Shown: positions 1 to 64,000 of the stretch, in pieces | How the letters are laid out: every line of letters begins with the position of its first letter | How positions within the stretch are numbered: the first letter of the stretch is position 1 | Source of the DNA: Acinetobacter sp. GSS19 | GTDB lineage: Bacteria > Pseudomonadota > Gammaproteobacteria > Pseudomonadales > Moraxellaceae | Length of the DNA stretch: 64,000 nucleotides | Direction: 5' to 3' | Assembly (NCBI RefSeq): GCF_028621895.1 | Contig: NZ_CP117520.1 | Span: 62,001-126,000, forward strand | Made by a program: the position numbers and the translations under genes | Notes under the pieces: model-generated | Told to the model about the DNA's origin: nothing | Databases searched by the model: none | Seen by the model: only the letters and a program-made list of their open reading frames with translations

Positions 1-1305
1 AATTCTATTGCACACGGGGATATCCAAACAGGAAACTTAATGGTTTCTAATACAGGATCTAGCCTTCAATTGATCGACTATGACGGTATGTATATTGATT
101 CGATAGCTAGTCTTGGTAGTTCAGAATTAGGGCATATAAACTTCCAACACCCTTATCGTGCTAAACAAAATCCTTTCAATAATAGATTAGATAGGTTTTC
201 TTTAATTCTATTATGGCTAGCATGTAAATCATTAGAAATAGATTCGAAAATTTGGGGTAAAACAAAATCAGAATTTGATGCTATCGTATTTCGCTCAACT
301 GACTTTGCTAATCCAAATACATCACAAACTTTTTCCTTATTAAGCTCTTATCCAGCCTTAAAAGATCATGTAAATAATTTTGCAGCTATATGTGGTATAA
401 CTGATTTAAATGATATACCTAATCTAAGCAACTTTATTCAAGGTATTGGAATACCTAGCACTAATAATATTCAAATTATTTCTAAGAATGTTAGTAGGGC
501 TGTAGTTTTAAATGAGTATATAAGTCCATATCCTGTATTATCAGCATTGGATTACAACTTATGTCTAAAACATATTGGTAATCAAGTAGAAGTTATAGGA
601 AAGATTGTCGAAGTCAAACAGGGTCTTACACGCAATAATAAGCCTTATATCTTTATCAACTTTGGTGATTGGAAAGGTAATATATTCAAAATTACTATTT
701 GGAGTGAGGGCTTAGATATTATTGCTAACAAACCTAATCATACTTGGATTGGGAAATGGGTTAGCGTAAAAGGTCTAATGGAAGCCCCATTCAAGAGTAA
801 GAAACATAAGTATTCCCATATTTCTATTACTTTAACTAAAAAAGGTCAATTATTCCAAATTGACGAGTTAGAAGCTAAAAAACGCCTTATAAGTAAGTCT
901 CTTCCTCAAAATAATAATAGTGGGTCAATTAAAATATCAAATAGAGATATTCTTACACAAATTGGAGTTGGATCATCCTCAGCTAATAATTCAAGCCCAA
1001 CAAGTGGTCAATCAATTACCTCTACTAATAGTGTAACGAAGTCTCAAAATCAGGCTATTTTAAGCAAAATTCATGCTACATCTAAGCCTATTAACTCGCA
1101 ACCTGTTCAAAGTCCTTCAAAAAGTAGTACTCCATCTCTTTTAAAATCATCCAATCACAATTCAACTTATTCCAAACCACCACAGACATCGAATACCCCA
1201 AAAACAATAACAACTAAACCTTCATCGGGTAGTAAAATAGAGCAGATAATTGGCGGTGTAATTTGGATAGTAATAGTTTTAGTTCTTTTAAAAGCATGTA
1301 GCTGA
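1..1305 (+). CDS. Kinase-like protein with OB-fold-like domain and C-terminal membrane anchor (5' end missing)
   Basis: The frame is open from base 1, so the N-terminus lies outside the window. The first residues read HGDIQTGN, the protein-kinase/phosphotransferase catalytic loop (HxDxxxxN), and 15 residues later LIDYDG, the metal-binding DxDG equivalent. After a helical region, roughly fragment residues 195-295 (VEVIGKIVEVKQG... IFINFGDWKG... WIGKWVSVKGLM) look like an OB-fold nucleic-acid-binding domain. A long Ser/Asn/Thr/Pro-rich linker follows, and the protein ends in about 20 hydrophobic residues (IGGVIWIVIVLVLLKACS), a tail-anchor-like segment. The gene is AT-rich and converges on the recombinase module. 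Kinase-like proteins of this kind occur in defence islands, but no function is assigned. The kinase fold is fairly secure, the OB call moderate and the anchor an inference. Confidence 0.6.
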   Translation, partial: NSIAHGDIQTGNLMVSNTGSSLQLIDYDGMYIDSIASLGSSELGHINFQHPYRAKQNPFNNRLDRFSLILLWLACKSLEIDSKIWGKTKSEFDAIVFRSTDFANPNTSQTFSLLSSYPALKDHVNNFAAICGITDLNDIPNLSNFIQGIGIPSTNNIQIISKNVSRAVVLNEYISPYPVLSALDYNLCLKHIGNQVEVIGKIVEVKQGLTRNNKPYIFINFGDWKGNIFKITIWSEGLDIIANKPNHTWIGKWVSVKGLMEAPFKSKKHKYSHISITLTKKGQLFQIDELEAKKRLISKSLPQNNNSGSIKISNRDILTQIGVGSSSANNSSPTSGQSITSTNSVTKSQNQAILSKIHATSKPINSQPVQSPSKSSTPSLLKSSNHNSTYSKPPQTSNTPKTITTKPSSGSKIEQIIGGVIWIVIVLVLLKACS

Positions 1306-1505
1306 TTTAAATGGCTTTTCATCCTCACGCAATTGCTCACCTTGATCAGCTCGTTCTAGTTGAAATCTTACTTCAAACTCGTTAATTGCCTCTAACATAA
1401 TGTCCCCTGGATTATCGATAGGTAGTAACAAGACACTACGACCAAAACGTTTAATAGCAACTTCGTTGCCATTAAAGCGAAATGCTTTGGGCAATCTAAC
1501 GGCGA
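1288..1505 (-). pseudogene. VapB-type (AbrB/SpoVT fold) antitoxin fragment
   Basis: On the minus strand the frame reads IAVRLPKAFRFNGNEVAIKR and then LLLPIDNPGDIMLEAINEFE, the typical swapped-hairpin VapB signature (R-L-P-K-x-F-R-F). The sequence upstream of AVRLPK, which should encode the NGRSQ start, is replaced after one codon by the stop codon of the neighbouring recombinase gene. The C-terminus also departs from the usual VapB ending (EDEKPFKSATCF), and no vapC follows. The gene is therefore cut on the 5' side and probably on both. It looks like target DNA left at the edge of the recombinase element. Family assignment is fairly sure; the reading as an insertion scar is inference. Confidence 0.55.
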
Positions 1506-1506
1506 T

Positions 1507-4500
1507 TTAATCAGTTTCAATAAGTTCCTGTTGGTGTAATACAGCCATAGGCTTATGTACGGTAGCAGGTGATATGTCATCTAACTCATTAAGCTGAACA
1601 GATAGTGGGCGACCAATACATGCTAGATGTAAGCAAAATTTAAATGCAGCAAGAGCATGACCATCTTTTTCTGAATAGAGTTGTAGACGAGGAAACTCCT
1701 CTAGAGTCGATGGATGTTTATCTGTTGATGCTTTTGCTAATTTGAAAAGTTGAGGTTGTTGTTTAGCATCTAACTTTGTTAGTAAATCTTGTCCAAGTAC
1801 GTGCCAAAATTTGGCAGGAAATAAAGCCTTAACCTGGGAGTAAAAATGTTCGAGTTGATCGATATCCTTCCAGCGATAATGGATACCTGTGTGTGATGCG
1901 GTCACTCGATTCAAAAATACATTCAGGACGCATGCAATTTGTGTTGGTTTTTTACGAGCTATTTTCTGTAAATGTTCAAAAAAATAAGTCACCGCATGAA
2001 GCTCTTCAGCGGTATCAAGCATCGCTGGCTTTAAATGGGTTGAGCTATCAATACTAAATAAACGTGGATTCCCTTTTTTTGATTTTATGTCTGCTAAATT
2101 TAGGGCATTTTCATACCAATAATTGACAAGCTCTTCTGGTAAGCACATACGTTGAGCTGCAATTTTAGGATCGTGGGTAGTCTCTAATACCTTGAGTGTT
2201 TTATAAAAGCGTTGAAGTGAAATTTTAGAGTCTTCTGTGCCAGCGAAGAAAGCAAAAAAGTCATGGGGTTGATTTGTTTGTACTGACAGTTCGTTAAGAA
2301 TGTCAGTAGCATTACTCTGGAGCCAGTTTGTTTGATCATTCAATAATATAGTTGCTAGAATTGCCTGGTTTTTTTCAAAATTAAAGTCTTTTTCATCTTT
2401 TGTTATTTTCAAATTTTTAAATGTTGCATTGTAGCCCATAATTTTTTTAGCCAGTTCATTTGGCATGTCTGGATGATGTTTCTGTAGCTTTTGACCAGCA
2501 ATCAGATAACTTAAGTGAATATAACTTTTGAAAGTTTCAACGGGTTCTATATGCCCTAAAAGATGTGCGATAACAAACCAATGGTTTTGTCCATGTCGAT
2601 TTTGAAGAAGTTCAGCTCGAATTTTTTCATATTGGTTTTCGTTATAGTCAGTCAGCTCTTGCACAAGTGGTGCATATTCACAGTTCAGTAAAAGCGATAA
2701 ATGATTCGCTGCAGTGTGACGAAAAGAGTGAAAGGAGTAATGATGCTCTTTAAAGACCTGATTCAATATCAGTTTTAGGGGCACAGTAACAGTGTGTCTA
2801 TTCAGTTTTTTATTTTCCTTTAAGTTGCTGAATAAATATAAACTTTTCTTATTCTCTAAACGTTTTTCAACAACAAAATCGCTAAAAAATAGGTACTCAT
2901 CATCTTTAAGCAAAGCGTATGCAGGCACAATCCGTTCCGCACTATCCGTTTTGAGAAGATGTTGATTCCCTTGTTTTTTTGAACCATAGGGTTGAACCCA
3001 AATAGAAAATTGATCTAAACCCTCGATATCTTTTACACGTAACCCGAGTATTTCGTTAATACGCATACCAGTACGGTAAGCCAAAATATAAATGATTTTG
3101 AATAATTTATAGTGATGGTCTGAGATGTATTGGTCATGTAAGAGCTGATTTAACTTCTTTAATATTACTTGGAAGGCTGTGTGACCAATGATGCGTGCAC
3201 GAGGTCGACTTTGCGATGCAATAAATTCAAGTTCGAAATCTTCTGCTTGAAAAACAATTTGTTGAAAGGTGTGAAAGCGTTTCAACATGCGGATTGTTTG
3301 GTCTTTAGATTTTTTAAACTCAGGTTGATCTGCTTCATCAGCAAGTCGTGTATTGCTAATGATTTGTTGATAGATTTTGTTCAGCAGATCATTCATGTCA
3401 TCGTCGGCATCGAAGTATTGTAAGGCATGAGTTAAAAACGGTTCTGCGATCCGGGTGTAATATGTATAGATTGAACTATCTGCGAGTTTTTGATTGTCTT
3501 GAAATGCCTTCGTGTACTGAGTTGTATCAAAATCAAAGGTGGCTGATAATTTTTTTATTTGCTCTGAACTTGGTCTATAGAGACTGATGAGCCACAAAAT
3601 AATACGTTTAGAAAACTCATTAAACTGCTCTTGGTGACGCAGGCAAAAATCAATAATGAGTTCAGCAATAGGTTGTTCCGTTGATGATGTGCGAATCAGT
3701 TTCAGCAAGTTTTTATGAATAAATATCACATTACCTACCACTTCAGAAGTATTTAGATCAGGTAAGGGCTTGGTTGCAGAAGAGATATTTCGTTCGATTT
3801 CATCACTTAATTGAGTTTTAAATTTTGGGAATGCAAAGTTTTCAAACTCATGTTCTGATAAACCACACGTGAGTGTGTTTTCTAACAAACATTGTGAAAG
3901 AGCAGGATCAACATCTGCATTCTGCAGTTGTAGCCAATTAAAATTGGCGTAGTCACGTAAAAACTTAAAAGTCTTGTTGGTGTATGGATGTTTTATTTTT
4001 TGAAAAATGATGTGCAGATATGCATTCACGTCTAGACTGATGTCACGAATTTGTCTTGTATTGAAGTGAATGAGCCACAGTCGTGTGAGTTGATCTGGAA
4101 TAAAATTACGCGATTTGCGTATCGTTTTTTCATCAACAAACAGATCGCCATAGCTTGGAGAAAGTGGCTCTAAAAAGATGATATTAAAATCGAAAATTTT
4201 TTGGATTTTTTCAGGGTTTTTTAAATGTTCGAGCAAAGCATTTAATGAAGCTGTTTGATTTAATCCACCGTAGAACATTGAGCAAAGCAGAATATTCCCA
4301 ATAATTTCATTATCAGAAAAAGCGGAACTATCTTGAGCAAGAATCCAGTAGTCCCACAGTTTTTCGAGGATGATGTCAATTTCATGACCCGCCTGGATCC
4401 AATCTAGGGTGAAAATTGGTTGATCGCGTTTCATCTCAAAGATGAGATAAGGTAGTGGGAGGTCTAGGTTATTGCTCTTCTTGAGGTCCTTGATATATGT

Positions 4501-4736
4501 TCGGAAGAATTCATGGGCATATTTTTTCCAAGCAAGATTCGGTGCTTTACGTTTAATAAACTCATAAATCGCAGGATAAGCTTGAATTAATTCGTCATTT
4601 GAGAATTTTTGCTCATCAAAGTATTGTCGGAGCGCTTGTTCTGCATCAGCTCGTAGGTTCTTTTCTAATTCATTACGTTGAAATTGACGTCTATCTTCAG
4701 CATAGCGTTTTTTTTTTTTTTATTGATTGATGACAT
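1507..4736 (-). CDS. Large tyrosine recombinase of a three-gene mobile module (start disrupted by an A14 tract)
   Basis: From the first in-frame ATG (4434) this is a 975-residue protein with a complete tyrosine-recombinase active site near its middle: Arg in AYRTGMRINEILGL (about residue 455), HSFRHTA (HxxR, about 571), LLGH (about 627) and nucleophile Tyr in SYIHLS (about 638). About 300 further residues follow. The same frame stays open and protein-like upstream of 4434 for some 95 codons (ending KKSNNLDLPLPYLIFE before the Met) with no ATG, GTG or TTG. A good ATG exists at 4736-4734, overlapping the stop of the upstream gene, but it is out of frame because of a run of 14 A. With 12 or 15 A the gene would encode about 1070 residues. 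It resembles the large integrases of trio elements (gamma-mobile-trio GmtZ, Tn554 TnpB); the exact family is not certain. Confidence 0.7.
4708..4721. repeat. Homopolymer of 14 A (minus strand) at the junction of two recombinase genes
   Basis: Fourteen consecutive T on the plus strand. It lies between the stop codon of the 761-residue recombinase (4720-4722) and the N-terminal coding region of the downstream one, just after a candidate overlapping ATG (4736-4734). Its length sets the frame of the downstream gene. Tracts of this size are prone to replication slippage, transcriptional slippage and sequencing error. Confidence 0.8.
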
Positions 4737-7005
4737 GAACTTCAATCCCGCTAATTTTAAATTGATCTTTCATTTGCTCTAAAACATTCGCAATTTTAGA
4801 AAACTGAGAGAGTGATAAACTGGAAAAAGGATGTGCTGCTTCTTGTTGCATGAGCTCATGTCCAAAGAGAGCTAAAATCTCAGGTTCGGTAATTTTATGA
4901 GTTAAAAAAGCACGTGCTGTGTGGCGATGCCAGTTTGCATGATCAAGACCTAATTCAGGATGAAAATCTTTGACTATAGAAGGGCTTAGTGGTATCCACT
5001 CTCTATTTTGGATAATGCCAAGTAAGGGCAATTTACTTGTTTTGATTTGTTGTAAGAGCTCAGCTAAGTGTGAGTGGCTCATCATGATTTGAATCGAAAA
5101 ATATTCTAAAAAATTAAGGAATTTTTTTATCTCTTCAACTAAAAATGGACAAAGCGGAATGAGGCGTCCGAATCCTTTTCGGCCGCCTACTTCTTTGTCT
5201 GAAACCATCAAAATTTGGCGTTTTAAATTAAAGTTTTTAAGAAATCCAGGGAATTCAGCAACGGGGCGTGCTGCTGTAAATAGCAATAAAATATGCCACA
5301 TCCAGATGTTGTAATGATTAAAAATTGAAATTAGGTCATCTTCAGCTTGTGAAAAAATATTAAATTTCAATACAGCAAAAATCTCTGTAATGACCTGTGG
5401 TTTTGGAGCTTTACGACTCCCAAAATGAGTTGTTGAATCAGGGAGTGAAAGTACACAGTTTTCATATGTGCTCGCGACATCTGCACAAACTGATTTTAGA
5501 ATATCAATATATTGTGCATGTAAACGAGGGATAATCTGATGACAATAAGAAATAGATGATGACTGATTGGCATCAATCCCTGTGATTAAATCTGCGAGTT
5601 GTTTATTCCCTGTTTTTGCAAGAACCGTATGATGCAGTAGCGAACTCAGCTTTATGACAGAGAGCTTTGGAATCAACAACTCTTGTCTTAATTTGCGTAA
5701 ATATTGCTGTATCTCATCGAAACTAACCGACGCCATCTCACGTAGATCCGTAATAAATCTATTGGGTATTGGAATGTCTAAATAGATGGTCTGGTTGAGC
5801 AGGCTATCTGAGTACTCAAAATCTCGGTTCTCAAATATATTAAATTTACTGCTTAAGAAGAATTGATCATTTTTATTGATCAATTTTTGGCGGTTATTTA
5901 AGTTTTTAGCTCGCTTGCTTTGTATATATAGCCACTCATTCACACTATTTCCGGTCAAAAATGCGAGCATCAGGATCAAAGCACTTTTATTTTGTTGTTC
6001 AGAATAGTCCGCATGAAGTTTTTTCAGTAGATGATTCACGCTAGATGGATTCGGGAAAAAACTACTCGACGTGAGTAAATGTTCTTTGCGTTGAATATGT
6101 TTTGCAACAAACGGTAGAACATAGTTTTGACTCGATTCTGAATGTGCTGCGAGTGGTGTGACGTGAGTTGGATTGACAACAATTTGCCGATTAATCGGCT
6201 CATCAATTAACATTTCTATATTCAGGGCTTTAGATTTAGTCCCTTTTTTTATTTCTATACTTTCTTCGATGAGTTGTTCTTCATCAAGAAATTGATGAAG
6301 AAGTTGGGTATCAATACTTGCACGTGCAATCTTTGCTTTGTTTTTTAAAACGTAGTTGAACGTAATGCGAATATCGTTAAGTAGATTTCGATCAAAATCA
6401 GGTAGGTCCTGTGTGTCTAGAGTTATCAGATGTTGAATAAATTGTTCTAAGCTCTGTGTTGGATCTTGAAGATAGATGCTCCAGAGACGTTGATATTCTT
6501 CTGTATTTTGATATTTTTTTTCAGTATCTAAATTTTTATTTGCTGTCCTAAAGCGCTGGAATAAGCGCTTTACGGTATTGAAGTGTTCTGTGTGTGCTTG
6601 TTTAAAAAGCTCTGGTTTAAGCTCAGGAAGAGCAATTAAATAAATGGCCGCTTTTAAAACTAAAATATTCCAATGTTGTGCATGAGTTTGTGACTCAGAT
6701 AATTGCACAATTGAATTGATATATGAAGTGATGGGTAGATTGCTGATCTTAACTTTTTTAGAAAAAGAGATTACTGAAGGTTTGGGCAGATTTGACTGAA
6801 ATTCTACATCGACGTTAAAGTAATCGAGATTGAGACCATCTAGAAAGTTGTCAGCCTGTTGCAACGACAATAGTTTAATTACAAAGTTGATGTGTTGTGC
6901 ACGTTCAAATTGCTCATCACCAAATAATTTTTCAAGCATTTTTTGCAGTGAAATAACTGGCAAATCAATATGCTCGTTTAGATCGTTCGACACTATGATC
7001 TCCAA
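4720..7005 (-). CDS. Tyrosine-recombinase-like protein lacking the expected catalytic tyrosine
   Basis: 761 residues, middle gene of the module; its ATG overlaps the end of the preceding small gene by 13 bases. The C-terminal quarter carries a recombinase pattern: FTAARPVAEF (Arg box, about residue 578), VGGRKGFGRLIPL (beta-turn Lys region), HRHTAR (HxxR, about 692) and FGHELM (about 715). Where the nucleophilic Tyr should follow, about eleven residues after GH, the sequence reads AAHPFSSLSLS, giving Phe instead of Tyr. It may be a structural or regulatory partner of the downstream enzyme, as some multi-recombinase transposons are thought to need several subunits. Loss of catalysis is an inference from the motif and needs an alignment. 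The first 550 residues show no domain I recognise. Confidence 0.65.
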   Translation of the reverse strand: MEIIVSNDLNEHIDLPVISLQKMLEKLFGDEQFERAQHINFVIKLLSLQQADNFLDGLNLDYFNVDVEFQSNLPKPSVISFSKKVKISNLPITSYINSIVQLSESQTHAQHWNILVLKAAIYLIALPELKPELFKQAHTEHFNTVKRLFQRFRTANKNLDTEKKYQNTEEYQRLWSIYLQDPTQSLEQFIQHLITLDTQDLPDFDRNLLNDIRITFNYVLKNKAKIARASIDTQLLHQFLDEEQLIEESIEIKKGTKSKALNIEMLIDEPINRQIVVNPTHVTPLAAHSESSQNYVLPFVAKHIQRKEHLLTSSSFFPNPSSVNHLLKKLHADYSEQQNKSALILMLAFLTGNSVNEWLYIQSKRAKNLNNRQKLINKNDQFFLSSKFNIFENRDFEYSDSLLNQTIYLDIPIPNRFITDLREMASVSFDEIQQYLRKLRQELLIPKLSVIKLSSLLHHTVLAKTGNKQLADLITGIDANQSSSISYCHQIIPRLHAQYIDILKSVCADVASTYENCVLSLPDSTTHFGSRKAPKPQVITEIFAVLKFNIFSQAEDDLISIFNHYNIWMWHILLLFTAARPVAEFPGFLKNFNLKRQILMVSDKEVGGRKGFGRLIPLCPFLVEEIKKFLNFLEYFSIQIMMSHSHLAELLQQIKTSKLPLLGIIQNREWIPLSPSIVKDFHPELGLDHANWHRHTARAFLTHKITEPEILALFGHELMQQEAAHPFSSLSLSQFSKIANVLEQMKDQFKISGIEVHVINQ

Positions 7006-7540
7006 ATTTTTTCTGCACTCACAGAGCTATTTGAGTGATCTAAGAGTTCTTTTACACATCTGCTGTGTAGTGATAATTCATTAAAAGTATTTGTGCGCTG
7101 TTGGTTGGTATTTTTAATTCGCTGATTGAGTTGATTTCGAGAACATGAAAGTAGTTGTGCAAGCAGTTCCAGACTCATTCGATGATGTGGTTTTAAAGAT
7201 GATTCTTTGTTAAGGGTTAATAGTGTTTGACGTGAAAGATGAGTGTTAATTAAGTGCAATGTTTTTCAGGATTCAAAGACTTAATATCAAATTTTGCAGC
7301 CTTGATGAATTGAATAAATTCACGACTGCATAACTCCATCAGAAATGCTAACTCATCATCTGAAAAAGATAGCTGATGGTGAATAATTAAAGTGACTTCC
7401 TTAATATCCTGTTTTAAATAGCTAATATATAAGTGAATATTATTAAAGATGGTGTAGCCATCAAATTCTGAGGTTTTCCACACATGGAGTTCTTTTATAC
7501 GACTAGAAATATCTAAATCTGCAGCGAGATTTTTAAACAT
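6993..7540 (-). CDS. Small third protein of the recombinase trio (apparent frameshift)
   Basis: Two overlapping open frames cover this span: 96 residues from ATG 7540 (MFKNLAADLDISSRIKEL... FIQFIKAAKFDIKSLNPEK) and 88 residues in another frame, which begins only at a TTG at 7259 and has a stop just upstream. Adding one A to the AAAAA run at 7262-7266 joins them into one protein of about 182 residues (NPEKTLHLINTHLSRQT...), and the total length is 3n-1, as that model requires. The second half (RMSLELLAQLLSCSRNQLNQRI) resembles a helix-turn-helix. It begins the trio operon and overlaps the next gene. Small accessory proteins head or tail other recombinase trios (GmtX, TnpC), but no family is assigned. 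Confidence 0.5.
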
Positions 7541-7882
7541 ATTTAAGTAGCATAGGTTGAAACCATAAGCACATGGATGAATGATGATTCTGCTTTTTTG
7601 AAATTTTTACAGTACTTATCTGTGTTTCTGGAAACTTTAAAAGTAGTTCAGATGTCAAATCCATGTGTGCTATTGAATAAAAATAATACAGCAATGTTCA
7701 CGTATATTTGGAGTTTTTGAATATGGCAGGAGGCATCATTTTTTTTCTTGTTTTTAAAGTTTTTTTATTATTGAAATTTTCAAATTTCCTCCTCGATTGG
7801 ATACTCGCTATTAGTTAGCTATATTTGTGAATTGGCAAAAAATATCATGTTTCTATTTTGATGTTCACATAGCTGATCAGAA
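7541..7882. other. Intergenic stretch upstream of the trio, with a possible small hydrophobic ORF
   Basis: AT-rich, presumably holding the trio promoter on the minus strand, though no convincing -35/-10 pair was singled out. On the plus strand 7723-7818 encodes a 31-residue, strongly hydrophobic peptide (MAGGIIFFLVFKVFLLLKF...) preceded by TTGGAG at a sensible distance. It could be a real small membrane peptide, but T-rich DNA gives such peptides by chance. Confidence 0.3.
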
Positions 7883-8130
7883 TGAATAGGGTCGGGAGAG
7901 TACAGCGGTATGACAATAATAATGCTCAAATTTTTTTGATAGTACATACCGAGTTGACATGCAGAGTTTGTACGAACCTTTTTAAGTATTTACCTACACA
8001 ATTAAAGATTTTGGACTTGGGCTGTGGTCGGATGGTGACACTTTGGATTTCAAAAAAGAGGAGTAGATGATTCGGTTGAGCTTGTAGTTAAGGTGCGAGA
8101 GCCCACAGGGATTTAATGTTAAGCAGTTAA
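7883..8130 (+). pseudogene. Decayed copy of a methyltransferase 5' region
   Basis: After frame corrections this stretch reads YDNNNAQIFF, DSTYRVDMQSLYEPFL, KILDLGCG and DDSVELVVKVRE. These align in order with the start of the intact methyltransferase at 9206 (YYNQHAQAFF, ENTYQVEMESLYAPFL, SILDLGCG, DYSEELVAKARQ). It has several frame breaks and a stop after KVREPTGI. Nothing beyond the first 75 or so residues survives. It is a diverged relic rather than a recent duplicate. Confidence 0.6.
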
Positions 8131-8310
8131 GTTTTTCTGCGTCGCAGATTCGGCCTTGATATTAAAAAAGAGCGAGTCGATGAGTTTATGTTTGATGAAA
8201 CATTTGACCCTTCGACCCTAGATGGTTTGGCCTGAAGTGAGCCTATCATCGTGATAGGTTTTAAGAATTCAAAAACATACTGATTTAAATTCAAGTCAGC
8301 AGCATCAGTT
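8131..8310. other. Short unassigned stretch, possibly a gene tail
   Basis: A plus-strand frame at 8137-8235 reads LRRRFGLDIKKERVDEF then MFDETFDPSTLDGLA and a stop. Its composition looks like the C-terminal end of a real protein, but no start is present. It may be another relic in this decaying interval. No family recognised. Confidence 0.25.
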
Positions 8311-8624
8311 TTAATGGCGAGTAAGGAACTCAGGACAAATATTTTTCTTTGCTTCGAGATCACTTACTTCGGAAAAGGCTTGAATACCGCCTGCAGCTTT
8401 AATTCCATCTAAAGCGACAGATAGAGCTTCCTGATCTGACGGGAAAGTTTCATCCCATACAGTAGAAGTACCACTTTGGCTTACCACTTCCAGTGTCCAA
8501 TCACTGTCAGGCAGTCGATAAATGAGAATTTCGACCTGCTGATTATGTTCCTGTAAAACTTGAGATAAGGGAGAGTCGATTAAATCATTTCATCATAATC
8601 GGGAGCATTGTGATTTTCAGGCAT
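8311..8624 (-). CDS. Conserved-looking small acidic protein, one frameshift
   Basis: The minus-strand frame from ATG 8624 reads MPENHNAPDYDEMI, then breaks at a TTT run (8582-8584). It continues in another frame as IDSPLSQVLQEHNQQVEILI... DWTLEVVSQSGTSTVWDETF... GIKAAGGIQAFSEVSDLE and stops at 8311. Adding one T restores a single 104-residue protein, and the length is 3n-1 as expected. The coherent protein character on both sides of the break argues for a real gene with a recent or artefactual lesion. I do not recognise the family. Confidence 0.4.
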
Positions 8625-8724
8625 CAGCGGCAACCTTTATTGTATTTAACATCCGTCAATAGTAATGAATGAATCAAATTTTGCCTAGCGGAATGAATGT
8701 TATGGGTACAAAGCGCGGCTAATT

Positions 8725-9054
8725 CTAAAAAATAATAGCCCCTACAATAAAACAAAATAATCCAAAAATTATCCATAGCCAGACATTTGATTTAGATGTT
8801 TCCATACTTCGGCTATTCAATGGTGATGGTTGCTGAGAAGAGTTCTGTAAGGTATTTGGCTTATTTGTATAGGGATGATGCTTGGAATAAGAAAGTCCTG
8901 TTCCTGGGATACCAATACTCGTTCGAGTTCCCTTTTTGCCAATATTCAAAGAAGCACCAGCTTTGCCAATACTGGCACTACTTATGCCTTTATGGGTTAG
9001 ATTAATTTTTAAGCCTGGTAAGATTTTAATGCTCTTGCGAAATCTGAAGCCCAT
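8725..9054 (-). CDS. DUF4236 domain protein with C-terminal membrane segment
   Basis: 109 residues. Residues 1-57 (MGFRFRKSIKILPGLKIN... GKAGASLNIGKKGTRTSIGIPGTGLSY) match the DUF4236 pattern: an F-R-F-R-K start, then Gly-rich beta repeats ending in PGTGLSY. A polar linker rich in Ser, Asn and Gln leads to a hydrophobic C-terminal helix (VWLWIIFGLFCFIVGAIIF), suggesting membrane anchoring. The molecular role of DUF4236 is unknown. It stands alone between decayed genes and the methyltransferase/nuclease pair. Confidence 0.8.
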   Translation of the reverse strand: MGFRFRKSIKILPGLKINLTHKGISSASIGKAGASLNIGKKGTRTSIGIPGTGLSYSKHHPYTNKPNTLQNSSQQPSPLNSRSMETSKSNVWLWIIFGLFCFIVGAIIF

Positions 9055-9205
9055 TTATTTTCCTTTGTAGAAACCAGCTCAGTTTTTTATTTCAATAAAG
9101 TAGAGACAATAAAATGAGATTTTGGCTCAATCATAGAACTGTTCATTTGACTTATCTATTGAAATATCAGTATGTTCTTTCACATAAGATATTAGCTTTA
9201 AGACA

Positions 9206-10405
9206 ATGAATCAAACATCAAATTATTACAATCAGCATGCCCAAGCATTTTTTGAAAATACCTATCAGGTTGAGATGGAAAGTCTTTATGCACCATTTCT
9301 GAGGTATTTATCGGAACAAGCGTCAATTCTGGATTTGGGCTGTGGCTCGGGTCGGGATACATTGGCTTTTAAAAATTTTGGTTATCAGGTAGAGGCAATC
9401 GACTATTCAGAGGAGCTGGTTGCAAAAGCACGTCAGCTTACTGAGTTACCAGTGCAGTTGGGCAGTTTTTATGAATTGGCTGTACAGGAGAAATATGATG
9501 GCATTTGGGCATGTGCCTCTTTGCTGCACTGCGAGCGAGATAAGTTGTCAGATGTCTTGCACAGGATCTTAATAGCATTAAAGCCAAATGGTGTCTGCTA
9601 TATGTCCTTTAAATATGGCAGTCAAGATCGTGAAAAAGATGGGCGTAGCTTTACCGACTTAAATGAACAGCAGGCACATGATTTGCTCAAGCAGCTCGAT
9701 CAGGCTTTACTATTACAGCAATGGATTAGTGTAGATAAACGTCCAGACCGAGCAGAAGAATGGCTCAACGTGATATGGAAAAAGAAATCAAAAGCTTTTG
9801 ATTATTACCCTCAGCGGTTATACGGTCGTTCCGAGTTAATGGAACAGTCCTCTTTGATTCCCACAGAGCATGGAATTTATTTCTGGTGGTTTAAAAAAAT
9901 TCCCCAAGGAATCCCAACAGAACACTGTGTAACTTATAAAGAATATACGCTGTTGTATGTGGGCATCTCTCCAGATAAAAAGACCAAACCTAATAGCAAA
10001 TCAACGTTGAGAACACGACTTAAAACACACTTTGCGGGTAATGCTGAAGGTTCAACTTTAAGACGAACTTTAGGGATACTTCTGGCTGAGATGAGTGGGT
10101 ATCCCCTTAGAAGGGTTGGTTCAGGTAATCGAATGACTTTCACACATGCAGGTGAACAATGGCTAGATGCGTGGCTCGAGGATAATGCCTATGTATCTTG
10201 GGAAATTTGCGAAGAACCGTGGAATATTGAGGAAAAAGTTTTTGAACAAACTGTACTACCACTTAATTTAAAAGGGAATCAGCACCCGTTCAAAGAAACT
10301 CTTTCAGTTATGCGTAAACATGCCATTCAGAACGCGAGAATTTTAGACATAGCAACAGAAGCAGGATTACAAAGACAGGTAAAATTTGAAAATGGGGCAG
10401 AATGA
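9206..10405 (+). CDS. SAM-dependent methyltransferase fused to a GIY-YIG nuclease-like domain
   Basis: 399 residues. Residues 1-195 form a class I methyltransferase: motif I ILDLGCGSGRD (about 42-52), an acidic motif II (EAIDYSEEL) and a motif IV-like WACASLLHC. Residues about 220-385 form a GIY-YIG-type domain: HGIYFWWF and LLYVGIS strands, then LRTRLKTHF with the catalytic-type Arg, GNAEGSTLRRTLG, and Glu-containing EEKVFEQTVLPLNLKGNQHPF. The fusion couples a modifying domain with a nuclease domain. The substrate is unknown: a DNA-modification or defence role is plausible, and so is small-molecule methylation with an independent nuclease. The next gene, an HNH nuclease, overlaps its 3' end by 20 bases, indicating translational coupling. 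Confidence 0.7.
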   Translation: MNQTSNYYNQHAQAFFENTYQVEMESLYAPFLRYLSEQASILDLGCGSGRDTLAFKNFGYQVEAIDYSEELVAKARQLTELPVQLGSFYELAVQEKYDGIWACASLLHCERDKLSDVLHRILIALKPNGVCYMSFKYGSQDREKDGRSFTDLNEQQAHDLLKQLDQALLLQQWISVDKRPDRAEEWLNVIWKKKSKAFDYYPQRLYGRSELMEQSSLIPTEHGIYFWWFKKIPQGIPTEHCVTYKEYTLLYVGISPDKKTKPNSKSTLRTRLKTHFAGNAEGSTLRRTLGILLAEMSGYPLRRVGSGNRMTFTHAGEQWLDAWLEDNAYVSWEICEEPWNIEEKVFEQTVLPLNLKGNQHPFKETLSVMRKHAIQNARILDIATEAGLQRQVKFENGAE

Positions 10406-11451
10406 TCGCGTCATAGAGAATAATCAACCCACACCTCAAGAACAGTTGAAATTCTTAAAGCATATCCAGCAAATTTTGCAGTCAGGTACGTTCACTTCAA
10501 CCTATAAGTTTGCCTTGCTGATGAGCATTACTCGACTTGCGATTGAACAGGGACAAGATACGGGTGCAGCTCTGCGTCTAGATTATTTGGACATTGCTGA
10601 GAAGTTTATTGATCTTTATTGGAAACAATCACTTCCGTTTCAGTTCAGCCAATATGAGCCTTTTATCATTCAACAAAGTACCGGTCGGCAAGCAAAGGTC
10701 ATCAGTGAAATCCAGAAAGCACAGCAGCAATTTAAAACAATCGCTGCTGCAAGAAGAGATTCAGTTTTTGGTTAAAACTCAGGAAATCTGTAGCGAGTAC
10801 AGTGAAGCAAATGCCAGTGGTGTATTTGCAGAACTTGAATGGTCAAACCGTAGAGTTTCTCTATAGTCTTGAGGAGTCCAAGCAGTCACTCAAGCTGTTC
10901 CCAAAGGTAATGTATTGTTTAAGACAGTTTAGTGAAATTATTGAAGAGCTGTGCCAAAAGCGCTGGATTGATTTTGTTCGGCTGAACAAGCAGAACCTTA
11001 TAGTACTGGATGGATTACCTGACCTAGATGAATTCATGTTTGCCCCGAGTCGTAATCAATTGGGACAGGTTGCGGACTTTCTAATTGATTTACAGCAATG
11101 CCAGTGTTTTTACTGTGGCAAAAGCTTAAAAATTCAAAATATGCCGTGGATCATTTTATTCCATGGTCTCTATATCCTGCTGATACCGGACATAACTTCG
11201 TTCTGGTGGATGAAAAATGTAATTCACAGAAAAGTAATTATTTGGCATCAGAACATTTCCTGCAGCAGTGGCTGGAGCGCAATCATCTGCATGATCAAGC
11301 TATTACACGAGAAATTTCCCAACTTGGTTTCTTAACGGATCTGCAGCGTTCACATCGAGTTGCTGATTGGGCGTATAAGCAGGCGATAGAGAATGAATAT
11401 TTAGTTTGGTTGGGTGGTAAAGATAAAAAGATATTAACCCAAGGATATTAA
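10386..11451 (+). pseudogene. HNH endonuclease, broken by three single-base changes
   Basis: The pieces lie in three frames but in perfect order: NQPTPQEQLKFLKHIQQIL... then QSLLQEEIQFLVKTQE, ASTVKQMPVVYLQNLNGQTV... with QCFYCGKSLKIQ, and finally AVDHFIPWSLYPADTGHN, CNSQKSNYLASEH. CxxC, DHFIPWS and the N..K tail form a clear HNH active site. Each break sits in a short A run (10734-10737 one A too many, 10784-10786 one too many, 11136-11139 one too few). Correcting all three gives one protein of about 354 residues. It probably partners the GIY-YIG fusion upstream. Whether it is truly dead or mis-sequenced cannot be told here. Confidence 0.6.
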
Positions 11452-11600
11452 GACATTAATTTTTTAAAATATTTTTAACTATATTAATTGCATACAAATT
11501 ATTTAAATAGATTGCGTCAATATATGACGTTAAATTTCGAAAATTTATTTAAATAATTATTGGAAAAGGATATTTTAAGGACAACTCTTATTCATAACTG
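11452..11600 (+). promoter_or_regulatory. AT-rich region upstream of the cas operon
   Basis: A very AT-rich interval before cas1. It contains an inverted repeat CGTCA-n5-TGACG (11515-11529) and ends in AAGGA-type ribosome-binding sequence about 20 bases upstream of the cas1 start. No definite promoter hexamers were assigned. It should hold the cas promoter. Confidence 0.35.
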
Positions 11601-12578
11601 ATGACAAGAATGGAACAAATCAATCCATCTGATTTAAAAGCTATTTTACATTCGAAACGTGCCAATTTGTACTACCTTGAACATTGTCGTGTGATGCAGA
11701 AAGATGGTCGAGTTTTGTATTTGACTGAAGCAAAAAATGAAAACCAATACTGGAATATTCCGATTGCCAATACTACGGTCATTTTACTGGGGACAGGGAC
11801 ATCGATTACCCAAGCAGCTATGCGTATGCTCGCAAGTGCAGGTGTTCTGGTTGGTTTTACAGGTGGAGGTAGCACGCCTTTATTTATGGGCTGTGAAATC
11901 GAATGGATGACCCCGCAAAGTGAATATCGACCGACAGAGTATATGCAAGGCTGGATGCAGTTTTGGTTTGATGAAGCCAAACGCTTAGATGTTGCCAAAC
12001 AGTTTCAATTGGCTCGAGTTGAATATATTCAGAAGATTTGGGCAAAAGATCGAGATTTAAAAGAATATACCTTCCATGTGGATGATTTAGATGTTCAACA
12101 GGCATTAATGGCTTATACAGAAAAAATTCCAAAACAAAGTAAAGTCGGAGACTTACTACTTGCAGAAGCTGCAACCACAAAACAACTTTATAAAATTGCA
12201 GCGACTCGTATAGGTTTAAAAGATTTTAACCGTAATCCTGAACAAGGTGATTTAGCCAATGATTTTTTAAATCATGGCAATTATTTGGCTTATGGTTTAG
12301 CAGCGACAACACTTTGGGTGCTCGGAATTCCACATGGATTTGCCGTAATGCATGGTAAGACACGGCGAGGGGCATTGGTATTTGATGTTGCCGATTTAAT
12401 TAAAGATGCCATTGTTTTACCTTATGCCTTTATCTGTGCCAAAGAAAAGATGACTGAACAAGAATTTAGGCAACAGATTTTGCAGAAATTTACTGAGCAT
12501 AAATGTCTGGACTTTATGTTTGATCAAGTCAAAGCACAAGCTTGTTACCATCATGATGATGTAGAGAGCACGTTATGA
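11601..12578 (+). CDS. cas1: CRISPR-associated endonuclease Cas1, type I-F
   Basis: 325 residues, the usual size for I-F Cas1, the integrase that inserts new spacers. It contains the expected fold landmarks: TTVILLGTGTSITQAAMRMLASAGVLVGFTGG near the N-terminus, and in the alpha-helical domain LLLAEAATTKQLYKI (with the metal-binding Glu), GNYLAYGLAATTLW and IPHGFAVMHGKTRRGALVFDVADLIKD (His and Asp ligands). First gene of the cas operon; its stop overlaps the next start in an ATGA arrangement. A second ATG three codons in (11610) is an alternative start. Confidence 0.95.
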   Translation: MTRMEQINPSDLKAILHSKRANLYYLEHCRVMQKDGRVLYLTEAKNENQYWNIPIANTTVILLGTGTSITQAAMRMLASAGVLVGFTGGGSTPLFMGCEIEWMTPQSEYRPTEYMQGWMQFWFDEAKRLDVAKQFQLARVEYIQKIWAKDRDLKEYTFHVDDLDVQQALMAYTEKIPKQSKVGDLLLAEAATTKQLYKIAATRIGLKDFNRNPEQGDLANDFLNHGNYLAYGLAATTLWVLGIPHGFAVMHGKTRRGALVFDVADLIKDAIVLPYAFICAKEKMTEQEFRQQILQKFTEHKCLDFMFDQVKAQACYHHDDVESTL

Positions 12579-15523
12579 TTGTGACGTTTATTAGCCAATG
12601 TGAAAAGAAAGCCATTCCACGAACGCGTCGGGTATTAGATGCCTTTGCAGACCGAATTGGTGATAACACCTGGCAGACAGTGATTACTGAGGAAGGTCTA
12701 ATTGCGGTTAAAAAATTGCTGCGTAAAACCGTGACCAAAAGTACAGCGGTAAGTTGTCACTGGATTCGAGGCAGACGTCGAAGTGAGTTACTGTGGGTCG
12801 TGGGTAATCGGAATAAGTTTAATGCTAAGGGTGTGGTGCCGGTGAATAGTACACAAAAAGATGTAGTTATGGATGTAATCACAATGAAAGCAAAACAAGA
12901 TGAATTTTATGCGAATACACATTTACAGCCGTTGGCTGAACACTCTTTTGCGATTGGTTATGTCGCACAGAAATTATTTAAAACAGTAGTGGATAACGAT
13001 GAATATGACAACTTATCTAAAGTTGCATTTTTAGCGGGTTGTTTGCATGATTTAGGCAAATTAGATCCTCTATTTCAAGAGTGGGTTAAAAAAGGAAAAC
13101 AGAAAGATTCTGAAGATGATGGTCAGCATATCGATGTTAAATTTACCTTTGATAAACACCCTCGTCATAATGAGGTGTCATTATTGCTATTTAATTTTTT
13201 TGAACAGCAATGTAAAGGATTGAATAATCGTCAAAAAGAAAGTTTACAGCATATTTTGTATTGGCATCATGCGAAGCCATATCGTCAAAATGATGATTTT
13301 ACAGGGGTGTATAAAGCCTACGAATATTTAATCAAAAACATTCGAGCAGATCAGTTTGAAATCTTGATTCAACGGACATCTGACTTGGTCAAGAGAATTA
13401 ACAACCTATCAAAAAATTATCATGCCAATGAAAGTATCGAAAAGCATATCGATTGGAATGTGGCTCAAGCACAAGAGCTAAAAGATAATTTTGAATATCA
13501 ATTCAAAAGTAAACATTTTCCAGAATTTAAACATTATGCTAATACAGATTCTATAGACGTATTACGTGATAAGGTGCGTATTAACTCAGAACATAATTTA
13601 TTACGTGCCTGTGTGATTAGTGCAGACTGTTTGATTTCAAAACTGTCTGCGCAAGATTTAATGGAATACATTGCTGAGCAACGCTTAGATGAGTTATTGG
13701 ATTCACAAGAAACGCTTTCTAATCTATCTGAACATTTAAACAATGTTTCGACAAAATTTCCGAACAGTGAGCGTACTAAAAAACAAAATGAAATTGCACA
13801 ACAACTTACTGATTTAAGGGATATTGCTGTACTTGCAGGTCCAGCAGGTTGTGGTAAAACCAAAATTGCATTGGAGTGGGCAAAGCTTAAAGATGCAAAA
13901 AAAATATTTTGGATTTGCCCTCGTGTACAAGTCTGTCAAGGGATTTTCCAAGAACTGACAGAAAGTTATTTACCAGATGCAAAAGTAGAAATTTTTACAG
14001 GTGAATTTAAATTTACCAATGCTTGGGACAAAGTAACACCTGAGAAAGAATATCTATCAGGTGATGTGGTGGTCACAACGATTGATCAAATTGTAGGATC
14101 GATTGTCACGCATAGCAAAGTTGATAGTTTAATTCCATTTATGGATGCACACGTGGTATTTGATGAATACCATGAATATATAGGCATGGAGATTTTCAAT
14201 TTATTGTTTGCTGAATTGATTGCCAATAAAAGTATGCGTAAGAAATATGAAAAAAACACCTTATTAGTTTCGGCCACACCACATTATTCGTATTTAAAAC
14301 AAGTCTTGGGATTGCATCAAGATGATGTCATTGCAATGCCATCATTTAATGATAGTGAATATAAAATTGAATTTATTGATTATGATGAATCAATAATAGC
14401 AGGAAATCCATTTTATCAAGTATATGATGGAAAAACCTTTGTCATTTCCAACACTGCTTTAACAGCACAATTGGGTTTTATTTATCAAAAAAACCAAGAA
14501 AAAAGCGTGCTCTTTCATTCAAAGTTTAAGCGCAGTGATAAAAAATATTGGTTTAATGAAGTTTATGAGGCATTTAAAAAAGAGGGTACACACAAGTTTG
14601 ATGTATTGCGTAGTGGTCCAATTGTACAAGCGTCTTTGAATATTACAGCCAAACACATGCTGACAGAAATGACCTCACCCGAAAATATGCTTCAGCGTTT
14701 AGGTCGTTTAGATCGTTTTGGGGAAAGTGAAAGTATCAATATTCTAAAAGTTGCGATTACTGAAAATGTAAAAAATGGCAGTTGTAAAGGTTCGTTGGCA
14801 TTTTTCTTAAATCAATTGAATTGCTTACAGACCACTAAGGCGTGGTACGACTTTTTACAAGATCAACTTGTAGACCAAAGCTTTAAGTTATCGAAGCTCT
14901 ATCAATTATATAAAGCGTTTCATACTCAACAAGATCAAGAAAATTCTGCTGTTTTTCAAGATATGCAAAAAGCGTTAAAGAAAAGTATTGATCGAATCAA
15001 TAATAAAGTCACAGAACCAACAAAAATATCTAAACCTAAAACGGCAGAGCAGAAATCTAAGATCAGTAAAAACTCATTACGTGGAGATAGCCGTTTTGTA
15101 CAGTTAGCCAAATTAAATTTAAATGATTATGCAAAACCAGTGTTTGAAAATGAATATGCCTATCAACCACCGTTAGATGATACAACAGAATATGACAATC
15201 TGACTGAATCATTAAATATTATCCAAGAGCTTGGTTTAATCAATTTTATTGCCCAAAAACATGGCAATATTGATCCGTCACATCCAGTGAAAGGTATTCC
15301 AGAGAAAAAGCAAAAATCACGATGTATGGTCTTAGAAAACTATGCGAGAGATGCAGATTTTCCTTTGTATCTAAGTTACATCGAAGATGACTTAAATAAA
15401 GTTGGGGGCACAGGCATTAGACATCCTGAAGCAATTTATTATGCGGTGTGTGATCAGCAACCGATTGGTTCAATTTCGTTAGACAAACTTAATATTTTAA
15501 CAACAATGCCAGAGGGTAAATAA
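12575..15523 (+). CDS. cas3: Cas2-Cas3 fusion helicase-nuclease, type I-F
   Basis: 982 residues, slightly short for I-F Cas2-3. The N-terminal 90 residues form the Cas2 domain ([24 protein letters not shown]). The HD nuclease follows ([42 protein letters not shown], about residues 115-210). The superfamily-2 helicase has Walker [14 protein letters not shown] (about 420), the DExH box as FDEYHEY, motif III SATPH, and motif [14 protein letters not shown] (about 705). Cas3 degrades the target after Cascade binding; fusion to Cas2 ties it to Cas1 in adaptation. All catalytic motifs appear intact. Confidence 0.95.
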
Positions 15524-15524
15524 C

Positions 15525-16514
15525 ATGGCTAAAGTAACAGGCGTAAAAAGCGTAGATTTTAAAATTACAGCATATGGTTATGGGGTAGTGAATTGGAATG
15601 GTCCAACATCATTAACAGGTAATGATGGTAAGACTGTTGATAACCATACATTACCAAAACTTCGTGGTTTTAGTAATTTATCAGGTAAGGTAAAAGAAGA
15701 AACAGGTTATAAGTATCGTAAAGAAGCATCTGATATTGATTTTAAAGAAACACCTTTATATATCAGCCAAAACTGTATTCGACACCACCTATTTCGTGAT
15801 CAGTCTTTTGATTTACATTACGCAAAAGACAAGAATTTAATCGATGTTTTAGCATCTATTACAGGATTAATCCGTGGTTATGTTGTGCCATCTAGTCAAT
15901 GTAAACGTACAAGTCCTCTTTTGATTACTGATTTCATTGATCAGCTCGGTAATGGCAACTTTGAACAACTTTCTAATGCAAGTTCGAGTGAAGAAATTAC
16001 GCAAGATGATGGTTCAAAAACATATAAACGCGGTGAAAACTCAATTTTCTCTAAAACGACATTTGGCGATACTGAATATATCGCTTATGGCTCAATTAGT
16101 ATTGAACAATTACAATTTATTTCACTTGATAAGAAATTTGATCGTGCATCAATGATTATTAAAGAAGGTGAAGGCGAAAAGATTGCTGAACGAGTACAGG
16201 CATTTATCAAAAGTCTAGATCCTTCGAAAGAACCAAAAGCAACTTTCCATAAAAACTATGTACGTAAGGGAACAATTTTCAATGAAGGTGAAGTTGGTAT
16301 TTTACTCGACAACACTGCTATTGATATTTTAGTAAAAGAAACGCTTTTAATGCTTGAAGAACTCGTGATTAAACAAGCAAAAGGTTATATGTGTGTAGAC
16401 ACAGTAGAGGTGGATTATAACGACAGTCATAAAATGATGCGTATTAAACGCAACCCAGATCAAGCGAATTCTGAGCCACAACAAGATTATGCAGTTTATT
16501 TTGAAGCGCAATAA
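15525..16514 (+). CDS. cas7fv: Cas7fv backbone subunit, type I-F2 Cascade
   Basis: 329 residues, starting one base after the cas3 stop. Position and size fit Cas7fv (Csf2-like), the crRNA backbone protein of the I-Fv complex known from Shewanella putrefaciens. Recognisable elements are the N-terminal beta strand [18 protein letters not shown], a [10 protein letters not shown] segment (DNA/RNA contact loop in this family) and a C-terminal [19 protein letters not shown]. The canonical csy1 (cas8f), csy2 and csy3 genes are absent, which is what defines I-F2. Family call rests on operon context plus these segments. Confidence 0.85.
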
Positions 16515-16525
16515 TGAGGTGATTT

Positions 16526-17539
16526 ATGCAAATCATTATTGAATATGAATCTTCTTGGCGAAATTCATTTTTAGATGGCTCTAATAATGAACCTTTACCA
16601 AAAGGTGGACGTAATTTTATTGCTTCAATGACTACATTAAAGCAAGAAGGGAATTATAAAAAGCGCAATATTTCAAAAGATACTGTTATGGGCGTACTGA
16701 ATCGTTTGATTGGAGATCAACGCAAACTCTATCAAGCACGACAAGATGACAATTACTATTTTTCTGAGGTTGAAAAAGTACTTCAGGAGAATGACATTGT
16801 CGATCAAGCTTTAAATTGTAATGAGATGGTTTATATCCGTAACGTTTCAGGCAGTACAGATCAAAACTCATTTACAGGTGAAATTAAAGCGAATGATCCG
16901 TCTTTTAGATCAAGCTTTTCAGCCGAACTTTGGGGTGTTTTGTGGCTTAATTTGTCTGAGATTTACAAATTTATTTTGGATGAATCATATCCTGTAGCGT
17001 ACTCCGAAACCTTAGATCCAATTACGGTATGTAGTCGTATTGAGATTTTAAGCTCAGAAAAACCAATGGAACTGACGGAAGATATTCAAGCTGTATTTAG
17101 CTGTTTATTGGATCATTTCCCAGATACAAGTTATTTGACTGCTAAAAAACAGTTACCTCTAATCAGTATTTACACTTCTGCTTTATATATCCAAATTGCA
17201 AGATTATCTCAAAAATATGATCTTTCAAATGTTTTAACAAAAAGTGGCGGACTGAGCGGCATTTCTAAGCGTGGATTTACCAAAAAAGATTTTATGGATC
17301 GTTATACAACAGGAAGTAAAAAGCTAATTTGGGGAAATCCATATTTATTAAAAGAAAAGAAAAAAGGCGAAGGTGAAGTCGTATCTGTTTTAACCAAAGC
17401 AAGTGGAAAGCTTACGATCAATCTGAATATTTCTAAAGAACAAGCAAGAGATTTAGAAGAGAAGATTGAAAATGCGGGAGTTTCTTCTTTTTACTTAGGT
17501 AAAAAAGGCTTGGCTTATGTCACTGATATTAGACCTTAA
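16526..17539 (+). CDS. cas5fv: Cas5fv subunit, type I-F2 Cascade
   Basis: 337 residues, 11 bases after cas7fv. It begins MQIIIEYESSWRNSFLDGS, and the third-to-fourth position in a five-gene I-F operon is occupied by Cas5fv in I-F2 systems. In the characterised I-Fv complex this protein caps the 5' handle of the crRNA and also takes over the PAM-recognition role of the missing large subunit. The long insert between residues 60 and 250 could be that extra domain. Identification is by context more than by motif. Confidence 0.8.
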   Translation: MQIIIEYESSWRNSFLDGSNNEPLPKGGRNFIASMTTLKQEGNYKKRNISKDTVMGVLNRLIGDQRKLYQARQDDNYYFSEVEKVLQENDIVDQALNCNEMVYIRNVSGSTDQNSFTGEIKANDPSFRSSFSAELWGVLWLNLSEIYKFILDESYPVAYSETLDPITVCSRIEILSSEKPMELTEDIQAVFSCLLDHFPDTSYLTAKKQLPLISIYTSALYIQIARLSQKYDLSNVLTKSGGLSGISKRGFTKKDFMDRYTTGSKKLIWGNPYLLKEKKKGEGEVVSVLTKASGKLTINLNISKEQARDLEEKIENAGVSSFYLGKKGLAYVTDIRP

Positions 17540-17548
17540 GGATAGGAT

Positions 17549-18151
17549 ATGAACTATTACATTGAAGTGACATTAATGGAAATTGAGAAGTTTTCCCCTT
17601 ATGAATTATGGTCACAACTTTACCCTCAATTGCATCTTGCTTTGGTTGAAGTAAAAAATGCGGAGGATAAAGTAAATATTGGATTTTCATTTCCTCAATA
17701 TCGTTTCCATCAAGATAAAGGAGTGGGATTTCTGGGTACAAAATTACGTTTATTTGCTGAGTCTGAATCTGATTTAAAAAAATTTGATATCCGAAAATGG
17801 TTAGAATTCTTAGAAGACTATGTACATATCACTTCTATCCGTGAAGTGCCTAGCGATATTAAAGGCTATGCAGTTTATAAACGTAAACAAGTGAAAACCA
17901 ATGCACAGCGTTTGGCACGTCACCGTGTAAAACGTGGGGATATTGGCTTTGATGAAGCACTAGCTCGATATAGTCATGTTGTTACTACAACGAACTTGCC
18001 TTATATCGAAATGCAAAGTTTAAGTACTTCAGATGAACAAAGTAAAAAGCGTTTTAAATTGTTTATTGAAAAATTACCTGCTGAAAAATCTGAAACTCAG
18101 GTTTTTAGTACATATGGTTTGAGTTCGGTGTCATCTGTACCCGAATTTTAA
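17549..18151 (+). CDS. cas6f: Cas6f (Csy4) crRNA-processing endoribonuclease
   Basis: 200 residues. It aligns by eye with Csy4: MNYYIEVTLMEIEKFSPYELW at the N-terminus, catalytic His in LYPQLHLAL at residue 29 (same number as in the Pseudomonas enzyme), QSLSTS carrying the active-site Ser, and a STYGLSS end with the Tyr. An Arg-rich helix (AQRLARHRVKRGD) fits the repeat hairpin. It cleaves pre-crRNA 3' of the repeat stem and stays bound. Last cas gene; the array leader begins at its stop. Confidence 0.93.
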   Translation: MNYYIEVTLMEIEKFSPYELWSQLYPQLHLALVEVKNAEDKVNIGFSFPQYRFHQDKGVGFLGTKLRLFAESESDLKKFDIRKWLEFLEDYVHITSIREVPSDIKGYAVYKRKQVKTNAQRLARHRVKRGDIGFDEALARYSHVVTTTNLPYIEMQSLSTSDEQSKKRFKLFIEKLPAEKSETQVFSTYGLSSVSSVPEF

Positions 18152-18282
18152 CCCAATATTTTTTGATTCTTTAACAACTCAATAAAATCAATAAGTTATA
18201 ATAGTCGGTTAATACTTGGGTCTTTTGTGGGATTTTAGGCATAACTTACTGTTATAGCTTTATTTTTTTCGTTAAAATTGTT
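18152..18282 (+). promoter_or_regulatory. CRISPR leader with IHF-like site
   Basis: 131 bases, AT-rich, between the cas6f stop and the first repeat. AATCAATAAGTTA at 18186-18198 fits the IHF consensus WATCAANNNNTTR; IHF bending of the leader is known to guide Cas1-Cas2 integration in I-E and I-F systems. TATAAT at 18197-18202 could be the -10 of the array promoter. The degenerate repeat at the far end confirms that this side is leader-proximal. Confidence 0.6.
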
Positions 18283-21200
18283 GTTCACTGCCGTATAGGC
18301 AGCTTAGAAAATTAGCTCATCCATCCACTGCGTTTAAGCTGTGTTCACTGCCGTATAGGCAGCTTAGAAATAACAGGATGCGAGCACCATGTCGGATGGA
18401 TTGTTCACTGCCGTATAGGCAGCTTAGAAAAATAAGAGGAGAAACAAAACTCCACTTCTCGGGTTCACTGCCGTATAGGCAGCTTAGAAAGATTGTTCCG
18501 GTTTATGGTGAGGTGACATTCGGTTCACTGCCGTATAGGCAGCTTAGAAATGAATAAATCCATCCGACATGGTGCTCGCATCCGTTCACTGCCGTATAGG
18601 CAGCTTAGAAATTTCCTGCTGTTTAAAATAATTAAATGGTCTAGTTCACTGCCGTATAGGCAGCTTAGAAATGTTTCAGTAGTAAGCTTGCCAGTTTTAG
18701 CGTGTTCACTGCCGTATAGGCAGCTTAGAAATGAATTTGCAGCACTTGAGCGAGCAAATGGCAGTTCACTGCCGTATAGGCAGCTTAGAAAATAAGCATT
18801 TAAATTAAAATTTTCACGTTTACGTTCACTGCCGTATAGGCAGCTTAGAAAATACGAACAACGTGCGTTACGCATTGAACAGCGTTCACTGCCGTATAGG
18901 CAGCTTAGAAATCAACAAAATCAATCGTAACAGTGTTGTCACGGTTCACTGCCGTATAGGCAGCTTAGAAAGATCAGCGGCACGTAAAGCTATGAAGATT
19001 GTTGTTCACTGCCGTATAGGCAGCTTAGAAATTTTGCTTTGCGCCCTGTGCTCCAACCGTTTCGTTCACTGCCGTATAGGCAGCTTAGAAATGGTGGGTT
19101 CAATCCTGGCCGAAATACAGCAAGTTCACTGCCGTATAGGCAGCTTAGAAAAATAGAATATTATCTTTTAAGGCTTCTCAGCCGGTTCACTGCCGTATAG
19201 GCAGCTTAGAAAATCACTACACACTGCCAATACAACGCTATATTGTTCACTGCCGTATAGGCAGCTTAGAAAATAAATATTTTTAGTTCATTTAATAGGT
19301 TTATGTTCACTGCCGTATAGGCAGCTTAGAAAGCTAGTCCATGCACTCGTATCGAGATTGATGTGTTCACTGCCGTATAGGCAGCTTAGAAATTAGCTGC
19401 AATGTGTAGATAACATTAGCAGGCGTTCACTGCCGTATAGGCAGCTTAGAAATTAAACCCCATACATCACCCCAATCACCACTGGTTCACTGCCGTATAG
19501 GCAGCTTAGAAAAATATTCAAAGGGAAATCTGTCATCGTTCCGCGTTCACTGCCGTATAGGCAGCTTAGAAAAGATAAAAAAGAGCTGGTAAATCTTAGG
19601 AGATGTTCACTGCCGTATAGGCAGCTTAGAAAAATCCTTGAAACAGCTCTTTCACTAACGCGCCGTTCACTGCCGTATAGGCAGCTTAGAAAATACATGT
19701 GCGGGCTTCCAGCAATATCTGAAAGTTCACTGCCGTATAGGCAGCTTAGAAATTCTGCCTGCTTACCCCAGATTGTGCATTTCCGTTCACTGCCGTATAG
19801 GCAGCTTAGAAATTAATCAATTTCAATGCTGCAGATAAGCTATCGTTCACTGCCGTATAGGCAGCTTAGAAAATACTTGGAAGCTGTGCAGAATTTCGGC
19901 CAGTGTTCACTGCCGTATAGGCAGCTTAGAAAGGAACCGGGTGCAACAGACTGGCGGCGATGTCGTTCACTGCCGTATAGGCAGCTTAGAAAGTGTTCAA
20001 GACAACTATCGTGTAAATGCCTCGGTTCACTGCCGTATAGGCAGCTTAGAAATCACTATTCTTCCAGATTGCGAGAATGTCAGGGTTCACTGCCGTATAG
20101 GCAGCTTAGAAAAATGGGAAATGCTGTTGATACCATTCATCAGGGTTCACTGCCGTATAGGCAGCTTAGAAAAAACACAACATTCATTTATAAAAATATA
20201 GTTCACTGCCGTATAGGCAGCTTAGAAAATCAACTAAGGCTTGAACAGCAGCTCCACCAAGTTCACTGCCGTATAGGCAGCTTAGAAATTTAAATCTAAG
20301 CGTAGTGCCGTTTACATCAAGTTCACTGCCGTATAGGCAGCTTAGAAAAAACACATAGTAAGAATCACGGGCAATCGCCTGTTCACTGCCGTATAGGCAG
20401 CTTAGAAAGATTTGTGCCCAAAGCAGACCAGGGCTACACAGTTCACTGCCGTATAGGCAGCTTAGAAAAAGCTCTACTATTGTTCCTCGTGTTGTACCAA
20501 GTTCACTGCCGTATAGGCAGCTTAGAAAGTAATATTACGGCAGCAGCATAAAAAAGGGGCGTTCACTGCCGTATAGGCAGCTTAGAAATATCAGAAAACC
20601 TACCAGAACTGGGTAGAGCCGTTCACTGCCGTATAGGCAGCTTAGAAATGGTCGTGGTGGTGCGTGTACCAACAGCCGTTTGTTCACTGCCGTATAGGCA
20701 GCTTAGAAAAACCGGATTCTGGCTTCATACTTGTGGCCAGTGTTCACTGCCGTATAGGCAGCTTAGAAAATTAATCGTGAAACGCATTTCGGCGAATCCA
20801 AGTTCACTGCCGTATAGGCAGCTTAGAAAATCAAGCGCACGGCTGAGTGGATCAATATAGAGTTCACTGCCGTATAGGCAGCTTAGAAATGATGTTGCTC
20901 GTACCGTTGCTGACAGCCTGTGTTCACTGCCGTATAGGCAGCTTAGAAATGAATGCGTTATGTGCATCAAGGCCATTGGCCGTTCACTGCCGTATAGGCA
21001 GCTTAGAAAAATTGACCTTGAACTTTAGAAGTACTTTGAAAGTTCACTGCCGTATAGGCAGCTTAGAAATAAACTTATTTTATTCATCATTAAAGTTACT
21101 TGTTCACTGCCGTATAGGCAGCTTAGAAAATAAAACTAAACATATGTACGCCCCTAGTGTTGTTCACTGCCGTATAGGCAGCTTAGAAAATATTCATGCG

Positions 21201-24005
21201 CAAATTCTGCCGCTGTAATCAGTTCACTGCCGTATAGGCAGCTTAGAAAAAATGCGTCTGAGCCATGCGAAGCCCAGTCATGTTCACTGCCGTATAGGCA
21301 GCTTAGAAAGCTTGTTTACTGCATCACGAACGATACCAAGAGTTCACTGCCGTATAGGCAGCTTAGAAAAATCACTGCCCACTCAGAAACGATCAAAGTC
21401 CGTTCACTGCCGTATAGGCAGCTTAGAAAAAAAACGGCGGCCTTAGACTGGCTTGGGCTGGGTTCACTGCCGTATAGGCAGCTTAGAAAATGGACGTTTC
21501 CGGTTTGCTGATATTCTTAATGTTCACTGCCGTATAGGCAGCTTAGAAATTTTTCACGTGCTTCTGCCTGCGGTTTGGCATGTTCACTGCCGTATAGGCA
21601 GCTTAGAAAATTGGCGCATTGTGCTTTTCATAACGCACGATGTTCACTGCCGTATAGGCAGCTTAGAAAGTTCTTATATTAAATTTGAACGTGTTGATGG
21701 AGTTCACTGCCGTATAGGCAGCTTAGAAAATATTCACGTTTGCTCAAAAAGAGCTGTTTCTGTTCACTGCCGTATAGGCAGCTTAGAAATGTTACGCTAG
21801 GCCAGTGCTCAAGCATCCGAAGTTCACTGCCGTATAGGCAGCTTAGAAACGAAAGCGGCTAAGAATACGATCGTCGCACAGGTTCACTGCCGTATAGGCA
21901 GCTTAGAAAGAAAAATACAAGAACAAAATCAATAACTCGAGTTCACTGCCGTATAGGCAGCTTAGAAATTTGGATGTAGGTCACAACTACAGTTGATATA
22001 GTTCACTGCCGTATAGGCAGCTTAGAAAAGTGGCTTTATTGTCAATGAGCGCGATACCACGTTCACTGCCGTATAGGCAGCTTAGAAACGTAACCGCTGG
22101 GCGAGCACGTTCCGACCGCTGTTCACTGCCGTATAGGCAGCTTAGAAAATGGACTGCCCATTCATTAACAAAAAGCCTTCTGTTCACTGCCGTATAGGCA
22201 GCTTAGAAAGGTGAAACCTTGCAACATGGCTACACTCCAACGTTCACTGCCGTATAGGCAGCTTAGAAATGAACAAGTCAATCCGACATGGTGCTCGCAT
22301 CGTTCACTGCCGTATAGGCAGCTTAGAAATTTATGACGTTCATCGTTTGATTGACCACCATGTTCACTGCCGTATAGGCAGCTTAGAAATATTGAAGTTA
22401 ATGCGCTTCTCGGCCCAACAAGTTCACTGCCGTATAGGCAGCTTAGAAATTTAGACCTACGAAGATCAAAAGAATTGCACCGTTCACTGCCGTATAGGCA
22501 GCTTAGAAATTGCCCGACGGTTTGGGCGTCTGCCTGTGGCTGTTCACTGCCGTATAGGCAGCTTAGAAATTCGAAACAGTCACCAGCTACGAGGCGACCG
22601 ACGTTCACTGCCGTATAGGCAGCTTAGAAATTATCAACCCCGCCTGTTGTTAGGTCGTTAATGTTCACTGCCGTATAGGCAGCTTAGAAAACGGTATCAA
22701 CTGCGTCGATCCGTCTTGTGATGTTCACTGCCGTATAGGCAGCTTAGAAATTGCTATATATGCTATGGAACTTCATAGATGAGTTCACTGCCGTATAGGC
22801 AGCTTAGAAATTTATCTTCAACAATGGCCGGCTCATCTTCCAGTTCACTGCCGTATAGGCAGCTTAGAAAAAAACACTACAGGAAATGCAGCAACAGCAA
22901 CAGTTCACTGCCGTATAGGCAGCTTAGAAATTCGGTTTAGGCCCAGGCTTGATCGGCGGTAGGTTCACTGCCGTATAGGCAGCTTAGAAAATGAACAAGA
23001 AATTAACCAAGGCAATCAATAAGTTCACTGCCGTATAGGCAGCTTAGAAAAATGTCTAAAATTTCATCTTTTTTCTGTTTTAGTTCACTGCCGTATAGGC
23101 AGCTTAGAAAAAAACAGCGTTGGATTACCTGGAATAACAATGTTCACTGCCGTATAGGCAGCTTAGAAAACAATGGCGTAAAAACCGTTCTGCATCGCGT
23201 TGTTCACTGCCGTATAGGCAGCTTAGAAAAGGATCAGCACGGTTGTCAGTGTATCCACCCTGTTCACTGCCGTATAGGCAGCTTAGAAAATTATCCATAA
23301 GAGCAGGCAAAAGCTTGGTTAGTTCACTGCCGTATAGGCAGCTTAGAAACGGTGGTCCCGAGCGCTAACTGTGACGTCGGGTTCACTGCCGTATAGGCAG
23401 CTTAGAAATAAAAATTAACTTATTGTATCTTAAAAACTGCGTTCACTGCCGTATAGGCAGCTTAGAAATTTTTATAAATGGCTTGGTGAAAACTGTGATA
23501 GTTCACTGCCGTATAGGCAGCTTAGAAAGATAAGTGACGCGACGGCCTCGGCCTGTTCAGGTTCACTGCCGTATAGGCAGCTTAGAAATTCGCTTACTCC
23601 TGTAGCTGTTACGCCTGTTAGTTCACTGCCGTATAGGCAGCTTAGAAAATTAGAACGGATCTTTACAAAATCTGCGTTAAGTTCACTGCCGTATAGGCAG
23701 CTTAGAAAAACATCGGTTTTTCGTCTGTAGAGTTATGGTTCACTGCCGTATAGGCAGCTTAGAAATTGATTCTACACTACCGTATTATGATACGTTCGTT
23801 CACTGCCGTATAGGCAGCTTAGAAAATATTATCCACAACCCACTTTAGGCCGTCGGCGTTCACTGCCGTATAGGCAGCTTAGAAATTAATAATTTCTTTA
23901 AGTATAGTGCTGATGATGTTCACTGCCGTATAGGCAGCTTAGAAAATTTTAAGCCAAGTAAAACACTGTATTCACCTGTTCACTGCCGCATACTCGCCTA
24001 ATGAA
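18283..24005 (+). CRISPR. Type I-F CRISPR array, 96 repeats (last one degenerate), 95 spacers
   Basis: The 28-base repeat begins GTTCACTGCCGTATAGGCAG and ends CTTAGAAA; it contains the short CTGCC/GGCAG stem expected for Cas6f. Repeats recur every 60 bases, so spacers are mostly 32 bases, with a few of 31 or 33, one of 28 (20,173-20,200) and one of 29 near the end. Counting one repeat per 60-base step from 18283 gives 95 intact copies. A final copy at 23978 keeps only GTTCACTGCCG and scattered later matches. All intact repeats seen appear identical. Many false reading frames arise from translated repeats. Confidence 0.98.
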
Positions 24006-24039
24006 GGAATTAAATATTTGATGCTTAATTGGTTTATAA

Positions 24040-24065
24040 AAAGGCGGTTCAAATGAACCACCTTT
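24040..24065 (-). terminator. Hairpin terminator ending the leftward element operon
   Basis: AAAGGCGGTTC-AAAT-GAACCACCTTT with one mismatch, followed on the minus strand by CCTTTTTATAAA. It lies just beyond the stop of the DnaC-like gene and also faces the end of the CRISPR array. Confidence 0.6.
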
Positions 24066-24070
24066 GATAT

Positions 24071-24823
24071 TTAATAAATATTATTAAAGCGGTTATCCTC
24101 CCAATAACACGGTACTACACTCAAATTGTTCTCATGTAACCGTGACCATAATCGGACACCTAAATCCCGCTGCATATTCTGTAATGTGAAATTGGAAATC
24201 AGCAGTGTGGATTTCATGTTGTCATAACGGCTATATAAGACCTTATGCACCATCTCTAGACGTTTTTCATGTCGGTCATGCAGGCCATATTCATCTATCA
24301 CCAATAAATCAAAACTGGAGAAATGGTCGATGACTTCCTTTTCAGAGCGTGAAGCATCTGACCAAGTGTCCATCATTTTTTGAGCAATTTCTGCACTGGT
24401 ATAGTAGCGTGCAGATTTCGTACTGTTATATAGAATGTTGCGAATGATTGATGTACCTAGATGGGTTTTTCCTGTACCTGGTGTGCCGATGAGCAGCAGG
24501 TTCGGATGATGGTCAGAAATAATCTGTTGTGCAAAGGTCTGACATTGTTTGATAGCATTCTCTTGTGCAGAACATGCGACCACATAATTCTTAAAACCAC
24601 GATCTAGGTAGCGTTTATTGAGCCCTGAATTTTTGATTCTCTGCTGCAGTAAGCGCTGTTGTAGTTCATCTTCATAAGCTGCATGTGAGCGGTGGACAGT
24701 TTCTTTAGCACACAATTTACAAAGTCTGTGACCAGCAATTTCCATCAGGGGTATGTGATGGGTAGGGCATAGCATTTCAGTTGCTTCTGCGTGAATCTGG
24801 AGCGTTTTAAGCATGGTATTCAT
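24071..24823 (-). CDS. DnaC-like helicase-loader ATPase
   Basis: 250 residues. The N-terminal part has a zinc-finger-like CPTHH...CKLC set (about residues 19-39). The AAA+ domain has Walker A LIGTPGTGKTHLGTS (about 111-125), Walker B FDLLVIDEYG and a sensor region TLLISNF. Such proteins load the replicative helicase for phages and integrative elements. It is last in a leftward operon after the DUF1376-like gene, 10 bases apart, a standard phage replication pair. Alternative: an IstB-like ATPase, but no transposase is nearby. Confidence 0.8.
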   Translation of the reverse strand: MNTMLKTLQIHAEATEMLCPTHHIPLMEIAGHRLCKLCAKETVHRSHAAYEDELQQRLLQQRIKNSGLNKRYLDRGFKNYVVACSAQENAIKQCQTFAQQIISDHHPNLLLIGTPGTGKTHLGTSIIRNILYNSTKSARYYTSAEIAQKMMDTWSDASRSEKEVIDHFSSFDLLVIDEYGLHDRHEKRLEMVHKVLYSRYDNMKSTLLISNFTLQNMQRDLGVRLWSRLHENNLSVVPCYWEDNRFNNIY

Positions 24824-24833
24824 GGTCGTTCTC

Positions 24834-25424
24834 CTAAATCCATTTTGAATTTTCTAAAAAATTCTCATTTTTTTCTTCAAAATTTGAAGATGAAGATGAA
24901 GATGAAGATGAAGATGAAGATGAAGATGAAGATGAAGATGAAGATGAAGATGAAGATGAAGATGAAGATGAAGGGCATTGCTTGAGCTTGGTTGGAGCAA
25001 TGCTTAGGGTATCCTCGGAGAATGCTTGAGCATTTTTTTGCACTTGCTTATTAGATGCTTGAGCATTACTTGCGGATTTATTCCAGCGTGCTTGTGCTGC
25101 ATTTTTAGCTTTATCAGATTTTATCTGCTGATTTTGTAAAGCCTGGCTTTTTAAACTGGTTAAAAAATTTGAATGAATCTGTTCAGATTCGATTTCAAAC
25201 AATTCCAATGCGATTAGTGTATTCAACAAAGTTTTAACCTTTGTCTGTTGTGGTAATTTCGTGATGCTGCATATCGTTGCTAGATCATGAGGAATAGCAC
25301 CATTTTTCCAAAAATCCATCATTAACAGCAGTGCTGCACCGATTTGTTCTGTGGTCATTCGTGCGAATTTTGCCTGTAAGTCACCAATATAGAGTGGCAT
25401 CCAAATTGAAATATCTTTATGCAT
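24834..25424 (-). CDS. DUF1376 (YdaU-like) replication protein with poly-serine tract
   Basis: 196 residues. MHKDISIWMPLYIGDLQAKFARMTTEQIGAALLLMMDFW is typical of the DUF1376/YdaU family, thought to act at phage replication origins before a DnaC-type loader. After a helical, Asn/Gln/Ala-rich linker comes a run of 29 serines encoded by a hexamer repeat, then an acidic end (NFEEKNENFLENSKWI). Because the unit is six bases, changes in copy number keep the frame and only alter tract length. Confidence 0.75.
   Translation of the reverse strand: MHKDISIWMPLYIGDLQAKFARMTTEQIGAALLLMMDFWKNGAIPHDLATICSITKLPQQTKVKTLLNTLIALELFEIESEQIHSNFLTSLKSQALQNQQIKSDKAKNAAQARWNKSASNAQASNKQVQKNAQAFSEDTLSIAPTKLKQCPSSSSSSSSSSSSSSSSSSSSSSSSSSSSSNFEEKNENFLENSKWI
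24886..24972. repeat. Hexanucleotide microsatellite, GAAGAT x 14.5
   Basis: A perfect tandem array of GAAGAT on the plus strand (TCATCT on the coding strand), 87 bases. It lies inside the DUF1376-like gene and encodes its serine run with strictly alternating TCA and TCT codons, showing recent expansion by slippage. Confidence 0.95.
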
Positions 25425-25488
25425 GGGTTTACCTTTTATGGGTATAGAGGGGCTAAGGTCATCGATTAGATGACCTTGTATGTTTGTC

Positions 25489-25746
25489 TTATTGGTGAGT
25501 TAGGCTCATTAACCGGAGGCGGGCTTGTTGGGCTAGATCATCGTAATGGGCTTGTCCCTCATCCAGTAGTCGTTGTAGCCATAGTCTTAATGCTTGGTGA
25601 TCATCGAAACATTTATTGATCTCCAGCAAAAAGGCCAGATTGTGAAGTTTGGGAATGTGTAACTCATAGATAAGTTCACGAGCGACCATATCTGCTTCCG
25701 GACTAACTACTACGCCGCCAAAGAAAGCTTTATTGTTCATGGGCAA
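25489..25746 (-). CDS. Hypothetical 85-residue protein of the integrative element
   Basis: MPMNNKAFFGGVVVSPEADMVARELIYELHIPKLHNLAFLLEINKCF... Mostly helical in look, no motif recognised. Its start overlaps the 3' end of the integrase gene by 17 bases, so it is translated as part of the same leftward operon. Position between integrase and replication genes suggests an element accessory function. Confidence 0.5.
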   Translation of the reverse strand: MPMNNKAFFGGVVVSPEADMVARELIYELHIPKLHNLAFLLEINKCFDDHQALRLWLQRLLDEGQAHYDDLAQQARLRLMSLTHQ

Positions 25747-26913
25747 CCTCCTCTATATTTAGTCTCTCTAGCATGGCTTCAAAAGCACTGCCATCGCGTC
25801 GCGTAACATTCGGAATGTAGCGGCTATAGACTCGGAACAGCATTTCAGTCGTTGAGTGCCCCAGTTGGCGTGCAATCCATTCTGGATTCTCACCTGCCGA
25901 CAACCAGAGTGTTGCAGCTGTATGGCGTGTTTGATAAGCACGACGACTGGGTAGACGCAGTAGGCGTAAGAGAGGATGCCAAACCCGTTTATTGACTAAA
26001 CGATAATCTAAAGGGCCACCTTCTCGATTACAGAAGACAAATTCTGAACGTCCATTGTTCAGACTTTTTTGTTGTATGAGTGCATCATAAACACATTCAC
26101 TCATTTGAATCGTACGATCGGAGCCATAAGTTTTGGTACCCCCAAGTTCCCCATTAACTAAAGCTTCTCGAATGTGAATTTCATGACGTTGGAAATCGAT
26201 ATTTTTCCAGCGCAGTCCATCAATCTCACTGGTGCGCATTCCTGTGAAGAAGCGCACTGTATAGTACGGTTTAAAGTCCTCCCTGACATGCTGCAAAATG
26301 AGCGAGACTTCTTGTAGCGTAAAAGGCATAACTTCAGTTTTTTGTGTTTTTAGATTTTTGATATTTTTATAAGGACTATCAAAATCATATCGTTCAGCTG
26401 CGCTATCGAGTATCATACGTAACACTGTCATAATCTGGTTGATTCGTGATGGTGATAGACATTCTTGGGCAACTCCGTAAGTCACTTTGGCGAGGGATGT
26501 GCGGAATCCTAGAATGTCTGACTTTTTGACGTTAATAATTGGTAAGCTACCAAAATAAGGGATCAAATATTTCCTTAGAACTATTTGGATTTTTCCACGA
26601 TAACTTGTTCGCCATTCAATTTCTTTTTCTATAAACCAAGTCTTACAATATTCTGAAAACATGGGTGTTTTTGAACTAATTGCATTGACTCTATTTTCAG
26701 CTTCTTTGATTTCCTTTAAGCGAGCACTTTTGGGAAAATATTTGGCATAGTCAAAAATGCCCAGCAGAATTTCTGCTTCCATGCGTTCAATTACTTTTTC
26801 AAGTTTTTTCTGTTTTGACTATTGTCTTCTAAAGCTGTGGTTTCGCGACAACGCATGTTGAGATATCGAAAGTCGACCCCCAACTTGCCATATCGTGATC
26901 GAATTGCTGCCAT
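25730..26913 (-). CDS. int: Tyrosine integrase of a small integrative element (frameshift near the N-terminus)
   Basis: The main frame (350 residues from ATG 26782) has a SAM-like core-binding domain and the catalytic set: FFTGMRTSEIDGLRW (Arg), TRHTAATLWL (HxxR), RQLGHSTTEMLFRVY (His and Tyr). The true start is probably ATG 26913: MAAIRSRYGKLGVDFRYL, an arm-binding domain, continues to RETTALEDNSQNRK before breaking at a run of six A (26804-26809 on the plus strand). A seventh A restores KKLEKVIERMEAEIL, joining both parts into 394 residues. It is likely functional if the lesion is an artefact. Confidence 0.8.
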
Positions 26914-26925
26914 AAAATTATCTCC

Positions 26926-27147
26926 TTATTGCAATTGAAGGGTATGTAAATTACCTAACGTTGTTTTCGTCATGTCTTCTTCAATACGCTCCCACACATA
27001 CAGAATTTTTCGCCCACCAAAAGGGCGAATGTAATGAATGCCCTCGATAAGAACGCTGTCTTTTAACTGGTTGCGAATAGTTCTCTCGTTATAATGGATT
27101 CGTTGGGATAACTCTTTTGTAGTAAGATAGGTCAAGTTCATAAGCAT
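26926..27147 (-). CDS. AlpA/excisionase-type small DNA-binding protein
   Basis: 73 residues: LTYLTTKELSQRIHYNERTIRNQLKDSVLIEGIHYIRPFGGRKILYVWERIEEDM. The winged-helix layout (L-T-x-x-E-L then a recognition helix, then HY...GG-RKILY wing) is that of MerR/AlpA-like excisionases. It sits 12 bases upstream of the integrase start, as excisionases of satellites and prophages often do. It may act as excisionase and as activator of the integrase. Confidence 0.65.
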   Translation of the reverse strand: MLMNLTYLTTKELSQRIHYNERTIRNQLKDSVLIEGIHYIRPFGGRKILYVWERIEEDMTKTTLGNLHTLQLQ

Positions 27148-27251
27148 TTCCTTTTAAAAAGTACCACAATGGTGTTATTAAATGACTCAATGCAATAATA
27201 TATGCATAAGTAACACCATGCAAGTACTTTATTACACAATGGTGATAATTA
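27148..27251. promoter_or_regulatory. Divergent control region with repeated operator-like motif
   Basis: Lies between the leftward excisionase gene and the rightward XRE regulator. CACAATGGTG occurs at 27164-27173 and again at 27234-27243, and the core ATGGTGTTA occurs inverted at 27211-27219 (AACACCAT). Three copies in 80 bases beside a repressor gene suggest the regulator's own operators. Confidence 0.5.
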
Positions 27252-27479
27252 ATGATAGTTTGCAATTTGCCAGTACTTTTGGCAGAACGCCGGATGAAGG
27301 TTGCAGATGTTGCTAGAGCAACTGGGATGAGCAAGACCACTCTGCATAAACTTTATAATGGCCAGTCAACAAGGATTGATTTTGAAACACTTGAAAAACT
27401 TTGCATGCTGTTACAAGTGCAAGTCGGAGATTTATTGCAATTTAAGCAAAATGATTCCGGAGAGCAGGGCATTAGCTGA
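27252..27479 (+). CDS. XRE-family (Cro/CI-like) small regulator
   Basis: 75 residues: LPVLLAERRMKVADVARATGMSKTTLHKLYNGQSTRIDFETLEKLCMLLQVQVGDLLQF. This is a canonical lambda-repressor-type five-helix HTH (second helix VADVARATGMS, recognition helix KTTLHKLYNG). It is divergent from the excisionase-integrase operon and probably represses it. Confidence 0.85.
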   Translation: MIVCNLPVLLAERRMKVADVARATGMSKTTLHKLYNGQSTRIDFETLEKLCMLLQVQVGDLLQFKQNDSGEQGIS

Positions 27480-27851
27480 AAATGTCTACGAATCTTTAAG
27501 TGAAGAAAAAATTGAAAAGCTATAACAGCTATAATTACTAAAGATTTTTGTGCTTAAAATTGGTGACCAAATTTGGTCACCGTATCACAATCATGGTAAA
27601 AAATATTAGTTAAATTTTTCTCGGCGTAATCTGGGATATTGTTAAAAAGCCAATCCTAGAATTAGGGAATTCTTAAAGATTTATGATTTAAAGTACTGTG
27701 AGATCATAATAAAAACATTGCTGAAGGCGTGAAAAAGTCACTTTTGGTCACCAAATGGCATTAGATCCCTTGGTTTATCAGAATGAATCCTGAAATGTTG
27801 GATATAGATTGCCGAGGTTCTTTTAAAATATTCTTTTTGAATCAACAATAA
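27480..27851. other. Non-coding end region of the element, before the tRNA genes
   Basis: No convincing gene. It holds a perfect 20-base palindrome (27562-27581) and a related motif at 27743-27755. It is the likely place for the element's attachment site, but no duplicated core was identified within the window. Confidence 0.4.
27562..27581. promoter_or_regulatory. Perfect 20-base palindrome
   Basis: GGTGACCAAATTTGGTCACC reads the same on both strands. The same half-site reappears as TTTGGTCACCAAA at 27743-27755. It could be an operator, a recombinase core/arm site or a small terminator stem; no T run follows, so termination is unlikely. Confidence 0.6.
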
Positions 27852-27883
27852 AAAAGCCCCAGTCTTCCGACTAGGGCCTTTAA
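27852..27883 (-). terminator. Rho-independent terminator of the tRNA-Gly pair
   Basis: On the minus strand AAAGGCCCTAGTC-GGAA-GACTGGGGCTTTT forms a 13-pair stem with two G-U wobbles and ends in TTTTTT. It follows the second-transcribed tRNA by a few bases. Confidence 0.8.
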
Positions 27884-27887
27884 AATT

Positions 27888-27963
<76 letters not shown>

Positions 27964-28006
27964 AGATTGAGCAGTTTTACTATAAAAACTTACACTTAAA
28001 AGATTT

Positions 28007-28082
<76 letters not shown>

Positions 28083-28091
28083 GTGCCAGCT

Positions 28092-28119
28092 ATAATACCT
28101 GATGTAAAAAACTGGTCAA
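28092..28119 (-). promoter_or_regulatory. Sigma-70 promoter of the tRNA-Gly operon
   Basis: On the minus strand TTGACC (28119-28114) and TATTAT (28097-28092) are 16 bases apart. The predicted start falls within a few bases of the first tRNA. Confidence 0.7.
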
Positions 28120-28335
28120 CAACTTTATGCAGAATATTGTATCAATTGCATAAAATAAAATCAGTCACTTATCCCTGTGGATCATTATTTCACCCTGGAG
28201 GGATGAAAATTCTCTGTGTTGGCCAAAATCTGATTTTGTAATTGTCTCTAGGACGGATTCGGCTGCCTCAGTATGTGCAGATCATGGTATAACAAGGTGA
28301 TTTTCTCGAAATAATCGACGGATGGAGAAGTAAAA

Positions 28336-28647
28336 ATGAGCCTGGAACAACAATTGATTGAGCGCTTACAGGATTTACAGCCGAGTCACTTGCAGGTGGT
28401 AAATGAATCTTCAGGTCATGGTGGCTATTTCCCAGGCAAAGAATCGCACTTTAAGGTGGAGATCGTCTCTGAAGCATTTGAGGGATTACGTTTAGTGCAA
28501 CGCCATCAGAAAGTTTATGCTGCGGCCGGAGATTTGTTGGCACCAAGCCGAATTCATGCACTCGCCATCCATGCCTATTTACCACAGGAATGGCAGGGGC
28601 AGGCACCTGACAGTCCAGAATGTGCTCATGCACCGAAGTCAGAATAA
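28336..28647 (+). CDS. bolA: BolA family protein
   Basis: 103 residues. Residues 1-85 match BolA/IbaG: ERLQDLQPSHLQVVNESSGHGGYFPGKESHFKVEIVS then LRLVQRHQKVYAAAGDLL and the conserved IHALAIHAYLPQEW, with the His of the C-terminal IHAL motif. BolA proteins bind monothiol glutaredoxins and [2Fe-2S] clusters and act as regulators. GGAGAAG ribosome-binding sequence stands 8 bases before the ATG. First in a likely operon with the SirB2-like gene 14 bases on. Confidence 0.9.
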   Translation: MSLEQQLIERLQDLQPSHLQVVNESSGHGGYFPGKESHFKVEIVSEAFEGLRLVQRHQKVYAAAGDLLAPSRIHALAIHAYLPQEWQGQAPDSPECAHAPKSE

Positions 28648-28661
28648 GCCAGGTTGTAAGT

Positions 28662-29054
28662 ATGGATAGTCATTTATTGATTAAAATCGTGCATATGAGT
28701 GCTGCAACTCTGGCTTTATTGGTGTTTGTAGTACGTGCAATGACCCTGTTTGTTGGGGTGCAGGAACAGCAGCCGAATCCGGTTGCACGCAAATTGTTGG
28801 TCGGTAGTCAGCATCTGGCCTTTAGCCTGATTGCACTGACGGGCATCATTTTGCTGGTGATGAACCAGTTTCAGGTACAGCCGTGGTTCTATGCCAAAAT
28901 TATTCTGTTTTTGGTGTTGTTGTCTTCCTTCATTAAAGCCTTTAAACGCGATGATTCAATTTTGCTGGTGCAACGCCGTGCGGGACTCATTCTGGGGGCA
29001 GTGGCTTTTGTGGCCATTATTATCTTGATTCTGCTCAAACCGACTTTCGGTTAA
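28662..29054 (+). CDS. SirB2-like integral membrane protein
   Basis: 130 residues from ATG 28662; earlier in-frame starts run back into bolA and are unlikely. MDSHLLIKIVHMSAATLALLVFVVRAMTLF begins the SirB2 family pattern, with four hydrophobic segments and the basic loop KAFKRDDSILLVQRRAGLILG before the last. Members are often called invasion gene regulators by historical accident; the actual function is unknown. Confidence 0.8.
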   Translation: MDSHLLIKIVHMSAATLALLVFVVRAMTLFVGVQEQQPNPVARKLLVGSQHLAFSLIALTGIILLVMNQFQVQPWFYAKIILFLVLLSSFIKAFKRDDSILLVQRRAGLILGAVAFVAIIILILLKPTFG

Positions 29055-29138
29055 TTCTTCACATTTTCCCTCAGTGCTTCTGTACACTAGGTTAAACTAG
29101 CGTACAGAAAGCCAACAAGAACAAGATGAGGGAACGGA

Positions 29139-29975
29139 ATGCGGACACGTGTGATCTTTAACCAGAAAGGTGGTGTTGGAAAATCCAGTATTGCCGTCAA
29201 TTTGGCGGCCATCAGTGCGGCTCAGCAACTCAAAACCCTGGTCATTGATCTCGACCCACAGGCCAATGCCAGTCAGTATCTGTTAGGGGACGCTGCCAGT
29301 CATACGGCGGATCAACCCATATTAGCACCGAATATTGAGCAGTTTTTTCAGGAAGTGCTGGATACCACCCAGACCCGCAGCCTGTTGGGGAATGCATTGG
29401 GATCAATTTTGGGCAGCCGTAGTCATGGCTTACACAGTTATGTGCATCACACCCCCTTTGAACATCTGCACGTCATTCCTGCAAGTCCTACCTTAGGTGC
29501 TTTACAACATGCACTAGAGGCCAAACACAAAATTTATAAATTGCGCGACGCGCTCCGTGCTCTAGAAACCCAATATGACCGAATCTATATTGATACCCCT
29601 CCGGCATTTAACTTTTTTACCCTTTCTGCCCTGATTGCAGCGGATCGGGTGCTGATTCCGTTTGATTGCGATGTATTTTCCAAACGTGCCTTGCACAGTC
29701 TGATTGCTAATGTGATTGAAACTCAGGACGATCATAATAACCGTCTGGAAATTGAAGGGATTGTGGTAAATCAGTTTCAGGCACAGGCCAAGCTGCCTCG
29801 CGAAGTGGTACAAGAGTTACAGGATGAAGGGTTGCCGGTATTACAGAGTAAACTGCCACCTTCTGTGTTGATGAAGGAATCTCATCATCGCAATCTGCCA
29901 CTGATCCATCTGGCAGCTGATCATAAATTGACGCAGGCCTATCAGACATTGTTCAATGAAATTGAACAAAAATAA
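29139..29975 (+). CDS. ParA-family ATPase
   Basis: 278 residues. It starts MRTRVIFNQKGGVGKSSIAVNLA, a deviant Walker A (KGGVGKS), followed by VIDLDPQANASQYL (A' box) and YDRIYIDTPPAFN (Walker B). The middle insert (residues 50-110) is longer than in chromosomal Soj/ParA. No parB gene is adjacent, so it is an orphan, perhaps positioning a protein cargo rather than DNA. GAGGGAACGG precedes the ATG. Confidence 0.85.
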   Translation: MRTRVIFNQKGGVGKSSIAVNLAAISAAQQLKTLVIDLDPQANASQYLLGDAASHTADQPILAPNIEQFFQEVLDTTQTRSLLGNALGSILGSRSHGLHSYVHHTPFEHLHVIPASPTLGALQHALEAKHKIYKLRDALRALETQYDRIYIDTPPAFNFFTLSALIAADRVLIPFDCDVFSKRALHSLIANVIETQDDHNNRLEIEGIVVNQFQAQAKLPREVVQELQDEGLPVLQSKLPPSVLMKESHHRNLPLIHLAADHKLTQAYQTLFNEIEQK

Positions 29976-29988
29976 GCAAGAGTCCGGT

Positions 29989-30390
29989 ATGAACAAATTT
30001 TCTTTCGCAATGACTACGATCACAGCGGTTCTTCTCAGTGCTTGCGCCACAACAGTCAAGCCACTCTATGTGTCGCCGACGCACTATCAGGCCTTTAACT
30101 GTCAGCAGCTGCAAAGTGAATATAACCGGATACAGGCTTATATTGATGCGGGTGTCGAGCCGGCAAAAAGTACGGGTGTCGGCGTCGGTATTGGCATTGG
30201 CGGCGGCTGGGGGAGTGGAGGTGACTGGGGTGTTGGTCCGAGTATTTCGGTCAATATGGGTCAATCCTCTGCTACCAAACGGACGGAGCTGGCGCGTGTA
30301 CTTGGGGAACAAGAAGCAATTGTACAGGCCGCTAAATTTAAAAACTGTCCGCTTCTGATCCGTAGCAAGACAACGCAATCTTCGAACTAA
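29989..30390 (+). CDS. Putative lipoprotein with glycine-rich central segment
   Basis: 133 residues from ATG 29989, chosen because MNKFSFAMTTITAVLLSACATT is a lipoprotein signal with lipobox LSAC; an upstream ATG (29956) would overlap parA. Residues 63-90 are glycine-rich (VGVGIGIGGGWGSGGDWGVG), flanked by a helical part (QQLQSEYNRIQAYIDAG) and a KRTELARVLGEQEAIVQAA helix ending in a second Cys. Likely attached to the outer membrane; no family name is given. Confidence 0.65.
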   Translation: MNKFSFAMTTITAVLLSACATTVKPLYVSPTHYQAFNCQQLQSEYNRIQAYIDAGVEPAKSTGVGVGIGIGGGWGSGGDWGVGPSISVNMGQSSATKRTELARVLGEQEAIVQAAKFKNCPLLIRSKTTQSSN

Positions 30391-30444
30391 ACGGCTCACC
30401 CTTCGCAAGCAAGAGGTTATCGCCTTGGCACTTGTTTTATAAGT

Positions 30445-30558
30445 GTTTGCAGGGCTTGCATTGGCTGCGTGTACTTGGCGTTTTAGAGGTCGAATCGTCT
30501 ATTTTGTTGCGCTGATTGCAACACTTTCAATCATGGCACTGAATGCTTCAAAATAAAA
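30445..30558 (+). CDS. Possible small membrane protein, uncertain start
   Basis: From GTG 30445 a 37-residue frame reads MFAGLALAACTWRFRGRIVYFVALIATLSIMALNASK, clearly hydrophobic with a basic turn. The same frame continues upstream as hydrophobic IALALVL but is interrupted by TAA. It could be a real short protein, a gene with one substitution, or chance. Confidence 0.25.
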
Positions 30559-30586
30559 AGCCGATCCTGACGATTCAGGATCGGCT
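30552..30586 (-). terminator. Terminator downstream of the DedA gene
   Basis: AGCCGATCCTGA-CGAT-TCAGGATCGGCT is a perfect 12-pair stem (30559-30586). On the minus strand it is followed by TTTTTATTTT, matching the direction of the DedA gene. Confidence 0.8.
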
Positions 30587-30632
30587 GATCTTCAGCCTCG
30601 AATGATCAACTTAATGTTGGCTACCGAGCTGT

Positions 30633-31283
30633 TTATTTGGGTTGTTTTAAGGCATTGCGTTCTTGCCAGCGTTGACGGATAAAACCGATAACCCCTGGTA
30701 GAATGCTCAGAATAATAATGCCGAAAATCAGGTGGGTGAAATTGTCTTTCACAATCGGCATATTGCCAAACAGATAGCCCAAAGTCACAAAAGACGCGAT
30801 CCAGCAGAATGCACCAATCACGTTATAGGTGAGGAAATATTTGTAATTCATGCTGCCTGTACCTGCAACGAATGGTGCAAAGGTACGGGCAAAAGGAATA
30901 AAACGGGCAAAAATAATGGTTTTACCGCCATGGCGGGCGAAGAACTGCTGGGTTTTCAATAAATGCTGTTTATTGATCAAGCGGGTATTCAACTCAAACA
31001 CACGAGGTCCGATCCAGCGGCCAATATGATAATTCAATGTATCGCCCAATACCGCAGCCGTAAACAGCAATACACCGAGTAACCAGGGATTGAGTGCACC
31101 GGTAGAGGCAGCCAAGGCACCTGCAGCAAACAGTAAACTGTCACCAGGCAGGAAGGGCATCACTACCAGTCCCGTTTCAACAAAAATAATTAAAAATAAA
31201 ATGCCGTAAATCCACACCCCATAGTTGGTAATAAACTCAAGCAGGTGTTGGTCAACATGTAAGATAAAATCGATGGGGTTCAT
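30633..31283 (-). CDS. DedA family membrane protein
   Basis: 216 residues. The SNARE-associated/DedA motifs are visible: FVETGLVVMPFLPGDSLLFAAGALAA (E..PFLPGD) near residue 40, GDTLNYHIGRWIG, and HGGKTIIFARFIPFARTFAPFVAG (F-x-R-x-x-P-x-x-R). Six or so hydrophobic segments. DedA proteins are implicated in recycling the undecaprenyl phosphate carrier and in membrane and pH homeostasis. Single-gene unit with its own terminator. Confidence 0.9.
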   Translation of the reverse strand: MNPIDFILHVDQHLLEFITNYGVWIYGILFLIIFVETGLVVMPFLPGDSLLFAAGALAASTGALNPWLLGVLLFTAAVLGDTLNYHIGRWIGPRVFELNTRLINKQHLLKTQQFFARHGGKTIIFARFIPFARTFAPFVAGTGSMNYKYFLTYNVIGAFCWIASFVTLGYLFGNMPIVKDNFTHLIFGIIILSILPGVIGFIRQRWQERNALKQPK

Positions 31284-31478
31284 GGGGCCAAGATAAAGGA
31301 AGATGTGAGGAAATCCTAGCAGTGATAGGTGGTAAAGTCAGTATCAAAAACTTAAATTCTGTCTCTGAATCCTGTTCTATTATTGCAACGGTCAGTCCGA
31401 TATATGGTTATTCTGTTTGTATAATTTAGGGCGTAACATAATCGAATTGATTAAATAATATGCAAACAGGTGGTTCCT

Positions 31479-31916
31479 ATGTTCAATCCCAATGTTACGG
31501 TTAAAAATATGGTGACCACTCCGACAGCCCATGCACTGATTGCCCTGTTAGCCCGAGTATTTATGGCATATATCTTTCTGATTGCGGGCTGGGGAAAAAT
31601 AAATGCGTATGCTGGCACAGCGGGTTATATGGAAATGATGGGAATACCAGGGAGCCTGTTGCCTTTGGTGATTCTGATTGAGATCGGTGGTGGTTTGGCT
31701 TTGCTGGTGGGCTTTCAAACACGGATCGTCGCCTTGGGGTTGGCAATTTTTACCCTAGTGGCAGGCATGATTTTTCATGTTGGTGGTGCTACTCCGGAAC
31801 AAATCACCAATAATTCTATTCACCTTATGAAAAACATCGCTATCACGGGCGGATTCTTGTTCGTAATGTTGCAGGGCGCTGGCAAGTTCAGTATTGACAA
31901 CGCCATTGAAAAATAA
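31479..31916 (+). CDS. DoxX family membrane protein
   Basis: 145 residues from ATG 31479, which has AGGTGG five bases upstream; the GTG three codons earlier lacks this spacing. The four-helix DoxX pattern is present: LLARVFMAYIFLIAGWGKI, MEMMGIPGSLLPLVILIEIGGGLALLVGF, and a C-terminal HLMKNIAITGGFLFVMLQGAGKFSID. DoxX proteins belong to membrane redox systems of poorly defined chemistry. Confidence 0.88.
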   Translation: MFNPNVTVKNMVTTPTAHALIALLARVFMAYIFLIAGWGKINAYAGTAGYMEMMGIPGSLLPLVILIEIGGGLALLVGFQTRIVALGLAIFTLVAGMIFHVGGATPEQITNNSIHLMKNIAITGGFLFVMLQGAGKFSIDNAIEK

Positions 31917-31932
31917 ACGGTAGGCGATGTTT

Positions 31933-31965
31933 AAAAAACCGGGTCGATCAGACCCGGTTTTTTAT
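31933..31965 (+). terminator. Terminator after doxX-like gene
   Basis: AAAAAACCGGGTC-GATCA-GACCCGGTTTTTT, a strong symmetric stem ending in a T run 17 bases after the stop codon. Confidence 0.85.
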
Positions 31966-32078
31966 AATTTGTACAGACTAAAACGACAAATATCCGGCTT
32001 GTGCGAAGAATGTGCGTAATGCCAGGAAAAATGGTAGAATCACGGGCTTACTTCGTTTGCCTTGCATAGTTGTTTGTC

Positions 32079-33647
32079 ATGACTACCAATACCCAAATTA
32101 CTGAAGACCGCATCCTGATTCTGGATTTCGGTTCTCAATATAGTCAGCTGATTGCGCGTCGTGTACGTGAAGCTGGCGTATATTCTGAAATGTATGCCTA
32201 TGACATGTCTGAAGAAGACATTCGTGCCTTTAATCCAAACGGGATTATCTTGTCAGGTGGCCCTGAAAGTGTTCACGTTGAAGGCAGCCCACGTGCACCA
32301 CAAGTGGTGTTCGAGTTAGGCGTGCCAGTATTGGGGATCTGCTATGGTTTGCAAACCATGTCAGAACAATTGGGCGGCAAGGTTGAGCCGGGTACGGTAC
32401 ACGAATTCGGTTATGCCGAAGTGGATATCTTGGTTCGTGACCAGCTGATTGGCAATTTGCAAGACCGTGAAAACCAGCTGCATGTTTGGATGAGTCACGG
32501 TGACAAAGTGAGTGCGATTCCAGAAGGTTTCCAGGTCACTGCCAGCACAGCAAGTTGTCCGTTTGCAGCCGTGAGTGATGAAAAACGCCGTTTCTATGGC
32601 GTACAGTTCCATCCGGAAGTAACGCACACCTCTAAGGGTGCCGAATTGCTTTCTAACTTCGTGCATAAAATTTGTGGTTGCCGTGGTCTTTGGACACCAG
32701 AGCACATTATCGATTTGCGCGTAGAACAATTGCGTAAACAAATTGGTGATGAAAAAGTACTGCTAGGTCTTTCCGGTGGAGTGGATTCATCTGTGGTTGC
32801 TGCTTTGTTGCATAAAGCGATTGGCGACCAGCTCACTTGCGTATTTGTAGACAATGGTTTGCTTCGTTTGAACGAAGGCGATCAAGTGATGCAAATGTTT
32901 GCAGATAACATGGGTATCTGTGTGATTCGTGCCGATGCAGAAGCACGTTTCTTGGGTGCGCTTGCAGGCGAAACTGATCCTGAGAAAAAACGTAAGATCA
33001 TTGGCCGTGAATTTATTGAAGTGTTTGCGGAAGAAGCACGTAAACTCGATGGCGTGAAATTCCTTGCGCAGGGTACGATTTATCCAGACGTGATTGAATC
33101 AGCTGCCAGCAAACAAGGCAAAGCGCATGTAATCAAATCACACCATAACGTGGGTGGTTTGCCGGAAGATTTAGCCTTTGAATTGGTTGAGCCATTACGT
33201 GACCTGTTTAAAGATGAGGTGCGTAAATTGGGTACAACGCTCGGTTTGCCACACAGCATGATTTACCGTCATCCATTCCCGGGTCCAGGTTTGGGCGTGC
33301 GTATCTTGGGTGAAGTGAAAAAAGAATATGCGGATATCCTTCGTCTTGCGGATGACATCTTCATGCAAGAGTTGCGTGACAGCGGTTGGTATGACAAAAC
33401 TGCACAGGCTTTTGCGGTGTTCCAGCCTGTGAAATCTGTCGGTGTGGTGGGTGATGGCCGCCGTTATGCTTGGGTAATCGCGCTACGTGCAGTAGAAACC
33501 GTTGACTTTATGACCGCACGTTTTGCGCACTTGCCATACGAGTTGGTGGATAAAATCTCGACCCGTATCATGAACGAAATTGCTGATGTGTCACGTGTAG
33601 TGTATGACGTGTCATCTAAGCCACCAGCAACGATTGAGTGGGAGTAA
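32079..33647 (+). CDS. guaA: GMP synthase (glutamine-hydrolysing)
   Basis: 522 residues from ATG 32079 (the TTG nine bases earlier is less likely). Class I glutamine amidotransferase domain first: [21 protein letters not shown], nucleophile Cys in [11 protein letters not shown], His in [10 protein letters not shown]. The ATP-pyrophosphatase domain starts with the P-loop [17 protein letters not shown], and the C-terminal dimerisation domain contains [15 protein letters not shown] and ends KPPATIEWE. Converts XMP to GMP in purine synthesis. Length and motifs are normal. Confidence 0.98.
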
Positions 33648-33730
33648 AACTGGGCTTTCAAGCAGCATTGCTGCTTGCCAGTTTTACGGCAAAGGCTATG
33701 CCTGCGCCAGAGTGAAATGATTTTTAGAAA

Positions 33731-33754
33731 GGGCGCTTAGGCGTCCTTTTTTGT
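33731..33754 (+). terminator. Terminator after guaA
   Basis: GGGCGC-TTAG-GCGTCC followed by TTTTTT. Confidence 0.75.
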
Positions 33755-33779
33755 ATATTTTATTTTAATCGGAGGAGGT

Positions 33780-34454
33780 ATGGATTTTTATACTTGGTTG
33801 GTGAATGAAAAAGGATTATCGACCGCAACAGCTTCTAAATATAATCTCGTGATAAAAAATAGAATTAGTGAATGGTTGCCAAGTTATGAATTGCCTCAGA
33901 ATAGTATTGATTTTGAAGCTGTGAAGCGAATTATAGAATCGTTGAATATTTATAAAGAAAGAAATAGTGTTGGCAATAATATGTATTCATCAGCACTTAG
34001 GCATTATGGGAATTACCTAAAAGAACATGATATTCAGGACAGGGATATTTTTTCGGAAGATCAGAAATTTACGTCCGAAGCTGAAAAGCTTATCAAAGTG
34101 AGATTGGTACAAAATAAATTTAGAAAAGGATTGTTTGATCTGAATCAATTTTGCGTCGTTACTGGCTTTAAGAATACTCAATTTTTAATTGCATCCCATA
34201 TAAAACCCTGGTCAGTTAGCAGTGATGAGGAAAGATTAGATCCATATAATGGATTACTGTTAACGCCAAATTTTGATCGATTATTTGATAAGGGGCTTAT
34301 ATCTTTTAGGCAGGATGGTGAGATTTTAATTTCTAAGCAGCTTACTCATGCAGAACAAGCATTTTTTAATATTCCTCATTATGCAGTTATTCAATTTGAC
34401 TCCAGATATCAAAAATATTTTGAGTTCCATCAGGATGAAATTTTTAAACCATAG
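33780..34454 (+). CDS. HNH endonuclease (HNH_2-like)
   Basis: 224 residues. A helical N-terminal half (MDFYTWLVNEKGLSTATASKY) precedes the nuclease: CVVTGFKNTQFLIASHIKPWS (Cys, His-Ile-Lys-Pro), DEERLDPYNGLLL (Asn-Gly) and PNFDRLFDKGLISF (catalytic-type D..F). This layout is common in restriction-like proteins stored in defence islands. GGAGGAGGT lies directly before the ATG. The gene is more AT-rich than guaA and is followed by a remnant of an Mrr restriction gene, pointing to horizontal acquisition. Confidence 0.82.
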   Translation: MDFYTWLVNEKGLSTATASKYNLVIKNRISEWLPSYELPQNSIDFEAVKRIIESLNIYKERNSVGNNMYSSALRHYGNYLKEHDIQDRDIFSEDQKFTSEAEKLIKVRLVQNKFRKGLFDLNQFCVVTGFKNTQFLIASHIKPWSVSSDEERLDPYNGLLLTPNFDRLFDKGLISFRQDGEILISKQLTHAEQAFFNIPHYAVIQFDSRYQKYFEFHQDEIFKP

Positions 34455-34466
34455 GATTAGATACAG

Positions 34467-34655
34467 ACCGTATTCATTACAACTTCATCTTTTAGTAAAG
34501 AGGCAATTGAGTCTGCGAAAAAATCCGGAATTGTACTGATTGATGGCGATAAGCTGACGTCATTAATGATCGAATTTGGTTTGGGTGTCCAAATTGAACG
34601 CAGTTTTCATATTTATAAAATTGACCAAGACCGCTTTGATGAGGAAAGTTTTTAA
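34467..34655 (+). pseudogene. C-terminal remnant of an Mrr-type restriction endonuclease
   Basis: A 62-codon open frame without a start reads TVFITTSSFSKEAIESAKKS then GIVLIDGDKLTSLMIEFGLGV and YKIDQDRFDEESF, then stops. FITTSxFSxEAxExA and I-L-I-D-G-x-x-L-xxLMI are the C-terminal hallmark of Mrr-like type IV restriction enzymes. The N-terminal DNA-binding domain and the core catalytic residues are missing. Immediately upstream is the HNH gene stop, so the deletion junction lies at about 34,455-34,466. Confidence 0.75.
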
Positions 34656-34677
34656 GGACGCAGAAGCGTCCTTTTTT
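34656..34677 (+). terminator. Terminator after the mrr remnant
   Basis: GGACGC-AGAA-GCGTCC followed by six T. Nearly the same stem occurs after guaA and at 37789. Confidence 0.75.
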
Positions 34678-34824
34678 ATTTCTGATAAAAACAAAATTCT
34701 TATTGTCCTATGCCTGACATTCAGCGTATTAACTAAGGCATAGGTCAAGAAAAAGTAAATAGCTAACATCATGTTTACAATCAATTTGAATCAGATGCAT
34801 GAATAAAAATGGCAGGAGAATGAC

Positions 34825-35766
34825 ATGAGTAATAATAAAACGGAAATCTCCAAATCAGCAGCAGAAACAGATCACTCTCAATCGATACAGACATTTCCTG
34901 TACGCTCGGCTCTGCTAGGAAAAGGCACGGTCATTAAACGTGCACTGCCGAGTCGGCATAAACGCATGATTGGGGCTTGGTGCTTTCTGGATCATGCGGG
35001 CCCGGTCACCTTCCCGGCAGGTCAGGGTATGGATGTCGGCCCTCATCCACATATAGGATTGCAAACCTTTACCTGGATGATCGATGGGACGGTTATGCAT
35101 AGCGACAGTCTGGGATCAAAACAGCTGATTCGTCCCCAACAGGTCAATTTGATGACGGCCGGTTTTGGGATCTCGCATACTGAGGTCTCTCCTGCGACAG
35201 AAACGCAATTACATGCTGCCCAACTGTGGATTGCTCTACCGGACGATCAGCGTAATATGCCTGCCAAATTTGAGCATTATCCGGAACTGCCTGTCGTGGA
35301 GCATGATCAGGTAACCTGTACCATACTGGTCGGTGAATTCTTGTCTACCCGCTCTCCGGTAGAAGTGTATAGCCCGTTACTCGCTGTGGATCTCAACGCT
35401 CAAGCAGATACTAAGATCTGTCTTCCGCTCAATCCATCATTTGAATATGGACTGCTGGCCTTGGAAGGCACAGCACAAGTAGAAGGACATGAACTGAATC
35501 TGGATAATCTGCTGGTGGTCGATACTGGTTTAACTCAACTGGAGCTTGAGCTGAAAGCCGGACAACGAGTATTACTGATAGGAGGGGAACCCTTTGCAAC
35601 TCCGATTTTATTGTGGTGGAATTTTGTTGCACGGAACCGTGCCGAATTAGAACAAGCACGTGAACAGTGGATTCAGCATGATCGCCGTTTTGGCGAAATA
35701 CCAGATTATGTCGGTGACCGTTTAGAAGCCCCAGTTTTGCCAGATCAGATGAGAGCATCAAAATGA
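34825..35766 (+). CDS. Pirin family protein
   Basis: 313 residues with the double cupin of pirins. Metal-binding motif in HKRMIGAWCFLDHAGPV, GPHPHIGLQTFTWMIDGTVMHSDSLG (HxHxx...E-equivalent) and VNLMTAGFGISHTEVSP. Known pirins are iron-binding and some have quercetinase activity; the substrate here is unknown. It overlaps the OsmC gene by four bases (ATGA), so they are co-translated. Confidence 0.9.
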   Translation: MSNNKTEISKSAAETDHSQSIQTFPVRSALLGKGTVIKRALPSRHKRMIGAWCFLDHAGPVTFPAGQGMDVGPHPHIGLQTFTWMIDGTVMHSDSLGSKQLIRPQQVNLMTAGFGISHTEVSPATETQLHAAQLWIALPDDQRNMPAKFEHYPELPVVEHDQVTCTILVGEFLSTRSPVEVYSPLLAVDLNAQADTKICLPLNPSFEYGLLALEGTAQVEGHELNLDNLLVVDTGLTQLELELKAGQRVLLIGGEPFATPILLWWNFVARNRAELEQAREQWIQHDRRFGEIPDYVGDRLEAPVLPDQMRASK

Positions 35767-36170
35767 ATAAAATAGCCAGCAGTGTGGTCAAACCTTTAGC
35801 CGGACAATGGAAATGCCAGGTGGTTAGTAGTGGGCAGCATCATTATTTAACCGATGAACCCCCGCGGCTTGACGGGCAGGATCAGGGGCCATCCCCTTAT
35901 GATTTGCTGACAGGAAGTTTGGCCGCCTGTACTATGATTACCCTACGGATGTATGCCAAGCATAAAGGAATCGATTTTGGTGATTTTGCAGTAGAAGCCG
36001 ACTTTCACTGTGATCGGGATAATCAGGAATGGATTGAGCGTCGGATTGTGTTTGCCAACTTGCCCGATGCTGCCCTGCAGGAACGTATCTTGAACGTTTG
36101 CGGAAAAACGCCCGTGACCAAAACTTTATTGCGTAGCCTGTCGATTACGACCCACATCGTGTCGAAATAA
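35763..36170 (+). CDS. OsmC-like peroxiredoxin family protein
   Basis: 135 residues. LDGQDQGPSPYDLLTGSLAACTMITLRMYAKHKG holds the family motif with the first redox Cys, and RILNVCGKTPVTKTL holds the second. OsmC/Ohr proteins reduce organic hydroperoxides. The spacing of the two Cys is typical. Pairing with a pirin in one operon suggests an oxidative-stress role, which is inference. Confidence 0.85.
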   Translation: MNKIASSVVKPLAGQWKCQVVSSGQHHYLTDEPPRLDGQDQGPSPYDLLTGSLAACTMITLRMYAKHKGIDFGDFAVEADFHCDRDNQEWIERRIVFANLPDAALQERILNVCGKTPVTKTLLRSLSITTHIVSK

Positions 36171-36201
36171 TCGCTTCAGTGAAAAGTGGGGAGGGGGCAA
36201 A

Positions 36202-37476
36202 TCATACCGGATCTAAAGGTGCAGTTTGTGTTGCTAATCTGATGCAATTACGGCCGTTCTCTTTGGCCAGATAAAGAGCTTGGTCAGCTGATTTTAGTAA
36301 GCTATGCAAAGCCTGCACCTTGGGCTCGACCAGGCAAATGCCAATGGAAATGGTATATTCGATTACATCACCAGCGCTGGTAATCACTCTGGACTCCGAA
36401 ATATGTTGGCGTAAGCGTTCGGCTGCGATTTTGGCTTCATCCAGATTGGTATTTGGCAGTAAGGCTACAAACTCTTCACCCCCAAAACGAGCCAGCAAAT
36501 CCTGTGTGCGCATTTCTTCCTGGGCGGTTTGGCTAATAATTTTCAGTACTTCATCGCCCACATCATGTCCATAATGATCATTAATGTCTTTGAAATGATC
36601 CACATCGAACATTAATAGACACATCGGTTCATAATGTCGCTGCAAGCGTGCTAATTCGCTGCGTGCTAGCCGTTCGAACTGGCGTCGGTTATTCAGATTG
36701 GTCAGCATGTCAGTATGTGCTAGCTGATCCAGCGCTTGGTGATTCCACTCCTCAAGCATGTGGCGCAGAAAAATTTGTCGGTTTTTTAGTGTGGCACTCC
36801 AGCTGATATACAGGCTAAACAGCAACACCGGAACATACACCAGCGCAAAGCCTAAAATGGCATGTGGATGTCCTAGGCTGGTACGGATCACACCGAAAAA
36901 GACCACGGCTGAAATCAGCTGGGAAAGGATGAGCACAGGGGTGAAACGGACCTGTACACTCAAATTGGCCAGCATAATAAAGATTACCGCCGCATATTGA
37001 AAAGTCATCACATCTGGACTGGTGGAACGAACCAACAACTCAAACCAAATGATTGCAGCCCCAATAATTGAACTGGGTAATAACAAATCCAGCAACTGAA
37101 TGTTGCGTGAGTAGCGATAAAGATAAACCAGCAAACCAGCAACGGCTGTCACATAAAGTGAACGTAACCCGATCGACAGCATTCCTACATCATGCAGCAT
37201 GATCCAGTCTGCAATGCCATAGCACCAGTAAGCTGCTTGCCCCAGAATATTAACCTGCAACAAAAAACGACGGCTATGTTCATGGTGGAAATCCAGAAAA
37301 GCCGGGTAGAGCATTTGCGGAATACGAGCCAACGGATCCTGCAGCGCTTGGATAATGGTGTCTCTGCTCATCTGTAATGGCATAACAAAATGCGCAGCTT
37401 GTGGTTCTGCTGAGTCTTGTTCCCTGACCGTCACCGATGAATTGAAACTGACAGGGTTTTTCTTGTCCTGGAGCAT
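36202..37476 (-). CDS. Membrane-bound diguanylate cyclase (GGDEF)
   Basis: 424 residues. About six hydrophobic segments fill residues 60-240. The GGDEF domain follows: LAHTDMLTNLNNRRQFERLA, LLMFDVDHFKDINDHYGHDVGDEVL and the active site ARFGGEEFVALLPN. RTQD five residues before GGEEF is a product-inhibition I-site (RxxD). It makes cyclic-di-GMP in response to an unknown membrane signal. No EAL domain. Converges with the OsmC gene. Confidence 0.93.
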   Translation of the reverse strand: MLQDKKNPVSFNSSVTVREQDSAEPQAAHFVMPLQMSRDTIIQALQDPLARIPQMLYPAFLDFHHEHSRRFLLQVNILGQAAYWCYGIADWIMLHDVGMLSIGLRSLYVTAVAGLLVYLYRYSRNIQLLDLLLPSSIIGAAIIWFELLVRSTSPDVMTFQYAAVIFIMLANLSVQVRFTPVLILSQLISAVVFFGVIRTSLGHPHAILGFALVYVPVLLFSLYISWSATLKNRQIFLRHMLEEWNHQALDQLAHTDMLTNLNNRRQFERLARSELARLQRHYEPMCLLMFDVDHFKDINDHYGHDVGDEVLKIISQTAQEEMRTQDLLARFGGEEFVALLPNTNLDEAKIAAERLRQHISESRVITSAGDVIEYTISIGICLVEPKVQALHSLLKSADQALYLAKENGRNCIRLATQTAPLDPV

Positions 37477-37600
37477 CAGGTCTTCCCCGTTTTATTAGAA
37501 ATATTTATTCTGTGTTTATGTAAATTATCAGATTAATAATTGAGCAACATGCTAAAGATCTTGCTATAAATCAAAGTACTAATAAAAAGGAGTAAAGATT

Positions 37601-37788
37601 ATGCGATTAGGGTTGGTTTATGTGGAAGGTATCTGCTGGATCAAGTCAAAGAGGAAAATAAGATAAGACGTTGTTTATTCGCAAACGATGCAATCTGTAA
37701 AACTGGAATATTCACTCGAGAATTGAAACAAATGAGTGGAGTCTGTTGTGCAGGGATTTTTGTAGGTAAAGATGTAACAAAAAATTAA
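37601..37788 (+). CDS. Small protein with strong ribosome-binding site, apparent frameshift
   Basis: AAGGAG stands eight bases before ATG 37601. The frame begins MRLGLVYVEG and, after one base is added in GGTATC, continues as YLLDQVKEENKIRRCLFAND and AICKTGIFTRELKQM... to FVGKDVTKN and a stop, giving 62 residues. Length is 3n-1, as that model needs. As written, translation from the ATG stops after 22 residues. Cys-containing and basic; no family recognised. This is the only content of the 37,477-37,823 gap. Confidence 0.4.
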
Positions 37789-37804
37789 GGACGCCGTGGC
37801 GTCC
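37782..37804 (-). terminator. Terminator between the small gene and the SPOR gene
   Basis: GGACGCC-GT-GGCGTCC; on the minus strand TTAATTTTTTG follows, serving the argS-SPOR transcript. Confidence 0.65.
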
Positions 37805-37823
37805 TTAACACAGATGCGGTGAC

Positions 37824-38426
37824 TTAGCGTTTAATCACAATCGAGTCGATACCGCTATGTTGCAGGGTTTGCTGTGCAATCAGGGCAGCTTCTTGTGACT
37901 CGTAAGGTCCAGAGATTACCCGATACCAGGTTTTGCCGCCTTCTACTGTTTTGACGATATCCGCTGAGAGACCATTCAAAATAATTTCGGCACGACGTGC
38001 ATCTGCACTGTCCGGATCCGCATAGCTGCGCACTTGCAGAATATAGGTAGCTGCAACGGGTGCTGGTGCGGTTTCAGTTATGGCTGCACTGGCTTCAGGC
38101 TGAGGTTTGTTCAGCTCTGGTGCTTCTACAATCACCACAGTACCTTGCTCTTTGTTTTCTGGAATAGCCTGTTCCGGAATCGGAGTCACTTGTTGTTGTG
38201 GCAACAGGTCATAGAAACGGAAGTCCTTATTGGTTTCTTCCTGGTAGTGTCCAGATGGGATCTGGTTTTTGGGTTGCACGGGTTGCCACGGTTTCCAGAG
38301 AAGCAAGGCAACCGCTAAGCATAAAACTGCCAAAATCGCCACCAGTGTACCTAACCATTTGGGCACCAGCACAGATTTAGGTTTATTTGGCCGTTCAGAT
38401 ACGCCGCGTTGCGTTTTTCCAAACAC
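37824..38426 (-). CDS. SPOR domain membrane protein
   Basis: 200 residues. Short cytoplasmic start (MFGKTQRGVSERPNKPKS), one transmembrane helix (LGTLVAILAVLCLAVALLLW), a Pro/Gln-rich periplasmic linker, then a C-terminal SPOR domain (TYILQVRSYADPDSADARR... WYRVISGPYESQEAAL). SPOR domains bind denuded septal peptidoglycan, so a cell-division role like FtsN/DedD is likely. It lies 18 bases after argS in one operon, an arrangement I recall as usual in Acinetobacter and relatives. Confidence 0.88.
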   Translation of the reverse strand: MFGKTQRGVSERPNKPKSVLVPKWLGTLVAILAVLCLAVALLLWKPWQPVQPKNQIPSGHYQEETNKDFRFYDLLPQQQVTPIPEQAIPENKEQGTVVIVEAPELNKPQPEASAAITETAPAPVAATYILQVRSYADPDSADARRAEIILNGLSADIVKTVEGGKTWYRVISGPYESQEAALIAQQTLQHSGIDSIVIKR

Positions 38427-38444
38427 GTGACATCCCTCTTTTAA

Positions 38445-40235
38445 TTACATCGTTGTAGGTGCAGAAACGCCCAGTAATTGCAAACCGTTCTGCAGGACTT
38501 GCTGTACATTCACTGAAAGTAACAACCGTGCTTGCGTCAGGTCAGCATCATCATTCAGAACTTTATGTTCATTGTACCAACCGTGGAACAGGGCAGCCAA
38601 TTCCTTCAGGTAGTTACCCACTTGATGGGGTTCATAAACATTGGCAGCGCGGAAGACAATATCCGGATAAGCAGCGAGCTTAGCCAGAATTTCGCTTTCA
38701 GCTTCTAATTCCAAACGTGTTGCATGGGTACGGGCAGCTGCAATATCAAACTGCACACCAGTTGCTGCAGCTTTTTCTAGCATACGACAGATCCGTGCAT
38801 GTGCATACTGGATGTAATACACGGCATTGTCTTTACTTTGTGACACAGCCAAATCAAGGTCGAAGTCGATATGCTGTTCAGATTTACGCATCACATAGTA
38901 GAAGCGGGCGGCATCATTGCCGACTTCTTTACGCAAGTCACGCAAAGTTACAAACTGGCCTGAACGTGAAGACATTTGAACCATTTCGCCACCACGCCAC
39001 AAGCTAACGAACTGAACCAGCAGAACCGTCAATTTTGATGAGTCATAACCCATCGCATCAATTGCTGCTTTGACACGTGCAATATAACCATGGTGGTCAG
39101 AACCCCAGATATCGACCAGATGGCTGTAACCACGTTGCAATTTGTTCAGGTGGTAGGCAATGTCAGAGGCAAAGTACGTGGTCTGGCCATTACGACGTTT
39201 CACCACACGGTCTTTCTCATCACCAAATTCGGTGGACTTAAACCAAATATTGCCATCCAGTTCATACAGGAAGCCGCGTTGATCCAGAGTCTGCAACGCT
39301 TCTTCGATTTTTTCAGTCAGTGACGCTTCGCTGAACCACTGGTTAAAGGTGACACCAAACTCACCGAGGTCATCTTTGATGTCATCCAGGATCGCTTTCA
39401 ATGCGGCCTGGTGGAATACGCGGTAGCCTGCGCCGATCAATTGTTGTGAATTGGCAATTAGGCCATCAATGTGTTTTTCTTTGTCCCCTGAAAGCACGAC
39501 TTTATTGCCATCAGCATCCGGTTCAGCAGCATATTGCACGTCTTCAGGGACATCTTTATAGACATCTGCCACCGGACGTACATAGGCATCGCCATCTTTG
39601 TCGATAATGCTTTGTGCAATTTCTTTGACATAGTCGCCCTGGTAGGCATTTTTCGGGAACACCAGTGCCTGGCCAAGTAATTCTAAATAACGTAAATAAG
39701 TTGAAGTCGCCAAAATGTCCATCTGACGGCCAGCATCATTGACATAATATTCGCGGTCTACTGTAGCACCGGTTGCTTCGAGCAGGTTTGCTACGGTCAT
39801 GCCATACGCAGCACCACGGCCATGTCCCACATGCAGGCTGGAGGTCGGATTGGCTGACACAAATTCAACCTGAATCTTTTTACCTGCATTGGCTTGAGTG
39901 CGACCGAACTGGTCTTTTTGCGCTTGAATCTGGTCGAGTACCGCAAAACGCTGATCGGCGTTCAAGAAGAAGTTGATAAAACCCGGGCCGGCAATTTCTG
40001 CTTTGCTGATGTCTGCAACTTCTGGCAATGCTGCTAGAATTTTTTCTGCGAGATCACGCGGTTTCATCCCGGCTGCTTTGGCCGCGATCATGGCAATATT
40101 TGACGCGAAATCACCGTGGCTGCGGTCTTTGGTGCGTGTTAAATTGCTGGTGTTGTTCCAGTCAGATGGGAGTAGCCCTTCAGCTTGAAGGGATTGGACT
40201 GCATGATCGAGAGCTGCTTGGATGGCCGTATTCAT
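38445..40235 (-). CDS. argS: Arginyl-tRNA synthetase
   Basis: 596 residues from ATG 40235 (MNTAIQAALDHAVQSL); the frame extends 38 codons further but that stretch is not ArgS-like. Class I features: VEFVSANPTSSLHVGHGRGAAYG (HVGH form of HIGH), YYVNDAGRQMDILA, DIWGSDHHGYIARVKAA, FVSLWRGGEMVQMSSRSGQFVTLRDL (MSSRSG-type KMSKS equivalent), and the C-terminal DALR anticodon domain (YIQYAHARICRML). Charges tRNA-Arg. Confidence 0.97.
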   Translation of the reverse strand: MNTAIQAALDHAVQSLQAEGLLPSDWNNTSNLTRTKDRSHGDFASNIAMIAAKAAGMKPRDLAEKILAALPEVADISKAEIAGPGFINFFLNADQRFAVLDQIQAQKDQFGRTQANAGKKIQVEFVSANPTSSLHVGHGRGAAYGMTVANLLEATGATVDREYYVNDAGRQMDILATSTYLRYLELLGQALVFPKNAYQGDYVKEIAQSIIDKDGDAYVRPVADVYKDVPEDVQYAAEPDADGNKVVLSGDKEKHIDGLIANSQQLIGAGYRVFHQAALKAILDDIKDDLGEFGVTFNQWFSEASLTEKIEEALQTLDQRGFLYELDGNIWFKSTEFGDEKDRVVKRRNGQTTYFASDIAYHLNKLQRGYSHLVDIWGSDHHGYIARVKAAIDAMGYDSSKLTVLLVQFVSLWRGGEMVQMSSRSGQFVTLRDLRKEVGNDAARFYYVMRKSEQHIDFDLDLAVSQSKDNAVYYIQYAHARICRMLEKAAATGVQFDIAAARTHATRLELEAESEILAKLAAYPDIVFRAANVYEPHQVGNYLKELAALFHGWYNEHKVLNDDADLTQARLLLSVNVQQVLQNGLQLLGVSAPTTM

Positions 40236-40432
40236 AATCAATCGAAAAATTAATGTCGCAGAAAAACCGCAAATATAGCAAATTTCGCGCAGTTTAGGGG
40301 AGTGCATTTCACGGCAATGCAGGAGAAGCAGATGATTTGCGGGCGACATGGTACAGACTGATCCCGATTGGCTTGAATCTGACCTAAAAAAAGCATGTTA
40401 AAATGAACCTCTTCGACCGCAGGTGATCCGGA

Positions 40433-40711
40433 ATGACAAAACCACGCGCTATGATCTTTGGCCATATTCCTAAACTACCGCCTAGAGCTGCCTTATGGGT
40501 CATGCCGCTTTTTCTTTCCTGCCTCATGAGTGGTATCGTATCGCTGGTGAATATGTTTAAGAATGTCGGTTGGGTGGAAAATTTCATTCACATGTGGTTT
40601 TCGGCCTGGATGTTGTCTTGGGCAGTGGCGTTTCCCGTGGTCTTGCTGGTCTTACCCATGGTCCGAAGATTGACCGCATTACTGGTCGATGTTCATCCAC
40701 CGCAATCCTAA
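40433..40711 (+). CDS. DUF2798 membrane protein
   Basis: 92 residues: IFGHIPKLPPRAALWVMPLFLSCLMSGIVSLVNMF then WFSAWMLSWAVAFPVVLLVLPMVRRLTALLV. Two transmembrane helices and the WxxAWxxSWxxAFP signature fit DUF2798. Unknown function. Transcribed divergently from argS. Confidence 0.85.
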   Translation: MTKPRAMIFGHIPKLPPRAALWVMPLFLSCLMSGIVSLVNMFKNVGWVENFIHMWFSAWMLSWAVAFPVVLLVLPMVRRLTALLVDVHPPQS

Positions 40712-40878
40712 AAAAGCTGAGCTGGTCGGCTGGGCAATTGATTGTATTGATTTATTTTTCACTAAAATTAACTGTAGAGGATAATCACGTATCTAAATAC
40801 TACTTTGTGTGAAATTCGGCTTAAGCTAGAGAAAAATTCCGTAGCCATCGTGATGATGCGCTGCGATTGATCGAGAGC

Positions 40879-42591
40879 ATGAGTGTAGCAATGACCACCG
40901 AGAATGTAGCAGTAAAACGTCCTTTATATATCCCTTATGCCGGTTATACCCTTCTAGAACTTCCATTATTAAACAAAGGATCGGCCTTTACCGAGGATGA
41001 GCGCCAGCGTTTCAACCTGCATGGCCTGTTGCCGAATACCATTGAAGCCATCGAAGAGCAGAGCCAACGCTCCTATCAGCAGTACTCTACCTTTCAGGAT
41101 GACATCAATAAGCATATTTATTTACGAAATATCCAGGACACCAACGAAACCCTGTTTTATCACCTGATTGAACAGCATCTGGCAGAAATGATGCCGATTA
41201 TCTATACCCCGACCGTGGGTGAGGCCTGCCAGCGTTTCTCGGATATTTATCGCCGTCATCGCGGTGTATTTATTTCTTATCCGGATCGTGCACATATTGA
41301 TGACATCCTGCAGAATGTGAATAAAAAGAATGTCAAAGTGATTGTCATCACAGATGGTGAACGCATTTTGGGCTTGGGTGATCAGGGTATTGGCGGCATG
41401 GGGATTCCGATCGGTAAATTGTCGCTGTATACGGCCTGTGGTGGCATTAGTCCAGCCTATACTTTGCCGATTACCCTGGATGTCGGGACCAACAATCCGC
41501 AACTACTCAATGATCCAATCTATATGGGCTGGAGTCAGCCGCGGATCAGTGGTGATGAATATTATGCCTTTGTGGATGAAGTGATTGCGGCTATCAAGCG
41601 TCGCTGGCCCAAGGCACTGATTCAGTTTGAAGATTTTGCCCAGAAAAATGCCATGCCTTTGCTGGACAAGTATCGCGACCAGCTTTGCTGTTTTAATGAC
41701 GATATTCAGGGTACCGCTGCGGTGTCTGTGGGTAGCCTGATTGCGGCAAGCCGTGCAGCGGGCAAACAGCTCAAAGACCAGACGATTGCTTTTCTTGGCG
41801 CAGGTTCGGCAGGTTGTGGTATCGCTGAACAGATTGTGGCACAAATGGTGGCTGAGGGTTTGACTGATACTGAAGCACGTGCCCGGATCTACATGGTGGA
41901 CCGTTTTGGCCTGATCACGGAAAATCAGCCGAATCTGCTGAATTTCCAGTGTAAACTAGCACAAAAACCAGAAGCAGTTGCCGAATGGGCCAATGTCAAC
42001 GAAGCCATCTCCTTGTTGGATGTCGTGAAGCACGTTCAACCAAGCGTATTAATCGGGGTATCCGGGCAGCCTGGGCTGTTCACTGAAGAGGTGATCAGAA
42101 CCATGGCGGCACATTGTAAACATCCGATTATTTTGCCACTGTCCAATCCAACCTCACGGGTAGAGGCGGTGCCAGCCGACCTGATTGAATGGACCGAGGG
42201 CAGAGCTTTGATTGCCACTGGCAGTCCGTTTGCACCGGTGAATTATCAGGGCAAGATTTATCAGATTTCCCAGTGCAATAATTCCTATATTTTCCCAGGC
42301 ATTGGTTTGGGAGTGGTGGCTTGTGGTGCACGTCGCGTCACCGATCATATGTTGATGGCATCGAGTAATGCACTGGCAGAATGCTCACCGAAATTGCAGG
42401 ATCTAGAGGCTGATTTATTGCCGGATATTAATGATATTCAGCAGGTATCGAAATTCATTGCCTTTAAGGTGGCACAGGCCGCGATGCAGGATGGGGTTGC
42501 ACCACTGATTAGTGATGCACAATTGCAGGAACAGATCGAGGCCAATTTCTGGACGCCAGAATACCGTGCTTATCGACGTTTGCCGTATTAA
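40879..42591 (+). CDS. maeA: NAD-dependent malic enzyme
   Basis: 570 residues from ATG 40879; ATG 40891 is an alternative and the TTG at 40867 less likely. Motifs: [33 protein letters not shown] (Tyr), [41 protein letters not shown] and [16 protein letters not shown] (metal ligands), dinucleotide fold [17 protein letters not shown], and [12 protein letters not shown]. Long ScfA/MaeA class that decarboxylates malate to pyruvate using NAD. Followed by a strong terminator. Confidence 0.95.
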
Positions 42592-42605
42592 GGGCTAATT
42601 GAAAT

Positions 42606-42628
42606 AAAAGGAGCATGATGCTCCTTTT
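42606..42628 (+). terminator. Terminator after maeA
   Basis: AAAAGGAGCA-TGA-TGCTCCTTTT, ten pairs, ending in a T tract. Confidence 0.8.
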
Positions 42629-42743
42629 ATTTGATGAATGATTCATGGCAACAGAGTCTCAAGGGCGGTATTTTAACGATGAATAAATTTTAGGATTCAA
42701 GTTTAAAGCGCCTATAATGGCGTTTTTATTTTGCTTTGATGTT

Positions 42744-43370
42744 ATGTCTTACCAGATTTGGTTTGCCTATATGTTGGCCTGCTGGGTCATCAGTGTCTCT
42801 CCCGGTGCGGGTGCGATTGCATCTATGTCGAGCGGTCTGAGCTATGGTTTCCGCCGTGGTTATTACAATGCGATTGGTCTGCAATTGGCCTTGATTTTAC
42901 AGATTCTGATTGTGGCTGCCGGTGCGGGTGTGCTTTTTGCGACTACACCGTGGGCGTTTAGCTTAGTGAAATGGTTTGGCGTACTGTACTTGCTTTATCT
43001 GGCTTATCTGCAATGGACTGCACCAGTGAAACTTATGGATGTGCCAGTACATGCAGCTCAGTATCGGTCACGTCACAGCCTGGTCTTGAATGGATTTCTG
43101 GTCAATATGAGCAATCCGAAAGCGATTGTATTTTTGTTGGCGGTGTTGCCGCAATTCCTGGATTTGAACCGGCCGCAATGGTTGCAGTATCTGATCATGG
43201 CTGCCACCATGATCACGATTGATTTGATTGTGATGGCAGGTTATACCGGACTTGCGGCCAAGGTATTGCGTCTACTGAGTTCAGCAAAACAGCAAAAATA
43301 CATGAACCGCAGTTTTGCGATTTTGTTTACCTGCGCAGCGCTGCTGTTAAGTACCGTTCATCAAGCCTAA
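42744..43370 (+). CDS. LysE family amino-acid/metabolite exporter
   Basis: 208 residues from ATG 42744 (MSYQIWFAYMLACWVISVSPG); the ATG at 42717 would add nine residues. LysE/RhtB pattern: SVSPGAGAIASMSSGLSYGFRRGYYNAIGLQ, and NGFLVNMSNPKAIVFLLAVLPQFL (N-P-K-A). Six hydrophobic segments. The exported substrate is unknown. Converges with znuB, ten bases apart. Confidence 0.9.
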   Translation: MSYQIWFAYMLACWVISVSPGAGAIASMSSGLSYGFRRGYYNAIGLQLALILQILIVAAGAGVLFATTPWAFSLVKWFGVLYLLYLAYLQWTAPVKLMDVPVHAAQYRSRHSLVLNGFLVNMSNPKAIVFLLAVLPQFLDLNRPQWLQYLIMAATMITIDLIVMAGYTGLAAKVLRLLSSAKQQKYMNRSFAILFTCAALLLSTVHQA

Positions 43371-43379
43371 GCTGGAGCG

Positions 43380-44183
43380 TTATGCTGCCAGTTTGCGCAG
43401 TTTTTGCAGAATAAAAATCACTGCAAAAATCAGCGCCATACACAGGACGATACTTAAACCGCTGGAAACATTTAATGCAGCACTCGACCATAAGCCAATA
43501 CTGATGGCCAGCTGTGCCAATACAAAGGCCCAGAGCACCATCTGTTGTGGCGAGTGTGCCAGTAAACGTGCACTCAGTGCGGGAATGACCAGCAGTGCAC
43601 CCATCAACAGTGAACCCACTGCACGTAAAGCCAGTACGGTAAATAAGGCCAGCAACAGCATAAAAATCAGGCGTTGCCCTTTAGCATGGATGCCTTCACT
43701 CACGGCAATATCAGGATCAATCGCAATCTGGATTTGTGCTTTCCAGGACTTGATGAGAACCATCAGGGAAAGAACAATTACCACGGCAAACATTGGCAGG
43801 TCGGACCAGCTGATGGTGAGCAGGTCACCAAACAGATAGCTGAGCAGTTCTGGCCTTAAACTCGGGATGTGCTGGATAAACAGCAGGCCTGAACAGAGCA
43901 GTGTGGCGGAGCAAAGTGCGAGTAAGGCATCATTGGGCAAACGGGGATCATGTAACACCCATAAAATTCCGACCAGCACCAAGGCCAGCAGAATCACACC
44001 TAACCATAACGGTAAACTCAATGCCCCAGCAATCGCGACCCCCAGTAAAGTGCCATGAGCCATAGTGTCGGCAAAAAATGACATGCGACGCCATAACATC
44101 AAACACCCCAGTGGTGCGGTGAGAAAAACCAGCAGTGTACCCATAGTCCAGGCCGGCAATAATAGTTGTAACCATTCCATCAT
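43380..44183 (-). CDS. znuB: Zinc ABC transporter permease ZnuB
   Basis: 267 residues, all-helical, ABC-3 family: LTAPLGCLMLWRRMSFFADTMAHGTLLGVAIA near the N-terminus and RAVGSLLMGALLVIPALSARLLA at about residue 190. Forms the inner-membrane channel for zinc brought by ZnuA. Starts three bases after znuC ends, so both are in one operon with zur. Confidence 0.95.
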   Translation of the reverse strand: MMEWLQLLLPAWTMGTLLVFLTAPLGCLMLWRRMSFFADTMAHGTLLGVAIAGALSLPLWLGVILLALVLVGILWVLHDPRLPNDALLALCSATLLCSGLLFIQHIPSLRPELLSYLFGDLLTISWSDLPMFAVVIVLSLMVLIKSWKAQIQIAIDPDIAVSEGIHAKGQRLIFMLLLALFTVLALRAVGSLLMGALLVIPALSARLLAHSPQQMVLWAFVLAQLAISIGLWSSAALNVSSGLSIVLCMALIFAVIFILQKLRKLAA

Positions 44184-44186
44184 GAC

Positions 44187-44978
44187 TTAGGCTTCCGGCT
44201 CCGGGTGAATATGGGGACGTGGATCATGCTGACATGGATTCGCGCTATCACCATGTGCACAGTGATCATGATGATGCTGATAGAACACCCGGTTTGGACC
44301 AAAAATCGCCTGATATTCCGGATGCTGCTGCACATTTTCCGGTAAACCGCTGCAACAGATATGTTTGTTCAGACAAACGACACGGTGGGTGCCTTGCATC
44401 ACCCATTGCAAATCATGGGAGACCATTAAAATGGCGCAACCATAACGCTCTGGCAGGCTGCGTACATAGTCATACAGTTCGGCTTCCGACTGGATATCCA
44501 GTCCCTGCATCGGTTCATCTAGAACGAGAATATCCGGTTGGCGTAGCAGTGCACGGGCTAGTAGCACGCGTTGACGTTCACCGCCCGAAAGCTGCTGGAC
44601 TCTGGCATCTTTAAGTTTGCCAATACCGGTATCGCGGATGATTTCGGCCTTAATGGATGGGTCGCATTTTTCCAGTGCCAGCAGGTCTTTGACTCGTAAT
44701 GGCAGGCTGTGTGAAGGATTGAACTTCTGCGGAACGTAGGCCAGTTTTAACTTTTTGGTACTGATTTTCTGTCCGGCACTGGGTTGTACAATCCCAAGCA
44801 GAACTTTAATTAAAGTCGATTTACCTGCACCGTTGGGGCCAATCAGGGTGACGATCTCTTTTTCATGCAGGCTGAAATCCACCTGTTTCAGGATATCGCG
44901 GTCATCGATCCGCACACTGATGCCTTTGAGTTCGATCAGTGTGGAAGGGGAGGCTATTGGTTGGTGCACTGCTGACAT
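44187..44978 (-). CDS. znuC: Zinc ABC transporter ATPase ZnuC
   Basis: 263 residues. Walker A LIGPNGAGKSTLIKVL (about 43-58), signature VQQLSGGERQRVLLARALL, Walker B DILVLDEPMQGLD, His switch LMVSHDLQWV. The C-terminal tail is His-rich (YQHHHDHCAHGD... NPCQHDPRPHIHPEPEA), common in ZnuC and possibly metal-sensing. Its start overlaps the zur 3' end by 25 bases. Confidence 0.96.
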   Translation of the reverse strand: MSAVHQPIASPSTLIELKGISVRIDDRDILKQVDFSLHEKEIVTLIGPNGAGKSTLIKVLLGIVQPSAGQKISTKKLKLAYVPQKFNPSHSLPLRVKDLLALEKCDPSIKAEIIRDTGIGKLKDARVQQLSGGERQRVLLARALLRQPDILVLDEPMQGLDIQSEAELYDYVRSLPERYGCAILMVSHDLQWVMQGTHRVVCLNKHICCSGLPENVQQHPEYQAIFGPNRVFYQHHHDHCAHGDSANPCQHDPRPHIHPEPEA

Positions 44979-45448
44979 TTTCCTGAAATTTCAATAATTG
45001 TGTGCTGTGCAGTAAAGTGATCTGAGGCCGCCAGTTGATCTAACTGCTGGAGTAGTCCTTGCGCTGAGGCTTCTTTGACTACTTTACATTCGGTACAAAT
45101 AAGAAATGCCGCCTGATGACCTTCACGTGGGTGACAGCAGGGAATATAGGCATTGATAGAGGTTAAACGGTGGATCAGTCCTTTTTCCAGCAAGAAGTCC
45201 AAACTCCGATAGACGGTGGGTGGTGCGGCAGGACGATCTGAGCTGCTTTTTATTTGTGCTAACAGGTCATAGGCACCCATAGGACCTGAAGCCTTGAGAA
45301 TCAGTTCCAGAACTTCTTTGCGTAGCGGAGTAAGACGGGCACCTGAGGCTGCACACAATTGCTCTGCTTCAGCCAGACGTGTATCCACATTCGGGTGATC
45401 ATGCACGCCGTGCAGGGCATTATGATGTTCATGCGAACATAAGCTCAT
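44954..45448 (-). CDS. zur: Zinc uptake regulator Zur (Fur family)
   Basis: 164 residues. Winged helix: SGARLTPLRKEVLELILKASGPMGAYDLLAQI ... PPTVYRSLDFLLEKGLIHRL. Metal sites: YIPCCHPREGHQAAFLICTECKVVKE and a C-terminal CQQC, together the structural-zinc Cys pairs of Zur. An extra N-terminal His stretch (CSHEHHNALHGVHDHP) may also bind metal. With zinc bound it represses znuA and its own operon; a matching palindrome sits 97 bases upstream. Confidence 0.95.
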   Translation of the reverse strand: MSLCSHEHHNALHGVHDHPNVDTRLAEAEQLCAASGARLTPLRKEVLELILKASGPMGAYDLLAQIKSSSDRPAAPPTVYRSLDFLLEKGLIHRLTSINAYIPCCHPREGHQAAFLICTECKVVKEASAQGLLQQLDQLAASDHFTAQHTIIEISGKCQQCTNQ

Positions 45449-45545
45449 GGCAAACCTCAGTTATTTATAAAAAGAACGCAAATCAGCATGAAATCTTAAC
45501 ATGGCTGCAACCGGTTGCGTCAGGCATAGGCATTTTTCTTCGGAT

Positions 45546-45558
45546 GTTATATTATAAC
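45546..45558. promoter_or_regulatory. Zur-box-like palindrome
   Basis: GTTATATTATAAC is a perfect odd palindrome in the 140-base gap between zur and znuA. It matches the core of the gammaproteobacterial Zur operator (GTTATAnTATAAC). It lies 30 bases before the znuA start and could repress both directions. Confidence 0.8.
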
Positions 45559-45588
45559 GTCTATTCAAATTTTGGGTTAGCGTTGCGC

Positions 45589-46428
45589 ATGGTTCGTTTT
45601 CTTGCATTGTGTTTATTGGCATTGCTAAGTCCGCTGAGCTGGTCTCAGGGTCTGGTGGTGTCCACACATCCGGTTTACCTGATTGCCCAGCAAGTGACGC
45701 AAGGCGTCGAACAGCCCACTTTATTATTAGGCAATCAGTCTGGACATGATGTACAACTGACCCCAGAACATCGCAAAATGGTACAGGATGCCAGTCTAGT
45801 CATCTGGTTAGGTCAGGCCCATGAGGCACCTTTACAGAAACTGCTGGCCAATCAGAGCAAAGCGATTTCTATTTTGGATTCGGGCATCATGAAAATTTTA
45901 CCGCAGCGGACAACGCGCGGAGCACCACTAGCCAATACCATGGACACCCATGTTTGGCTGGATCCGAATAATGCCGTGCGGATCGGTTTCTTTATTGCAG
46001 CGTTGCGCTCCCAGCAATATCCGCAGCACCGTGCCGCTTACTGGCAGAATGCGAAAAAATTTGCCCATGACTTGCTCAAAGTGGCGCGACCATATCAGCG
46101 TAGCCGGAACAGTTATCATTACTGGTCCTATCATGATGCCTACCAATATCTTGAGCAGCCTTTGCATCTCAAATTTGCCGGTGCAATGACCGATGAGCCG
46201 CATGTAGCACCCACGATTGCGCAAATCAAATACCTGAATGACCATCGTCCACAGCGCCAGATGTGCCTACTGGCGGAAGCTCATGCCAGCCAGAATCAGT
46301 ACCAGAAGATTAATCCTGTACGCTTCCAGGCCGTCGATGAAAGCATGAGTACAGAGAAAAATTTTGTGCAGGCCTGGCAAAATTTGGCCATTCAAGTGCA
46401 GAAATGTGTAGCCAATGCGCAAAAATGA
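45589..46428 (+). CDS. znuA: Periplasmic zinc-binding protein ZnuA
   Basis: 279 residues from ATG 45589, where a signal peptide (MVRFLALCLLALLSPLSWSQ) begins; the frame extends upstream across the Zur box, so longer starts are rejected. Cluster A-1 fold: VSTHPVYLIAQQVTQGVE, LGNQSGHDVQLTPEH (first His), DTHVWLDPNNA (second His), SYHYWSYHDAYQYLEQ (third His). The acidic His-rich loop found in many ZnuA is very short here. Captures zinc for ZnuBC. Confidence 0.94.
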   Translation: MVRFLALCLLALLSPLSWSQGLVVSTHPVYLIAQQVTQGVEQPTLLLGNQSGHDVQLTPEHRKMVQDASLVIWLGQAHEAPLQKLLANQSKAISILDSGIMKILPQRTTRGAPLANTMDTHVWLDPNNAVRIGFFIAALRSQQYPQHRAAYWQNAKKFAHDLLKVARPYQRSRNSYHYWSYHDAYQYLEQPLHLKFAGAMTDEPHVAPTIAQIKYLNDHRPQRQMCLLAEAHASQNQYQKINPVRFQAVDESMSTEKNFVQAWQNLAIQVQKCVANAQK

Positions 46429-46504
46429 TGCAAATATAGCCGGTTGAGTAAATTCTAACCGGTTATTTGAGAATCTGAAAAAACAAGACTTAGGTCGGAA
46501 AAGA

Positions 46505-46533
46505 TTGCATGTTCAGGGGTGTAACTCTATAAT
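46505..46533 (+). promoter_or_regulatory. Promoter of the ATP synthase operon
   Basis: TTGCAT (46505-46510) and a perfect TATAAT (46528-46533) with 17 bases between, 65 bases before atpI. Confidence 0.7.
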
Positions 46534-46597
46534 GCCTGCGATTAAAAACGATCATCAGCTAAACTTGTCAAGCATTTGCGCTGTGAGTGGATAATAA

Positions 46598-46996
46598 ATG
46601 AGCCGAACTAGTCGCTTGATTGACCGACGATTAGCGAAAGCTTTAGTCCTCTTGCAAGCCATAATGATACCTGTTTCAGCCTTGATAGCGTGGGCAATCA
46701 AAGACTCTACAGCAGCGTTGAGCGCCGCACTTGGTGCATTGGTGTGCTGGCTGGCCAGTGTTTATTTCTCATGGCAATCCTTTAGGGCGGCAGGTGCACG
46801 AGCGTCGAAACAGGTTCTTTCGAACATGTACCGCGGAATGCTCGGCAAATTTGCAATTGTGATCGTTGGATTCATTTTAATTTTAAGCAATGTCAAACCG
46901 CTGTCACCGGTCGCATTGTTTTGTGGTTTTATCCTCGTTCAGGCCATGTCGTGGGTCGCTCCGTTTTGGGTTTCACGTCTACAAAAACGAGTATAA
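46598..46996 (+). CDS. atpI: ATP synthase subunit I
   Basis: 132 residues with four hydrophobic segments: ALVLLQAIMIPVSALIAWAI, LSAALGALVCWLASVYFSW (the conserved GALVCWLP-like motif), LGKFAIVIVGFILIL, LFCGFILVQAMSW. AtpI assists assembly of the c-ring and possibly magnesium supply. First gene of the operon, 103 bases before atpB. Confidence 0.88.
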   Translation: MSRTSRLIDRRLAKALVLLQAIMIPVSALIAWAIKDSTAALSAALGALVCWLASVYFSWQSFRAAGARASKQVLSNMYRGMLGKFAIVIVGFILILSNVKPLSPVALFCGFILVQAMSWVAPFWVSRLQKRV

Positions 46997-47096
46997 GCGC
47001 AGCAGAAATTGAAAATTTTTTTGAGGGTGGCGAGATATCAAGCAGCACGCGATATTCGTTTAACTCTTTTTAGTAATTGACATTGACCAGGTGTGA

Positions 47097-47975
<879 letters not shown>

Positions 47976-48025
47976 TGGTATTGCCTAACTGTCAATGGGC
48001 GGTTAGGTACAATTTTTTAGTTTAA

Positions 48026-48304
<279 letters not shown>

Positions 48305-48344
48305 TCAGCTTAATTCCCAAAAATCCACTATTTGAGGAATAGCA

Positions 48345-48815
48345 ATGAATATCAACCTCACATTGATTGGCCAAGCGATTGCATTTGCGATTTTCGTCGC
48401 ATTCTGCATGAAGTTTGTTTGGCCACCACTAATCAATGCGATTAGTGAGCGTCAGCGTAAAATCGCTGATGGCTTAAATGCTGCTGAAAAAGCGAAAGCT
48501 GACCTTGCTGATGCACAAGCGCAAGTAAAAGCTGAGCTCGACGCAGCTAAAGCACAAGCGGCTCAATTGATCGAACAAGCGAACCGTCGTGCAGCACAAT
48601 TGGTCGAAGAAGCGCGTACCCAGGCATCTGCTGAAGGTGAGCGTATCCGTCAACAGGCTAAAGAAGCTGTTGATACCGAGATCAACGCTGCTCGCGAAGA
48701 ATTACGTCAACAAGTTGCTGCTCTTGCAGTTGCTGGTGCGGAAAAAATCCTTAACCAACAGGTTGACGCAGAAGCTCACAATGCCATGCTTACTCAGCTG
48801 GCTGCTAAACTTTAA
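48345..48815 (+). CDS. atpF: ATP synthase Fo subunit b
   Basis: 156 residues: one N-terminal membrane helix ([26 protein letters not shown]) then a long Ala/Glu/Lys-rich coiled coil forming the peripheral stalk. Confidence 0.97.
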
Positions 48816-48827
48816 GCGAGGCGAAAT

Positions 48828-49364
48828 ATGGCTGAACTCTTGACGTTGGCACGCCCGTACGCCAAAGCAGCATTTGCTTACGCTTCTGAGCAAGGTGCAA
48901 CTGACAATTGGTCGAATGCGTTACAAGTGCTCAGTGCTGCGGTGCAAGACGAAGCATTTTCCGCTTATTTAAATCGCCCTGAGCTTACTCCTGTACAACA
49001 GGTTGAAGTTTTTGCCAAAGTTTTAGGTGCAGAACAAAATCAAGCAGTGTCAAACTTTTTGACACTTCTTGCTGACAACGATCGTTTAGCGTTGTTGCCT
49101 GAAATTGCAGCAGAATACGAACAGCTTAAATCACAGAATAACAATACTGTGGATGTCGTGATTGAATCGGCATTTCCATTGACTTCTGTTCAAGAACAAG
49201 TACTAGCACATGCGTTAGAGAAACGTTTTAACGCTGCTGTTACTGTGAAGGTTGAAGTTAATCCGGCGTTAATCGCGGGTGTTGTGATTCGTGCAGGCGA
49301 TCAAGTGATAGATGATTCTGCGCTTAACAAGCTTGAAAAAATGCGGACTCGTCTTCTTGCGTAA
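48828..49364 (+). CDS. atpH: ATP synthase F1 subunit delta
   Basis: 178 residues: [18 protein letters not shown] at the N-terminus and the family signature [25 protein letters not shown] segment near the end ([19 protein letters not shown]). Joins F1 to the b stalk. Begins 12 bases after atpF. Confidence 0.97.
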
Positions 49365-49409
49365 TGCGAAAAAGAAGACTGAACTAATAAAAGATTGAGG
49401 TATAGCGCA

Positions 49410-50954
49410 ATGCAACAACTGAATCCATCCGAGATCAGTGCGCTCATTAAACAGCGTATCGGCGATCTGGACACCAGCGCGACCGCTAAAAACGAAGGTA
49501 CCATTGTTATGGTATCCGACGGTATCGTGCGCATTCACGGTCTTGCTGATGCAATGTACGGTGAAATGATCGAATTCGACGGCGGCTTATTTGGTATGGC
49601 ACTGAACCTAGAACAGGATTCAGTGGGTGCCGTTGTTTTAGGTAACTACTTAAGCCTTCAAGAAGGTCAAAAAGCACGTTGCACAGGCCGTGTATTAGAA
49701 GTTCCGGTTGGTCCTGAACTTCTAGGTCGTGTAGTAGATGCTTTGGGTAACCCAATTGATGGTAAAGGCCCAATTGATGCAAAAATCACTGATGCTGTTG
49801 AAAAAGTAGCACCAGGCGTAATTTGGCGTCAAGGCGTAGATCAACCTGTTCAAACTGGTTATAAATCAGTTGATACCATGATCCCTGTAGGTCGTGGTCA
49901 GCGTGAGTTGATCATTGGTGACCGTCAAACTGGTAAAACAGCGATGGCGATCGATGCGATCATCGCGCAGAAGAACTCTGGCATTAAATGTATCTATGTT
50001 GCTGTTGGTCAAAAACAATCGACCATCGCAAACGTGGTACGTAAGCTAGAAGAAACTGGCGCTATGGCCTACACCACTGTTGTCGCAGCTGCGGCAGCTG
50101 ATCCTGCAGCAATGCAGTATTTGGCTCCATATGCTGGCTGTACAATGGGCGAATATTTCCGTGACCGCGGTGAAGATGCGTTGATCATTTATGATGACTT
50201 GTCTAAACAAGCGGTTGCGTATCGTCAGATTTCATTGCTTCTTCGTCGTCCACCAGGTCGTGAAGCATATCCTGGTGACGTATTCTATCTACACTCACGT
50301 CTTCTTGAACGTGCTTCTCGTGTATCTGCTGAATACGTTGAGAAATTCACTAACGGTGAAGTAAAAGGCCAAACTGGTTCTTTAACTGCATTGCCGATTA
50401 TTGAAACTCAAGCAGGTGACGTATCTGCATTCGTACCAACCAACGTAATTTCGATTACTGATGGTCAGATCTTCCTTGAAACATCACTGTTCAACGCGGG
50501 TATCCGTCCTGCTGTGAACGCGGGTATCTCTGTATCTCGTGTTGGTGGTGCTGCTCAAACCAAGATCATCAAGAAATTGGCTGGTGGTATCCGTACTGCG
50601 CTTGCACAGTATCGTGAATTGGCAGCGTTTGCTCAGTTCGCTTCTGACCTTGACGAAGCAACTCGTAAACAACTTGAACACGGTCAACGTGTAACTGAGT
50701 TGATGAAGCAAAAGCAATATGCGCCATATTCAATTGCTGACCAAGCTGTTTCAGTTTACGCATCTAACGAAGGTTACATGGCTGACGTAGCTGTGAACAA
50801 GATCGTAGACTTTGATGCTGCATTGATCTCTTACTTCCGTTCAGAGCATGCTGCACTCATGAAACAAATCGATGAAACTGGTGATTACAACAAAGACATC
50901 GAAGCTGCAATTAAAGCAGGTATTGAGAACTTCAAAGCGACTCAAACTTTCTAA
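49410..50954 (+). CDS. atpA: ATP synthase F1 subunit alpha
   Basis: 514 residues from ATG 49410 ([17 protein letters not shown]); an upstream start five codons earlier is not family-like. P-loop [15 protein letters not shown] (about 170), and the arginine-finger region [15 protein letters not shown]. Non-catalytic nucleotide-binding subunit. Confidence 0.98.
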
Positions 50955-51027
50955 TTTTTAGTGAAGTTTGGGTTCACGGATCAACCTTCGAAAGCTCGCA
51001 AGGGCTTTCGAATACTAGGTTAAGCGT

Positions 51028-51897
51028 ATGGCAAATTTAAAAGAAATTCGCGCCAAAGTAGCTAGTATCAAAAGCACGCAGAAAATTACGCGTGCGATGC
51101 AGATGGTAGCTGCTTCTAAAATGCGTCGTGCGCAAGAGCGCATGGCTCAAGGCCGTCCGTATGCCGAAAATATGCACCGTGTAATTGCTCACTTAGTTCA
51201 AGCGAACCCTGAATACAAACACCGCTATATGGTGGACCGTCCTGTAAAACGCGTTGGTTATATCATCGTGTCTTCGGATCGTGGCCTTGCGGGTGGTTTG
51301 AACATTAACTTGTTCAAAAAAGTTGTTCAGCACGTTCAGCAGCAACGTGAGCAATCAATTGAAGTTCAATTTGCTTTGATTGGTCAAAAAGCGGTTTCGT
51401 TTTTTAAAAACTACGGCGGTAAAGTGCTTGGGGCAACAACTCAAATCGGTGATGCACCGAATTTGGAACAATTGTCTGGCTCTGTGCAAGTAATGCTTGA
51501 CGCTTTCGATAAGGGCGAACTTGATCGCATCTATTTAGTATCGAACAGCTTTGTCAACGCAATGACACAAAAGCCTTCAGTTGAACAACTTGTTCCGTTA
51601 GCTCCAGCTAAAGAAAGCGACAATCTTAACCGTCAATACGGTTGGGACTATATCTATGAACCAGAAGCAGAAGAGTTGCTGAATGGTTTATTGGTTCGCT
51701 ATATCGAGTCTATGGTTTATCAAGGCGTGATTGAAAACATCGCGTGTGAACAGTCTGCCCGTATGGTTGCAATGAAAGCAGCAACCGATAACGCTGGTCA
51801 GCTGATCAAAGACCTACAACTCATTTACAACAAGCTGCGTCAAGCCGCGATTACTCAGGAAATTTCCGAGATCGTTGGCGGTGCCGCTGCCGTTTAA
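51028..51897 (+). CDS. atpG: ATP synthase F1 subunit gamma
   Basis: 289 residues, typical size. [33 protein letters not shown] at the N-terminus and the C-terminal signature [54 protein letters not shown]. Rotor shaft. Confidence 0.98.
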
Positions 51898-51911
51898 CAC
51901 TATTAATTTGA

Positions 51912-53321
<1,410 letters not shown>

Positions 53322-53339
53322 TCTAAGGAGGTCATTCTC

Positions 53340-53759
53340 ATGGCGACTATGCAATGTGATGTCGTAAGTGTTAAAGAGTCAATTTACTCTGGCACTGTGT
53401 CTATGCTGATCGCAAAAGGCGCTGGTGGTGAACTCGGTATTATGCCGGGTCACGCCCCTCTTGTGACCTTGCTTCAACCAGGACCGATCCGTGTTCTGTT
53501 GGAAAATGGCACAGAAGAGATCGTTTACGTTTCTGGCGGTGTGTTAGAAGTTCAACCGCATGTTGTGACTGTACTTGCAGACACTGCAATCCGTGCACAC
53601 AACCTGGATGAGGCAGCAATTCTTGAAGCGCGTAAACACGCTGAACAATTGTTGGCCAACCAGAAGAGCGATTTGGACTCGGCTGCTGCACTTGCTGCCT
53701 TGGCAGAAACAGCGGCTCAGCTCGAAACTATCCGCAAAATCAAAAACCGCGCAATGTAA
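53340..53759 (+). CDS. atpC: ATP synthase F1 subunit epsilon
   Basis: 139 residues. Beta-barrel domain VSVKESIYSGTVSMLIAKGAGGELGIMPGHAPLVTLLQPG, then two C-terminal helices (AAILEARKHAEQLL) that can inhibit the rotor. AAGGAGG precedes the ATG. Last gene of the operon. Confidence 0.97.
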   Translation: MATMQCDVVSVKESIYSGTVSMLIAKGAGGELGIMPGHAPLVTLLQPGPIRVLLENGTEEIVYVSGGVLEVQPHVVTVLADTAIRAHNLDEAAILEARKHAEQLLANQKSDLDSAAALAALAETAAQLETIRKIKNRAM

Positions 53760-53776
53760 TTGCAGGTTTGAGATTG

Positions 53777-53806
53777 AAAAAAGCCACCGTCAGGTGGCTT
53801 TTTTTT
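53777..53806 (+). terminator. Terminator of the ATP synthase operon
   Basis: AAGCCACC-GTCA-GGTGGCTT followed by six more T, 20 bases after the atpC stop. Confidence 0.85.
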
Positions 53807-53871
53807 GTACAAAAAATATGTTACACCATCAGAAAACAATAAGAACTACAGAACAATAAGGATGGTCAGCC

Positions 53872-54351
53872 ATGTTAAAAAAAATCACTGTAATGGTTAG
53901 CCTCGCTTTACTTTATACGGGATGTGCAAGCGTTCCACCTGTACAGGATATGCGGCAGGTCGGCCAGATCAAACAATTTAATCCACCTTCAGCGGATCAT
54001 GCAGCTTTATATCTGTTCCGCAGCAATTCTGCTTTCGGCTCGGCACTGAAAAAAGATCTTTGGGTCGATGGTAAATGTATTGGCGAAACGGCAAGAGGAA
54101 CTTTCTTTTATACGGAAGTGATGGGTAATCAAGAGCATCAAATTTCGACTGAATCGGAGTTTGGTCCCAATCATTTAAACTTGTATACAGAAACGGGCAA
54201 AAACTACTTTGTTCAGCAGTACATCAAGCTCGGCGTTTTTGTCGGGGGAGCCAACCTAAAAATTGTTGATGAACAGGCAGGTCAACAAATGGTGCAAAAT
54301 TTGACGTTAGCCGAATCGGGTTATTGTAGTAAACCTAGCTTAAGTGATTAG
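53872..54351 (+). CDS. DUF2846 lipoprotein
   Basis: 159 residues. Signal peptide with lipobox (MLKKITVMVSLALLYTGCAS). The body fits DUF2846: HAALYLFRSNSAFGSALKKDLWVDGKCIGETARGTFFYTEV, then ISTESEFGPNHLNLYTETGKNYFVQQYIKLG. Outer-membrane-associated beta-sandwich of unknown role. Own terminator follows. Confidence 0.85.
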   Translation: MLKKITVMVSLALLYTGCASVPPVQDMRQVGQIKQFNPPSADHAALYLFRSNSAFGSALKKDLWVDGKCIGETARGTFFYTEVMGNQEHQISTESEFGPNHLNLYTETGKNYFVQQYIKLGVFVGGANLKIVDEQAGQQMVQNLTLAESGYCSKPSLSD

Positions 54352-54372
54352 ATTTTTTGTCTTATTCAAAAA

Positions 54373-54394
54373 AACCACCCTTGGGTGGTTTTTT
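54373..54394. terminator. Bidirectional terminator
   Basis: AACCACCC-TT-GGGTGGTT with T runs on both strands, between two convergent lipoprotein genes. Confidence 0.8.
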
Positions 54395-54396
54395 AT

Positions 54397-54981
54397 TTAG
54401 CTTTCGTTGGGTTGATGGGTATTTTGTTGTTCAGCTTGCTCCCCCTTAGGTAACAGCATCGCCGCCAATTTCAGCATTTCTCCCTGAATATTCCCCATTT
54501 GTTGTTCTACCTGCTGCAGATTGATTTGGCTTAAATCTACATCTCCTTGAAGTAAAGGAGAGGCAAGTGCCTGTTCTGTGCTGTGCAGTATTTTTTGTCG
54601 GATTTCGTCGATCTCTTGGCTTTTCAAGTGCAGGGTATTCAGCGTGTGGTTCAGGCCTGTGAGCTGGTTGTCCAAGTTAACCACCAGTTGCTGTAATTGC
54701 TGTTGATCTTTGCCTTCAATAGCCTGTTGAAATTCACTGTGAGTTTGCTTGAGTTGTTGGATATAGTCACCTGTCTTGAGCTGCATATCGGCAACATCAC
54801 GTGCCATGTGCAAATAGTTTCCTTCACTCAATTTAGCTTGCACCTGTTGTTCAACCGTCTGAGCCTTTTGTTGTGGCTCAGTGTCTTCGTGCAGTTGATT
54901 AGCCTGCTCACAGCCGAGCAACAGCAAACCACTGGCAAAAATGCTAAAGGGGAGAAGGGCACTTTGGAGTAGTTTTTTCAT
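54397..54981 (-). CDS. Putative coiled-coil lipoprotein
   Basis: 194 residues. Lipoprotein signal MKKLLQSALLPFSIFASGLLLLGCEQ. The rest is Gln/Glu/Leu-rich and helical (QLKQTHSEFQQAIEGKDQQQLQQLVVNLDNQLTGL), consistent with a periplasmic coiled coil. No family recognised. Function unknown. Confidence 0.6.
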   Translation of the reverse strand: MKKLLQSALLPFSIFASGLLLLGCEQANQLHEDTEPQQKAQTVEQQVQAKLSEGNYLHMARDVADMQLKTGDYIQQLKQTHSEFQQAIEGKDQQQLQQLVVNLDNQLTGLNHTLNTLHLKSQEIDEIRQKILHSTEQALASPLLQGDVDLSQINLQQVEQQMGNIQGEMLKLAAMLLPKGEQAEQQNTHQPNES

Positions 54982-55125
54982 ATTTTTCAGAGGTTATGGA
55001 ATCTATTCTTTTCTATGGAGACAGATCTACTGAATACAAGACCGTTTATTCTGTTTCACAGAATCGATTTGCGGTGCAATAAGGGAAAGTGCTGTTACAC
55101 ACTTTCCTTCAGTCTGCATTTGACT

Positions 55126-55500
55126 TTATTCCGCGATAATTTTCAGAATGGTATGGTTGATAGTATTGATGAGAATGTAGTCGCCATTGACACGGATCCA
55201 GCGCTGATTTTTGCCTGGTTTGCTAAGATGTTTATAGCGTTTATGGTCAATTCTGTAGCCCTGACCATAATAGCGTGATGGTAATGCCTGACCGGCTCTC
55301 CAGTCACGTGATGGTTTTAATACACGATTTTGTACAATTTCACGATGGCGCTGTTCAGCATGGATTTGGCCCTGAGGGTGATGGTTCTGTATGTGTGCAT
55401 GTGTGTTTTCATGGGCATGCTGCACAGGAGCTGCGATTGCAGAAACAGCCATCATGCCAGTACTTAAGGTGAGCAGTGCGATTTTTACTAATTTTTTCAT
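55126..55500 (-). CDS. RcnB-like periplasmic protein
   Basis: 124 residues. Signal peptide MKKLVKIALLTLSTGMMAVSAIAA, then a His-rich segment (HAHENTHAHIQNHHPQGQIHAEQRH). The C-terminal RcnB domain follows: LPSRYYGQGYRIDHKRYKHLSKPGKNQRWIRVNGDYILINTINHTILKII. RcnB relatives affect nickel/cobalt export, but Acinetobacter members are not characterised as far as I know. Confidence 0.8.
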   Translation of the reverse strand: MKKLVKIALLTLSTGMMAVSAIAAPVQHAHENTHAHIQNHHPQGQIHAEQRHREIVQNRVLKPSRDWRAGQALPSRYYGQGYRIDHKRYKHLSKPGKNQRWIRVNGDYILINTINHTILKIIAE

Positions 55501-55682
55501 AGATTCACCTGATGAGAAGCTAGCGTTAGCTTTATAGTCTTATTGAACTGCAAAGTTAAAGATCAATCATGGATGCATTGTTATGAAAGTGTAAGCGTTG
55601 GACTTGCTTAAGCTTTGGCAAGATGAAGAGTTGAGAAAAATCAGCATCACACCAGAGTTCTGCTGATTTTTGATCAGGTCAA

Positions 55683-56229
55683 TTACTGAGCGAGTTCAGC
55701 CTCGATCGCTTCTACAATGCGTGGATCATCCGCAGTGAGATCCGGCGCAAAACGCGCTACAACTTCCCCCTTGTTTATTGATGAGGAACTTTTCGAAATT
55801 CCATAAGATTTCCGGTGCTGGATTTGGATCTAGACCATACTCGATCAAGTCTTCACGCCATGGACCTTCACCAATCCGTTCAGGTTGCGCTGAAGTCAGT
55901 GCTTGATACAGGGGATGTTTATCTTCACCGACCACTGAAATTTTTGCAAACAATGGAAAATCAACATGATAGGTGCTAGAACAGAACTGCTGAATTTCCT
56001 GATCTGTGCCTGGCTCCTGTGCTAAAAAATTATTAGCCGGAAAGCCTAAAATCTCAAAACCTTGTGATTTCTTGGCCTGATACAAAGTTTCTAGACCTTC
56101 ATATTGTGGGGTTAAGCCACATTTGGAAGCGACATTTACGATCAACAGCACTTTGCCTTGATACTGCTCAAGTGTGGTTTCTTTACCGTCAATCGTCTTT
56201 ACCGGGATATGATAAATCGTTGAAGACAT
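55683..56229 (-). CDS. Glutathione peroxidase family protein with C-terminal frameshift
   Basis: Thioredoxin-fold peroxidase: LLIVNVASKCGLTPQYEGLETLY (peroxidatic Cys), FEILGFPANNFLAQEPGT and the WNFEKFLINKQG strand. The frame goes off at a G5 run (plus-strand CCCCC, 55,766-55,770) and ends early as GGSCSAFCAGSHCG. Removing one G restores GEVVARFAPDLTADDPRIVEAIEAELAQ and a stop at 55,683. The span is 3n+1. As written the last 25 or so residues are lost. It is a non-selenium enzyme of the BtuE type that detoxifies peroxides. Confidence 0.85.
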
Positions 56230-56415
56230 GGCTTTACTCCTGCATAGTCGGATGATGTCGATGAGTGTTCTGAGTCTTAGGGGAATTGAGGCAAATTACA
56301 AGCAGATTCCCGTTTTTTAATGTTGGATGATGCCTCATTATCCGAGATAAAACGGCCGTATCAGACCTGAAGCCTTCTAGGTGATCGCTCGTTAAACCTT
56401 TTTTAAATGATGTTC

Positions 56416-57183
56416 TTATTGGTTCAGCATTTGAGTTGGAGTTTGGCCGGTATGGCGTTTAAAAAATTCAATGAAACTGGAACTGTGCTGGTAGCCCAAC
56501 TGATAAGCCAATTGTTTGACCGAGATTCCCTGTTGTAACTGATTCATTGCATAAATCAGTTTGGCCCGGTTACGCCACTCCGACAAAGATAAACTCAGTT
56601 CTTGTTGGCTCAAGCGCAAGAGATGCCGTTCACTGAACTGAAACGGCTGTAACAATTGTGGCAAGCTACGATGAAACAGATGAGGATCCCCGAGTATATT
56701 CAGCACCTCGCGCAAAATGGGATGCTGGCTCTGGGGTAGATAATGGGAGTACGGTGGCGCGAGCTGTAGCTGATCATACAGTACGTGTAAGGCATGATTG
56801 AGTGGTTCGTTGAGTGCGCCATTTTTCTGTAATTGTAGAATATGTTGAACCAGACAACGGAAGAATGGTTGGATACTAAACACCTGAATATTTGCTGTGA
56901 GTGGCCCACACAGGCTAGGGTGAACTCGTATACAGACATAATGTGTAAGCTGATCCAGAGCAACAGAGTGATGGGGCGTTTCTGGAGGTAGCCAGAGTCC
57001 ATAATTGGGAGGTGACAAATAACGCTGCCGTTCCACGTGAAACTCGAGTACACCATTTAAGCTGAAATTGAAGTCTCCCCAAAGTGAACTATGCGGGTGA
57101 ATCTGCTCATTTTGCTGGTATATGAATTCATCGACTTCAATCAGTTCAGATAAGGCCGGATGAGGCATTGGATTGCTTCCCAT
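56416..57183 (-). CDS. AraC family transcriptional regulator
   Basis: 255 residues. Cupin-like N-terminal sensor (LEFHVERQRYLSPPNYGLWLPPETPHHSVAL). The C-terminal double HTH reads LSEWRNRAKLIYAMNQLQQGISVKQLAYQLGYQHSSSFIEFFKRHTGQTPTQML. It diverges from the EamA transporter gene with a 150-base gap and may control it, as is common for this pair type. The inducer is unknown. Confidence 0.9.
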   Translation of the reverse strand: MGSNPMPHPALSELIEVDEFIYQQNEQIHPHSSLWGDFNFSLNGVLEFHVERQRYLSPPNYGLWLPPETPHHSVALDQLTHYVCIRVHPSLCGPLTANIQVFSIQPFFRCLVQHILQLQKNGALNEPLNHALHVLYDQLQLAPPYSHYLPQSQHPILREVLNILGDPHLFHRSLPQLLQPFQFSERHLLRLSQQELSLSLSEWRNRAKLIYAMNQLQQGISVKQLAYQLGYQHSSSFIEFFKRHTGQTPTQMLNQ

Positions 57184-57333
57184 TCTTCAGAGTACTTAAG
57201 TGAGGGGATGAGTTTGCTGACCTTGAGCAGGTACTCATCATGACTACGATACGGTATTAATGTCTGAAATTCAGTATATCCATTATTTTAGACTTCACGC
57301 ACAATAAATACTTCCCATCAAGGATGATGAAAT

Positions 57334-58257
57334 ATGCTGCTCAAAAACAAAACAGCTGTTTGGGTATTGGGATTGCCGCTCATGGCTGTGTTTATTTGGT
57401 CATTCAATATTGCGGTCACCCGTTATGTAGCAGAGTTTATTTCGCCAGTCAGTATCAGCTTTTATCGCTGGCTGCTCGCCTTTATTCTGTTAAGCCCGTT
57501 TATGCTGCCGCGTGTCTGGAAAAATCGTGCAGTCATCCGGCCGCATCTCAAGCAGTTGGCGGTGCTGAGTGCTTTTGGCATGGTGCTGTATCAGGGATTG
57601 GCGTATACCGCAGCACAGCATACCACTGCAACCAATATGGGCATTATCAATGCTTTTATTCCAGTTTTTACCGTTTTGGTTTCCTGGATAATTTTGCGTG
57701 ATCGTCCTAACCGTTTCGCGTTGATTGGGAGTGCCTTGTCCTTTTTGGGTTTGCTGTATGTCATGGGGCAGGGGGATTTGCACCGTATGTTACAGCTGGG
57801 CGTGCACTGGGGCGATGTGTTAATGGTGCTCGCGGTCTTCTTTTACGCCTTTTATGGGGTGTTTTTAAAGAAATGGCAATTAAAGCTGGTGCTGCTGGAA
57901 AGTCTATATGTGCAGATCGCATTTAGCCTACTTTACCATTTACCTTTTATTTTTTGGTTAGGGTTGGATCGGTTGAATCAGCATAATCTTATGAGTGTGG
58001 TCTACGCTGGGATATTTCCTTCGATTATCGCCCCCTTAGTTTGGATGTTGGCCGTACAAAAAATCGGACCCAATCGCACCAGTATTTTTATGAATCTCAT
58101 GCCGATTTGTACCGCAATTATTGCTTATCTCTGGTTGAATGAAGCCTGGACGATCGCCCATACGATTGGTGGTTTGGTTATTTTGTCCGGTATTTTGCTG
58201 GCACAAAAGAAGCCGACCCCTTTACTCACGGTCAGAATGGATGCTCAAAGAGATTAA
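57334..58257 (+). CDS. EamA/DMT superfamily transporter
   Basis: 307 residues, ten hydrophobic helices in two EamA repeats (first from AVFIWSFNIAVTRYVAEFISPVSISFYRWLLAF, second from GDVLMVLAVFFYAFYGVFLKKW). A short basic tail ends the protein. Exporter of an unknown metabolite. Confidence 0.88.
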   Translation: MLLKNKTAVWVLGLPLMAVFIWSFNIAVTRYVAEFISPVSISFYRWLLAFILLSPFMLPRVWKNRAVIRPHLKQLAVLSAFGMVLYQGLAYTAAQHTTATNMGIINAFIPVFTVLVSWIILRDRPNRFALIGSALSFLGLLYVMGQGDLHRMLQLGVHWGDVLMVLAVFFYAFYGVFLKKWQLKLVLLESLYVQIAFSLLYHLPFIFWLGLDRLNQHNLMSVVYAGIFPSIIAPLVWMLAVQKIGPNRTSIFMNLMPICTAIIAYLWLNEAWTIAHTIGGLVILSGILLAQKKPTPLLTVRMDAQRD

Positions 58258-58523
58258 AAAGTGAACATTTGATTTATTCTTCTATTTTTCTTTTTAATAA
58301 AAAGTAAAGGATGAGTGATCTCTTATGTGAGTTTTGTAACTTAATATTTTTTAAATTATGAATAAAAATAGAAAGATAATTTGAACCAATAAGAAAAAAT
58401 GCTAAATGAGTCATGCATATAGAGTTGATTTGTTAAATAAATAATCTATTTGTGTAATTTGTAAATTTAGATCATAATATGCATATCAAATACATCTTAA
58501 AGTTATTCTTAACAGAGAGTGTA

Positions 58524-58608
58524 TTGATCCAGATTTACGAACCCTCTGGATGTGACTGAAACACATCCTTTTCATGCTCAGTCTCCACTATAAGACTGAG
58601 CTTTTTTT
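58524..58608 (+). ncRNA. Candidate small RNA or attenuator with Rho-independent terminator
   Basis: In a 390-base gene-free gap. ATCCAGA (58527-58533) pairs with TCTGGAT (58545-58551). GGATGTG (58548-58554) pairs with CACATCC (58562-58568), overlapping the first stem, so the two are partly exclusive. GCTCAGTCT (58576-58584) pairs with AGACTGAGC (58593-58601) and eight T follow. No ORF leads to this terminator and the upstream gene ends 270 bases earlier. The 270 bases before it are very AT-rich and could hold the promoter. Confidence 0.45.
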
Positions 58609-58650
58609 TGCCTTGCTTTTGTGTTTCAGCCTGATCGGATGAATATCCTT

Positions 58651-59220
58651 TTAGGCGCGAATAATTTCACCGCTCACGGCATCCAAAATGCGACTCGGTT
58701 CCTGACTGAGGCCCAAGTCCCCATTTAAGTAATGTAATTCTGAACCAAAGTATTGGGTTGCCTGTTGCAAGGAACGAGCGGGTGACAAACCTGCCGGATT
58801 GGCACTGGTTGAAACGATAAAGCCTTGAAATGCATTACACAGTGCGACACAAAGCGAGTGGGTGGTGACACGCACAGCAACCTTGCTGTGATGACCTTTA
58901 ATCCAGGATGGAATCTGATCATCGGCCGGGAGTAACCAGGTCGTGGCACGTTCAGTTGGATTACGATCAGTCCAGCTGGCGATGACTTGTTGTTGCATCT
59001 CTGCAGTTAAGTTGGCGAGTAGAGGTTCAACCTGAGCAATTTGTCCGGCGAGCAAGATGACGCCTTTTTCAATGGGCCGTTGTTTGAGTCGTAAAATTTC
59101 TGAAAAAGCTTGTTCATTCATCGGGTCACAACCAAGACCCCAGACTGCCTCTGTTGGATAGGCCAACACTTGTCCTTGGCGCAGACATTCTGCTGCTTCG
59201 GCCACAGAGGTTGTAATCAT
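58651..59220 (-). CDS. tsaC: Threonylcarbamoyl-AMP synthase (Sua5/YrdC/TsaC)
   Basis: 189 residues: GQVLAYPTEAVWGLGCDPMNEQAFSEILRLKQRP (substrate-binding KxR region), LPADDQIPSWIKG, and FIVSTSANPAGLSPAR. Makes TC-AMP for the t6A37 modification of tRNAs. Short form without the Sua5 C-terminal domain. Lies downstream of dprA in the same direction. Confidence 0.93.
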   Translation of the reverse strand: MITTSVAEAAECLRQGQVLAYPTEAVWGLGCDPMNEQAFSEILRLKQRPIEKGVILLAGQIAQVEPLLANLTAEMQQQVIASWTDRNPTERATTWLLPADDQIPSWIKGHHSKVAVRVTTHSLCVALCNAFQGFIVSTSANPAGLSPARSLQQATQYFGSELHYLNGDLGLSQEPSRILDAVSGEIIRA

Positions 59221-59261
59221 TCGATATCACCTGTACTTGATGGAAAGCCTTATTGTGAACT

Positions 59262-60392
59262 TTATTGTGCTATCCGACAACGTAGATATCGTCCGGCCTG
59301 TTGCTGACACAGTCCCAAAAGTTCCAGTTCCATCAATTGACTGGTTAATGTGGCAATTTCAACGCCCATTTTAATAGCTAAAGAATCAATGTCTTGCCCG
59401 ACCCAATCCAGTTGCTGGTAGAGCATGTGCAAATGTGCCGGAATTTCCGGAACGGCGGATTGCGCTTGAGCTTGTTGCTGCTGCATCTGCCAGTGTGTAG
59501 GCAGAGCCAGATCTTCCAATATCTGTTCGGGATGGTCCACCAAGATTGCCCCTTCACGGATCAGTTGATGGCAACCACGATGATGTTCACTATAGATGTG
59601 TCCAGGAATGGCAAAGATAATTTTCCCTTGATCCGCCGCAGCTTGTGCCGTGATCAATGAACCACTTTTCAGTTTGGCTTCAGCGACAACCACACCTAGA
59701 CTCAAGGCACTGACAATCCGGTTACGTCGTGGAAAATGATGAGGAAGAGGTTTGGTGCCCGGTAAGAATTCACTGAGCACTGCACCTGCAGATTGAACAA
59801 TCTGCTGTTGCAATTCACGGTTCTGTCTGGGATAGGTTTGATCGAGTCCACTACCGACCACAGCGATCGTACGATGCTGACAGAGCGCACCACGGTGAGC
59901 TGCTTCATCGACGCCTTCCGCCAGACCACTGGTGATATAAAAACCCTGTTCACTCAGGTAATAAGCAAAATCATAAGCGACTTGCCGACCATGTGGACTC
60001 GGTTTGCGACTGCCGACAATTGCAATTTGCGGTAGGTTTAAAATTTGTGCTTGGCCCTGCCCAAACAGGATGGGTGGTCTGTCTGCATAGGGCTGGAGCT
60101 GTTGCGGATAATCTGCATCCTCAGGCAGCAAAACGAAGTCACTGCTGCTGAGCAGATGATCGAGACAACGTTCAAATTGTTGTTGTCCAGTCGTGGTTTT
60201 GAATTCTGCAAGGCGTTGTAAATGGCTGGCATGCAAGCCAGCATCTTGCCAACGACCCAGTTGGGCGTGATGGGCTGCATCTTCAATTGACCCAAAATAT
60301 TGCTCTAATCGACGAAAAGCAGAAAGCGAATGCTGCACCAGATACCAGACGTGTACAGTAGCCAGTTGGCTCGCGCTCAATCCGGGCAGCAT
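59262..60392 (-). CDS. dprA: DNA processing protein DprA
   Basis: 376 residues. Rossmann core: IAIVGSRKPSPHGRQVAYDFAYYLSEQGFYITSGLAEGVDEAAHRGAL, VVGSGLDQTYPRQNRELQQ, SEFLPGTKPLPHHFPRRNRIVSALSLGVVVAEA, GSLITAQAAADQGKIIFAIPG. A C-terminal winged helix (IDSLAIKMGVEIATLTSQLMELELLG) is present. Protects incoming ssDNA and loads RecA in natural transformation. Confidence 0.95.
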   Translation of the reverse strand: MLPGLSASQLATVHVWYLVQHSLSAFRRLEQYFGSIEDAAHHAQLGRWQDAGLHASHLQRLAEFKTTTGQQQFERCLDHLLSSSDFVLLPEDADYPQQLQPYADRPPILFGQGQAQILNLPQIAIVGSRKPSPHGRQVAYDFAYYLSEQGFYITSGLAEGVDEAAHRGALCQHRTIAVVGSGLDQTYPRQNRELQQQIVQSAGAVLSEFLPGTKPLPHHFPRRNRIVSALSLGVVVAEAKLKSGSLITAQAAADQGKIIFAIPGHIYSEHHRGCHQLIREGAILVDHPEQILEDLALPTHWQMQQQQAQAQSAVPEIPAHLHMLYQQLDWVGQDIDSLAIKMGVEIATLTSQLMELELLGLCQQQAGRYLRCRIAQ

Positions 60393-60407
60393 TGCTAGAT
60401 CCTCGGC

Positions 60408-61565
60408 TTATTCGTCCATCAATGGCGGCTGGATGCTGGCACCTACTTTGATCGGTAGCTCGCTATCGAGTACATAGGCATAGCTGAGTTGATCAAAGGT
60501 ACGGAACACCATAACATTACCAATACGTTGATTTGGCAGTTTCACAGTCTCTTTAGTTTTTGGATCTTTAACGATTTCACCTTGCTGGTAAACGCTAAAG
60601 ACTTGACCGACTTTGGTGCCATGCAGGGTGCCGCGGTCAAGGGTGACGACACTGTTACGTGCTGCAGTAGAAATCGAACCCATTACACGGATGATCTGGC
60701 CACCTGGAGTCACTTCTTGAGCTTCAGTCGGATAGAACAAGGTCGGTAGCATGGCATCATATTCAGGTAATACACGGTCACCGCGACGCACTTCACCGTT
60801 GTAGCTGTCCGTTAATTCTAGCGTTGTGATGTCATTTTCTGCTTGAACCGCAATCCCTGAAGCCACTTGCAGCAGTTCTACACCTGCGTTGTATTTTTTG
60901 CCTTCCGCATCGGTAAAGATGTAAGGTTCAGCTTCACGATAGACGGCATAGCGCTGACCAACTTCGAGGCCATTACCGCGCGTATAAACGGTTTGTCCTT
61001 TGCCAGCCAAGACACGTTGGTCCGCTGTACCGAGGATATAAGGGGTATTTTCCAACGACTCAGGAGCAAGGATGACCGTACGTTCTAGCCAGTGCTTGAT
61101 ATGTTCCAGTGGAATTACTGGAATGGTGTTGTTGAGTGATTCAACTCGGATTTGCGGTTGCAAATTGGTACGGCCAGAATAGCGACGAATAATGCCGGTA
61201 CAGCCATCACCTTCATCTTTACCAATCAGTGGACGGCCATTTAAGGTACATAACAGTAAACGGTCACCCGGATAGATCCAATGTGGGTTTTTGACGTGCT
61301 TGTTGCTCGCCCAAATTTCAGGCCAACGCCATGGTTTTTTTAGGAATTTTCCAGAAATTTCCCATAGTGTATCACCTTTTTTCACGACATAGACATTCGG
61401 TGCACTAGCCTTGAGTGCAGGCGGATTGACATTCGGACTCGCAGCTTGAGCTGTATCGAGTTGTACCAGGCCAACACCCATGCACACTGCGAGTGCGAGC
61501 AACTGTTTTTTTAACCCCAAGGCATTAAAAGATGGCATGCCCGTCAAAACCTTTTTCATTATCAT
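60408..61565 (-). CDS. LysM domain envelope protein
   Basis: 385 residues. Signal peptide-like start (LLALAVCMGVGLVQLDTAQA), then LysM: VYVVKKGDTLWEISGKFLKKPWRWPEIWASNKHVKNPHWIYPGDRLLL (about residues 58-105). The rest is beta-rich with repeated RV.LP and VF.VYQ.GE strands. It is a peptidoglycan-binding protein upstream of dprA, an arrangement I know from other gammaproteobacteria. Divergent from def. Confidence 0.88.
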   Translation of the reverse strand: MIMKKVLTGMPSFNALGLKKQLLALAVCMGVGLVQLDTAQAASPNVNPPALKASAPNVYVVKKGDTLWEISGKFLKKPWRWPEIWASNKHVKNPHWIYPGDRLLLCTLNGRPLIGKDEGDGCTGIIRRYSGRTNLQPQIRVESLNNTIPVIPLEHIKHWLERTVILAPESLENTPYILGTADQRVLAGKGQTVYTRGNGLEVGQRYAVYREAEPYIFTDAEGKKYNAGVELLQVASGIAVQAENDITTLELTDSYNGEVRRGDRVLPEYDAMLPTLFYPTEAQEVTPGGQIIRVMGSISTAARNSVVTLDRGTLHGTKVGQVFSVYQQGEIVKDPKTKETVKLPNQRIGNVMVFRTFDQLSYAYVLDSELPIKVGASIQPPLMDE

Positions 61566-61679
61566 AATTCCTAAAATTATGTATGTACTTGCGTTATAAT
61601 AACGATATTACACACAATTTTTTGATGAAGCATTCCCTTCATTTGGTTTTTTGATCAATGGCATAATTGAGGACGCAGT

Positions 61680-62210
61680 ATGGCCTTATTACCAATTTTA
61701 AGTTTCCCTGATCCCCGACTTCGTACCGTTGCTCAACCAGTGGAAGAGGTGACTGATGAAATTCGTCAGCTCGCTGCGGATATGCTTGAAACCATGTATG
61801 CAGCGCCTGGCATTGGTTTGGCTGCTACACAAATTGATCGTCATATTCAGTTGATCGTGATGGATCTGTCCGAATCAAAAGATCAACCTATGGTCTTCAT
61901 TAACCCCAAAGTTACCCCACTTACCGAAGAAACTCAGCCTTATGAAGAAGGCTGTTTGTCAGTGCCTCAAATATACGACAAAGTTGAGCGCCCGTCACGC
62001 GTCAAGATCAATGCAATTAACCTTGAAGGTCAAGCAGTTGAGATAGAAGCTGACGGACTTCTCGCTGTTTGTATCCAACATGAAATGGATCACTTAAAAG
62101 GTAAATTGTTCGTCGATTATTTGTCGCCGTTAAAACGTCAACGTGCTCGGGAAAAAATAGAAAAAGTGACCCGACAAAAAGAACGTCAAAAAGTGGCGGT
62201 CAAACGCTAA
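61680..62210 (+). CDS. def: Peptide deformylase
   Basis: 176 residues with all three motifs: [16 protein letters not shown] (Cys ligand), QHEMDHLKG (HExxH). Removes formyl from nascent N-terminal Met. Starts at the GAGGACGCAGTATGG ribosome site. Confidence 0.97.
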
Positions 62211-62232
62211 CTTTTTAGGCATTAGTCGAAGA

Positions 62233-62257
62233 AAAGCCCAATCTTGAATTGGGCTTT
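62233..62257 (+). terminator. Terminator after def
   Basis: AAAGCCCAAT-CTTGA-ATTGGGCTTT, ten pairs; the T tract is short. Confidence 0.6.
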
Positions 62258-62294
62258 GCTATACTGGTCGCGTAAAAATTTTGAGATTCAAGAT

Positions 62295-62720
62295 TTGTTC
62301 GTACGTAGTGGGTTACTGCTGTCTTTTGCAGCGGTATTTTTACAGATTGCGGTATTTTTACAGCCTCTGCTACCTAAGCAGTATCAGGTTGCGCCTATCT
62401 GTGAAACCATTACCCGTGCACTGCTGCTTTCTCCTGCTACAACTTTACATTCCTCCACTGTGCATGAACATGCGCTTCATGCAGAACATCAGCAAGTTGT
62501 TAAACAAACCGGTCATGATCATCATGATGCCAACCATCAATGCCAATACTGTACCGTGTATGGCAATCTGGTACTGCCGCCAGAACTTGAGGTGAAGCAG
62601 GTTTTGGATCGTATCCAGGTTCGCCTGATGGCATTTCAACAGGCATTTAGCCATGTCTGGTTTGTTCTGCAGCGACTGTTTCTCATTCCCCAAGGCAGGG
62701 CACCCCCTATTTTTGCATAA
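62295..62720 (+). CDS. DUF2946-like protein next to the copper receptor
   Basis: 141 residues if TTG 62295 is used; a TTG at 62244 would lie inside the def terminator and is rejected, so the start is uncertain. An N-terminal hydrophobic segment (GLLLSFAAVFLQIAVFLQPLL) precedes a metal-site stretch HDHHDANHQCQYCTVYG (His and CxxC) and a C-terminal helix ending QGRAPPIFA. That hydrophobic start, HxxC..C core and APP ending are typical of DUF2946 proteins found beside copper genes. Confidence 0.7.
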   Translation: MFVRSGLLLSFAAVFLQIAVFLQPLLPKQYQVAPICETITRALLLSPATTLHSSTVHEHALHAEHQQVVKQTGHDHHDANHQCQYCTVYGNLVLPPELEVKQVLDRIQVRLMAFQQAFSHVWFVLQRLFLIPQGRAPPIFA

Positions 62721-62794
62721 ACAAAACGTTGCGTTTTTCCGGGTCTTCTATGAGGCCTGCACAGTTTTATTTATGTATTAAAAGGTATTGTGCG

Positions 62795-64000
62795 ATGTCA
62801 CACCCTCAATTTTTATTACAGCCGCTCACGGCTGCGGTTTTGGCTGCGTGTTCTTCTACATTAGTATGGGCAAATGATGCCGAAAGTTCATCTGAACACA
62901 CCTTGCACTCTTTGGCACCGCTGGTTGTTACTGCACAACAAGCCAATGATGCCAATGGTCTGATCGTACACGCTGATCCGAAACAGCCAATTCAACCGGT
63001 TCCAGCTACGGATGGTGCTGATTACTTACAAAGTATTATGGGTTTTAACTCGGTCAATAGTGGCGCAGGGACCAATGGGGATGTGACCTTCCGTGGCATG
63101 TTTGGTTCACGCATTAAAATTCTGACCGATGGCACAGAAAATTTAGGGGCCTGTCCATCGCGTATGGATGCACCAACTTCTTATATTTCACCGGAAAGTT
63201 ATGACCGGATCTCGGTGATTAAAGGCCCGCAAACCGTACAGTATGCCAATACCGGTTCTGCTGCGACGGTGATTTTTGAGCGTGGTCCAGAAACAGAACT
63301 CTCTGCTGAAAAGCATTATCGTGGTCAGGCCAGTGTGCTGCTTGGTTCCTATGGCCGTCTGGATCAAAATGTTGAAACCGCCATTGGCGACGAAACTAAA
63401 TATATCCGTTTAAATGCCAATCGTTCCGAGTCGGATGATTATCAAGATGGCAATGGCGATGCTGTACCTTCCGCATGGGAACGCTGGAATACTGATGTCG
63501 CTTTGGGGTGGACACCGGATGAAAATACTTGGTTGGAACTCAGTGGTGGCAAGGCGGATGGCGAAGCCGTTTATGCTGGCCGTATGATGGATGGCTCCAA
63601 GTTTGCCCGTGAAAGTCTGGGATTGCGTTTTGAAAAGAAAAACCTGACAGATGTGATTAAAAAGGTTGAAGGGCAAATCAACTACAATTTTAACGATCAT
63701 GTCATGGATAGTTTTAGCTTACGTGAGTTTAAACCTATGGGCATGATGCAGATGCCTATGGCAACAAATGTAACACGTCGCACATTAAATGCACGGTTGG
63801 CGATGACCAGCGAATGGGATAAAACCCAGTTGATCACCGGTCTAGATACGCAGAACAACAAACATGCGCTTGGAAAATATTATCCTCTTAAACCTGCTGA
63901 TAATGTGCCGGTAACAACGGATATGAAATTCCATTCATATGGTGCATTTGGTGAACTTAATTATCAACTGACTGATCAAAATAAATTAGTTACGGGTGTC
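62795..64000 (+). CDS. TonB-dependent copper receptor (OprC/NosA type), 3' end outside window
   Basis: Open to the window edge. MSHPQFLLQPLTAAVLAACSSTLVWA is a signal peptide. LAPLVVTAQQ is the TonB-box region. The plug domain reads DGADYLQSIMGFNSVNSGAGTNGDVTFRGMFGSRIKILTDGTENLGACPSRMDAPTSYISPESYDRISVIKGPQTV. GACPSRMDAPTSY and the Met-rich KPMGMMQMPMAT segment are characteristic of the copper-receptor subfamily. Imports copper across the outer membrane using TonB energy. Confidence 0.92.
   Translation, partial: MSHPQFLLQPLTAAVLAACSSTLVWANDAESSSEHTLHSLAPLVVTAQQANDANGLIVHADPKQPIQPVPATDGADYLQSIMGFNSVNSGAGTNGDVTFRGMFGSRIKILTDGTENLGACPSRMDAPTSYISPESYDRISVIKGPQTVQYANTGSAATVIFERGPETELSAEKHYRGQASVLLGSYGRLDQNVETAIGDETKYIRLNANRSESDDYQDGNGDAVPSAWERWNTDVALGWTPDENTWLELSGGKADGEAVYAGRMMDGSKFARESLGLRFEKKNLTDVIKKVEGQINYNFNDHVMDSFSLREFKPMGMMQMPMATNVTRRTLNARLAMTSEWDKTQLITGLDTQNNKHALGKYYPLKPADNVPVTTDMKFHSYGAFGELNYQLTDQNKLVTGV

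Follow-up and report, generated by a model that had tools for sequence, protein, structure and literature searches.

The window, a stretch of 64,000 nucleotides from Acinetobacter sp. GSS19, carries a module of three genes on its reverse strand (Table 1). The longest of them encodes a large tyrosine recombinase, which scores well above the curated Pfam cut-off for PF00589, Phage_integrase (48.4 bits vs 27.1). Searches of Pfam, NCBIfam and PHROGs with the two small open reading frames (ORFs) of the module and with the protein of the middle gene returned only weak scores, the best of them at E 0.014 and below the family cut-off. The module region is also matched by six plasmid records.

A run of 14 T's on the forward strand (window positions 4708-4721), and thus of 14 A's on the coding strand, lies at the 5' end of the recombinase frame. 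It is not a chance run, being the sole homopolymer of at least 10 bases in the first 126 kb of the contig, where the next longest are two runs of 9. The gene upstream of the recombinase ends with a TAA at 4722-4720 and overlaps an ATG at 4736-4734, both on the reverse strand. Read by eye from this ATG, the window gives ATG TCA TCA ATC AAT and then the A run, with a stop after 23 codons. Relative to this ATG, the large recombinase frame is shifted by -1, and within it the earliest of any ATG, GTG or TTG is an ATG at 4434, 95 codons from its beginning. What the original prediction said of the window as assembled is therefore exact: an ATG overlapping the upstream stop is put out of frame by the A14 tract, 12 or 15 A's would restore the register, and the large frame has no usable start for about 95 codons.

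Table 1. Features of the recombinase module and its surroundings, in window coordinates.
Feature	Position	Strand	Details
Large tyrosine recombinase frame	1507..4719	-	1070 codons plus stop, no internal stop; PF00589, E 1.2e-12
A14 tract	4708..4721	-	Window version; 18 bases, A9-CC-A7, in the second reading
ATG, most likely the start of the large recombinase	4734..4736	-	Position and conservation in relatives
Middle gene of the module	4720..7005	-	One 761-aa ORF in the window
First module gene in transcription order	6993..7540	-	88-aa and 96-aa ORFs in the window (6993-7259 and 7250-7540)
Part of the window inside the 103-kb start/end overlap, thus present in two readings	1..40870	.	Self-match of the contig

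The same DNA occurs a second time in the assembly. We searched the window's own genome, a single contig of 2,586,360 bases, with the 601 bases around the tract, and a second match of 605 bases was found (G000:C1:2549702-2550306). The 30 kb around this second copy of the module match throughout, and extending the compared stretches carried the match to both contig ends, such that the first 102,870 bases of the contig recur on the same strand as the last 102,938 (2483423-2586360, the last base). Because the repeat has the same orientation, begins at the first base and ends at the last, we infer that the contig is an untrimmed circular chromosome whose ends overlap by 103 kb, so that the tract locus would have been assembled twice. 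The two module copies were also considered as separate elements with complementary broken genes (the large gene vs the middle one), a reading that we rejected, as the overlap reaches both ends of the contig.

The second reading of the tract is four bases longer than that of the window, and its ATG runs directly into the recombinase frame. It yields a recombinase ORF of about 1077 aa with this ATG in frame, and a single 234-aa ORF of which the window ORFs at 6993-7259 and 7250-7540 are parts. The recombinases of the two readings match at 100% as printed, and their first 200 residues differ at one, in the tract. The middle gene is interrupted in the second reading by two single-base homopolymer deletions, which spanning relatives do not have. 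Outside the module, four overlapping window ORFs at 10386-11451 on the forward strand (129, 90, 177 and 117 aa) likewise form a single ORF of 355 aa in the second reading.

Along the overlap, 870 differences separate the two readings, namely 390 substitutions and 480 insertions or deletions (indels). Disagreement is highest where either reading nears a contig end: it falls from 42.8 differences per kb at positions 1-5000 to 22.0 in the next 5 kb, 4.8 at 10-15 kb and 1.52 at 15001-90000, and beyond 90 kb it amounts to 24.4, 15.6 and then 72.5 per kb (100001-102870). The 75-kb interior holds 114 differences, of which 99 are indels and 15 substitutions, with 74 of the indels in runs of at least five bases. 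The indel rate climbs with run length, at 0.2, 0.7, 6.8, 24 and 26% for runs of 3, 4, 5, 6 and 7 (7 of 2916, 7 of 956, 26 of 381, 31 of 128 and 12 of 47), with 5 of 6 at length 8 and 0 of 1 at length 9; these rates are approximate, with run length taken from the longer reading and the denominator from runs in the window-side reading. Most interior indels are of one base (79/99), while two are of four bases and five involve mixed bases. Window positions 1-28000 lie away from the contig ends in both readings, and there 28 of the 33 differences are indels in runs of at least five bases of the longer reading. The differences between the readings thus look like read errors, and features by which an untrimmed circular contig is recognized are present here, namely an end-to-end repeat on the same strand, differences crowded at the ends, and an indel-rich interior in which the indels are linked to homopolymers.

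Related loci agree on the start of the recombinase. Among 175 genomes of the genus, 77 gave a match, the window's own included, and the 29 related loci that we compared (L025-L053) are the best of these matches. The recombinase starts in frame at the homologous ATG in 27 of the 29, with longest A runs of 4-8, although these 27 are not all independent (L036-L039 are alike in score and 5' sequence). Their proteins begin with MSS, or in one case MLS. The remaining two differ at the 5' end: none of the first 200 residues is matched in L052, and in L035 the match does not begin until residue 147. Furthermore, all eight named Acinetobacter records inspected by eye have an 18-base stretch at the tract and the ATG in frame, seven of them recurring among the 29 loci. 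Elsewhere along the gene, internal stops were seen in the recombinases of L034, L035, L046 and L050; these copies may have decayed, or the stops may stem from errors in the sequence. In loci L028-L032 and L036-L048 the match to the window's large recombinase ends at residue 1044 of 1070, and L033-L035 are not of this kind; the C-terminal end of the recombinase seems to differ between lineages.

The relatives can also be used to judge individual differences between the readings. Loci from both searches for relatives, named records and genus genomes, were pooled for this comparison, with at least seven of them being duplicate sequences. Relatives cover six indels in the module, and at each of these all covering loci align to the longer reading with fewer gaps. 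All 18 loci that span the tract side with the second reading, as do 8 of 8 at each of three indels between 7262 and 7604. At 5097 and 5352, the spanning loci (18/18 and 21/21) side with the window against the second reading. The relatives therefore speak against the window four times and against the second reading twice. Eight differences were examined in all, including an indel at 1119, outside the module, that no relative spans, and a substitution at 5626 at which the readings tie in 20 of 20 relatives. Both readings of the module thus appear to carry errors, six of six of them losses, which is in keeping with sequencing error rather than with a biological pattern.

We conclude that the A14 tract is almost certainly an error in the consensus of an assembly of the long-read type, because the assembly contains this region in two versions, of which the other is in frame from the expected ATG, as are the relatives. 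The window would then show the version in which a real A-rich stretch of 18 bases has collapsed to 14 A's, and we infer that the longer reading is correct. The reads themselves appear to have come from a long-read technology. Sequencing error was one of three readings that the original prediction had offered, and it is the one borne out by the repetition of the same DNA at the two contig ends with the second reading in frame. The second reading shows neither of the lengths that the prediction had named, 12 or 15 A's, but 18 bases with an interrupting CC. The prediction had also named the lack of an A run in related elements as evidence against a functional tract, and this essentially holds: runs of A do remain, only short and in frame.

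A point that sits less well with an assembly error is the size of the change, as the tract difference is four bases including the CC and not a plain one-base homopolymer error. It could instead be a real polymorphism, in which some of the cultured cells have lost four bases by slippage (A14, off) and the others keep the 18-base form (on), the locus being phase-variable or freshly mutated and the two contig ends having caught the two states. The assembly does hold two versions of the tract, a 4-base indel is unusual among those of the interior, and replication slippage could remove bases from an A-rich tract interrupted by CC, as is generally known of such tracts; a true variant carried by a minority of the culture could look just like this at the tract. 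We nevertheless regard this as very unlikely. Differences with an error-like spectrum occur all through the interior, at about 1.5 per kb, and therefore no special process is needed at the tract; moreover, the 27 related loci in which the 5' end is retained all start in frame and have no A run longer than 8. That both versions are real in the population of this one species, with the A-rich 5' end switching in and out of frame by slippage, is likewise improbable. Phase variation, the second of the offered readings, is without support on the same count, given that a phase-variable locus would be recognized by a conserved slippery tract whose length and frame vary across relatives, and the 27 that keep the 5' end are uniformly in frame.

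Two further explanations accept the window's sequence as real, and we give either of them next to no credence. In programmed slippage on a genuine A14, slippage of RNA polymerase or a -1 ribosomal frameshift would yield a little recombinase from the ATG. The arithmetic fits, the large frame being the -1 frame of the ATG, and A runs of about 14 are slippery. However, the mechanism would be recognized by a conserved run with a downstream frame that is reached only by slipping; here the second reading lacks the run, and it is not conserved in the 27 relatives with a 5' end, which are already in frame with their shorter runs and in which slipping would lower, not create, expression. The third reading offered by the original prediction accordingly finds no support. 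A real tandem duplication of 103 kb, with one recombinase copy mutated, would account for a contig that contains the sequence twice. Yet the repeat spans exactly the first to the last base of the contig, the differences crowd toward both contig ends, and interior indels outnumber substitutions by 99 to 15, none of which a tandem duplication predicts by itself.

With an assembly error at the tract, the start of the recombinase would need no special device. The version assembled at the other contig end would leave the recombinase in frame with the ATG overlapping the upstream stop. Because of that overlap, and because relatives start in frame there, the ATG at 4736 is most likely the start codon, from which the large recombinase would be translated in the ordinary way, without slippage. 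Its translation is probably coupled to that of the upstream gene, as the ATG/stop overlap and the in-frame start in relatives suggest.

This removes a false lead, as the A14 tract is almost certainly not a frameshift switch. It also bears on the rest of the overlap: single-base frame breaks in at least these 41 kb of the window (1-40870) should not be taken for biology until they have been compared with the second reading, and beyond 40870 the window is covered by one reading only. Elsewhere in the window, at 11601-16514 and about 18280-23950, lie genes followed by an array with repeats about 60 bases apart (seen as off-diagonal matches). By eye these presumably include cas1, cas3 and further CRISPR-Cas genes.

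Both signs of long-read assembly error described in excerpts of two sources are found here. A start/end overlap, of 80 kb, is named there as an example of an assembly error (PMC8442456, Trycycler), and homopolymer-linked deletions are given as a known error of long-read bacterial assemblies (PMC12007338, Kastor; PMC8442456). Unlike the usual one-base homopolymer error, which makes up the bulk of our interior indels, the tract difference swallows a CC along with its A's. For the module itself, the term GmtY was not found in the literature searched on the gamma-mobile-trio and tyrosine recombinases. Strand-biased circularizing integrative elements, as described in an excerpt of PMC9345347, have four core genes in the order intA-CDS2-intB-CDS4, with 19-bp imperfect inverted repeats at their ends, whereas the module here has three, a count that takes the 234-aa and about 1077-aa ORFs from the second reading and the 761-aa ORF from the window. 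By that description, the large recombinase resembles IntB of these elements, likewise a long tyrosine recombinase that has an extended N-terminal region and lies beside other genes of its module.
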